Source: Gordius sp. MW1
Taxonomy: Eukaryota; Nematomorpha; Gordioida; Gordea; Gordiidae
Direction of reading: 5' to 3'
DNA: 64,000 nt
Assembly: GCA_964036665.1 (NCBI GenBank)
Contig: OZ038526.1
Coordinates: forward strand, 14,384,001-14,448,000
A model generated the notes under the pieces. It saw nothing but the letters and a program-made list of their open reading frames with translations, did no database searches and had not been told where the DNA came from. The position numbers were made by a program, and so were the translations under genes. How positions within the stretch are numbered: position 1 is the stretch's first letter; every line of letters starts with the position of its first letter. Shown piece by piece: positions 1 to 64,000 of this stretch.

Positions 1-1339
1 AGAAAGCGATATTGAAACTATCTAAACGCAACAAGAAAATCGTAATTTCCCTCAATCTAAAACTTTACCTCGTGTAAAAATTTTTATCGAGATTCTAACA
101 AGGACATAATGCTAAGAATATTTACTGACTTTTAAAGATTTTTTCAGATTCCTTTCGAAAGAATATGAAAAATAATATTTTTTCCGACGTCAAAATTTTT
201 TCAATGTATTCGTTCAACCATATCGCCCCCATCCATGAAAGGTTTCGATATAAGAGGTTAATTTTGTAAAAAAAAAATTTTGATCAGTCATCAAAAATTA
301 TTAACTTTAAATCACGATAGCATATAGCTTGTTTCACAAAAACTAGAGACACGCTTAGAAAGCGATATTGAAACTATCTAAACGCAACAAGAAAATCGTA
401 ATTTCCCTCAATCTAAAACTTCACCTCGTGTAAAAATTCTTATCGAGATTCTAACAAGGACATAATGCTAAGAATATTTACTGACTTTTAAAGATTTTTT
501 CAGATTCCTTTCGAAAGAATATGAAAAATAATATTTTTTTCGACGTCAAAATTTTTTCACTGTATTCGTTCAACCATATCGCCCCCATCCATGAAAGGTT
601 TCGATATAAGAGGTTAATTTTGTAAAAAAAAAAATTTTGATCAGTCATCAAAAATTATTAACTTTAAATCACGATAGCATAGAGCTTGTTTCACAAAAAC
701 TAGAGACACGCTTAGAAAGCGATATTGAAACTATCTAAACGCAACAAGAAAATCGTAATTTCCCTCAATCTAAAACTTCACCTCGTGTAAAAATTCTTAT
801 CGAGATTCTAACAAGGACATAATGCTAAGAATATTTACTGACTTTAAAAGATTTTTTCAGATTCCTTTCGAAAGAATATGAAAAATAATATTTTTTTCGA
901 CCTCAAAATTTTTTCAATTTATTCGTTCCACCATATCGCCCCCATGAAAGGTTTCGATATAAGAGGTGAATTTTGTAAAAAAAAAAAATTTGATCAGTCA
1001 TCAAAAATTATAACTTTAAATCACGATCGCATAGAGCTTGTTTCACAAAAATTAGAGACATGCTTAGAAAGCGATATTGAAACAATCTAAACGCAACTCA
1101 AAAATCGTAATTTCCCTCAATCTAAAACTTCCCCTCGTGCAAAAATTCTTATCGAGATTCTAACAAGGACATAATGCTAAGAATATTTACTGACTTTTAA
1201 AGATTTTTTCAGATTCCTTTCGAAAGAATATGAAAAATAATATTTTTTTCGACGTCAAAATTTTTTCAATTTATTCGTTCAACCATATCGCCCCCATGAA
1301 AGGTTTCGATATAAGAGGTTAATTTTGTAAAAAAAAAAT

Positions 1340-1358
1340 TTTTGATCAGTCATCAAAA
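1340..1358. other. Conserved dyad in satellite A (representative copy)
   Basis: TTTTGAT, then CAGTC, then ATCAAAA: 7-base inverted arms around a 5-base spacer, directly after the A-run/T-run of the monomer. Nearly every satellite A unit keeps the motif, on whichever strand the unit lies, and satellite B keeps only a decayed version (ATTTTATCAGAATCAGAAAA). Its position beside an A-tract suggests a bent or protein-binding site, but no known binding protein is implied by the sequence alone. Confidence 0.5.
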
Positions 1359-1965
1359 ATTATTAACTTTAAATCACGATAGCATAGAGCTTGTTTCACA
1401 AAAACTAAAGATTTTTTCAGATTCCTTTCGAAAGAATATGAAAAATAATATTTTTTTCGACCTCAAAATTTTTTCAATTTATTCGTTCAACCATATCGCC
1501 CCCATGAAAGTTTTCGATATCAGAGGTGAATTCCGTAAAAAAAATTTTTTTGATCAGTCATCAAAAATTATTAACTTTAAATCACGATAGCATAGAGCTT
1601 GTTTCACAAAAATTAGAGACACGCTTAGAAAGCGATATTGAAACAATCTAAACGCAACTCTAAAATTTTAATTTCTCTCAATCTAAAACTTCCCCTCGTG
1701 CAAAAATTCTTATCGAGATTCTAACAAGGACATAATGCTAAGAATATTTACTAACTTTTAAAGATTTTTTCAGATTCCTTTCGAAAGAATATGAAAAATA
1801 ATATTTTTTTCGACCTCAAAATTTTTTCAATTTATTCGTTCAACCATATCGCCCCCATGAAAGTTTTCGATATCAGAGGTGGATTCCGTAAAAAAAAAAT
1901 TTTGATCAGTCATCAAAAATTATTAGCTTTAAATCACGATCGCATAGAGCTTGTTTCACAAAAAC

Positions 1966-2100
1966 AATAGATCGCCCCCATGAAAGGTTTCGATATAAGA
2001 GGTGAATTTTGTAAAAAAAAAATTTGATCAGTCATCAAAAATTATTAACTTTAAATCACGATCGCATAGAGCTTGTTTCACAAAAATTAGAGACACGCTT
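1966..2100 (+). repeat. Truncated satellite A monomer (~135 bp)
   Basis: A full unit stops at CACAAAAAC and is joined by AATAG to ATCGCCCCCATGAAAGG, so the first ~200 bases of the next monomer are missing. Exactly the same AATAG junction starts at 1966, 4451, 7258, 13650, 19843, 26376, 29646, 32570, 37236, 39481 and 41013. A shared breakpoint means one deletion that was later copied along with its neighbours. This entry is the first of the eleven. Confidence 0.85.
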
Positions 2101-3871
2101 AGAAAGCGATATTGAAACAATCTAAACGCAGCTCTAAAATTTTAATTTCTCTCAATCTAAAACTTCCCCTCGTGCAAAAATTCTTATCGAGATTCTAACA
2201 AGGACATAATGCTAAGAATATTTACTGACTTTTTAAGATTTTTTCAGATTCCTTTCGAAAGAATATGAAAAATGATATTTTTTTCGACCTCAAAATTTTT
2301 TCAATTTATTCGTTCAACCATATCGCCCCCATGAAAGTTTTCGATATCAGAGGTGAATTCCGTAAAAAAAAATTTTTTGTTCAGTCATCAAAAATTATTA
2401 ACTTTAAATCACGATCGCATAGAGCTTGTTTCACAAAAACTAGAGACACGCTTAGAAAGCGATATTGAAACAATCTAAACGCAACACGAAAATCTTTATT
2501 TCTCTCAATCTAAAACTTCGCCTCGTGATAAAATTCTTATCGAGATTCTAACAAAGACATAATGCTAAGAATATTTACTGACTTTTTAAGATTTTTTCAG
2601 ATTCCTTTCGAAAGAATATGAAAAATGATATTTTTTTCGACCTCAAAATTTTTTCAATTTATTCGTTCAACCATATCGCCGCCCCCATAAAAGTTTTCGA
2701 TATCAGAGGTGAATTCCGTAAAAAAAAATTTTTTGATCAGTCATCAAAAATTATTAACTTTAAATCACGATCGCATAGAGCTTGTTTCACAAAAACTAGA
2801 GACACGCTTAGAAAGCGATATTGAAACAATCTAAACGCAACACGAAAATCTTTATTTCTCTCAATCTAAAACTTCGCCTCGTGATAAAATTCTTATCGAG
2901 ATTCTAACAAAGACATAATGCTAAGAATATTTACTGACTTTTAAAGATTTTTTCAGATTTCTTTCGAAAGAATATGAAAAATAATATTTTTTTCGACCTC
3001 AAAATTTTTTCAATTTATTCGTTCAAACATATCGCTCCCATCATAATGCTAAGAATATTTACTGACTTTTAAAGATTTTTTCATATTCCTTTAGAAAGAA
3101 TATGAAAAATAATATTTTTTTCGACGTCAAAATTTTTTCAATTTATTCGTTCAACCATATCGCCCCCATGAAAGGTTTCGATACAAGAGGTGAATTTTGT
3201 AAAAAAAATTTTTGATCAGTCATCAAAAATTATTAACTTTTAAATCACGATCGCATAGAGCTTGTTTCACAAAAACTAGAGACACGCTTAGAAAGCGATA
3301 TTGAAACAATCTAAACGCAACTCTAAAATTTTAATTTCTCTCAATCTAAAACTTCCCCTCGTGCAAAAATTCATATCGAGATTCTAACAAGGACATAATG
3401 CTAAGAATATTTACTGACTTATAAAGATTTTTTCAGATTTCTTTCGAAAGAATATGAAAAAAATATTTTTTTCGACCTCAAAATTTTTTCAATTTATTCG
3501 TTCAACCATATCGCCCCCATGAAAGGTTTCGAAAGAGGTGAATTTTGTAAAAAAAAAAAATTTTGATCAGTCATCAAAAATTATTAACTTTAAATCACGA
3601 TCGCATAGAGCTTGTTTCACAAAAACTAGAGACACGCTTAGAAAGCGATATTGAAGCAATCTAAACGCAACACGAAAATCTTTATTTCTCTCAATCTAAA
3701 ACTTCGCCTCGTGATAAAATTCTTATCGAGATTCTAACAAAGACATAATGCTAAGAATATTTACTGACTTTTAAAGATTTTTTCAGATTTCTTTCGAAAG
3801 AATATGAAAAATAATATTTTTTTCGACCTCAAAATTTTTTCAATTTATTCGTTCAACCATATCGCTCCCAT

Positions 3872-4150
3872 CATAATGCTAAGAATATTTACTCACTTTA
3901 AAAGATTTTTTCATTCCCCTTTCTAAAGAATATGAAAAATAATATTTTAACGACCTCAAAATTTTTTCAATTTTTTTGTTTATCGGACCCATGAAAGTTT
4001 TCGATATCAGAGGTGAATTCCGTAAAAAATTTTTTTTTGATCAGTCATCAAAAATTATTAACTTTAAATCACGATCGCACAGAGCTTGTTTCACAAAAAC
4101 TAGAGACACGCTTAGAAAGCGATATTGAAACAATCTAAACGCTACTTGAA
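3872..4150 (+). repeat. Divergent satellite A monomer variant
   Basis: This unit differs from its neighbours by a shared set of changes: ATTTACTCACTTTAAAAG in place of the usual ACTGACTTTTAAAG, ATTCCCCTTT in place of CAGATTCCTTT, and TTTATCGGACCCATGAAAG in place of the CAACCATATCGCCCCCATG stretch. The same changes appear on the opposite strand in the inverted block near 46410-46520 and 48470-48590. It is preceded by a truncated unit joined at CGCTCCCATC/ATAATGC, and that junction is also seen near 3040. Confidence 0.75.
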
Positions 4151-5292
4151 AATCGTAATTTCCCTCAATCTAAAACTTCCCCTCGTGCAAAAATTTTTAT
4201 CGAGATTCTAACAAGGACATAATGCTAAGAATATTTACCGAATTTTAAAGATTTTTTCAGATTCCTTGAAAGAATATGAGAAATAATATTTTTTTCGACC
4301 TCAAAATTTTTTCAATTTATTCGTTCAACCATATCGCCCCCATGAAAGTTTTCGATATCAGAGGTGGATTCCTTAAAAAAAAAATTTTGATCAGTCATCA
4401 AAAATTATTAACTTTAAATCACGATCGCATAGAGCTTGTTTCACAAAAACAATAGATCGCCCCCATGAAAGGTTTCGATATAAGAGGTGAATTTTGTAAA
4501 AAAAAAAATTTGATCAGTCATCAAAAATTATTAACTTTAAATCACGATCGCATAGAGCTTGTTTCACAAAAATTAGAGACACGCTTAGAAAGCGATATTG
4601 AAACAATCTAAACGCAACTCGAAAATCGTAATTTCCCTCAATCTAAAACTTCCCCTCGTGCAAAAATTCTTATCGAGATTCTAACAAGGACATAATGCTA
4701 AGAATATTTACTGACTTTTAAAGATTTTTTCAGATTCCTTTCGAAAGAATATGAAAAATAATATTTTTTTCGACCTCAAAATTTTTTCAATTTATTCGTT
4801 CAACCATATCGCCCCCATGAAAGTTTTCGATATCAGAGGTGAATTCCGTAAAAAAAATTTTTTTGATCAGTCATCAAAAATTATTAACTTTAAATCACGA
4901 TAGCATAGAGCTTGTTTCACAAAAATTAGAGACACGCTTAGAAAGCGATATTGAAACAATCTAAACGCAACTCTAAAATTTTAATTTCTCTCAATCTAAA
5001 ACTTCCCCTCGTGCAAAAATTCTTATCGAGATTCTAACAAGGACATAATGCTAAGAATATTTACTGACTTTTAAAGATTTTTTCAGATTCCTTTCGAAAG
5101 AATATGAAAAATAATATTTTTTTCGACGTCAAAATTTTTTCAATTTATTCGTTCAACCATATCGCCCCCATGAAAGGTTTCGATATAAGAGGTTAATCCT
5201 GTAAAAAAAAAAATTTTGATCAGTCATCAAAAATTATTAACTTTAAATCACGATAGCATAGAGCTTGTTTCACAAAAACTAGAGACACGCTT

Positions 5293-7892
5293 AGAAAGCG
5301 ATATTGAAACTATCTAAACGCAACAAGAAAATCGTAATTTCCCTCAATCTAAAACTTTACCTCGTGTAAAAATTCTTATCGAGATTCTAACAAGGACATA
5401 ATGCTAAGAATATTTACTGACTTTTAAAGATTTTTTCAGATTCCTTTCGAAAGAATATGAAAAATAATATTTTTTCCGACGTCAAAATTTTTTCAATGTA
5501 TTCGTTCAACCATATCGCCCCCATCCATGAAAGGTTTCGATATAAGAGGTTAATTTTGTAAAAAAAAAATTTTGATCAGTCATCAAAAATTATTAACTTT
5601 AAATCACGATAGCATATAGCTTGTTTCACAAAAACTAGAGACACGCTTAGAAAGCGATATTGAAACTATCTAAACGCAACAAGAAAATCGTAATTTCCCT
5701 CAATCTAAAACTTCACCTCGTGTAAAAATTCTTATCGAGATTCTAACAAGGACATAATGCTAAGAATATTTACTGACTTTTAAAGATTTTTTCAGATTCC
5801 TTTCGAAAGAATATGAAAAATAATATTTTTTTCGACGTCAAAATTTTTTCACTGTATTCGTTCAACCATATCGCCCCCATCCATGAAAGGTTTCGATATA
5901 AGAGGTTAATTTTGTAAAAAAAAAAATTTTGATCAGTCATCAAAAATTATTAACTTTAAATCACGATAGCATAGAGCTTGTTTCACAAAAACTAGAGACA
6001 CGCTTAGAAAGCGATATTGAAACTATCTAAACGCAACAAGAAAATCGTAATTTCCCTCAATCTAAAACTTCACCTCGTGTAAAAATTCTTATCGAGATTC
6101 TAACAAGGACATAATGCTAAGAATATTTACTGACTTTAAAAGATTTTTTCAGATTCCTTTCGAAAGAATATGAAAAATAATATTTTTTTCGACCTCAAAA
6201 TTTTTTCAATTTATTCGTTCCACCATATCGCCCCCATGAAAGGTTTCGATATAAGAGGTGAATTTTGTAAAAAAAAAAAATTTGATCAGTCATCAAAAAT
6301 TATAACTTTAAATCACGATCGCATAGAGCTTGTTTCACAAAAATTAGAGACATGCTTAGAAAGCGATATTGAAACAATCTAAACGCAACTCAAAAATCGT
6401 AATTTCCCTCAATCTAAAACTTCCCCTCGTGCAAAAATTCTTATCGAGATTCTAACAAGGACATAATGCTAAGAATATTTACTGACTTTTAAAGATTTTT
6501 TCAGATTCCTTTCGAAAGAATATGAAAAATAATATTTTTTTCGACGTCAAAATTTTTTCAATTTATTCGTTCAACCATATCGCCCCCATGAAAGGTTTCG
6601 ATATAAGAGGTTAATTTTGTAAAAAAAAAATTTTTGATCAGTCATCAAAAATTATTAACTTTAAATCACGATAGCATAGAGCTTGTTTCACAAAAACTAA
6701 AGATTTTTTCAGATTCCTTTCGAAAGAATATGAAAAATAATATTTTTTTCGACCTCAAAATTTTTTCAATTTATTCGTTCAACCATATCGCCCCCATGAA
6801 AGTTTTCGATATCAGAGGTGAATTCCGTAAAAAAATTTTTTTTGATCAGTCATCAAAAATTATTAACTTTAAATCACGATAGCATAGAGCTTGTTTCACA
6901 AAAATTAGAGACACGCTTAGAAAGCGATATTGAAACAATCTAAACGCAACTCTAAAATTTTAATTTCTCTCAATCTAAAACTTCCCCTCGTGCAAAAATT
7001 CTTATCGAGATTCTAACAAGGACATAATGCTAAGAATATTTACTAACTTTTAAAGATTTTTTCAGATTCCTTTCGAAAGAATATGAAAAATAATATTTTT
7101 TTCGACCTCAAAATTTTTTCAATTTATTCGTTCAACCATATCGCCCCCATGAAAGTTTTCGATATCAGAGGTGGATTCCGTAAAAAAAAAATTTTGATCA
7201 GTCATCAAAAATTATTAACTTTAAATCACGATCGCATAGAGCTTGTTTCACAAAAACAATAGATCGCCCCCATGAAAGGTTTCGATATAAGAGGTGAATT
7301 TTGTAAAAAAAAAAATTTGATCAGTCATCAAAAATTATTAACTTTAAATCACGATCGCATAGAGCTTGTTTCACAAAAATTAGAGACACGCTTAGAAAGC
7401 GATATTGAAACAATCTAAACGCAGCTCTAAAATTTTAATTTCTCTCAATCTAAAACTTCCCCTCGTGCAAAAATTCTTATCGAGATTCTAACAAGGACAT
7501 AATGCTAAGAATATTTACTGACTTTTTAAGATTTTTTCAGATTCCTTTCGAAAGAATATGAAAAATGATATTTTTTTCGACCTCAAAATTTTTTCAATTT
7601 ATTCGTTCAACCATATCGCCCCCATGAAAGTTTTCGATATCAGAAGTGAATTCCGTAAAAAAAAATTTTTTGATCAGTCATGAAAAATTATTAACTTTAA
7701 ATCACGATCGCATAGAGCTTGTTTCACAAAAACTAGAGACACGCTTAGAAAGCGATATTGAAACAATCTAAACGCAACACGAAAATCTTTATTTCTCTCA
7801 ATCTAAAACTTCGCCGCGTGATAAAATTCTTATCGAGATTCTAACAAAGACATAATGCTAAGAATATTTACTGACTTTTAAAGATTTTTTCA
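5293..7892 (+). repeat. Long duplicated satellite A segment, copy 2
   Basis: Second copy of the segment at 1-2600, at a constant offset of 5292 bp. It carries the same order of monomer variants: units with GACGTC and a GTTAATTTT stretch, one unit with a ~170 bp internal deletion (junction near 6697), and the truncated unit starting at 7258. The few differences include one substitution within the first 100 bases. This suggests a recent unequal exchange or replication-based amplification of a ~15-monomer block. Confidence 0.85.
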
Positions 7893-10800
7893 GATATCTT
7901 TCGAAAGAATATGAAAAATAATATTTTTTTCGACCTCAAAATTTTTTCAATTTATTCGTTCAACCATATCGCCCCCATGAAAGGTTTCGATATAAGAGGT
8001 GAATTTTGTAAAAAAAAAAAATTTTGATCAGTCATCAAAAATTATTAACTTTAAATCACGATCGCATAGAGCTTGTTTCACAAAAACTAGAGACACGCTT
8101 AGAAAGCGATATTGAAACAATCTAAACGCAACACGAAAATCTTTATTTCTCTCAATCTAAAACTTCGCCTCGTGATAAAATTCTTATCGAGATTCTAACA
8201 AAGACATAATGCTAAGAATATTTACTGACTTTTAAAGATTTTTTCAGATTTCTTTCGAAAGAATATGAAAAATAATATTTTTTTCGACGTCAAAATTTTT
8301 TCAATATATTCGTTCAACCATATCGCCCCCATGAAAGGTTTCGATATAAGAGGTTAATTTTGTAAAAAAAAAAATTTTGATCAGTCATCAAAAATTATTA
8401 ACTTTAAATCACGATAGCATAGAGCTTGTTTCACAAAAACAGAGACACGCTTAGAAAGCGATATTGAAACTATCTAAACGCAACAAGAAAATCGTAATTT
8501 CCCTCAATCTAAAACTTCACCTCGTGTAAAAATTCTTATCGAGATTCTAACAAGGACATAATGCTAAGAATATTTACTGACTTTTAAAGATTTTTTCAGA
8601 TTCCTTTCGAAAGAATATGAAAAATAATATTTTTTTCGACGTCAAAATTTTTTCAATTTATTCGTTCAACCATATCGCCCCCATGAAAGGTTTCGATATA
8701 AGAGGTTAATTTTGTAAAAAAAAAATTTTGATCAGTCATCAAAAATTATTAACTTTAAATCACGATAGCATAGAGCTTGTTTCACAAAAACTAGAGACAC
8801 GCTTAGAAAGCGATATTGAAACTATCTAAACGCAACAAGAAAATCGTAATTTCCCTCAATCTAAAACTTCACCTCGTGTAAAAATTCTTATCGAGATTCT
8901 AACAAGGACATAATGCTAAGAATATTTACTGACTTTTAAAGATTTTTTCAGATTCCTTTCGAAAGAATATGAAAAATAATATTTTTTCGACCTCAAAATT
9001 TTTTCAATTTATTCGTTCCACCATATCGCCCCCATGAAAGGTTTCGATATAAGAGGTGAATTTTATAAAAAAAAAATTTGATCAGTCATCAAAAATTATA
9101 ACTTTAAATCACGATCGCATAGAGCTTGTTTCACAAAAATTAGAGACGCGCTTAGAAAGCGATATTGAAACAATCTAAACGCAACTCAAAAATCGTAATT
9201 TCCCTCAATCTAAAACTTCCCCTCGTGCAAAAATTCTTATCGAGATTCTAACAAGGACATAATGCTAAGAATATTTACTGACTTTTAAAGATTTTTTCAG
9301 ATTCCTTTCGAAAGAATATGAAAAATAATATTTTTTTCGACGTCAAAATTTTTTCAATTTATTCGTTCAACCATATCGCCCCCATGAAAGGTTTCGATAT
9401 AAGAGGTTAATTTTGTAAAAAAAAAAATTTTGATCAGTCATCAAAAATTATTAACTTTAAATCACGATAGCATAGAGCTTGTTTCAGATATTGAAACTAT
9501 CTAAACGCAACAAGAAAATCGTAATTTCCCTCAATCTAAAACTTCACCTCGTGTAAAAATTCTTATCGAGATTTAACAAGGGACATAATGCTAAGAATAT
9601 TTACTGACTTTTAAAGATTTTTTCAGATTCCTTTCGAAAGAATATGAAAAATAATATTTTTTTCGACCTCAAAATTTTTTCAATTTATTCGTTCAACCAT
9701 ATCGCCCCCATGAAAGTTTTCGATATCAGAGGTGAATTCCGTAAAAAAATTTTTTTTGATCAGTCATTAAAAATTATTAACTTTAAATCACGATAGCATA
9801 GAGCTTGTTTCACAAAAACTAGAGACACGCTTAGAAAGCGATATTGAAACTATCTAAACGCAACAAGAAAATCGTAATTTCCCTCACTCTAAAACTTCAC
9901 CTCGTGTAAAAATTCTTATCGAGATTCTAACAAGGACATAATGCTAAGAATATTTACTGACTTTTAAAGATTTTTTCAGATTCCTTTCGAAAGAATATGA
10001 AAAATAATATTTTTTTCGACCTCAAAATTTTTTCAATTTATTCGTTCAACCATATCGCCCCCATGAAGGTTTCGATATAAGAGGTGAATTTTGTAAAAAA
10101 AAAAATTTTGATCAATCATCAAAAATTATTAACTTTAAATCACGATCGCATAAAGCAGAGACACGCTTAGAAAGCGATATTGAAACAATCTAAACGCAAC
10201 TCTAAAATTTTAATTTCTCTCAATCTAAAACTTCCCCTCGTGCAAAAATTCTTATCGAGATTCTAACAAGGACATAATGCTAAGAATATTTACTGACTTT
10301 TAAAGATTTTTTCAGATTCCTTTCGAAAGAATATGAAAAATAATATTTTTTTCGACCTCAAAATTTTTTCAATTTATTCGTTCAACCATATCGCCCCCAT
10401 GAAGGTTTCGATATAAGAGGTGAATTTTGTAAAAAAAAAAAATTTTGATCAGTCATCAAAAATTATTAACTTTAAATCACGATCGCATAGAGCTTGTTTC
10501 ACAACGCTTAGAAAGCGATATTGAAACAATCTAAACGCAACAAGAAAATCGTAATTTCCCTCACTCTAAAACTTCACCTCGTGTAAAAATTCTTATCGAG
10601 ATTCTAACAAGGACATAATGCTAAGAATATTTACTGACTTTTAAAGATTTTTTCAGATTCCTATTGAAAGAATATGAGAAATAATATTTTTTTCGACCTC
10701 AAAATTTTTTCAATTTATTCGTTCAACCATATCGCCCCCATGAAAGTTTTCGATATCAGAGGTGAATTTTGTAAAAAAAAAAATTTGATCAGTCATCAAA

Positions 10801-13800
10801 AATTATTAACTTTAAATCACGATCGCATAGAGCTTGTTTCACAACGCTTAGAAAGCGATATTGAAACAATCTAAACGCAACATGAAAATCTTAATTTCTC
10901 TCAATCTCAAACTTCGCCTCGTGATAAAATTCTTATCGAGATTCTAACAAGGACATAATGCTAAGAATATTTACTGACTTTTAAAGATTATTTCAGATTC
11001 CTTTCGAAAGAATATGAAAAATAATATTTTTTTCGACCTCAAAATTTTTTCAATTCATTCGTTCAACCATATCGCCCCCATGAAAGGTTTCGATATAAGA
11101 GGTGAATTTTGTAAAAAAAAAAAATTTGATCAGTCATCAAAAATTATTAACTTTAAATCACGATCGCATAGAGCTTGTTTCACAAAAACTAGAGACACGC
11201 TTAGAAAGCGATATTGAAACAATCTAAACGCAACACGAAAATCTTAATTTCTCTCAATCTCAAACTTCGCCTCGTGATAAAATTCTTATCGAGATTCTAA
11301 CAAGGACATAATGCTAAGAATATTTACTGACTTTTAAAGATTTTTTCAGATTCCTTTCGAAAGAATATGAAAAATAATATTTTTTTCGACCTCAAAATTT
11401 TTTCAATTTATTTGTTCAACCATATCGCCCCCATGAAAGGTTTCGATATAAGAGGTTAATTTTGTAAAAAAAAAAATTTTGATCAGTCATCAAAAATTAT
11501 TAACTTTAAATCACGATCGCATAGAGCTTGTTTCACAAAAACTAGAGACACGCTTAGAAAGCGATATTGAAACAATCTAAACGCAACTCTAAAATTTTAT
11601 CTCTCAATCTAAAACTTCCCCTTGTGTAAAAATTCTTATCGAGATTCTAACAAGGACATAATGCTAAGAATATTTACTGACTTTTAAAGATTTTTTCAGA
11701 TTCCTTTCGAAAGAATATGAAAATAATATTTTTTTCGACCTCAAAGTTTTTTCAATTTATTCGTTCAACCATATCGCCCCCATGAAAGGTTTCGATCTAA
11801 GAGGTGAATTTTGTAAAAAAAAAAATTTGATCAGTCATCAAAAATTATAACTTTAAATCACGATCGCATAGAGCTTGTTTCACAAAAATTAGAGACACGC
11901 TTAGAAAGCGATATTGAAACAATCTAAACGCAACTCAAAAATCGTAATTTCCCTCAATCTAAAACTTCCCCTCGTGCAAAAATTCTTATCGAGATTCTAA
12001 CAAGGACATAATGCTAAGAATATTTACTGACTTTTAAAGATTTTTTCAGATTCCTTTCGAAAGAATATGAAAAATAATATTTTTTTCGACGTCAAAATTT
12101 TTTCAATTTATTCGTTCAACCATATCGCCCCCATGAAAGGTTTCGATATAAGAGGTTAATTTTGTAAAAAAAAAAATTTTGATCAGTCATCAAAAATTAT
12201 TAACTTTAAATCACGATAGCATAGAGGTTGTTTCACAAAAACTTAAGACACGCTTAGAAAGCGATATTGAAACTATCTAAACGCAACAAGAAAATCGTAA
12301 TTTCCCTCAATCTAAAACTTCACCTCGTGTAAAAATTCTTATCGAGATTCTAACAAGGACATAATGCTAAGAATATTTACTGACTTTTAAAGATTTTTTC
12401 AGATTCCTTTCGAAAGAATATGAAAAATAATATCTTTTTCGACGTCAAAATTTTTTCAATTTATTCGTTCAACCATATCGCCCCCATGAAAGGTTTCGAT
12501 ATAAGAGGTTAATTTTGTAAAAAAAAAAATTTTGATCAGTCATCAAAAATTATTAACTTTAAATCACGATAGCATAGAGCTTGTTTCACAAAAACTAGAG
12601 ACACGCTTAGAAAGCGATATTGAAACTATCTAAACGCAACAAGAAAATCGTAATTTCCCTCAATCTAAAACTTCACCTCGTGTAAAAATTCTTATCGAGA
12701 TTCTAACAAGGACATAATGCTAAGAATATTTACTGACTTTTAAAGATTTTTTCAGATTCCTTTCGAAAGAATATGAAAAATAATATTTTTTTCGACCTCA
12801 AAATTTTTTCAATTTATTCGTTCCACCATATCGCCCCCATGAAAGGTTTCGATATAAGAGGTGAATTTTGTAAAAAAAAAAATTTGATCAGTCATCAAAA
12901 ATTATAACTTTAAATCACGATCGCATAGAGCTTGTTTCACAAAAATTAGAGACACGCTTAGAAAGCGATATTGAAACAATCTAAACGCAACTCAAAAATC
13001 GTAATTTCCCTCAATCTAAAACTTCCCCTCGTGCAAAAATTCTTATCGAGATTCTAACAAGGACATAATGCTAAGAATATTTACTGACTTTTAAAGATTT
13101 TTTCAGATTCCTTTCGAAAGAATATGAAAAATAATATTTTTTTCGACGTCAAAATTTTTTCAATTTATTCGTTCAACCATATCGCCCCCATGAAAGGTTT
13201 CGATATAAGAAGTTAATTTTGTAAAAAAAAAATTTTGATCAGTCATCAAAAATTATTAACTTTAAATCACGATAGCATAGAGGTTGTTTCACAAAAACTA
13301 GAGACACGCTTAGAAAGCGATATTGAAACTATCTAAACGCAACAAGAAAATCGTAATTTCCCTCAATCTAAAACTTCACCTCGTGTAAAAATTCTTATCG
13401 AGATTCTAACAAGGACATAATGCTAAGAATATTTACTGACTTTTAAAGATTTTTTCAGATTCCTTTCGAAAGAATATGAAAAATAATATTTTTTTCGACC
13501 TCAAAATTTTTTCAATTTATTCGTTCAACCATATCGCCCCCATGAAAGTTTTCGATATCAGAGGTGAATTCCGTAAAAAAAAAATTTTGATCAGTCATCA
13601 AAAATTATTAACTTTAATCACGATCGCATAGAGCTTGTTTCACAAAAACAATAGATCGCCCCCATGAAAGGTTTCGATATAAGAGGTGAATTTTGTTAAA
13701 AAAAAAATTTTGATCAGTCATCAAAAATTATTAACTTTAAATCACGATCGCATAGAGCAGAGACACGCTTAGAAAGCGATATTGAAACAATCTAAACGCA

Positions 13801-15424
13801 ACTCTAAAATTTTAATTTCTCTCAATCTAAAACTTCCCCTCGTGCAAAAATTCTTATCGAGATTCTAACAAGGACATAATGCTAAGAATATTTACTGACT
13901 TTTAAAGATTATTTCAGATTCCTTTCGAAAGAATATGAAAAATAATATTTTTTTCGACCTCAAAATTTTTTCAATTCATTCGTTCAACCATATCGCCCCC
14001 ATGAAAGGTTTCGATATAAGAGGTGAATTTTGTAAAAAAAAAAATTTGATCAGTCATCAAAAATTATTAACTTTAAATCACGATCGCATAGAGCTTGTTT
14101 CACAAAAACTAGAGACACGCTTAGAAAGCGATATTGAAACAATCTAAACGCAACACGAAAATCTTAATTTCTCTCAATCTCAAACTTCGCCTCGTGATAA
14201 AATTCTTATCGAGATTCTAACAAGGACATAATGCTAAGAATATTTACTGACTTTTAAAGATTTTTTCAGATTCCTTTCGAAAGAATATGAAAAATAATAT
14301 TTTTTTCGACCTCAAAATTTTTTCAATTTATTTGTTCAACCATATCGCCCCCATGAAAGGTTTCGATATAAGAGGTTAATTTTGTAAAAAAAAAAATTTT
14401 GATCAGTCATCAAAAATTATTAACTTTAAATCACGATCGCAAAAAATTCTTATCGAGATTCTAACAAGGACATAATGCTAAGAATATTTACTGACTTTTA
14501 AAGATTTTTTCAGATTCCTATTGAAAGAATATGAGAAATAATATTTTTTTCGACCTCAAAATTTTTTCAATTTATTCGTTCAACCATATCGCCCCCATGA
14601 AAGTTTTCGATATCAGAGGTGAATTCCGTAAAAAAAAATTTTTTGATCAGCCATCAAAAATTATTAACTTTAAATCACGATCGCATAGAGCTTGTTTCAC
14701 AACGCTTAGAAAGCGATATTGAAACAATCTAAACGCAACATGAAAATCTTAATTTCTCTCAATCTCAAACTTCGCCTCGTGATAAAATTCTTATCGAGAT
14801 TCTAACAAGGACATAATGCTAAGAATATTTACTGACTTTTAAAGATTATTTCAGATTCCTTTCGAAAGAATATGAAAAATAATATTTTTTCGACCTCAAA
14901 ATTTTTTCAATTCATTCGTTCAACCATATCGCCCCCATGAAAGTTTTCGATATAAGGGGTGAATTTTGTAAAAAAAAAAAATTTGATCAGTCGTCAAAAA
15001 TTATTAACTTTAAATCACGATCGCATAGAGCTTGTTTCACAAAAACTCGCTTAGAAAGCGATATTCAAACAATCTAAACGCAACACGAAAATCTTAATTT
15101 CTCTCAATCTCAAACTTCGCCTCGTGATAAAATTCTTATCGAGATTCTAACAAGGACATAATGCTAAGAATATTTACTGACTTTTAAAGATTTTTTGAGA
15201 TTCCTTTCGAAAGAATATGAAAAATAATATTTTTTTCGACCTCAAAATTTTTTCAATTTATTTGTTCAACCATATCGCCCCCATGAAAGGTTTCGATATA
15301 AGAGGTTAATTTTGTAAAAAAAAAAATTTTGATCAGTCATCAAAAATTATTAACTTTAAATCACGATCGCATAGAGCTTGTTTCACAAAAACTAGAGACA
15401 CGCTTAGAAAGCGATATTGAAAAA

Positions 15425-15545
15425 TACGCCCTTCGGGCGTAACTGGGGGCTTCGCCCCCAGACCCCCTTGGGGGCTTCGCCCCCACCCCAAACCCCCGTT
15501 GGGGGCTATGCCCCCAAACCCCCATCTCCTGGGGGCTCCGCCCCC
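15425..15545. repeat. GC-rich hairpin cluster
   Basis: The insert opens with a perfect hairpin, TACGCCC-TTC-GGGCGTA (15425-15441). Four copies of GGGGGC-NNN-GCCCCC follow at 15445-15459, 15470-15484, 15501-15515 and 15531-15545, with loops TTC, TTC, TAT and TCC. They are linked by AGACCCCC or AAACCCCC spacers at 25-31 bp spacing. The varied loops with intact stems suggest the stems are kept by selection or by the copying mechanism. The composition is in sharp contrast to the AT-rich surroundings. Confidence 0.85.
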
Positions 15546-15559
15546 AGACCCCCGGAGAA

Positions 15560-15594
15560 GGGGGAGAAGGGAAGGGGGGGGAAGGGAAGAGGGG
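15560..15594 (+). other. Potential G-quadruplex tract
   Basis: Purine-only stretch with five G runs of 5, 3, 8, 3 and 4 bases separated by 2-4 base A/G linkers. It satisfies the usual G3+N1-7 pattern for an intramolecular G-quadruplex. It directly follows the GC hairpin cluster, so the left end of the insert is dense in DNA secondary-structure potential. Confidence 0.65.
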
Positions 15595-15629
15595 ACGACT
15601 CATCTATTCTACGTATAAATGTAGCTTAT

Positions 15630-15648
15630 TTGCTATGCAATTTATGGG
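15630..15648 (+). repeat. Left 19-bp inverted repeat of the insert
   Basis: TTGCTATGCAATTTATGGG. It is the exact reverse complement of 18800-18818 near the right edge of the insert. The right arm lies within 2 bases of the satellite boundary, but the left arm lies about 207 bases inside the left boundary. The arms may therefore mark the ends of an element that is smaller than the whole insert. Confidence 0.7.
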
Positions 15649-15936
15649 CGAGAAAGGTGAGAAGGGGCAAGAATGCCTATAGGGGGTATTAAAGGCAAAA
15701 GAATTGGACTGACGGGCATAGGTAGGTATCAATGTTAGCCAAAAAAACGTAAAATTTTATTTTGATTTACAATTTGACGAAGCGGGAAAATATAAATGAG
15801 TTAAGTGTATAAATGTCGGCTGGATAAAGTATATAAATATCATCTTTATTTTTTATTTTTTAATAAATGAAATTAGGTTAAACATTTTAGGTTAGGAGGG
15901 TGAAGGGGCTAAAATGTAACTCTTGGAGGAAGCTTT

Positions 15937-16052
15937 ATTGAAATTTTTTGTCATTTAGTGGGGGGGGGACTAGTTTTGCCTGGGTTTTGCTTGGTCGACC
16001 TTTAGTTCAAATAAGAAAACCCCCCTAAATGACGAAAACAAAATTTTTCAAT
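15937..16052. repeat. Imperfect inverted repeat (~32 bp arms)
   Basis: The left arm 15937-15968 reads ATTGAAATTTTTTGTC, ATTTAG, then a G-run. The right arm 16020-16052 is a C-run, then CTAAATGACGAAAAC and AAAATTTTTCAAT. The arms are reverse complements with a few mismatches and are separated by about 50 bases. This could be a small fold-back element or the inner part of a terminal-inverted-repeat element. Confidence 0.55.
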
Positions 16053-16328
16053 GAAAAAACCCGTAAAAATTAAAAATTGTAGGTTTGGCCCCCCCCCCCC
16101 CCTGATTGAAATTTTAAACGTTTCGCCTCCCCCCCAAACCAAAACCTGGCTACGTCCATGTCCCTGTCTGATCAATTAAATTTCATTTTTGATAAACATA
16201 TTTTTACGATAAAATGTTTTTTAAAAGTGTACTGAATTATAGAGTTAGACGTCATTTATAATAGGTTCATATGGAAAACATAAAATTATACAAAGACATT
16301 TGGAATATATTAAAAATGTATTTAAAAA

Positions 16329-16390
16329 GGAGAGATTAATGTTTATTACATGAAAGATTAAATTATTGAAGGAGAGATTAATGTTTATTA
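16329..16390 (+). repeat. Short direct repeat
   Basis: GGAGAGATTAATGTTTATTA occurs at 16329-16348 and again at 16371-16390, a 42-base offset. It is a local tandem duplication inside the AT-rich part of the insert. Confidence 0.75.
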
Positions 16391-16687
16391 AATGATAAAA
16401 GAGGCGTTAAATAACAGAGATTAGATAAGGTATATACATAAGAAGTGGGGTCAGCATAAGGAGGCTGGATTATTACCAAAAGTTCCGAGAAGATTGAATA
16501 CATTAAAATATAAAGCTAGAAAAAATGCAACCATTTCATTTTTAAGTTAAACTGTTTGAACCAAAACAAAATCTAGTGGAACGTTATTGTAAGTAAAGGA
16601 AACCTTTAAATTAGTATGCCCTAATTCGCAGTTAATTAAATTAAAGATTAATTTTCTAATTTAAAAGATTTAAAAATAAATAGCCCT

Positions 16688-16703
16688 ATAAATTGCATAG
16701 CAA
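16688..16703 (-). repeat. Internal third copy of the end repeat
   Basis: ATAAATTGCATAGCAA, identical to 16 of the 19 bases of the right inverted repeat at 18800-18818 and in the same orientation; CCCT precedes it in place of CCC. With the left arm at 15630-15648 it delimits a ~1.07 kb interval bounded by inverted repeats inside the larger insert, which suggests nesting or a second, shorter element of the same kind. Confidence 0.6.
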
Positions 16704-17076
16704 TAAACAGCTGACTTGGCGCTCTAAGTGTATTTGCCTGAAGTGAGGGGGAATAGAAGAGTAACTACCTCCTTCCCCCCCCCCTTTCACTCCGTTAAAA
16801 CTAAACGCGCACACTATCCCCCCTTTCCCTCCGTTAATTTGCCAAAAGCATATAAAAATCAATAATAATAAAAAGGGGTTGAGGGATGATCTCCTCCACT
16901 CCCGCCCCCTAATAATACCAACTCAGCGGTGGAAGGGTAAGATAGGGAGGGGTAGGGGTTTAACGTATAATCAATATAAAAATAAAAAACTCGCTACGTA
17001 ATTCAGAGGTAATTTTTATTTAGTATGGTTAGTAATAATGGAAAACTTTGTTAAAAATAGTAATTAATTTAGGCGT

Positions 17077-17640
17077 CCTGTTACGTCTGCGCATCTAAAA
17101 ATGGCACAATTACCAGCGATATGCAATAGCTCCGCTATTGCCTGTTACGAACGCGCATCTAAAACTGATAAAATTTAAAAACTTACTTTTGGTTAAGGTA
17201 AAATGTTATTAAATTGGGATCATTCCTATTGTAGCTTATAATAAAAAATTGCATAGAAATTATTAAAAATTTTTACATAGAAATTAATGGGAAATAATAA
17301 TAAAAATTAAAAAAATCCTTACGACGAAACTATCAGCGACATGCAATAGCTCCGCTATTGCCTGTTACGACCGCGCATCTAAAACTGTCGCAGGTATCAT
17401 AAAGATATATCAAAAAATTTAATTGGGATAATTCCTATTGTAGCTTATAATAAAAAATTGCATAGAAATTATTAAAAATTTTTACATAGAAATTAATGGG
17501 AAATAATAATAAAAATTAAAAAAATCCTTACGACGAAACTATCAGCGACATGCAATAGCTCCGCTATTGCCTGTTACGACCGCGCATCTAAAACTGTCAC
17601 AGGTATCATAAAGATATATCAAAAAATTTACATGTGCTAA
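17077..17640 (+). repeat. ~210-220 bp tandem repeat (about 2.5 copies)
   Basis: The motif TGCAATAGCTCCGCTATTGC plus CTGTTACGA and CGCGCATCTAAAACTG recurs with start offsets of 220 and then 209 bases (CAGCGA landmarks near 17114, 17334 and 17543). Each unit carries a perfect hairpin, GCAATAGC-TCC-GCTATTGC, and an AT-rich part containing TGTAGCTTATAATAAAAAA. TGTAGCTTAT is also found beside the left inverted repeat at about 15620, so this array and the element ends may share an origin. Confidence 0.85.
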
Positions 17641-18658
17641 ATTGTTCCATTGGTCAGTACCAAAAGACAATCTATTAATACATAAGAGTCAAAAAAACGC
17701 AAAAAAATTTTCAATTCACACTTTGGCCAATGGTCATTTTTTCCATTGGTCACTACCAGCAGATACTCTATAAGTCAATGTTAGCGAAAAAAAGGAGAAA
17801 AAAAAATTTCACTTCACACTTTGGCCAACGGTCATTTTTTTACAGTGGTCAGTAGCAGCGGACGGCCAAAAAGTCATAATAGCAATGGTAGTAACAGGAA
17901 CAATCATAATAGTCGAAAAAAAACGAAAAAATAAACTTGGATTCACATTTTGGCCAATGGTCATTTTTTCATCGGTCAGCAGCCAGTACACGTTAAAAGT
18001 CGATATAAATACATAAGAGTCAAAACAATAATAAAAAAAAAATTTCGATTCACACTTTGGCCAATGGTCATTTTTTTGCATTAGTCAGCAGCCAGGACAC
18101 GGTAAAAGTGGATATAAATTCATAATAATCAAAAAAAAATGAAAAAAAAATTTTCGAATCACATATTGGCCAATGGTCATTTTTTTCATTGGTCAGCACC
18201 CAACGGAGGGCCAAAAAGTCATAATAGCATCGGTAGTAACAGGAACAATCATAATAATCAAAAAAAAACGAAAAAAAAAGTTTCGAATCACATTTTGGCC
18301 AATGGTCATTTTTTTCCATCGGTCAGCACCCAACGGACGGCCAAAAAGTCATAATAGCAATGGTAGTAACAGGAACAATCATAATAATCAAAAAAAAACG
18401 AAAAAATAAACTTGGATTCACATTTTGGCCAATGGTCATTTTTTTCCATCGGTCAGCACCCAACGGACGGCCAAAAAAGGCATAATAGCAATGGTAGTAA
18501 CAGGAACAATCATAATAATCAAAAAAAAACGAAAAAATAAACTTGGATTCACATTTTGGCCAATGGTCATTTTTTTCATTGGTCAGCACCCAACGGACGG
18601 CCAAAAAGTCATAATAACATTGGTAGTAACAGGAACAATCATAATAGTCAAAAAAAAA
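17641..18658. repeat. ~100-131 bp minisatellite, about 8 copies
   Basis: Repeats of a unit with TTGGCCAATGGTCATTTTTT, CATTGGTCAGCACCCAACGG, ACGGCCAAAAAGTCATAATA, GTAGTAACAGGAACAATCAT and an A-rich tail. GGCCAAYGGTCAT landmarks fall near 17724, 17822, 17952, 18058, 18168, 18296, 18426 and 18557. Spacing is irregular at 98-110 early and 128-131 later, so the last four units are the most recently amplified. Each unit holds an inverted pair CCAATGG...CCATTGG or a close variant of it. Long open frames on both strands here come from the repeat itself and are not genes. Confidence 0.88.
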
Positions 18659-18690
18659 CCCGGGATTCGAACCCAAAAACTGGTTAAATT
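18650..18690 (-). promoter_or_regulatory. tRNA-type B-box with T-run (possible SINE remnant)
   Basis: On the minus strand GGTTCGAATCC (18663-18673) matches the RNA polymerase III internal B-box consensus GGTTCGANTCC. It is flanked so as to form a T-arm-like stem (GGG-TTCGAAT-CCC), and nine T follow (18650-18658), which would serve as a polymerase III terminator. I could not find a matching A-box in the ~110 bases upstream on that strand, so a full tRNA is not present. It may be the 3' part of a tRNA-derived short interspersed element or a chance match. Confidence 0.35.
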
Positions 18691-18714
18691 AACAAAAATT
18701 AAAAGTAAACAAAA

Positions 18715-18772
18715 CAAGACACCGAATGCAAGACACCGAACAAGACAAGACACCGAATGCAAGACACCGAAT
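18715..18772 (+). repeat. Short tandem repeat, GACACCGAA
   Basis: GACACCGAA occurs four times (near 18718, 18732, 18749 and 18763) at 14-17 base spacing, mostly as CAAGACACCGAATG. It lies between the B-box and the right end of the insert. No function is apparent. Confidence 0.8.
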
Positions 18773-18799
18773 AGGGGGACAAACAAAATGGAAAGTGAT

Positions 18800-18818
18800 C
18801 CCATAAATTGCATAGCAA
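18800..18818 (-). repeat. Right 19-bp inverted repeat of the insert
   Basis: CCCATAAATTGCATAGCAA, the exact reverse complement of 15630-15648. Only two bases (TT) separate it from the resumption of satellite A, so this end of the insert probably coincides with a true element end. Confidence 0.7.
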
Positions 18819-18987
18819 TTAACAATCTAAACGCAACTCTAAAATTTTATCTCTCAATCTAAAACTTCCCCTTGTTTAAAAATTCTTATCGAGATTCTAA
18901 CAAGGACATAATGCTAAGAATATTTACTGACTTTTAAAGATTTTTTCAGATTCCTTTCGAAAGAATATGAAAAATAATATTTTTTTC

Positions 18988-21782
18988 GACCTCAAAGTTT
19001 TTTCAATTTATTCGTTCAACCATATCGCCCCCATGAAAGGTTTCGATATAAGAGGTGAATTTGTAAAAAAAAAAATTTGATCAGTCATCAAAAATTATAA
19101 CTTTAAATCACGATCGCATAGAGCTTGTGTCACAAAAATTAGAGACACGCTTAGAAAGCGATATTGAAACAATCTAAACGCAACTCAAAAATCGTAATTT
19201 CCCTCAATCTAAAACTTCCCCTCGTGCAAAAATTCTTATCGAGATTCTAACAAGGACATAATGCTAAGAATATTTACTGACTTTTAAAGATTTTTTCAGA
19301 TTCCTTTCGAAAGAATATGAAAAATAATATTTTTTTCGACGTCAAAATTTTTTCAATTTATTCGTTCAACCATATCGCCCCCATGAAAGGTTTCGATATA
19401 AGAAGTTAATTTTGTAAAAAAAAAATTTTGATCAGTCATCAAAAATTATTAACTTTAAATCACGATAGCATAGAGGTTGTTTCACAAAAACTAGAGACAC
19501 GCTTAGAAAGCGATATTGAAACTATCTAAACGCAACAAGAAAATCGTAATTTCCCTCAATCTAAAACTTCACCTCGTGTAAAAATTCTTATCGAGATTCT
19601 AACAAGGACATAATGCTAAGAATATTTACTGACTTTTAAAGATTTTTTCAGATTCCTTTCGAAAGAATATGAAAAATAATATTTTTTTCGACCTCAAAAT
19701 TTTTTCAATTTATTCGTTCAACCATATCGCCCCCATGAAAGTTTTCGATATCAGAGGTGAATTCCGTAAAAAAAAAATTTTGATCAGTCATCAAAAATTA
19801 TTAACTTTAATCACGATCGCATAGAGCTTGTTTCACAAAAACAATAGATCGCCCCCATGAAAGGTTTCGATATAAGAGGTGAATTTTGTTAAAAAAAAAA
19901 TTTTGATCAGTCATCAAAAATTATTAACTTTAAATCACGATCGCATAGAGCAGAGACACGCTTAGAAAGCGATATTGAAACAATCTAAACGCAACTCTAA
20001 AATTTTAATTTCTCTCAATCTAAAACTTCCCCTCGTGCAAAAATTCTTATCGAGATTCTAACAAGGACATAATGCTAAGAATATTTACTGACTTTTAAAG
20101 ATTATTTCAGATTCCTTTCGAAAGAATATGAAAAATAATATTTTTTTCGACCTCAAAATTTTTTCAATTCATTCGTTCAACCATATCGCCCCCATGAAAG
20201 GTTTCGATATAAGAGGTGAATTTTGTAAAAAAAAAAAATTTGATCAGTCATCAAAAATTATTAACTTTAAATCACGATCGCATAGAGCTTGTTTCACAAA
20301 AACTAGAGACACGCTTAGAAAGCGATATTGAAACAATCTAAACGCAACACGAAAATCTTAATTTCTCTCAATCTCAAACTTCGCCTCGTGATAAAATTCT
20401 TATCGAGATTCTAACAAGGACATAATGCTAAGAATATTTACTGACTTTTAAAGATTTTTTCAGATTCCTTTCGAAAGAATATGAAAAATAATATTTTTTT
20501 CGACCTCAAAATTTTTTCAATTTATTTGTTCAACCATATCGCCCCCATGAAAGGTTTCGATATAAGAGGTTAATTTTGTAAAAAAAAAAATTTTGATCAG
20601 TCATCAAAAATTATTAACTTTAAATCACGATCGCAAAAAATTCTTATCGAGATTCTAACAAGGACATAATGCTAAGAATATTTACTGACTTTTAAAGATT
20701 TTTTCAGATTCCTATTGAAAGAATATGAGAAATAATATTTTTTTCGACCTCAAAATTTTTTCAATTTATTCGTTCAACCATATCGCCCCCATGAAAGTTT
20801 TCGATATCAGAGGTGAATTCCGTAAAAAAAAATTTTTTGATCAGCCATCAAAAATTATTAACTTTAAATCACGATCGCATAGAGCTTGTTTCACAACGCT
20901 TAGAAAGCGATATTGAAACAATCTAAACGCAACATGAAAATCTTAATTTCTCTCAATCTCAAACTTCGCCTCGTGATAAAATTCTTATCGAGATTCTAAC
21001 AAGGACATAATGCTAAGAATATTTACTGACTTTTAAAGATTATTTCAGATTCCTTTCGAAAGAATATGAAAAATAATATTTTTTCGACCTCAAAATTTTT
21101 TCAATTCATTCGTTCAAATAAAATCGCCCCCATGAAAGTTTACGATATAAGGGGTGAATTTTGTAAAAAAAAAAATTTTGATCAGTCGTCAAAAATTATT
21201 AACTTTAAATCACGATCGCATAGAGCTTGTTTCACAAAAACTCGCTTAGAAAGCGATATTGAAACAATCTAAACGCAACACGAAAATCTTAATTTCTCTC
21301 AATCTCAAACTTCGCCTCGTGATAAAATTCTTATCGAGATTCTAACAAGGACATAATGCTAAGAATATTTACTGACTTTTAAAGATTTTTTGAGATTCCT
21401 TTCGAAAGAATATGAAAAATAATATTTTTTTCGACCTCAAAATTTTTTCAATTTATTTGTTCAACCATATCGCCCCCATGAAAGGTTTCGATATAAGAGG
21501 TTAATTTTGTAAAAAAAAAAATTTTGATCAGTCATCAAAAATTATTAACTTTAAATCACGATCGCATAGAGCTTGTTTCACAAAAACTAGAGACACGCTT
21601 AGAAAGCGATATTGAAACAATCTAAACGCAACTCTAAAATTTTATCTCTCAATCTAAAACTTCCCCTTGTTTAAAAATTCTTATCGAGATTCTAACAAGG
21701 ACATAATGCTAAGAATATTTACTGACTTTTAAAGATTTTTTCAGATTCCTTTCGAAAGAATATGAAAAATAATATTTTTTTC
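18988..21782 (+). repeat. Higher-order repeat copy 1 (2795 bp)
   Basis: Bounded by the rare monomer variant with GACCTCAAAGTTTTTTC (usual form CTCAAAATTTTTTC), which starts at 18988 and again at 21783. It contains the AATAG truncated unit (19843), a unit lacking TTGTTTCACAAAAACTAG (junction CATAGAGCAGAGACACGC near 19950), a unit joined at GATCGCAAAAAATTCTTATC (near 20630), and a unit joined at TTTCACAACGCTTAG (near 20890). The same order is seen at about 12.9-15.4 kb at an offset of 6193 bp, which includes the 3.4 kb insert. Confidence 0.85.
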
Positions 21783-24700
21783 GACCTCAAAGTTTTTTCA
21801 ATTTATTCGTTCAACCATATCGCCCCCATGAAAGGTTTCGATATAAGAGGTGAATTTTGTAAAAAAAAAAAATTTGATCAGTCATCAAAAATTATAACTT
21901 TAAATCACGATCGCATAGAGCTTGTGTCACAAAAATTAGAGACACGCTTAGAAAGCGATATTGAAACAATCTAAACGCAACTCAAAAATCGTAATTTCCC
22001 TCAATCTAAAACTTCCCCTCGTGCAAAAATTCTTATCGAGATTCTAACAAGGACATAATGCTAAGAATATTTACTGACTTTTAAAGATTTTTTCAGATTC
22101 CTTTCGAAAGAATATGAAAAATAATATTTTTTTCGACGTCAAAATTTTTTCAATTTATTCGTTCAACCATATCGCCCCCATGAAAGGTTTCGATATAAGA
22201 GGTTAATTTTGTAAAAAAAAAAATTTTGATCAGTCATCAAAAATTATTAACTTTAAATCACGATAGCATAGAGCTTGTTTCACAAAAACTAGAGACACGC
22301 TTAGAAAGCGATATTGAAACTATCTAAACGCAACAAGAAAATCGTAATTTCCCTCAATCTAAAACTTCACCTCGTGTAAAAATTCTTATCGAGATTCTAA
22401 CAAGGACATAATGCTAAGAATATTTACTGACTTTTAAAGATTTTTTCAGATTCCTTTCGAAAGAATATGAAAAATAATATTTTTTTCGACCTCAAAATTT
22501 TTTCAATTTATTCGTTCCACCATATCGCCCCCATGAAAGGTTTCGATATAAGAGGTGAATTTTGTAAAAAAAAAATTTGATCAGTCATCAAAAATTATAA
22601 CTTTAAATAACGATCGCATAGAGCTTGTTTCACAAAAATTAGAGACACGCTTAGAAAGCGATATTGAAACAATCTAAACGCAACTCAAAAATCGTAATTT
22701 CCCTCAATCTAAAACTTCCCCTCGTGCAAAAATTCTTATCGAGATTCTAACAAGGACATAATGCTAAGAATATTTACTGACTTTTAAAGATTTTTTCAGA
22801 TTCCTTTCGAAAGAATATGAAAAATAATATTTATTTCGACGTCAAAATTTTTTCAATTTATTCGTTCAACCATATCGCCCCCATGAAAGGTTTCGATATA
22901 AGAGGTTAATTTTGTAAAAAAAAAATTTGATCAGTCATCAAAAATTATAACTTTAAATAACGATCGCATAGAGCTTGTTTCACAAAAATTAGAGACACGC
23001 TTAGAAAGCGATATTGAAACAATCTAAACGCAACTCAAAAATCGTAATTTCCCTCAATCTAAAACTTCCCCTCGTGCAAAAATTCTTATCGAGATTCTAA
23101 CAAGGACATAATGCTAAGAATATTTACTGACTTTTAAAGATTATTTCAGATTCCTTTCGAAAGAATATGAAAAATAATATTTTTTTCGACCTCAAAATTT
23201 TTTCAATTCATTCGTTCAACCATATCGCCCCCATGAAAGGTTTCGATATAAGAGGTGAATTTTGTAAAAAAAAAAAATTTGATCAGTCATCAAAAATTAT
23301 TAACTTTAAATCACGATCGCATAAGGCTTGTTTCACAAAAACTAGAGACACGCTTAGAAAGCGATATTGAAACAATCTAAACGCAACACGAAAATCTTAA
23401 TTTCTCTCAATCTCAAACTTCGCCTCGTGATAAAATTCTTATCGAGATTCTAACAAGGACATAATGCTAAGAATATTTACTGACTTTTAAAGATTTTTCC
23501 AGATTCCTTTCGAAAGAATATGAAAAATAATATTTTTTTCGACCTCAAAATTTTTTCAATTTATTTGTTCAACCATATCGCCCCCATGAAAGGTTTCGAT
23601 ATAAGAGGTTAATTTTGTAAAAAAAAAAATTTTGATCAGTCATCAAAAATTATTAACTTTAAATCACGATCGCAAAAAATTCTTATCGAGATTCTAACAA
23701 GGACATAATGCTAAGAATATTTACTGACTTTTAAAGATTTTTTCAGATTCCTATTGAAAGAATATGAGAAATAATATTTTTTTCGACCTCAAAATTTTTT
23801 CAATTTATTCGTTCAACCATATCGCCCCCATGAAAGTTTTCGATATCAGAGGTGAATTCCGTAAAAAAAATTTTTTGATCAGCCATCAAAAATTATTAAC
23901 TTTAAATCACGATCGCATAGAGCTTGTTTCACAACGCTTAGAAAGCGATATTGAAACAATCTAAACGCAACATGAAAATCTTAATTTCTCTCAATCTCAA
24001 ACTTCGCCTCGTGATAAAATTCTTATCGAGATTCTAACAAGGACATAATGCTAAGAATATTTACTGACTTTTAAAGATTATTTCAGATTCCTTTCGAAAG
24101 AATATGAAAAATAATATTTTTTCGACCTCAAAATTTTTTCAATTCATTCGTTCAACCATATCGCCCCCATGAAAGTTTTCGATATAAGGGGTGAATTTTG
24201 TAAAAAAAAAAAATTTGATCAGTCGTCAAAAATTATTAACTTTAAATCACGATCGCATAGAGCTTGTTTCACAAAAACTCGCTTAGAAAGCGATATTGAA
24301 ACAATCTAAACGCAACACGAAAATCTTAATTTCTCTCAATCTCAAACTTCGCCTCGTGATAAAATTCTTATCGAGATTCTAACAAGGACATAATGCTAAG
24401 AATATTTACTGACTTTTAAAGATTTTTTGAGATTCCTTTCGAAAGAATATGAAAAATAATATTTTTTTCGACCTCAAAATTTTTTCAATTTATTTGTTCA
24501 ACCATATCGCCCCCATGAAAGGTTTCGATATAAGAGGTTAATTTTGTAAAAAAAAAATTTTGATCAGTCATCAAAAATTATTAACTTTAAATCACGATCG
24601 CATAGAGCTTGTTTCACAAAAACTAGAGACACGCTTAGAAAGCGATATTGAAACAATCTAAACGCAACTCTAAAATTTTATCTCTCAATCTAAAACTTCC

Positions 24701-24818
24701 CCTTGTTTAAAAATTCTTATCGAGATTCTAACAAGGACATAATGCTAAGAATATTTACTGACTTTTAAAGATTTTTTCAGATTCCTTTCGAAAGAATATG
24801 AAAAATAATATTTTTTTC
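21783..24818 (+). repeat. Higher-order repeat copy 2 (3036 bp)
   Basis: Its second half matches copy 1 at a constant offset of 3039 bp: the deleted-junction units near 23670 and 23930 correspond to those near 20630 and 20890. It differs from copy 1 by lacking the AATAG truncated unit and having extra units with TATAACTTTAAATAACGATC near 22600 and 22960. The copies were therefore edited after, or during, amplification. Confidence 0.85.
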
Positions 24819-27739
24819 GACCTCAAAGTTTTTTCAATTTATTCGTTCAACCATATCGCCCCCATGAAAGGTTTCGATATAAGAGGTGAATTTTGTAAAA
24901 AAAAAAATTTGATCAGTCATCAAAAATTATAACTTTAAATCACGATCGCATAGAGCTTGTTTCACAAAAATTAGAGACACGCTTAGAAAGCGATATTGAA
25001 ACAATCTAAACGCAACTCAAAAATCGTAATTTCCCTCAATCTAAAACTTCCCCTCGTGCAAAAATTCTTATCGAGATTCTAACAAGGACATGATGCTAAG
25101 AATATTTACTGACTTTTAAAGATTTTTTCAGATTCCTTTCGAAAGAATATGAAAAATAATATTTTTTTCGACGTCAAAATTTTTTCAATTTATTCGTTCA
25201 ACCATATCGCCCCCATGAAAGGTTTCGATATAAGAGGTTAATTTTGTAAAAAAAAAAATTTTGATCAGTCATCAAAAATTATTAACTTTAAATCACGATA
25301 GCATAGAGCTTGTTTCACAAAAACTAGAGACACGCTTAGAAAGCGATATTGAAACTATCTAAACGCAACAAGAAAATCGTAATTTCCCTCAATCTAAAAC
25401 TTCACCTCGTGTAAAAATTCTTATCGAGATTCTAACAAGGACATAATGCTAAGAATATTTACTGACTTTTAAAGATTTTTTCAGATTCCTTTCGAAAGAA
25501 TATGAAAAATAATATTTTTTTCGACCTCAAAATTTTTTCAATTTATTCGTTCCACCATATCGCCCCCATGAAAGGTTTCGATATAAGAGGTGAATTTTGT
25601 AAAAAAAAAATTTGATCAGTCATCAAAAATTATAACTTTAAATAACGATCGCATAGAGCTTGTTTCACAAAAATTAGAGACACGCTTAGAAAGCGATATT
25701 GAAACAATCTAAACGCAACTCAAAAATCGTAATTTCCCTCAATCTAAAACTTCCCCTCGTGCAAAAATTCTTATCGAGATTCTAACAAGGACATAATGCT
25801 AAGAATATTTACTGACTTTTAAAGATTTTTTCAGATTCCTTTCGAAAGAATATGAAAAATAATATTTATTTCGACGTCAAAATTTTTTCAATTTATTCGT
25901 TCAACCATATCGCCCCCATGAAAGGTTTCGATATAAGAGGTTAATTTTGTAAAAAAAAAATTTGATCAGTCATCAAAAATTATAACTTTAAATAACGATC
26001 GCATAGAGCTTGTTTCACAAAAATTAGAGACACGCTTAGAAAGCGATATTGAAACAATCTAAACGCAACTCAAAAATCGTAATTTCCCTCAATCTAAAAC
26101 TTCCCCTCGTGCAAAAATTCTTATCGAGATTCTAACAAGGACATAATGCTAAGAATATTTACTGACTTTTAAAGATTTTTTCAGATTCCTTTCGAAAGAA
26201 TATGAAAAATAATATTTTTTTCGACCTCAAAATTTTTTCAATTTATTCGTTCAACCATATCGCCCCCATGAAAGTTTTCGATATCAGAGGTGAATTCCGT
26301 AAAAAAAAAATTTTGATCAGTCATCAAAAATTATTAACTTTAATCACGATCGCATAGAGCTTGTTTCACAAAAACAATAGATCGCCCCCATGAAAGGTTT
26401 CGATATAAGAGGTGAATTTTGTTAAAAAAAAAATTTTGATCAGTCATCAAAAATTATTAACTTTAAATCACGATCGCATAGAGGAGAGACACGCTTAGAA
26501 AGCGATATTGAAACAATCTAAACGCAACTCTAAAATTTTAATTTCTCTCAATCTAAAACTTCCCCTCGTGCAAAAATTCTTATCGAGATTCTAACAAGGA
26601 CATAATGCTAAGAATATTTACTGACTTTTAAAGATTTTTTCAGATTCCTTTCGAAAGAATATGAAAAATAATATTTTTTTCGACCTCAAAATTTTTTCAA
26701 TTTATTCGTTCAACCATATCGCCCCCATGAAGGTTTCGATATAAGAGGTGAATTTTGTAAAAAAAAAAAATTTGATCAGTCATCAAAAATTATTAACTTT
26801 AAATCACGATCGCATAGAGCTTGTTTCACAAAAATTAGAGACACGCTTAGAAAGCGATATTAAAACAATCTAAACGCAACTCGAAAATCGTAATTTCCCT
26901 CAATGTAAAACTTCCCCTCGTGAACGAAATTCTTATCGAGATTCTAACAAGGACATAATGCTAAGAATATTTACTGACTTTTAAAGATTTTTTCAAATTC
27001 CTTTCGAAAGAATATGAAAAATAATATTTTTTTCGACCTCAAAATTTTTTCAATTTATTCGCTCAACCATATCGCCCCCATGAAAGTTTTCGATATCAGA
27101 GGTGAATTCCGTAAAAAAATTTTTTTTGATCAGTCATCAAAAATTATTAACTTTAAATCACGATAGCATAGAGCTTGTTTCACAAAAATTAGAGACACGC
27201 TTAGAAAGCGATATTGAAACAATCTAAACGCAACTCTAAAATTTTAATTTCTCTCAATCTAAAACTTCCCCTCGTGCAAAAATTCTTATCGAGATTCTAA
27301 CAAGGACTTAATGCTAAGAATATTTACTGACTTTTAAAGATTTTTTCAGATTCCTTTCGAAAGAATATGAAAAATAATATTTTTTTCGACCTCAAAATTT
27401 TTTCAATTTATTCGTTCAACCATATCTCCCCCATGAAAGTTTTCGATATCAGAGGTGAATTCCGTAAAAAAAAAATTTTGATCAGTCATCAAAAATTATT
27501 AACTTTAAATCACGATCGCATAAAGCTTGTTTCACAAAAACTAGAGACACGCTTAGAAAGCGATATTGAAACAATCTAAACGCAATTCTAAAATTTTAAT
27601 TTCTCTCAATCTAAAACTTCCCCTCGTGCAAAAATTCTTATCGAGATTCTAACAAGGACATAATGCTAAGAATATTTACTGACTTTTAAAGATTTTTTCA
27701 GATTCCTTTCGAAAGAATATGAAAAATAATATTTTTTTC
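24819..27739 (+). repeat. Higher-order repeat copy 3 (2921 bp)
   Basis: Starts like copies 1 and 2 but its second half is different. It has the AATAG truncated unit (26376), a unit with CATAGAGGAGAGACACGC (near 26480), a unit with CCCTCAATGTAAAACTTCCC (near 26897), one with ATTCGCTCAACC (near 27057), and one with AACCATATCTCCCCCATG (near 27418). This second-half order is what copies 4 and 5 share, so a switch of higher-order type happens inside this copy. Confidence 0.85.
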
Positions 27740-30700
27740 GACCTCAAAGTTTTTTCAATTTATTCGTTCAACCATATCGCCCCCATGAAAGGTTTCGATA
27801 TAAGAGGTGAATTTTGTAAAAAAAAAAATTTGATCAGTCATCAAAAATTATAACTTTAAATCACGATCGCATAGAGCTTGTTTCACAAAAATTAGAGACA
27901 CGCTTAGAAAGCGATATTGAAACAATCTAAACGCAACTCAAAAATCGTAATTTCCCTCAATCTAAAACTTTCCCTCGTGCAAAAATTCTTATCGAGATTC
28001 TAACAAGGACATAATGCTAAGAATATTTACTGACTTTTAAAGATTTTTTCAGATTCCTTTCGAAAGAATATGAAAAATAAAATTTTTTTCGACGTCAAAA
28101 TTTTTTCAATTTATTCGTTCAACCATATCGCCCCCATGAAAGGTTTCGATATAAGAGGTTAATTTTGTAAAAAAAAAAATTTTGATCAGTCATCAAAAAT
28201 TATTAACTTTAAATCACGATAGCATAGAGCTTGTTTCACAAAAACTAGAGACACGCTTAGAAAGCGATATTGAAACTATCTAAACGCAACAAGAAAATCG
28301 TAATTTCCCTCAATCTAAAACTTCACCTCGTGTAAAAATTCTTATCGAGATTCTAACAAGGACATAATGCTAAGAATATTTACTGACTTTTAAAGATTTT
28401 TTCAGATTCCTTTCGAAAGAATATGAAAAATAATATTTTTTTCGACCTCAAAATTTTTTCAATTTATTCGTTCCACCATATCGCCCCCATGAAAGGTTTC
28501 GATATAAGAGGTGAATTTTGTAAAAAAAAATTTGATCAGTCATCAAAAATTATAACTTTAAATAACGATCGCATAGAGCTTGTTTCACAAAAATTAGAGA
28601 CACGCTTAGAAAGCGATATTGAAACAATCTAAACGCAACTCAAAAATCGTAATTTCCCTCAATCTAAAACTTCCCCTCGTGCAAAAATTCTTATCGAGAT
28701 TCTAACAAGGACATAATGCTAAGAATATTTACTGACTTTTAAAGATTTTTTCAGATTCCTTTCGAAAGAATATGAAAAATAATATTTATTTCGACGTCAA
28801 AATTTTTTCAATTTATTCGTTCCACCATATCGCCCCCATGAAAGGTTTCGATATAAGAGGTGAATTTTGTAAAAAAAAAATTTGATCAGTCATCAAAAAT
28901 TATAACTTTAAATAACGATCGCATAGAGCTTGTTTCACAAAAATTAGAGACACGCTTAGAAAGCGATATTGAAACAATCTAAACGCAACTCAAAAATCGT
29001 AATTTCCCTCAATCTAAAACTTCCCCTCGTGCAAAAATTCTTATCGAGATTCTAACAAGGACATAATGCTAAGAATATTTACTGACTTTTAAAGATTTTT
29101 TCAGATTCCTTTCGAAAGAATATGAAAAATAATATTTATTTCGACGTCAAAATTTTTTCAATTTATTCGTTCAACCATATCGCCCCCATGAAAGGTTTCG
29201 ATATAAGAGGTTAATTTTGTAAAAAAAAAATTTGATCAGTCATCAAAAATTATAACTTTAAATAACGATCGCATAGAGCTTGTTTCACAAAAATTAGAGA
29301 CACGCTTAGAAAGCGATATTGAAACAATCTAAACGCAACTCAAAAATCGTAATTTCCCTCAATCTAAAACTTCCCCTCGTGCAAAAATTCTTATCGAGAT
29401 TCTAACAAGGACATAATGCTAAGAATATTTACTGACTTTTAAAGATTTTTTCAGATTCCTTTCGAAAGAATATGAAAAATAATATTTTTTTTGACCTCAA
29501 AATTTTTTCAATTTATTCGTTCAACCATATCGCCCCCATGAAAGTTTTCGATATCAGAGGTGAATTCCGTAAAAAAAAAATTTTGATCAGTCATCAAAAA
29601 TTATTAACTTTAATCACGATCGCATAGAGCTTGTTTCACAAAAACAATAGATCGCCCCCATGAAAGGTTTCGATATAAGAGGTGAATTTTGTTAAAAAAA
29701 AATTTTTGATCAGTCATCAAAAATTATTAACTTTAAATCACGATCGCATAGAGGAGAGACACGCTTAGAAAGCGATATTGAAACAATCTAAACGCAACTC
29801 TAAAATTTTAATTTCTCTCAATCTAAAACTTCCCCTCGTGCAAAAATTCTTATCGAGATTCTAACAAGGACATAATGCTAAGAATATTTACTGACTTTTA
29901 AAGATTTTTTCAGATTCCTTTCGAAAGAATATGAAAAATAATATTTTTTTTGACCTCAAAATTTTTTCAATTTATTCGTTCAACCATATCGCCCCCATGA
30001 AGGTTTCGATATAAGAGGTGAATTTTGTAAAAAAAAAAATTTTGATCAGTCATCAAAAATTATTAACTTTAAATCACGATCGCATAGAGCTTGTTTCACA
30101 AAAATTAGAGACACGCTTAGAAAGCGATATTGAAACAATCTAAACGCAACTCGAAAATCGTAATTTCCCTCAATGTAAAACTTCCCCTCGTGAAAAAATT
30201 CTTATCGAGATTCTAACAAGGACATAATGCTAAGAATATTTACTGACTTTTAAAGATTTTTTCAAATTCCTTTCGAAAGAATATGAAAAATAATATTTTT
30301 TTCGACCTCAAAATTTTTTCAATTTATTCGCTCAACCATATCGCCCCCATGAAAGTTTTCGATATCAGAGGTGAATTCCGTAAAAAAATTTTTTTTGATC
30401 AGTCATCAAAAATTATTAACTTTAAATCACGATAGCATAGAGCTTGTTTCACAAAAATTAGAGACACGCTTAGAAAGCGATATTGAAACAATCTAAACGC
30501 AACTCTAAAATTTTAATTTCTCTCAATCTAAAACTTCCCCTCGTGCAAAAATTCTTATCGAGATTCTAACAAGGACTTAATGCTAAGAATATTTACTGAC
30601 TTTTAAAGATTTTTTCAGATTCCTTTCGAAAGAATATGAAAAATAATATTTTTTTCGACCTCAAAATTTTTTCAATTTATTCGTTCAACCATATCTCCCC

Positions 30701-31008
30701 CATGAAAGTTTTCGATATCAGAGGTGAATTCCGTAAAAAAAAAATTTTGATCAGTCATCAAAAATTATTAACTTTAAATCACGATCGCATAAAGCTTGTT
30801 TCACAAAAACTAGAGACACGCTTAGAAAGCGATATTGAAACAATCTAAACGCAATTCTAAAATTTTAATTTCTCTCAATCTAAAACTTCCCCTCGTGCAA
30901 AAATTCTTATCGAGATTCTAACAAGGACATAATGCTAAGAATATTTACTGACTTTTAAAGATTTTTTCAGATTCCTTTCGAAAGAATATGAAAAATAATA
31001 TTTTTTTC
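27740..31008 (+). repeat. Higher-order repeat copy 4 (3269 bp)
   Basis: Same order as copy 3, with the AATAG unit at 29646 and the ATATCTCCCCCATG unit near 30690. It is one monomer longer than copy 5 (3269 against 2924 bp). The extra ~345 bp unit lies about 28.7-29.1 kb, where two adjacent units with GGTGAATTTTGT and AATAACGATCGC follow each other. Confidence 0.85.
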
Positions 31009-33932
31009 GACCTCAAAGTTTTTTCAATTTATTCGTTCAACCAGATCGCCCCCATGAAAGGTTTCGATATAAGAGGTGAATTTTGTAAAAAAAAAAAATT
31101 TGATCAGTCATCAAAAATTATAACTTTAAATCACGATCGCATAGAGCTTGTTTCACAAAAATTAGAGACACGCTTAGAAAGCGATATTGAAACAATCTAA
31201 ACGCAACTCAAAAATCGTAATTTCCCTCAATCTAAAACTTCCCCTCGTGCAAAAATTCTTATCGAGATTCTAACAAGGACATAATGCTAAGAATATTTAC
31301 TGACTTTTAAAGATTTTTTCAGATTCCTTTCGAAAGAATATGAAAAATAATATTTTTTTCGACGTCAAAATTTTTTCAATTTATTCGTTCAACCATATCG
31401 CCCCCATGAAAGGTTTCGATATAAGAGGTTAATTTTGTAAAAAAAAAAATTTTGATCAGTCATCAAAAATTATTAACTTTAAATCACGATAGCATAGAGC
31501 TTGTTTCACAAAAACTAGAGACACGCTTAGAAAGCGATATTGAAACTATCTAAACGCAACAAGAAAATCGTAATTTCCCTCAATCTAAAACTTCACCTCG
31601 TGTAAAAATTCTTATCGAGATTCTAACAAGGACATAATGCTAAGAATATTTACTGACTTTTAAAGATTTTTTCAGATTCCTTTCGAAAGAATATGAAAAA
31701 TAATATTTTTTTCGACCTCAAAATTTTTTCAATTTATTCGTTCCACCATATCGCCCCCATGAAAGGTTTCGATATAAGAGGTGAATTTTGTAAAAAAAAA
31801 ATTTGATCAGTCATCAAAAATTATAACTTTAAATAACGATCGCATAGAGCTTGTTTCACAAAAATTAGAGACACGCTTAGAAAGCGATATTGAAACAATC
31901 TAAACGCAACTCAAAAATCGTAATTTCCCTCAATCTAAAACTTCCCCTCGTGCAAAAATTCTTATCGAGATTCTAACAAGGACATAATGCTAAGAATATT
32001 TACTGACTTTTAAAGATTTTTTCAGATTCCTTTCGAAAGAATATGAAAAATAATATTTATTTCGACGTCAAAATTTTTTCAATTTATTCGTTCAACCATA
32101 TCGCCCCCATGAAAGGTTTCGATATAAGAGGTTAATTTTGTAAAAAAAAAAATTTTGATCAGTCATCAAAAATTATTAACTTTAAATCACGATAGCATAG
32201 AGGTTGTTTCACAAAAACTAGAGACACGCTTAGAAAGCGATATTGAAACTATCTAAACGCAACAAGAAAATCGTAATTTCCCTCAATCTAAAACTTCACC
32301 TCGTGTAAAAATTCTTATCGAGATTCTAACAAGGACATAATGCTAAGAATATTTACTGACTTTTAAAGATTTTTTCAGATTCCTTTCGAAAGAATATGAA
32401 AAATAATATTTTTTTCGACCTCAAAATTTTTTCAATTTATTCGTTCAACCATATCGCCCCCATTAAAGTTTTCGATATCAGAGGTGAATTCCGTAAAAAA
32501 AAAATTTTGATCAGTCATCAAAAATTATTAACTTTAATCACGATCGCATAGAGCTTGTTTCACAAAAACAATAGATCGCCCCCATGAAAGGTTTCGATAT
32601 AAGAGGTGAATTTTGTTAAAAAAAAAATTTTGATCAGTCATCAAAAATTATTAACTTTAAATCACGATCGCATAGAGGAGAGACACGCTTAGAAAGCGAT
32701 ATTGAAACAATCTAAACGCAACTCTAAAATTTTAATTTCTCTCAATCTAAAACTTCCCCTCGTGCAAAAATTCTTATCGAGATTCTAACAAGGACATAAT
32801 GCTAAGAATATTTACTGACTTTTAAAGATTTTTTCAGATTCCTTTCGAAAGAATATGAAAAATAATATTTTTTTCGACCTCAAAATTTTTTCAATTTATT
32901 CGTTCAACCATATCGCCCCCATGAAGGTTTCGATATAAGAGGTGAATTTTGTAAAAAAAAAAATTTTGATCAGTCATCAAAAATTATTAACTTTAAATCA
33001 CGATCGCATAGAGCTTGTTTCACAAAAATTAGAGACACGCTTAGAAAGCGATATTGAAACAATCTAAACGCAACTCGAAAATCGTAATTTCCCTCAATGT
33101 AAAACTTCCCCTCGTGAAAAAATTCTTATCGAGATTCTAACAAGGACATAATGCTAAGAATATTTACTGACTTTTAAAGATTTTTTCAAATTCCTTTCGA
33201 AAGAATATGAAAAATAATATTTTTTTCGACCTCAAAATTTTTTCAATTTATTCGCTCAACCATATCGCCCCCATGAAAGTTTTCGATATCAGAGGTGAAT
33301 TCCGTAAAAAAATTTTTTTTGATCAGTCATCAAAAATTATTAACTTTAAATCACGATAGCATAGAGCTTGTTTCACAAAAATTAGAGACACGCTTAGAAA
33401 GCGATATTGAAACAATCTAAACGCAACTCTAAAATTTTAATTTCTCTCAATCTAAAACTTCCCCTCGTGCAAAAATTCTTATCGAGATTCTAACAAGGAC
33501 TTAATGCTAAGAATATTTACTGACTTTTAAAGATTTTTTCAGATTCCTTTCGAAAGAATATGAAAAATAATATTTTTTTCGACCTCAAAATTTTTTCAAT
33601 TTATTCGTTCAACCATATCTCCCCCATGAAAGTTTTCGATATCAGAGGTGAATTCCGTAAAAAAAAAATTTTGATCAGTCATCAAAAATTATTAACTTTA
33701 AATCACGATCGCATAAAGCTTGTTTCACAAAAACTAGAGACACGCTTAGAAAGCGATATTGAAACAATCTAAACGCAATTCTAAAATTTTAATTTCTCTC
33801 AATCTAAAACTTCCCCTCGTGCAAAAATTCTTATCGAGATTCTAACAAGGACATAATGCTAAGAATATTTACTGACTTTTAAAGATTTTTTCAGATTCCT
33901 TTCGAAAGAATATGAAAAATAATATTTTTTTC
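31009..33932 (+). repeat. Higher-order repeat copy 5 (2924 bp)
   Basis: Same order as copies 3 and 4. The AATAG unit is at 32570 (2924 bp after the one in copy 4) and the ATATCTCCCCCATG unit is near 33615. After 33933 one more GACCTCAAAGTTTTTTC unit begins, but within about 150 bases the order departs from the higher-order pattern, so this is the last full copy. Confidence 0.85.
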
Positions 33933-36900
33933 GACCTCAAAGTTTTTTCAATTTATTCGTTCAACCATATCGCCCCCATGAAAGGTTTCGATATAAGAGG
34001 TGAATTTTGTAAAAAAAAAAATTTGATCAGTCATCAAAAATTATAACTTTAAATCACGATAGCATAGAGCTTGTTTCACAAAAACTAGAGACACGCTTAG
34101 AAAGCGATATTGAAACTATCTAAACGCAACAAGAAAATCGTAATTTCCCTCAATCTAAAACTTCACCTCGTGTAAAAATCTTATCGAGATTCTAACAAGG
34201 ACATAATGCTAAGAATATTTACTGACTTTTAAAGATTTTTTCAGATTCCTTTCGAAAGAATATGAAAAATAATATTTTTTTCGACCTCAAAATTTTTTCA
34301 ATTTATTCGTTCAACCATATCGCCCCCATGAAAGTTTTCGATATCAGAGGTGAATTCCGTAAAAAAATTTTTTTGATCAGTCATTAAAAATTATTAACTT
34401 TAAATCACGATAGCATAGAGCTTGTTTCACAAAAACTAGAGACACGCTTAGAAAGCGATATTGAAACTATCTAAACGCAACAAGAAAATCGTAATTTCCC
34501 TCAATCTAAAACTTCCCCTCGTGCAAAAATTCTTATCGAGATTCTAACAAGGAAATAATGCTAAGAATATTTACTGACTTTTAAAGATTTTTTCAGATTC
34601 CTTTCGAAAGAATATGAAAAATAATATTTTTTTCGACCTCAAAATTTTTTCAATTTATTCGTTCCACCATATCGCCCCCATGAAAGGTTTCGATATAAGA
34701 GGTGAATTTTGTAAAAAAAAAATTTTGATCAGTCATCAAAAATTATTAACTTTAAATCACGATAGCATAGAGCTTGTTTCACAAAAACTAGAGACACGCT
34801 TAGAAAGCGATATTGAAACTATCTAAACGCAACAAGAAAATCGTAATTTCCCTCAATCTAAAACTTCACCTCGTGTAAAAATTCTTATCGAGATTCTAAC
34901 AAGGACATAATGCTAAGAATATTTACTGACTTTTAAAGATTTTTTCAGATTCCTTTCGAAAGAATATGAAAAATAATATTTTTTTCGACCTCAAATTTTT
35001 TTCAATTTATTCGCTCAACCATATCGCCCCCATGAAAGTTTTCGATATCAGAGGTGAATTCCGTAAAAAAATTTTTTTTGATCAGTCATCAAAAATTATT
35101 AACTTTTAAATCACGATAGCATAGAGCTTGTTTCACAAAAATTAGAGACACGCTTAGAAAGCGATATTGAAACAATCTAAACGCAACTCAAAAATCGTAA
35201 TTTCCCTCAATCTAAAACTTCCCCTCGTGCAAAAATTCTTATCGAGATTCTAACAAGGAAATAATGCTAAGAATATTTACTGACTTTTAAAGATTTTTTC
35301 AGATTCCTTTCGAAAGAATATGAAAAATAATTTTTTTTTCGACCTCAAAATTTTTTCAATTTATTCGTTCCACCATATCGCCCCCATGAAAGGTTTCGAT
35401 ATAAGAGGTGAATTTTGTAAAAAAAAAAAATTTGATCAGTCATCAAAAATTATAACTTTAAATCACGATCGCATAGAGCTTGTTTCACAAAAATTAGAGA
35501 CACGCTTAGAAAGCGATATTGAAACAATCTAAACGCAACTCAAAAATCGTAATTTCCCTCAATCTAAAACTTCCCCTCGTGCAAAAATTCTTATCGAGAT
35601 TCTAACAAGGAAATAATGCTAAGAATATTTACTGACTTTTAAAGATTTTTTCAGATTCCTTTCGAAAGAATATGAAAAATATTATTTTTTTCGACGTCAA
35701 AATTTTTTCAATTTATGCGTTCAACCATATCGCCCCCATGAAAGGTTTCGATATAAGAGGTTATAGTTGTAAAAAAAAAAATTTTGATCAGTCATCAAAA
35801 ATTATTAACTTTAAATCACGATAGCATAGAGCTTGTTTCACAAAAACTTAAGACACGCTTAGAAAGCGATATTGAAACTATCTAAACGCAACAAGAAAAT
35901 CGTAATTTCCCTCAATCTAAAACTTCACCTCGTGTAAAAATTCTTATCGAGATTCTAACAAGGACATAATGCTAAGAATATTTACTGACTTTTAAAGATT
36001 TTTTCAGATTCCTTTCGAAAGAATATGAAAAATAATATTTTTTTCGACGTCAAAATTTTTTCAATTTATTCGTTCAACCATATCGCCCCCATGAAGGTTT
36101 CGATATAAGAGGTGAATTTTGTTAAAAAAAAAATTTTGATCAGTCATCAAAAATTATTAACTTTAAATCACGATCGCATAGAGCAGAGACACGCTTAGAA
36201 AGCGATATTGAAACAATCTAAACGCAACTCTAAAATTTTAATTTCTCTCAATCTAAAACTTCCCCTCGTGCAAAAATTCTTATCGAGATTCTAACAAGGA
36301 CATAATGCTAAGAATATTTACTGACTTTTAAAGATTTTTTCAGATTCCTTTCGAAAGAATATGAAAAATAATATTTTTTTCGACCTCAAAATTTTTTCAA
36401 TTTATTCGTTCAACCATATCGCCCCCATGAAGGTTTCGATATAAGAGGTGAATTTTGTAAAAAAAAAATTTTGATCATTCATCAAAAATTATTAACTTTA
36501 AATCACGATCGCATAGAGCTTGTTTCACAAAAATTAGAGAAACGCTTAGAAAGCGATATTGAAACAATCTAAACGCAACTCGAAAATCGTAATTTCCCTC
36601 AATGTAAAACTTCCCCTCGTGAAAAAATTCTTATCGAGATTCTAACAAGGACATAATGCTAAGAATATTTACTGACTTTTAAAGATTTTTTCATATTCCT
36701 TTCGAAAGAATATGAAAAATAATATTTTTTTCGACCTCAAAATTTTTTCAATTTATTCGTTCAACCATATCGCCCCCATGAAAGTTTTCGATATCAGAGG
36801 TGAATTCCGTAAAAAAATTTTTTTTGATCAGTCATCAAAAATTATTAACTTTAAATCACGATAGCACAGAGCTTTCACAAAAATTAGAGACACGCTTAGA

Positions 36901-39900
36901 AAGCGATATTAAAACAATCTAAACGCAACTCTAAAATTTTAATTTCTCTCAATCTAAAACTTCCCCTCGTGCAAAAATTCTTATCGTGATTCTACCAAGG
37001 ACATAATGCTAAGAATATTTACTGACTTTTAAAGATTTTTCAGATTCCTTTCGAAAGAATATGAAAAATAATATTTTTTTCGACCTCAAAATTTTTTCAA
37101 TTTATTCGTTCAACCATATCGCCCCCATGAAAGTTTTCGATATCAGAGGTGAATTCCGTAAAAAAAAAATTTTGATCAATCATCAAAAATTATTAACTTT
37201 AAATCACGATCGCATAGAGCTTGTTTCACAAAAACAATAGATCGCCCCCATGAAAGGTTTCGATATAAGAGGTGAATTTTTAAAAAAAAAAAATTTTGAT
37301 CAGTCATCAAAAATTATTAACTTTAAATCACGATCGCATAGAGCTTGTTTCACAAAAATTAGTTAGAGAAACGCTTAAAAAGCGATATTGAAACAATCTA
37401 AACGCAACTCTAAAATTTTAATTTCTCTCAATCTAAAACTTCCCCTCGTGCAAAAATTCTTATCGAGATTCTAACAAGGACATAATGCTAAGAATATTTA
37501 CTGACTTTTAAAGATTTTTTCAGATTCCTTTCGAAAGAATATGAAAAATAATATTTTTTTCGACCTCAAAATTTTTTCAATTTATTCGTTCAACCATATC
37601 GCCCCCATTAAAGTTTTCGATATCAGAGGTGAATTCCGTAAAAAAAAATTTTTTTATCAGTCATCAAAAATTATTAACTTTAAATCACGATCGCATAGAG
37701 CTTGTTTCACAAACTAGAGACACGCTTAGAAAGCGATATTGAAACAATCTAAACGCAACACGAAAATCTTAATTTCTCTCAATCTAAAACTTCGCCTCGT
37801 GCAAAAATTCTTATCGAGATTCTAACAAGGACATAACGCTAAGAATATTTATTGACTTTTAAAGATATTTTAGATTCCTTTCGAAAGAATTTGAAAAATA
37901 ATATTTTTTTCGACCTCAAAATTTTTTCAATTTATTCGTTCAACCATATCGCCCCCATGAAAGGTTTCGATATAAGAGATGAATTTTGTAAAAAAAAAAA
38001 ACTTGATCAGTCATCAAAAATTATTAACTTTAAATCACGATCGCATAGAGCTTGTTTCACAAAAATTAGTTAGAGAAACGCTTAAAAAGCGATATTGAAA
38101 CAATCTAAACGCAACTCTAAAATTTTAATTTCTCTCAATCTAAAACTTCCCCTCGTGCAAAAATTCTTATCGAGATTCTAACAAGGACATAATGCTAAGA
38201 ATATTTACTGACTTTTAAAGATTTTTTCAGATTCCTTTCGAAAGAATATGAAAAATAATATTTTTTTCGACCTCAAAATTTTTTCAATTTATTCGTTCAA
38301 CCATATCGCCCCCATGAAAGTTTTCGATATCAGAGGTGAATTCCGTAAAAAAAATTTTTTTGATCAGTCATCAAAAATTATTAACTTTAAATCACGATAA
38401 TAGAGCTTGTTTCACAAAAATTAGAGACACGCTTAGAAAGCGATATTGAAACAATCTAAACGCAACTCTAAAATTTTAATTTCTCTCAATCTAAAACTTC
38501 CCCTAGTGCAAAAATTCTTATCGAGATTCTAACAAGGACTTAATGTTAAGAATATTTACTGACTTTTAAAGATTTTTTCAGATTCCTTTCGAAAGAATAT
38601 GAAAAATAATATTTTTTTCGACCTCAAAATTTTTATTTATTCGTTCAACCATATCGCCCCCATGAAAGTTTTCGATATCAGAGGTGAATTCCGTAAAAAA
38701 ATTTTTTTTGATCAGTCATCAAAAATTATTAACTTTTAAATCACGATAGCATAGAGCTTGTTTCACAAAAATTAGAGACACGCTTAGAAAGCGATATTGA
38801 AACAATCTAAACGCAACACGAAAATCTTAATTTCTCTCAATCTAAAACTTCGCCTCGTGCAAAAATTCTTATCGAGATTCTAACAAGGACATAACGCTAT
38901 GAATATTTATTGACTTTTAAAGATTTTTTTAGATTCCTTTCGAAAGAATTTGAAAAATAATATTTTTTTCGACCTCAAAATTTTTTCAATTTATTCGTTC
39001 AGCCATATCGCCCCCATGAAAGGTTTCGATATAAGAGGTGAATTTTGTAAAAAAAAAAAAATTTTGATCAGTCATCAAAAATTATTAACTTTAAATCACG
39101 ATCGCAGAAGAGCTTGTTTCACAAAAATTAGAGACACGCTTAGAAAGCGATATTGAAATAATCTAAACGCAACTCGAAAATCGTAATTTCCCTCAAATTA
39201 AAATTTCCCCTCGTGCAAAAATTCTTATCGAGATTCTAACAAGGACATAATGCTAAAAATATTTACTGACTTTTAAAGATTTTTTCAGATTCCTTTCGAA
39301 AGAATATGAAAAATAATATTTTTTTCGACCTCAAAATTTTTTCAATTTATTCGTTCAACCATATCGCCCCCATGAAAGTTTTCGATATCAGAGGAGAATT
39401 CCGTAAAAAAAAAATTTTGATCAGTCATCAAAAATTATTAACTTTAAATCACGATCGCATAGAGCTTGTTTCACAAAAACAATAGATCGCCCCCATGAAA
39501 GGTTTCGATATAAGAAGGTGAATTTTGTAAAAAAAAAAATTTTGATTAGTCATCAAAAATTATTAACTTTAAATCACGATCGCATAGAGCTTGTTTCACA
39601 AAAATTAGAGACACGCTTAGAAAGCGATATTGAAACAATCTAAACGCAACTCTAAAATTTTAATTTCTCTCAATCTAAAACTTCCCCTCGTGCAAAAATT
39701 CTTATCGAGATTCTAACAAGCACATAATGCTAAGAATATTTACTGACTTTTAAAGATTTTTTCAGATTCCTTTCGAAAGAATATGAAAAATAATATTTTT
39801 TTCGACCTCAAAATTTTTTAAATTTATTCGTTCAACCATATCGCCCCCATGAAAGTTTTCGATATCAGAGGTGAATTCCGTAAAAAAAAATTTTTTGATC

Positions 39901-42900
39901 AGTCATCAAAAATTATTAACTTTAAATCACGATCGCATAGAGCTTGTTTCACAAAAATTAGAGACACGCTTAGAAAGCGATATTGAAACAATCTAAACGC
40001 AACACGAAAATCTTAATTTCTCTTAATCTAAAACTTCGCCTCGTGCAAAAATTCTTATCGAGATTCTAACAAGGACATAACGCTAAGAATATTTATTGAC
40101 TTTTAAAGATTTTTTTAGATTCCTTTCGAAAGAATTTGAAAAATAATATTTTTTTCTACCTCAAAATTATTTCAATTTATTCGTTCAACCATATCGCCCC
40201 CATGAAAGGTTTCGATATAAGAGGTGAATTTTGTAAAAAAAAAAATTTTGATCAGTCATCAAAAATTATTAACTTTAAATCACGATCGCATAGAGCTTGT
40301 TTCACAAAAACTAGAGACACGCTTAGAAAGCGATATTGAAACAATCTAAATGCAACTCTAAAATTTTATCTCTCAATCTAAAACTTCCCCTTGTGTAAAA
40401 ATTCTTATCGAGATTCTAACAAGGACATAATGCTAAGAATATTTACTGACTTTTAAAGATTTTTTCAGATTCCTTTCGAAAGAATATGAAAAATAATATT
40501 TTTTTCGACCTCAAAGTTTTTTCAATTTATTCGTTCAACCATATCGCCCCCATGAAAGGTTTCGATATAAGAGGTGAATTTTGTAAAAAAAAAATTTTGA
40601 TCAGTCATCAAAAATTATTAACTTTTAATCACGATCGCATAAAGCTTGTTTTACAAAAACTAGAGACACGCTTAGAAAGCGATATTGAAACAATCTAAAC
40701 GCAACTCTAAAATTTTAATTTCTCTCAATCTAAAACTTCCCCTCGTGCAAAAATTCTTATCGAGATTCTAACAAGGACATAATGCTAAGAATATTTAATG
40801 ACTTTTAAAGATTTTTTCAGATTCCTTTCGAAAGAATATGAAAAATAATATTTTTTTCGACCTCAAAATTTTTTCAATTTATTCGTTCAACCATATCGCC
40901 CCCATGAAAGTTTTCGATATCAGAGGTGAATTCCGTAAAAAAAAAATTTTGATCAGTCATCAAAAATTATTAACTTTAAATCACGATCGCATAGAGCTTG
41001 TTTCACAAAAACAATAGATCGCCCCCATGAAAGGTTTCGATATAAGAGGTGAATTTTGTAAAAAAAAAATTTGATCAGTCATCAAAAATTATTAACTTTA
41101 AATCACAATCGCATAGAGCTTGTTTCACAAAAATTAGAGACACGCTTAGAAAGCGATATTTTGAAACAATCTAAACGCAACTCTAAAATTTTAATTTCTC
41201 TTAATCTAAAACTTCCCCTCGTGCAAAAATTCTTATCGAGATTCTAACAAGGACATAATGCTAAAAATATTTACTTACTTTTAAAGATTTTTTCAGATTC
41301 CTTTCGAAAGAATATGAAAAATAATATTTTTTTCGACCTCAAAATTTTTTCAATTTATTCGTTCAACCATGTCGCCCCCATGAAAGTTTTCGATATCAGA
41401 GGTGAATTCCGTAAAAAAAATTTTTTGATCAGGCATCAAAAATTATTAACATTAAATCACGATCGCATAGAGCTTGTTTCACAAAAATTAGAGACACGCT
41501 TAGAAAGCGATATTGAAACAATCTAAACGCAACTCGAAAATCGTAATTTCCCTCAATCTAAAACTTCCCCTCGTGCAAAAATTCTTATCGAGATTCTAAC
41601 AAGGACATAATGCTCAGAATATTTACTGACTTTTGAAGATTTTTTCAGATTCCTTTCGAAAGAATATGAAAAATAATATTTTTTTCGACCTCAAAATTTT
41701 TTCAATTTATTCATTCAACCATATCGCCCCCATGAAAGTTTTCGATATCAGAGGTGAATTCCGTAAAAAAAATTTTTTTGATCAGTCATCAAAAATTATT
41801 AACTTTAAATCACGATAGGATAGAGCTTGTTTCACAAAAATTAGAGACACGCTTAGAAAGCGATATTGAAACAATCTAAACGCAACTCTAAAATTTTAAT
41901 TTCTCTCAATCTAAAACTTCCCCTCGTGCAAAAATTCTTATCGAGATTCTAACAAGGACATAATGCTAAGAATATTTACTGACTTTTAAAGATTTTTTCA
42001 GATTCCTTTCGAAAGAATATGAAAAATAATATTTTTTTCGACCTCAAATTTTTTTTAATTTATTCGTTCAACCATATCGCCCCCATGAAAGTTTTCGATA
42101 TCAGAGGTGAATTCCGTAAAAAAAAAATTTTGATCCGTCATCAAAAATTGTTAACTTTAAATCACGATCGCATAGAGCTTGTTTCACAAAAATTAGAGAC
42201 ACGCTTAGAAAGCGATATTGAAACAATCAAAACGCAACTCTAAAATTTTAATTTCTCTCAATCTAAAACTTTCCCTCGTGCAAAAATTCTTATCGAGATT
42301 CTAACAAGGACATAATGCTAAGAATATTTACTGACTTTTAAAGATTTTTTCAGATTCCTTTCGAAAGAATATGAAAAATAATATTTTTCTCGACCTCAAA
42401 ATTTTTTCAATTTATTCGTTCAACCATATCGCCCCCATGAAAGTTTTCAGAGGTGAATTCCGTAAAAAAAAATTTTTTGATCAGTCATCAAAAATTATTA
42501 ACTTTAAATCACGATAGCATAGCTTGTTTCACAAAAATTAGAGACACGCTTAGAAAGCGATATTGAAACAATCTAAACGCAACTCTAAAATTTTAATTTC
42601 TCTCAATCTAAAACTTCCCCTCGTGCAAAAATTCTTATCGAGATTCTAACAAGGACATAATGCTAAGAATATTTACTGACTTTTAAATATTTTTTCAGAT
42701 TCCTTTCGAAAGAATATGAAAAATAATATTTTTTTCGATCTCAAAATTTTTTCAATTTATTCGTTCAACCATATCGCCCCCATGAAAGGTTTCGATATAA
42801 GAGGTGAATTTTGTAAAAAAAAAATTTGATCAGTCATCAAAAATTATTAACTTTAAATCACGATCGCATAGAGCTTGTTTCACAAAAATTAGAGACACGC

Positions 42901-45814
42901 TTAGAAAGCGATATTGAAACAATCTAAACGCAACTCGAAAATCGTAATTTCCCTCAATCTAAAACTTCCCCTCGTGCAAAAATTCTTATCGAGATTCTAA
43001 CAAGGACATAATGCTAAGAATATTTACTGACTTTTAAAGATTTTTTCAGATTCCTTTCGAAAGAATATGAAAAATAATATTTTTTTCGACCTCAAAATTT
43101 TTTCAATTTATTCGTTCAACCATATCGCCCCCATGAAAGTTTTCGATATCAGAGGTGAATTCCGTAAAAAAATTTTTTTTGATCAGTCATCAAAAATTAT
43201 TAACTTTAAATCACGATAGCATAGAGCTTGTTTCACAAAAATTAGAGACACGCTTAGAAAGCGATATTGAAACAATCTAAACGCAACTCTAAAATTTTAA
43301 TTTCTCCCAATCTAAAACTTCCCCTCGTGCAAAAATTCTTATCGAGATTCTAACAAGGACATATTGCTAAGAATATTTACTGACTTTTAAAGATTTTTTC
43401 AGATTCCTTTCGAAAGAATATGAAAAATAATATTTTTTTCAACCTCAAAGTTTTTTCAATTTATTCGTTCAACCATATCGCCCCCATGAAAGGTTTCGAT
43501 ATAAGAGGTGAATTTTGTAAAAAAAAAAATTTTGATCAGTCATCAAAAATTATTAACTTTAAATCACGATCGCATAAAGCTTGTTTCACAAAAACTAGAG
43601 ACACGCTTAGAAAGCGATATTGAAACAATCTAAACGCAACTCGAAATCTTAATTTCCCTCAATCTAAAACTTCCCCTCGTGCAAAAATTCTTATCGAGAT
43701 TCTAACAAGGACTAATGCTAAGAATATTTACTGACTTTTAAAGATTTTTTCAGATTCCTTTCGAAAGAATATGAAAAATAATATTTTTTTCGACCTCAAA
43801 ATTTTTTCAATTTATTCGTTCAACCATATCGCCCCCATGAAAGTTTTCGATATCAGAGGTGAATTCCGTAAAAAAAAATTTTTTTGATCAGTCATCAAAA
43901 ATTATTAACTTTAAATCACGATAGCATAGAGCTTGTTTCACAAAAATTAGAGACACGCTTAGAAAGCGATATTGAAACAATCTAAACGCAACTCTAAAAT
44001 TTTAATTTCTCTCAATCTAAAACTTCCCCTCGTGCAAAAATTCTTATCGAGATTCTAACAAGGACTTAATGCTAAGAATATTTACTAACTTTTCAAGATT
44101 TTTTCAGATTCCTTTCGAAAGAATATGAAAAATAATATTTTTTTCGACCTCAAAATTTTTTCAATTTATTCGTTCAACCATATCGCCCCCATGAAAGTTT
44201 TCGATATCAGAGGTGAATTCCGTAAAAAAAATTTTTTTGATCAGTCATCAAAAATTATTAACTTTTAAATCACGATAGCATAGAGCTTGTTTCACAAAAA
44301 TTAGAGACACGCTTAGAAAGCGATATTGAAACAATCTAAACGCAACTCTAAAATTTTAATTTCTCTCAATCTAAAACTTCCCCTCGTGCAAAAATTCTTA
44401 TCGAGATTCTAACAAGGACATAATGCTAAGAATATTTACTGACTTTTAAATATTTTTTCAGATTACTTTCGAAAGAATATGAAAAATAATATTTTTTTCG
44501 ACCCCAAATTTTTTCAATTTATTCGTTCAACCATATCGCCCCCATGAAAGGTTTCGATATCAGAGGTGAATTCCGTAAAAAAAATTTTTTTGATCAGTCA
44601 TCAAAAATTATTAACTTTAAATCACGATCGCATAGAGCTTGTTTCACAAAAACTAGAGACACGCTTAGAAAGCGATATTGAAACAATCTAAACGCAACTC
44701 GAAAATTTTAATTTCTCACAATCTAAAACTTCGCCTCGTGCAAAAATTCTTATCGAGATTCTAACAAGGACATAATGCTAAGAATATTTACTGACTTTTA
44801 AAGATTTTTTCAGATTCCTTTCAAAAGAATATGAAAAATAATATTTTTTTCGACCTCAAAATTTTTTCAATTTATTCCTTCAACCATAGTTTCGATATAA
44901 GAGGTGAATTTTGTAAAAAAAAATTTTTTGATCAGTCATCAAAAATTATTATCTTTAAATCACGATCGCATAGAGCTTGTTTCACAAAAACTAGAGACAC
45001 GCTTAGAAAGCGATATTGAAAATGAAACTATCTAAACGCAACACGAAAATCGTAATTTCCCTCAATCTAAAACTTCCCCTCGTGTAAAAATTCTTATCGA
45101 GATTCTAACAAGGACATATTTACTGACTTTTAAAGATTTTTTCAGATTCCTTTCGAAAGAATATGAAAAATAATATTTTTTTCGACCTCAAATTTTTTTC
45201 AATTTATTCGTTCAACCATATCGCCCCTATGAAAGTTTTCGATATCAGAGGTGAATTCCGTAAAAAAATTTTTTTTGATCAGTCATCAAAAATTATTAAC
45301 ATTAAATCACGATCGCATAGAGCTTGTTTCACAAAAACTAGAGACACGCTTAGAAAGCGATATTAAAACAATCTAAACGCAACACGAAAATCTTAATTTC
45401 TCTCAATCTAAAACTTCGCCTCGTGCAAAAATTCTTATCGAGATTCTAACAAGGACATATTTACTGACTTTTAAAGATTTTTTCAGATTCCTTTCGAAAG
45501 AATATGAAAAATAATATTTTTTTCGACCACAAAATTTTTTCAATTTATTCGTTCAACCATATCGCCCCCATGAAAGGTTTCGATATAAGAGGTGAATTTT
45601 GTAAAAAAAAAAATTTGATCAGTCATCAAAAATTATTAACTTTAAATCACGATCGCATAGAGCTTGTTTTACAAAAACTAGAGACACGCTTAGAAAGCGA
45701 TATTGAAACAATCTAAACGCAACACTAAAATTTTATCTCTCAATCTAAAACTTCCCCTCGTGCAAAAATTCTTATCGAGATTCTAACAAGGACATAATGC
45801 TAAGAATATTTACT

Positions 45815-45830
45815 AAAGGAATCTGAAAAA
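45815..45830 (-). other. Micro-inversion inside a satellite A monomer
   Basis: AAAGGAATCTGAAAAA stands where the plus-strand monomer should read GACTTTTAAAGATTTTTTCAG and onward. These 16 bases are the reverse complement of the usual TTTTTCAGATTCCTTT and match the sequence found in the inverted block from 46007. About 30 bases of normal monomer are lost. The monomer resumes at TATTATTTTTTTCGACCTC. The position, 190 bases before the large inversion, suggests one event with template switching. Confidence 0.7.
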
Positions 45831-46006
45831 TATTATTTTTTTCGACCTCAAAATTTTTTCAATTTATACGTTCAACCATATCGCCCCCATGAAAGGTTTC
45901 GATATAAGAGGTGAATTTTGCAAAAAAAAAATTTGATCAGTCATCAAAAATTATTAACTTTAAATCACGATCGCATAGAGCTTGTTTCACAAAAACTAGA
46001 GACACG

Positions 46007-49000
46007 ATGATTAAAAACATTTTTTTTTACGGAATTCACCTCTGATATCGAAAACTTTCATGGGGGCGATATGGTTGAACGAATAAATTGAAAAAATTTT
46101 GAGGTCGAAAAAAATATTATTTTTCATATTCTTTCAAAAGGAATCTGAAAAAATCTTTAAAAGTCAGTAAATATTCTTAGCATTATGTCCTTGTTAGAAT
46201 CTCGATAAGAATTTTTCCACGAGGGGAAGTTGTAGATTGAGAGAAATTAAGATTTTCGAGTTGCGTTTAGATTGTTTCAATATCGCTATTAAGCGTGTCT
46301 CTAGTTTTTGTGAAACAAGCTCTATGCGATCGTGATTTAAAGTTAATAATTTATGATGACTGATCAAAAAATTTTTTTTTACGGAATTCACCTCTGATAT
46401 CGAAAACTTTCAAGGGTCGATAAACGAAAAAATTAAAAAAAATTTGAGGTCGTAAAAAATATTATTTTTCATATTCTTTCGAAAGGGGACTGAAAAAATT
46501 TTAAAGTGAGTAAATATTCTTAGCATTATGTCCTTGTTAGAATGTCGATAAAAATTTTTTCACGAGGCGAAGTTTTTGATTGAGAGAAATTACGATTTTC
46601 GTGTTGCGTTTAGATTGTTTGAATATCGCTTCTAAGCGTGTCTCTAGTTTTTGTGAAACAAGCTCTATGCGATCGTGATTTAAAGTTAATACTTTTTGAT
46701 GAAAATTTTTTTTCACGGAACTCACCTCTGATATCGAAAACTATCGTGAGGGCGATATGGTTGAACAAATAAATTGAAAAAATTTTGAGGTCGAAAAAAA
46801 TATTATTTTTGATATTAAAGGATGCTGAAATAATCTTTAAAAGTCAGTAAATATTCTTAGCATTATGTCCTTGTTGAATTTTTGAACGAGGCGAAGTTTT
46901 AGATTGAGAGAAATTAAGATTTTCGTGTTGCGTTTAGATTGTTTCAATATCGCTTTCTAAGCGTGTCTCTAGTTTTTGTGAAACTAGCTCTATGCGATCG
47001 TGATTTAAAGTTAATACTTTTTGGTGAAAATTTTTTTTCACGGAACTCACCTCTGATATTGAAAACTTTCGTGAGGGCGATATGGTTGAACGAATAAATT
47101 GAAAAAATTTTGAGGTCGAAAAAAATATTATTTTTCATATTCTTTCGAAAGGAATCTGAAAAAATCTTTAAAAGTCAGTAAATATTCTTAGCATTATGTC
47201 CTTGTTAGAATCTCGATAAAAATTTTTGCACGAGGCGAAGTTATAGATTGAGAGAAATTAAGATTTTTGAGTTGCGTTTACATTGTTTCAATATCGCTTT
47301 CTAAGCGTGTCTCTAGTTTTTGTGAAACAAGCTCTATGCGATCGTGATTTAAAGTTAATAATTTTTGATGACGGATCAAAAAATTTTTTTTTACGGAATT
47401 CACCTCTGATATCGAAAACTCATAGGGGCGATATGGTTTAACGAATAAATTGAAAAAATTTTGAGGTCGAATAAAATATTATTTTTCACATCTTTCGAAA
47501 GGAATCTGAAAAAATCTTTAAAAGTCAGTAAATATTCTTAGCATTATGTCCTTGTTAGAATCTCGATAAGAATTTTTGCACGAGGCGAAGTTTTAGATTG
47601 AGAGAAATTAAGATTTTCGTGTTGCGTTTAGATAGTTTCAATATCGCTTTATAAGCGTGTCTCTAGTTTTTGTGAGCTCTATGCGATCGTGATTTAAAGT
47701 TAAGAATTTTTGACGACTGATCAAAAAATTTTTTTTTTACGGAATTCACCTCTGATATCGAAAACTTTCATGGGGGCGATATGGTTGAACGAAAAAATTG
47801 AAAAAATTTTTAGTTCGAAAAAAATATTATTTTTCATATACTTTCGAAAGGAGGCTGAAAAAATCTTTAAAAGTTATTAAATATTCTTAGCATTATGTCC
47901 TTGTTACAATCTCGATAAGAATTTTTGCACGAGGCGAAGTTTTAGATTGAGAGAAATTAAGATTTTCGTGTTGCGTTTAGATAGTTTCAATATCGCTTTA
48001 TAAGCGTGTCTCTAGTTTTTGTGAAACAAGCTTTATGCGATCGTGATTTAAAGTTAATAATTTTTGATAACTGATCAAATAAATTTTTTTTACGGAATTC
48101 ACCTCTGATATCGAAAACTTTCATGAGGCGATATGGTTGAACGAATAAATTAAAAATTTTTGAGGTTGAAAAAAATATTATTTTTCATATTCTTTCGAAA
48201 GGAATCTGAAAAAATCTTTAAAAGTCAGTAAATATTCTTAGCATTATGTCCTTGTTAGAATCTCGATAAGAATTTTTGCACGAGGGGAAGTTTTAGATTG
48301 AGTGAAATTAAGATTTTCGAGTTGCTTTTACATTGCTTCAATATCGCTTTCTAAGCGTGTCTCTAGTTTTTGTGAAACAAGCTCTATGCGATCGTGATTT
48401 AAAGTTAATAATTTTTGATGACTGATCAAAAAAGTTTTTTTTACGGAATTCACCTCTGATATCGAAAACTTTCATGGGTCCGATAAACGAAAAAATTAAA
48501 AAAATTTGAGGTCGTAAAAAATATTATTTTTCATATTCTTTCGAAAGGTGACTGAAAAAATCTTTTAAAGTGAGTAAATATTCTTAGCATTATGTCCTTG
48601 TTAGAATGTCGATAAGAATTTTTGCACGAGGCGAAGTTTTTGATTGAGAGAAATACGATTTTCGTGTTGCGTTTAGATTGTTTCAATATCGCTTTATAAG
48701 CGTGTCTCTAGTTTTTGTGAAACAAGCTCTATGCGATCGTGATTTAAAGTTAATAATTTTTGATAACTGATCAAAAAATTTTTTTTTACGGAATTCACCT
48801 CTGATATCGAAAACTTTCATGGGGGCGATATGGTTGAACGAATAAATTGAAAATTTTTGAGGTTGAAAAAAATATTATTTTTCATATTCTTTCGAAAGGA
48901 ATCTGAAAAAATCTTTAAAAGTCAGTAAATATTCTTAGCATTATGTCCTTGTTAGAATCTCGATAAAAATTTTTGCACGAGGCGAAGTTATAGATTGAGA

Positions 49001-49150
49001 GAAATTAAGATTTTTGAGTTGCGTTTACATTGTTTCAATATCGCTTTCTAAGCGTGTCTCTAGTTTTTGTGAAACAAGCTCTATGCGATCGTGATTTAAA
49101 GTTAATAATTTTTGATGACTGATCAAAAAAATTTTTTTTTAAGGAATTCA
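46007..49150 (-). repeat. Satellite A array in inverted orientation (9 monomers)
   Basis: From ATGATTAAAAACAT the satellite reads as its reverse complement. ACGGAATTCACCTCTGATAT landmarks fall near 46029, 46379, 46713, 47039, 47391, 47741, 48090, 48439 and 48786, at intervals of about 326-352 bp. Plus array, a ~60-base unpaired stretch and this block form a large near-palindrome. Units here are more divergent than in the plus array; two are of the TCGGACCC variant also seen at 3872-4150. No gene is present: the minus-strand open frames here are the same monomer frame as on the plus side. Confidence 0.95.
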
Positions 49151-50431
49151 CGTCTTTTGTCGAAATGATAATTTTTGCAGCTTAAAACTTCTTTTCGGGA
49201 GCGAATCGAGGATAATAGGATTCTCAAATTGGCATTCTTTTATATATTTTTTCAGGCTCTTTCACATAAAATAACAAAAATGAATTTTTTTTACCTAAAA
49301 ATTTTTCACATTTTTTCTTTCAACCGTATTCATCCGATGAAAGTTGTCGTTTTAAGACGTGATTTCCATGAAAAAAAGCAAAATTTATGAGAATCAGAAA
49401 ACAATTACTTCGCAAAGAGCAGTTTTTAAAAAGCACTCACGTTGCGATACAACAAACTAATCGCAACAATAAAACGTTCTCTTTTGTCAAAATGATAATT
49501 TTCGCAGCTTAAAACTTCTTTTCGGGAGCGAATCGAGGATAATAGGATTCTCAAATAAGCTTTCTTTTATATATTTTTTCAGGCTCTTTCACATAAAATA
49601 ACAAAAAAGAATTTTTTTTACCTAAAAATTTTTCACATTTTTTCTTTCAAGACGTGATTTCCATGATAAAAAGTAAAATTTTATCAGAATCAAAAAACAA
49701 TTATTTGAAATCATGATCGCAAAGAGCAGTTTTCAAAAATTAAGCAATCACGTTGCGATACAACAAACTAACCGCAACAATAAAACGTTGTCTTTTGTCG
49801 AAATGATAATTTTCGCAGGTTAAAACTTTTTTCCGGGAGCGAATCGAGGATAATAAGATACTCAAATTGGCTTTCTTTTATATATTTTTTCAGGCTCTTT
49901 CACATAAAATAACAAAAAAGAAACTTTTTTACCTTAAAATTTTTAACATGTTTTCTTTCAACCGTATTCATCCGATGAAGTTGCCGTTTTAACACGTGAT
50001 TTCCATGATAAAAAGTAAAATTTTATCAGAATCAGAAAACAAATACTTTGAAATCATGATCGCAAAGAGCAGTGTGCAAAAATTAAGCACTCACGCTGCG
50101 ATACAACAAACTAATCGCAACAATAAAACGTTGTCTTTTGTCGAAATGATAATTTTCGCAGCTTAAAACTTCTTTTCGGGAGCGAATCGAGGATAATAGG
50201 ATTCTCATTGGCTTTCTTTTATATATTTTTTCAGGCTCTTTCACATAAAATAACAAAAAAAAAAAAAATTTTTACCTCAAATTTTCAATTTTTTTTCCAA
50301 CATTTTCATCCGATGAAAGTTGTCGTTTTAAGACGTGATTTTCATGATAAAAAGTAAAATTTTATCAGAATCAGAAAACAAATTACGTTGAAATCATGAT
50401 CGCAAAGAGCAGTGTCCAAAAATTAAGCACT

Positions 50432-50559
50432 CACGTTGCGATACAACAAACTAATCGCAACAATAAAACGTTCTCTTTTGTCAAAATGATAATTTCACGT
50501 TGCGATACAACAAACTAATCGCAACAATAAAACGTTGTCTTTTGTCGAAATGATAATTT
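50432..50559 (+). repeat. 64-bp duplication within satellite B
   Basis: CACGTTGCGATACAACAAAC and the following ~40 bases occur at 50432 and again at 50496. The first copy stops inside AATGATAATTTC and restarts at CACGTTGCG. A partial monomer of 64 bases has been duplicated, which makes the local spacing about 404 bp where 340 is expected. Confidence 0.85.
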
Positions 50560-52261
50560 TCGCAGCTTAAAAGTTCTTTTCGGGATCGAATCGAGGATAA
50601 TAGGATTCTCAAATTGGCTTTCTTTTATATATTTTTTCAGGCTCTTTCACATAAAATAACAAAAAAGAAATTTTTTTACCTCAAATTTTCAATTTTTTTT
50701 CCAACAGTTTTCATCCGATGAAAGTTGTCGTTTTAAGACGTGATTTTCATGATAAAAAGTAAAATTTTATCAGAATTAGAAAACAAATTACGTTGAAATC
50801 ATGATCGCAAAGAGCAGTGTCCAAAATTAAGCACTCACGTTGCGATACAACAAACTAATCGCAACAATAAAACGTTCTCTTTTGTCAAAATGATAATTTT
50901 CGCAGCTTAAAAACTTCTTTTCGGGAGCGAATCGAGGATAATAGGATTCTCAAATTGGCTTTTTTTACATATATTTTTAAGCTCTTTCACAGAAAATAAC
51001 AAAAAAGAAATTTTTTTACCTCAAAATTTTCACATTTTTTCTTTCAACCGTATTCATCCGATGAAAGTTGTCGTTTTAAGACGTGATTTCCATGATAAAA
51101 AGTAAAATTTTATCAGAATCAGAAAACAATTACTTTGAAATCATTATCGCAAAGAGCAGTTTTCAAAAATTAAGCACTCACGTTGCGATACAACATACTA
51201 ATCGCAACAATAAAACGTTGTCTTTTGTCGAAATGATAATTTTCGCAGCTTAAAACTTCTTTTCGGGAGCGAATCGAGGATAATAGGATTCTCAAATTGG
51301 CTTTCTTTTATATATTTTTTCAGGCTCTTTCACATAAAATAACAAAATAGAAATTTTTTTACCTCAAAATTTTCACATTTTTTCTTTCAACCGTATTCAT
51401 CCGTTGAAAGTTGTCGTTTAAGGACGTGATTTCCATGATAAAAACTAAAATTTTTTTAGAATCAGAAAACAGTTACTTTAAAATCATGATCGCACAGAGC
51501 AGTTTTCAAAAATTAAGCACTCACGTTGCGATACAACAAACTAATCGCAACAATAAAACGTTGTCTTTTGTTGAAATGATAATTTTCGCAGCTTAAAAAC
51601 TTCTTTTCGGGAGCGAATCGAGGATAATAGGATTCTCAAATTGGCTTTATTTTATATATTTTTTCAGGCTCTTTTACATAAAATAACAAAATAGAAATTT
51701 TTTTACCTCAAAATTTTCACTTTCTTTCCAACCGTTTTCATCCGATGAAAGTTGTCGTTTTAAGACGTGATTTCCATGAAAAAAAGTAAAATTTTATCAG
51801 AATCAGAAAACAAATTACTTTGAAATCATGATTGCAAAGAGCAGTGTCCAAAAAGTAAGCACTCACGTTGCGAACAACAAACTAATCGCAACAATAAAAC
51901 GTTCTCTTTTGTCAAAATGATAATTTTCGCAGCTTAAAAACTTCTTTTCGGGAGCGAATCGAGGATAATAGGATTCTCAAATTGGCTTTCTTTTATATAT
52001 TTTTTCAGGCTCTTTCACATAAATAAACAAAAAAAATATTTTTACCTCAAAATTTTTCACTTTTTTTCCAATCGTAATCATCCGATGAAAGTTGTCGTTT
52101 TAAGACGTGATTTGCATGATAAAAAGTAAAAATTTATCAGAATCAGAAAACAATTACTTTAAAATCATGATCGCAAAGAGCAGTGTGCAAAAATTAAGCA
52201 CTCACGCTGCGATACAACAAACTAATCGCAAAAATAAAACGTTCTCTTTTGTCAAAATGAT

Positions 52262-53626
52262 AATTTTCGCAGCTTAAAACTTCTTTTCGGGAGCGAATCG
52301 AGGATAATAGGATTCTCAAATTGGCTTTCTTTATATATTTTTTCAGACTCTTTCACATAAAATAACAAAAAATAATTTTTTTACCTAAAAATTTTTCACA
52401 TTTTTCCTTTCAACCGTATTCATCCGATGAAAGTTGTCGTTTTAACACGTGATTTCCATGATAAAAAGTAAAATTTTATCAGAATCAGAAAACAAATACT
52501 TTAAAATCATGATCGCAAAGAGCAGTTTTCAAAAATTAAGCACTCACGTTGCGATACAACAAACTAATCGCAACAATAAAACGTTGTCTTTTGTCGAAAT
52601 GATAATTTTCGCAGCTTAAAAACTTCTTTTCGATAGCGAATCGAGGATAATAGGATTCTCAAATTGGCTTTCTTTTATATATTTTTTCAGGCTCTTTCAC
52701 ATAAAATAACAAAAAAGAAATTTTTTTACCTCAAATTTTCAATTTCTTTCCAACCGTTTTCATCCGATGAAAGTTGTCGTTTTAAGACGTGATTTCCATG
52801 AAAAAAAGTAAAATTTTATCAGAATCAGAAAACAAATTACTTTGAAATCATGATTGCAAAGAGCAGTGTGCAAAAAGTAAGCACTCACGTTGCGAACAAC
52901 AAACTAATCGCAACAATAAAACGTTCTCTTTTGTCAAAATGATAATTTTCGCAGCTTAAAAACTTCTTTTCGATAGCGAATCGAGGATAATAGGATTCTC
53001 AAATTGGCTTTCTTTATATATTTTTTCAGGCTCTTTCACATAAAATAACAAAAAATAATTTTTTTACCTAAAAATTTTTCACATTTTTCCTTTCAACCGT
53101 ATTCATCCGATGAAAGTTGTCGTTTTAACACGTGATTTCCATGATAAAAAGTAAAATTTTATCAGAATCAGAAAACAAATACTTTAAAATCATGATCGCA
53201 AAGAGCAGTTTTCAAAAATTAAGCACTCACGTTGCGATACAACAAACTAATCGCAACAATAAAACGTTGTCTTTTGTCGAAATGATAATTTTCGCAGCTT
53301 AAAACTTCTTTTCGGGAGCGAATCGAGGATAATAGGATTCTCAAATTGGCTTTCTTTTATATATTTTTTCAGGCTGTTTCACATAAAATAACAAAAAAGA
53401 AATTTTTTTACCTCAAATTTTCAATTTCTTTCCAACCGTTTTCATCCGATGAAAGTTGTCGTTTTAAGACGTGATTTCCACGAAAAAAAGTAAAATTTTA
53501 TCAGAATCAGAAAACAAATTACTTTGAAATCATGATTGCAAAGAGCAGTGTGCAAAAAGTAAGCACTCACGTTGCGAACAACAAACTAATCGCAACAATA
53601 AAACGTTCTCTTTTGTCAAAATGATA
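52262..53626 (+). repeat. Dimer duplication in satellite B (~683 bp unit)
   Basis: Two adjacent monomers are repeated as a pair. TTGGCTTTCTTTATATATTT (with one T fewer than usual) occurs at 52321 and 53004. CGATAGCGAATC, replacing the usual CGGGAGCGAATC, occurs at 52631, 52971 and 53653. The variant CACGTTGCGAACAACAAAC, lacking TA, also recurs. The 682-683 bp offset is two monomers. Confidence 0.75.
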
Positions 53627-54599
53627 ATTTTCGCAGCTTAAAAACTTCTTTTCGATAGCGAATCGAGGATAATAGGATTCTCAAATTGGCTTTCTTTTAT
53701 ATATTTTTTCAGGCTCTTTCACATAAACAAACAAAAAAAAATTTTTTACCTAAAAATTTTTCACTTTTTTTCCAATCGTAATCATCCGATGAAAGTTGTC
53801 GTTTTAAGACGTGATTTCCATGATAAAAAGTAAAAATTTATCAGAATCAGAAAACAATTACTTTGAAATCATGATCGCAAAGAGCAGTGTGCAAAAATTA
53901 AGCACTCACGTTGCGATACAACAAACTAATCGCAACAATAAAACGTTCTCTTTTGTCAAAATGATAATTTTCGCAGCTTAAAAACTTCTTTTCGGGAGCG
54001 AATCGAGGATAATAGGATTCTAATTGGCTTTCTTTTATATATTTTTTTAAGCTGTTTCACATAAAATAACAAAATAGAAATTTTTTACCTCAAAAATTTT
54101 ACTTTTTTTCAACCGTTTTGAAAGTTGTCCTTTTAAGACGTGATTTCCATGAAAAAAAGCAAAAATTTATCAGAATCAGAAAACTATTACTTTGAAATCA
54201 TGATCGCAAAGAGCAGTTTTCAAAAATTAAGCACTCACGTTGCGATACAACATACTAATCGCAACAATAAAACGTTGTCTTTTGTCGAAATGATAATTTT
54301 CGCAGCTTAAAACTTCTTTTCGGGAGCGAATCGAGGATAATAGGATTCTCAAATTGGCTTTCTTTTATATATTTTTTCAGGCTCTTTCACATAAAATAAC
54401 AAAATAGAAATTTTTTTACCTCAAAATTTTCACATTTTTTCTTTCAACCGTATTCATCCGATGAAAGCTGTCGTTTTAAGACGTGATTTCCACTATAAAA
54501 AGTAAAATTTTATCAGAATCGAAAACAATTACTTTAAAATCATGATCGCAAAGAGCAGTTTTCAAAAACTAAGCACTCACGTTGCGATACAACAAACTA

Positions 54600-55480
54600 A
54601 TCGCAACAATAAAACGTTGTCTTTTTTCCAAATGATAATTTTCGCAGCTTAAAACTTCTTTTCGGGAGCGAATCAAAGATAATAGGATTCTCAAATTGGT
54701 TTTCTTTTATATATTTTTTCAGGCTCTTTCACATAAAATAACAAAATAGAAATTTTTTTACCTCAAAATTTTCACATTTTTTCTTTCAACCGTATTTATC
54801 CGATGAAAGTTGTCGTTTTAAGACGTGATTTCCATGATAAAAAGTAAAATTTTATCAGAATCAGAAAACAATTATTTTGAAATCATGATCGCAAAGAGCA
54901 GTTTTCAAAAATTAAGCACTCACGTTGCGATACAACAAACTAATCGCAACAATAAAACGTTGTCTTTTGTCGAAATGATAATTTTCGCAGCTTAAAACTT
55001 CTTTTAGGGAGCGAATCGAGGATAATAGGATTCTCAAATTGGCTTTCTTTTATATATTTTTTCAGGCTCTTTCACATAAAATAACAAAATAGAAATTTTT
55101 TTACCTCAAAATTTTCACATTTTTTCTTTCAACCGTATTCATCCGATGAAAGCTGTCGTTTTAAGACGTGATTTGCACGATAAAAAGTAAAATTTTATCA
55201 GAATCAGAAAACAATTACTTTGAAATCATGATCGCAAAGAGCAGTTTTCAAAAATTAAGCACTCACGTTGCGATACAACAAACTAATCGCAACAATAAAA
55301 CGTTGTCTTTTGTCCAAATGATAATTTTCGTAGCTTAAAACTTCTTTTCGGGAGCGAATCAAAGATAATAGGATTCTCAAATTGGTTTTCTTTTATATAT
55401 TTTTTCAGGCTCTTTCACATAAAATAACAAAATAGAAATTTTTTGACCTCAAAATTTTCACTTTTTTAACCGTATGCATC
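54600..55480 (+). repeat. Second dimer duplication in satellite B (~685 bp offset)
   Basis: The linked variants GAATCAAAGATAATAGG and ATTGGTTTTC occur at about 54671 and again at about 55357, and GATGAAAGCTGTCG occurs near 54461 and 55145. An offset of about 684-686 bp is two monomers, so an alternating pair of monomer types has been copied. Confidence 0.65.
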
Positions 55481-58025
55481 CGATGAAAGTTGTCGTTTAA
55501 AGACGTGATTTCCATGAAAAAAAGCAAAAATTTATTAGAATCAGAAAACAAATTACTTTGAAATCATGATCGCAAAGAGCAGTGTCCAAAAATTAAGCAC
55601 TCACGTTGCGATACAACAAACTAATCGCACCAATAAAACGTTATCTTTGTCAAAATGATAATTTTCGCAGCTTAAAACTTCTTTTCGGGAGCAAATCGAG
55701 GATAAAAGGATTCTCAAATGGCTTTCTTTTATATATTTTTTCAGGCTCTTTCACATAAAATAACAAAAAAGAAATTTTTTTACCTCAAAATTTTCAAATT
55801 TTTTTCTAACCGTTTTCATCCGATGAAAGTTGTCGTTTTAAGACGTGATTTCCATGATAAAAGTAAAATTTTATAAGAATCAGAAAACAATTACTTTGAA
55901 ATCATGATCGCAAAGAGCAGTGTGCAAAAATTCAGCACTCACGTTGCGATACAACAAACTAATCGCACCAATAAAACGTTCTCTTATGTCATAATGATAA
56001 TTTTCGCAGCTTAAAACTTCTTTTCGGGAGCGAATCGAGGATAATAGGATTCTCAAATTGGCTTTTTTTACATATATTTTTAAGCTCTTTCACAGAAAAT
56101 AACAAAAAAGAAATTTTTTTACCTCAAAATTTTCACATTTTTTCTTTCAACCGTATTCATCCGATGAAAGTTGTCGTTTTAAGACGTGATTTCCATGATA
56201 AAAAGTAAAAATTTATCAGAATCAGAAAACAATTACTTTGAAATCATGATCCCAAAGAGCAGTTTTCAACAATTAAGCACTCACGTTACGATACAACAAA
56301 CTAATCGCAACTATAAAACGTTCTCTTTTGTCAAAATGATAATTTTCGCAGCTTAAAAACTTCTTTTCGGGAGCGAATCGAGTATAATAGGATTCTCAAA
56401 TTAGCTTTCTTTTACATATTTTTTCAGGCTCTTTCACATAAAATAACAAAATAGAAATTTTTTTACCTCAAAATTTTCACTTTTTTAACCGTATGCATCC
56501 GATGAAAGTTGTCGTTTAAAGACGTGATTTCCTGATAAAAAGTAAAAATTTATCAGAATCAGAAAACAAATTACTTTGAAATCATGATCGCAAAGAGCAG
56601 TGTCCGAAAATTAAGCACTCACGTTGCGACACAACAAACTAATCGCACCAATAAAACGTTCTCTTTTGTCAAAATGATAATTTTCGCAGCTTAAAACTTC
56701 TTTTCGGGAGCGAATCAAAGATAATAGGATTCTCAAATTGGTTTTCTTTTATATATTTTTTCAGGCTCTTTCACATAAAATAACAAAATAGAAATTTTTT
56801 GACCTCAAAATTTTCACTTTTTTAACCGTATGCATCCGATGAAAGTTGTCGTTTAAAGACGTGATTTCCATGAAAAAAAGCAAAAATTTATCAGAATCAG
56901 AAAACAAATTACTTTGAAATCATGATCGCAAAGAGCAGTGTCCAAAAATTAAGCACTCACGTTGCGATACAACAAACTAATCGCACCAATAAAACGTTCT
57001 CTTTGTCAAAATGATAATTTTCGCAGCTTAAAACTTCTTTTCGGGAGCAAATCGAGGATAAAAGGATTCTCAAATCGGCTTTCTTTTATATATTTTTTCA
57101 GGCTCTTTCACATAAAATAACAAAAAAGAAATTTTTTTACCTCAAAATTTTCAATTTTTTTTCTAACCGTTTTCATCCGATGAAAGTTGTCGTTTTAAGA
57201 CGTGATTTCCATGATAAAAGTAAAATTTTATAAGAATCAGAAAACAATTACTTTGAAATCATGATCGCAAAGAGCAGTGTGCAAAAATTCAGCACTCACG
57301 TTGCGATACAACAAACTAATCGCACCAATAAAACGTTCTCTTATGTCATAATGATAATTTTCGCAGCTTAAAACTTCTTTTCGGGAGCGAATCGAGGATA
57401 ATAGGATTCTCAAATTGGCTTTTTTTACATATATTTTTAAGCTCTTTCACAGAAAATAACAAAAAAGAAATTTTTTTACCTCAAAATTTTCACATTTTTT
57501 CTTTCAACCGTATTCATCCGATGAAAGTTGTCGTTTTAAGACGTGATTTCCATGATAAAAAGTAAAAATTTATCAGAATCAGAAAACGAGCAGTTTTCAA
57601 CAATTAAGCACTCACGTTACGATACAACAAACTAATCGCAACTATAAAACGTTCTCTTTTGTCAAAATGATAATTTTCGCAGCTTAAAAACTTCTTTTCG
57701 GGAGCGAATCGAGTATAATAGGATTCTCAAATTAGCTTTCTTTTACATATTTTTTCAGGCTCTTTCACATAAAATAACAAAATAGAAATTTTTTTACTTC
57801 AAAATTTTCACTTTTTTAACCGTATGCATCCGATGAAAGTTGTCGTTTAAAGACGTGATTTCCTGATATAAAGTAAAAATTTATCAGAATCAGAAAACAA
57901 ATTACTTTGAAATCATGATCGCAAAGAGCAGTGTCCGAAAATTAAGCACTCACGTTGCGACACAACAAACTAATCGCACCAATAAAACGTTCTCTTTTGT
58001 CAAAATGATAATTTTCGCAGCTTAA
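55340..58025 (+). repeat. Tetramer higher-order repeat of satellite B (~1356 bp)
   Basis: Two consecutive copies, about 55340-56695 and 56696-58025. Paired variants are CAAAGATAATAGG (55360, 56716), GGGAGCAAATCGAGGATAAA (55687, 57043), TTATGTCATAATG (55984, 57341), GAGTATAATAGG (56380, 57711) and GATTTCCTGATA. The offset is 1356-1357 bp, falling to about 1331 after a 27-base deletion near 57587 in the second copy. Confidence 0.82.
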
Positions 58026-59928
58026 AACTTCTTTTCGGGAGCGAATCAGGATAATAAGATTCTTAAATTGGCTTTCTTTTATATATTTTTTCAGGCTCTT
58101 TCACATAAAATAACAAAAAAAAAATTTTTTTACCTCAAAATTTTCACATTTTTTCTTTCAACCGTATTCATCCGATGAAAGTTGTCGTTTTAAGACGTGA
58201 TTTCCATGATAAAAAGTAAAATTTTATCATAATTAGAAAACAATTACTTTGAAATCATGATCGCAAAGAGCAGTGTCCAAAAATTAAGCACCCACGTTGC
58301 GATACAACAAACTAATCGCACCAATAAAACGTTCTCTTTTGTCAAAATGATAATTTTCGCAGCTTAAAACTTCTTTTCTGGAGCGAATCGAGGATAGGAT
58401 TCTCAAATACTCTTTCTTTTATATATTTTATCAGGCTCTTTCACATAAAATAACAAAAAATAATTTTTTTTACCTAAATATTTTTCACATTTTTTCTTTC
58501 AACTGTATTCATCCGATGAAAGTTGTCGTTTTAAGACGTGATTTCCATGATAAAAAGTAAAAATTTATAAGAATCAGAAAACAATTACTTTGAAATCATG
58601 ATCGCAAAGAGCAGTGTGCAAAAATTCAACACTCACGTTGCGATACAACAAACTAATCGCACCAATAAAACCTTCTCTTATGTCATAATGATAATTTTCG
58701 CAGCTTAAAACTTCTTTTCGGGAGCGAATCGAGGATAATAGGATTCTCAAATTGGCTTTTTTTACATATATTTTTAAGCTCTTTTACAGAAAATAACAAA
58801 AAAGAAATTTTTTTACCTCAAAATTTTCACATTTTTTCTTTCAACCGTATTCATCCGATGAAAGTTGTCATTTTAAGACGTGACTTCCATGATAAAAAGT
58901 AAAAATTTATCAGAATCAGAAAACAATTACTTTGAAATCATGATCGCAAAGAGCAGTTTTCAACAATTAAACACTCACGTTGCGATACAACAAACTTCTC
59001 GCAACTATAAAACGTTCTCTTTTGTCAAAATGATAATTTTCGCAGCTTAAAAACTTCTTTTCGGGAGCGAATCGTGTATAATAGGATTCTCAAATTAGCT
59101 TTCTTTTACATATATTTTTAAGCTCTTTCACAGAAAATAACAAAAAAGAAATTTTGTAACCTCAAAATTTTCACATTTTTTCTTTCAACCGTATTCATCG
59201 GATGAAAGTTGTCGTTTTAAGACGTGATTTCCATGATAAAAAGTAAAAATTTATAAGAATCAGAAAACAATTACTTTGAAATCATGATCGCAAAGAGCAG
59301 TGTGCAAAAATTCAACACTCACGTTGCGATACAACAAACTAATCGCACCAATAAAACGTTCTCTTATGTCATAATGATAATTTTTGCAGCTTAAAACTTC
59401 TTTTCGGGAGCGAATCGAGGATAATAGGATTCTCAAATTGGCTTTTTTTACATATATTTTTAAGCTCTTTTACAGAAAATAACAAAAAATTATTTTTTTT
59501 ACCTAAATATTTTTCACATTTTTTCTTTCAACTGTATTCATCCGATGAAAGTTGTCGTTTTAAGACGTGATTTCCTGATAAAAAGTAAAAATTTATCAGA
59601 ATCAGAAAACAAATTACTTTGAAATCATGATCGCAAAGAGCTGTGTGCAAAAATTCAGCATTCACGTTGCGATACAACAAACTAATCGCATCAATAAAAC
59701 GTTCTCTTATGTCATAATGATAATTTTCGCAGCTTAAAACTTCTTTTCGGGAGCGAATCGAGGATAATAGGATTCTCAAATTGGCTTTTTTTACATATAT
59801 TTTTAAGCTCTTTCACAGAAAATAACAAAAAAGAAATTTTGTAACCTCAAAATTTTCACATTTTTTCTTTCAACCGTATTCATCGGATGAAAGTTGTCGT
59901 TTTAAGACGTGATTTCCATGATAAAAAG

Positions 59929-59974
59929 TAAATTTTATCAGAATCAGAAACTAAATTTTATCAGAATCAGAAAA
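59929..59974 (+). repeat. 23-bp direct duplication within satellite B
   Basis: TAAATTTTATCAGAATCAGA begins at 59929 and again at 59952, a 23-base tandem duplication in the A-rich part of one monomer. It is a small slippage-type event and has not spread to other units in view. Confidence 0.85.
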
Positions 59975-61429
59975 CAATTACTTTGAAATCATGATCGCAA
60001 AGAGCAGTTTTCAAAAATTAAACACTCACGTTGCGATACAACAAACTACTCGCGACAATAAAACGTTGTCTTTTGTCAAAATGATAGTTCTCGCAGCTTA
60101 AAACCTCTTTTCGGAAGTCAATCGAGGATAAAAGGATTCTCAAATTGGCTTAATTTTATATATATTTTTACGCTCTTTCACATAGAATCGAAAAAAATAA
60201 ATATTTTTACCTCAAATTTTTCACATACCGTATTCATCCTATGAAAGTTGTCGTTTTAAGACGTGATTTCCATGATAAAAAGTAAAATTTTATCAGAATC
60301 AGAAAACAAATACTTTGAAATCATGATCGCAAAGAGCAGTGTGCAAAAATTAAGCACTCACGTTGCTATACAACATACTAATCGCAACAATAAAACGTTG
60401 TCTTTTGTCGAAATGATAATTTTCGCAGCTTAAAACTTCTTTTCGGGAGCGAATCGAGGATAATAGGATTCTCAAATTGGCTTTCTTTTATATATTTTTT
60501 CGGGCTCTTTCACATAAAATAACAAAATAGAAATTTTTTTACCTCAAAATTTTCACATTTTTTCTTTCAACCGTATTCATCCGATGAGAGTTGTCGTTTT
60601 AAGACGTGATTTCCATGATAAAAAGTAAAATTTTTGCAGAATCAGAAAACATTACTTTGAAATCATGATCGCAAAGAGCAGTGTCCAAAAATTAAGCACT
60701 CACGTTGCGCAACAAACTAATCGCACCAATAAAACGTTCTCTTTTGTCAAATGATAATTTTCGCAGCTTAAAACTTCTTTTCGGGAGCGAATCGAGGATA
60801 ATAGGATTCTCAAATTGGCTTTCTTTTATATATTTTTTCAGGCTCTTTCACATAAAATAACAAAAAAGAAATTTTTTTACCTCAAAATTTTCAATTTTTT
60901 TTCCAACCGTTTTCATCCGATGAAAGTTGTCGTTTTAAGACGTGATTTTCATGATAAAAAGTAAAATTTATCAGAATCAGAAAACAATTACTTTGAAATC
61001 ATGATCGCGAAGAGCAGTTATCAAAAATTAAGCATTCACGTTGTGATACAACAAACTAATCGCACCAATAAAACGTTCTCTTTTGTCAAAATGATAATTT
61101 TCGCAGCTTAAAACTTCTTTTCGGGAGCGAATCGAGGATAATAGGATTCTCAAATTGGCTTTCTTTTATATATTTTTTCAGGCTCTTTCACATAAAATAA
61201 CAAAATAGAAATTTTTTTACCTCAAAATTTTCACATTTTTTCTTTCAACCGTATTCATCCGATGAAAGTTATCGTTTTAAGACGTGATTTCCATGATAAA
61301 AAGTAAAATTTTATCAGAATCAGAAAACAATTACTTTGAAATCATGATCGCAAAGAGCAGTTTTCAAAAATTAAGCACTCACGTTGCGATACAACAAACT
61401 AATCGCAACAATAAAACGTTGTCTTTTGT

Positions 61430-62080
61430 CGAAATGATAATTTTCGCAGCTTAAAACTTTTTTCGGGAGCGAATCGAGGATAATAGGATTCTCAAATTGG
61501 CTTTCTTTTATATATTTTTTCAGGCTCTTTCACATAAAATAACAAAATAGAAATATTTTTGCCTCAAAATTTTCACTTTTATAAACGTATGCATCCGATG
61601 AAAGTTGTCGTTTAAAGACGTGATTTCCATGATAAAAAGTAAAAATTTATCAGAATCAGAAAACAAATTACTTTGAAATCATGATCGCAAAAAGCAGTGT
61701 CTAAAAATTAAGCACTCACGTTGCGATACAACAAACTAATCGCAACAATAAAACGTTGTCTTTTGTCGAAATGATAATTTTCGCAGCTTAAAACTTTTTT
61801 CGGGAGCGAATCGAGGATAATAGGATTCTCAAATTGGCTTTCTTTTATATATTTTTTCAGGCTCTTTCACATAAAATAACAAAATAGAAATATTTTTGCC
61901 TCAAAATTTTCACTTTTATAAACGTATGCATCCGATGAAAGTTGTCGTTTAAAGACGTGATTTCCATGATAAAAAGTAAAAATTTATCAGAATCAGAAAA
62001 CAAATTACTTTGAAATCATGATCGCAAAGAGCAGTGTACAAAAATTAAGCACTCACGTTGCGCAACAAACTAATCGCACC
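61430..62080 (+). repeat. Near-identical adjacent satellite B monomers
   Basis: Two successive units share AAACTTTTTTCGGGAGCGAA (one short C/T change from the usual), AAATAGAAATATTTTTGCCT and CACTTTTATAAACGTATGCA, at an offset of 341 bp. A further related unit is near 62900. This is a recent single-monomer duplication, in contrast to the dimer and tetramer duplications upstream. Confidence 0.75.
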
Positions 62081-64000
62081 AATAAAACGTTCTCTTTTGT
62101 CAAATGATAATTTTCGCAGCTTAAAACTTCTTTTCGGGAGCGAATCGAGGATAATAGGATTCTCAAATTGGCTTTCTTTTATATATTTTTTTAGGCTTTT
62201 TCACATAAAAGAACAAAAAAGAAATTTTTTTACCTCAAAATTTTCAATTTTTTTCCAACCATTTTCATCCGATGAAAGTTGTCGTTTTAAGACGTGATTT
62301 TCATGATAAAAAGTAAAATTTTATCAGAATCAGAAAACAAATTACTTTGAAATCATGATCGCAAAGAGCAGTGTCCAAAAATTAAGCACTCACGTTGCGA
62401 TACAACAAACTAATTGCACCAATAAAACGTTCTCTTTTGTCAAAATGATAATTTTCGCAGCTTAAAACTTCTTTTCGGGAGCGAATCGAGGATAATAGGA
62501 TTCTCAAATTGGCTTTCTTTTATATATTTTTTCAGGCTCTTTCACATAAAATAACAAAAAATAATTTTTTTACCTAAATGTTTTTCACATTTTTTCTTTC
62601 AACCGTATTCATCCGATGAAAGTTGTCGTTTTAAGACGTGATTTCCATGATAAAAAGTTAAATTTTATAAGAATCAGAAAACAATTACTTTGAAATCATG
62701 ATCGCAAAGAGCAGTTTTCAAAAATTAAGCACTCACGTTGCGATACAACAAACTAATCGCAACAATAAAACGTTGTCTTTTGTCGAAATGATAATTTTCG
62801 CAGCTTAAAACTTCTTTTCGGGAGCGAATCGAGGATAATAGGATTCTCATATTGGCTTTCTTTTATATATTTTTTCAGGCTGTTTCACATAAAATAACAA
62901 AATAGAAATTTTTTTGCCTCAAAATTTTCACTTTTATAAACGTATGCATCCGATGAAAGTTGTCGTTTAAAGACGTGATTTCCATGATAAAAAGTAAAAA
63001 TTTATCAGAATCAGAAAACAAATTACTTTGAAATCATGATCGCAAAGAGCAGTGTCTAAAAATTAAGCACTCACGTTGCGATACAACAAACTAATCGCAC
63101 CAATAAAACGTTCTCTTTTGTCAAAATGATAATTTTCGCAGCTTAAAACTTCTTTTCAAAAGCGAATTGAGGATAATAGGATTCTCAAATTGGCTTTCTT
63201 TTATATATTTTTTCAGGCTCTTTCACATAAAAGAACAAAAAAGAAATTTTTCACCTCAAAATTTTCAATTTTTTTTCCAACCATTTTCATCCGATGAAAG
63301 TTGTCGTTTTAAGACGTGATTTTCATGATAAAAAGTAAAATTTTATCAGAATCAGAAAACAAATTACTTTAAAATCATGATCGCAAAGAGCAGTGTCCAA
63401 AAATTAAGCACTCACGTTGCGATACAACAAACTAATCGCACCAATAAAACGTTCTCTTTTGTCAAAATGATAATTTTCGCAGCTTAAAACTTCTTTTCGG
63501 GAGCGAATCGAGCATAATAGGATTCTCAAATTGGCTTTCTTTTATATATTTTTTCAGGCTCTTTCACATAAAATAACAAAAAATAATTTTTTTACCTAAA
63601 TGTTTTTCACATTTTTTCTTTCAACCGTTTTCATCCGATGAAAGTTGTCGTTTTAAGACGTGATTTCCATGATAAAAAGTTAAATTTTATAAGAATCAGA
63701 AAACAATTACTTTGAAATCATGATCGCAAAGAGCAGTGTGCAAAATTTCAGCACTCACGTTGCGATACAACAAACTAATCGCACCAATAAAACGTTCTCT
63801 TTTGTCAAAATGATACTTTTCGCAGCTTAAAATTTCTTTTCGGGAGCGAATCGAGGATAATAGGATTCTCAAATTGGCTTTTTTACATATATTTTTAAGC
63901 TCTTTCACAGAAAATAACAAAAAAGAAATTTTTTTACCTCAAAATTTTCACATTTTTCCTTTCAACCGTATTCATCCGATGAAAGTTGTCGTTTTAAGAC

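Follow-up and report, generated by a model that had tools for sequence, protein, structure and literature searches.

Two related, separately homogenized satellite families meet within one 64-kb locus of Gordius sp. MW1

The window, by which we mean the whole 64-kb stretch of DNA analyzed, consists almost wholly of tandem repeats of two families, satellite A from 1 to 49151, one insert aside, with satellite B taking up the rest from 49152. Every base was placed by jump-aware alignment to circular A and B consensuses, which gave a segment map of 145 units of A and 47 of B (incomplete units counted) covering about 60.6 kb, with consensus periods of 353 bp for A and 342 bp for B, close to the approximately 352 and 340 bp given in an earlier note on this DNA. 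The A array begins in plus orientation (1 to 15425; 353-bp monomers with truncated units of 122, 208, 244, and 337 bp, repeated in a higher order), is interrupted within one monomer by a noncoding, minus-strand insert of about 3.4 kb with the structure of a putative nonautonomous Helentron (HINE-like; 15426 to 18822), and continues in plus orientation (18814 to 46005), where duplicated blocks lie approximately 3.0 to 3.3 kb apart at 99.0 to 99.9% identity. It is followed by an inverted and more diverged stretch of A on the minus strand (46006 to 49151; 10 monomers, the first partial) and then by the plus-strand B array (49152 to 64000; 342-bp monomers, 47 units including partial ones), which is essentially monomeric and runs off the window. 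The earlier note had placed A and B in the interval from 46007 onward, and both were found there, but it had left unstated that A lies there on the minus strand. The alignment found no B units inside A and no A units inside B in the 64-kb window, and no ORF of at least 100 amino acids was found inside A or B, save one that runs from the insert into A, terminating at 18862. Both families thus form the long head-to-tail, noncoding arrays that characterize satellite DNA. No tRNA or structured RNA origin was found for the repeats of the window, which gave no Rfam match.

Comparison of the two consensuses at their best circular rotation showed that they are colinear over their full length, with 70% identity (236 of 337 ungapped columns), a JC/K2P distance of 0.38, and only about 23 gapped columns in a single colinear rotation. 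This bears out the earlier claim that the landmarks of B follow the order and spacing of those of A; one of the named pairs nevertheless needs correction, since ATGAAAGTTTTCGATATCAG, given as a landmark of A, is a minority variant there, the majority form being ATGAAAGGTTTCGATATAAG. The landmark AAATCAYGATCGCAWAGAGC occurs 103 times in the window against 0 expected. The global alignment score was 254.5, compared with 68 ± 8.5 (maximum, 96) for 200 dinucleotide shuffles of B, and the local score was 142, compared with 25 ± 3.4 (maximum, 42) for 1,000 shuffles; reverse-complemented B scored 24 against A, which is the shuffle level. Each of eight overlapping 60-column blocks outscored every one of the 500 shuffles made from it, and 57 of the 96 G/C positions of A were retained in B against 14.7 expected, thus indicating that the likeness is not one of A/T runs. 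The relatedness claimed earlier therefore withstands both comparison with shuffles and the discounting of A/T runs. The homology spans the full circular unit, whatever start point is chosen, and the two lengths are nearly equal, a full-length colinear similarity above composition-matched chance, as expected of sister families. Taken together, these alignments support a common ancestry of A and B over the whole monomer and an old split. Neither unit showed significant internal dimer structure (A, score of 27 versus 21.7 ± 2.9 for shuffles, maximum of 32; B, 19 versus 22.1).

Within families, near-complete monomers were on average 0.954 identical in A (lowest pair, 0.896) and 0.942 identical in B (lowest pair, 0.889), while near-complete A monomers reached an identity of at most 0.707 with the B consensus. 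In a midpoint-rooted tree of 34 sampled A and 41 B monomers, the two families were fully separate, with no mixing; support on the B side was weak (0.64), probably because midpoint rooting divided the root branch. No hybrid A/B monomers were found in the window. At 101 diagnostic columns, B monomers carried the A base 43 times, against 54 expected from the mutation spectrum, and A monomers carried the B base 284 times, where 244 were expected. These B states in A did not form tracts but lay almost entirely in six columns with high-frequency variants (17, 119, 165 to 167, and 207). Behind the minority variant ATGAAAGTTTTCGATATCAG, approximately 40% of A monomers have T at position 17 and approximately 39% have C at position 27. 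The six polymorphisms whose minority base is that of B may be retained ancestral states or the outcome of rare exchange, and nothing points to exchange still going on between A and B. Overall, identities of 94 to 95% within and 70% between families, the separation of A and B on the tree, and the lack of hybrids in the window uphold the proposal of an old split followed by separate homogenization, with concerted evolution within each family. The two families may be equal sisters, or B may have been founded by an ancient A-type monomer, readings that a midpoint-rooted tree of A and B alone does not separate.

The two arrays are built differently. In A, stretches of 7 to 10 monomers are repeated at 99.5 to 99.8% identity, against a mean of 95.4%, which defines them as higher-order repeats; examples are the blocks at 20185 and 23224, at 25559 and 28829, and at 12830 and 19024. 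The lags between recurring blocks are mostly 9 to 10 monomers or multiples thereof (approximately 3.0 to 3.3 kb, the insert excluded), duplicated A blocks overall are 99.0 to 99.9% identical, and truncated units of 122, 244, and 337 bp are carried along in them. In B, by the same definition, there are no higher-order repeats but only isolated near-identical monomer pairs. Viewed as a whole, A from 1 to 46005 reads as loosely kept higher-order repeats, each about nine monomers long, among which truncated units of 122, 208, 244, and 337 bp recur.

Orientation switches twice, from plus-strand to minus-strand A at 46006 and from minus-strand A to plus-strand B at 49152. The minus-strand arm pairs with the preceding plus-strand A over 3.1 to 3.2 kb at 91%, forming a dyad around 46006 (42107 to 49151), and identity within the minus-strand segment is 0.940, against 0.957 within plus-strand A. 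Comparable macro-dyads have been reported in Tribolium. The idea that the arm was copied, inverted, from a particular plus-strand stretch was discarded, as no plus-strand monomer stands out (closest, 0.93 to 0.97). At the A/B junction (49140 to 49165), minus-strand A ends at phase 32 (..GGAATTCAC) and B begins at phase 169 (GTCTTTTGTCG..), with no foreign DNA between them and an overlap of at most a few bases. Register breaks number 1.9 per kb at 44.8 to 50.5 kb, a zone picked post hoc, against 0.6 per kb elsewhere (binomial P = 0.002), and rearranged B units lie in the first 1.35 kb of the B array. The inversion and the junction, each seen once, may be assembly joins.

The insert, read on its minus strand, carries, within a few bases of its 5' end, a palindromic subterminal repeat, an inverted partner of this repeat (22 of 23 positions) about 200 bp before its 3' end, and a stem-loop, ACGCCC-GAA-GGGCGT, at its 3' terminus. 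Palindromic subterminal inverted repeats combined with a 3' stem-loop are the features by which HINEs, or nonautonomous Helentrons, are recognized (PMC4067079), the insert differing from the mite HINE families of that study in that their 3' repeat lies 38 to 60 bp from the end. When joined, the flanks match an uninterrupted sister monomer at 21469, and the break falls inside a T run (minus strand), giving a T/T target in line with the TT or T-rich sites of HINEs. There is no clear target duplication, a one- or two-base overlap being possible, and the right boundary can be placed only to within about 10 bases, A resuming between 18814 and 18823. The ends thus fit a nonautonomous Helentron (HINE/DINE-like). 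Since the host monomer is of the K type and has its uninterrupted sister at 21469, the insert landed after the K-type A monomer had formed. Inside it are a tandem array of 109- to 130-bp units (17905 to 18659), a 209-bp duplication (17208 to 17630), and a cluster of GC-rich hairpins (15434 to 15600). The sequence GGGATTCGAACCC, on the minus strand at 18655 to 18680, resembles a tRNA T-arm or B box and is perhaps a SINE remnant; tRNA prediction at this site returned nothing.

We consider it very probable that A and B are two separately homogenized families of one satellite lineage in heterochromatin that now abut after rearrangement; we infer that the block is probably pericentromeric or centromeric. 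An ancestral monomer of approximately 340 to 355 bp would have split long ago, and each branch would have been amplified into arrays of its own, kept uniform by unequal exchange and gene conversion, exchange between A and B having presumably ceased when the branches were too diverged or located apart. A would then have been re-amplified recently as blocks of about nine monomers, the higher-order repeats of 3.0 to 3.3 kb, with B staying plainly monomeric. Repair of a double-strand break would most likely have inverted the edge of A and joined it to B, leaving an end-joining-like junction. Monomers at the edges would have escaped homogenization and become more scrambled, with greater divergence as well on the A side, which is to be expected since homogenization is least efficient at array edges. 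The sequence itself documents the homology, the uniformity of each family, the blocks of A, the inversion, and the disorder at the edges; the recombination mechanism, the heterochromatic setting, and the sequence of events are deduced from this architecture. The pair of families is new, but its mode of evolution, that of ordinary satellites, is already known. The locus offers a single-site example of one satellite lineage giving rise to two separately homogenized families, only one of which has higher-order structure, and both array edges and the junction within one sequence allow tests of where homogenization fails. By itself it reveals no functional element.

The nearest published parallels are Drosophila 1.688, TCAST2, and, as discussed below, primate alpha satellite and TmSat1/TmSat2, in all of which branches of one satellite have been homogenized separately. 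Drosophila 1.688 has a monomer of approximately 350 to 360 bp, several subfamilies, and concerted evolution in heterochromatin (PMC7642928); neither A nor B resembled the 1.688 sequence used beyond the level of shuffles, a result that serves as a lead only. TCAST2 of Tribolium castaneum has a 359-bp monomer and separately homogenized subfamilies in pericentromeric heterochromatin (PMC4316633), a likeness by description, Tcast2a and Tcast2b differing by nine substitutions over 179 bp (PMC4316633) and A and B by 30% over the full unit. Searches of viral and prokaryote sequence collections found no relatives; two single 20-base hits, to bacterial genomes, are compatible with chance and showed no similarity beyond those 20 bases. 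A literature search for words of the monomers returned nothing relevant.

Alternatively, B could be the relic of an older array at the flank of a younger A centromere, in the manner of the age-graded layers of primate alpha satellite. In these layers, too, adjacent branches stay unmixed on trees, one has higher-order repeats and the other is monomeric, and divergence is greater at the edge (PMC2729386), a pattern matched here by the higher-order blocks and near-identical duplicates of A, the monomeric state of B, and an inverted A edge that adjoins B and is more diverged than the A core. However, old alpha-satellite layers are only 71 to 85% alike (PMC2729386), and B, whose homogeneity of 94.2% comes close to the 95.4% of A, is thus too uniform for a long-dead layer of this type, its within-family identity indicating that it was homogenized recently. 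Alpha satellite also differs in its 171-bp unit and in the CENP-B box of its new families (PMC2729386), whereas A and B have a unit of approximately 350 bp and no good CENP-B box, and B is not strongly decayed. A relic status of B is therefore unlikely.

In the TmSat1/TmSat2 pair of Tribolium madens, one of the two monomers is 225 bp long. The other, of 704 bp, is composed of seven internal subunits, and the pair resembles A and B in that related, diverged satellites meet in one heterochromatic block (PMC13081366). TmSat1 and TmSat2 subunits are 50 to 74% alike, their arrays show inversions, satellite-only array junctions, and diverged, truncated units at switch points, and their junctions recur thousands of times (PMC13081366), whereas A and B are single-unit monomers of similar length and each of their junctions was seen once. 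We regard it as distinctly unlikely that the inversion at 46006 and the A/B switch at 49152 form a recurring, conserved centromere junction cassette of the genome, as in T. madens; if they did, the large dyad symmetry, rather than the monomer sequence, would be selected.

A separate origin of A and B, each from its own copy or subfamily of a single transposable element and not from one ancestral satellite, is very improbable. Satellites are known to come from internal repeats of Helentrons and from other elements (PMC7492417, PMC12628747), and a Helentron-like element with tandem repeats does sit in the A array. Yet independent tandemization would yield differing unit boundaries, while A and B are homologous across the full circular unit at nearly the same length; moreover, apart from its flanks the insert resembles neither A nor B, and the arrays gave neither long ORFs nor an Rfam match.

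The earlier note had put forward the best-preserved blocks, which include ACCTCAAAATTTT and AAATCAYGATCGCAWAGAGC, as candidates for functional constraint. Under constraint, conserved columns should be clustered and short of new mutations in both families. In tests whose power is limited by there being two families only, matches were not significantly clustered along the alignment (P = 0.10 to 0.24 for windows of 5 to 60 columns), the best-conserved windows being what random placement yields, and rare variants, with base type allowed for, were not depleted in conserved relative to diverged columns (A, P = 0.51 to 0.72; B, P = 0.28 to 0.42). Likewise, none of the four named blocks stood out or showed a deficit of rare mutations in either family. 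There was a weak regional contrast, identity being approximately 0.57 inside alignment columns 111 to 260 and approximately 0.72 outside them; the lowest 150-column window (from column 115) had an identity of 0.56 (permutation P = 0.025, uncorrected for window size). Mean diversity in A was lower at conserved than at diverged columns (0.040 versus 0.065; circular-shift P = 0.02), but the same contrast was not significant in a rank test (P = 0.16), and B showed no difference. A search of the consensuses for a CENP-B box gave no good match, the best agreeing at 11 of 17 positions and the best cores, 7 of 9 in A and 6 of 9 in B, lying at different places in the two families. Functional constraint on the shared blocks is thus unsupported, and there is very little likelihood that selection on protein-binding blocks has maintained the similarity between A and B. 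Chance resemblance between AT-rich sequences is ruled out for practical purposes, since A and B, both about 70% A+T with A/T runs, align far above the shuffle maximum and share so many G/C positions.

Phasing of AA/TT at 10 bp was not detected in A and reached P = 0.035, uncorrected, in B. In B, both at 49752 to 49780 and in the consensus, a short loop is enclosed by a perfect 8-bp inverted repeat, GTTGCGAT..ATCGCAAC, which A lacks at the corresponding position.
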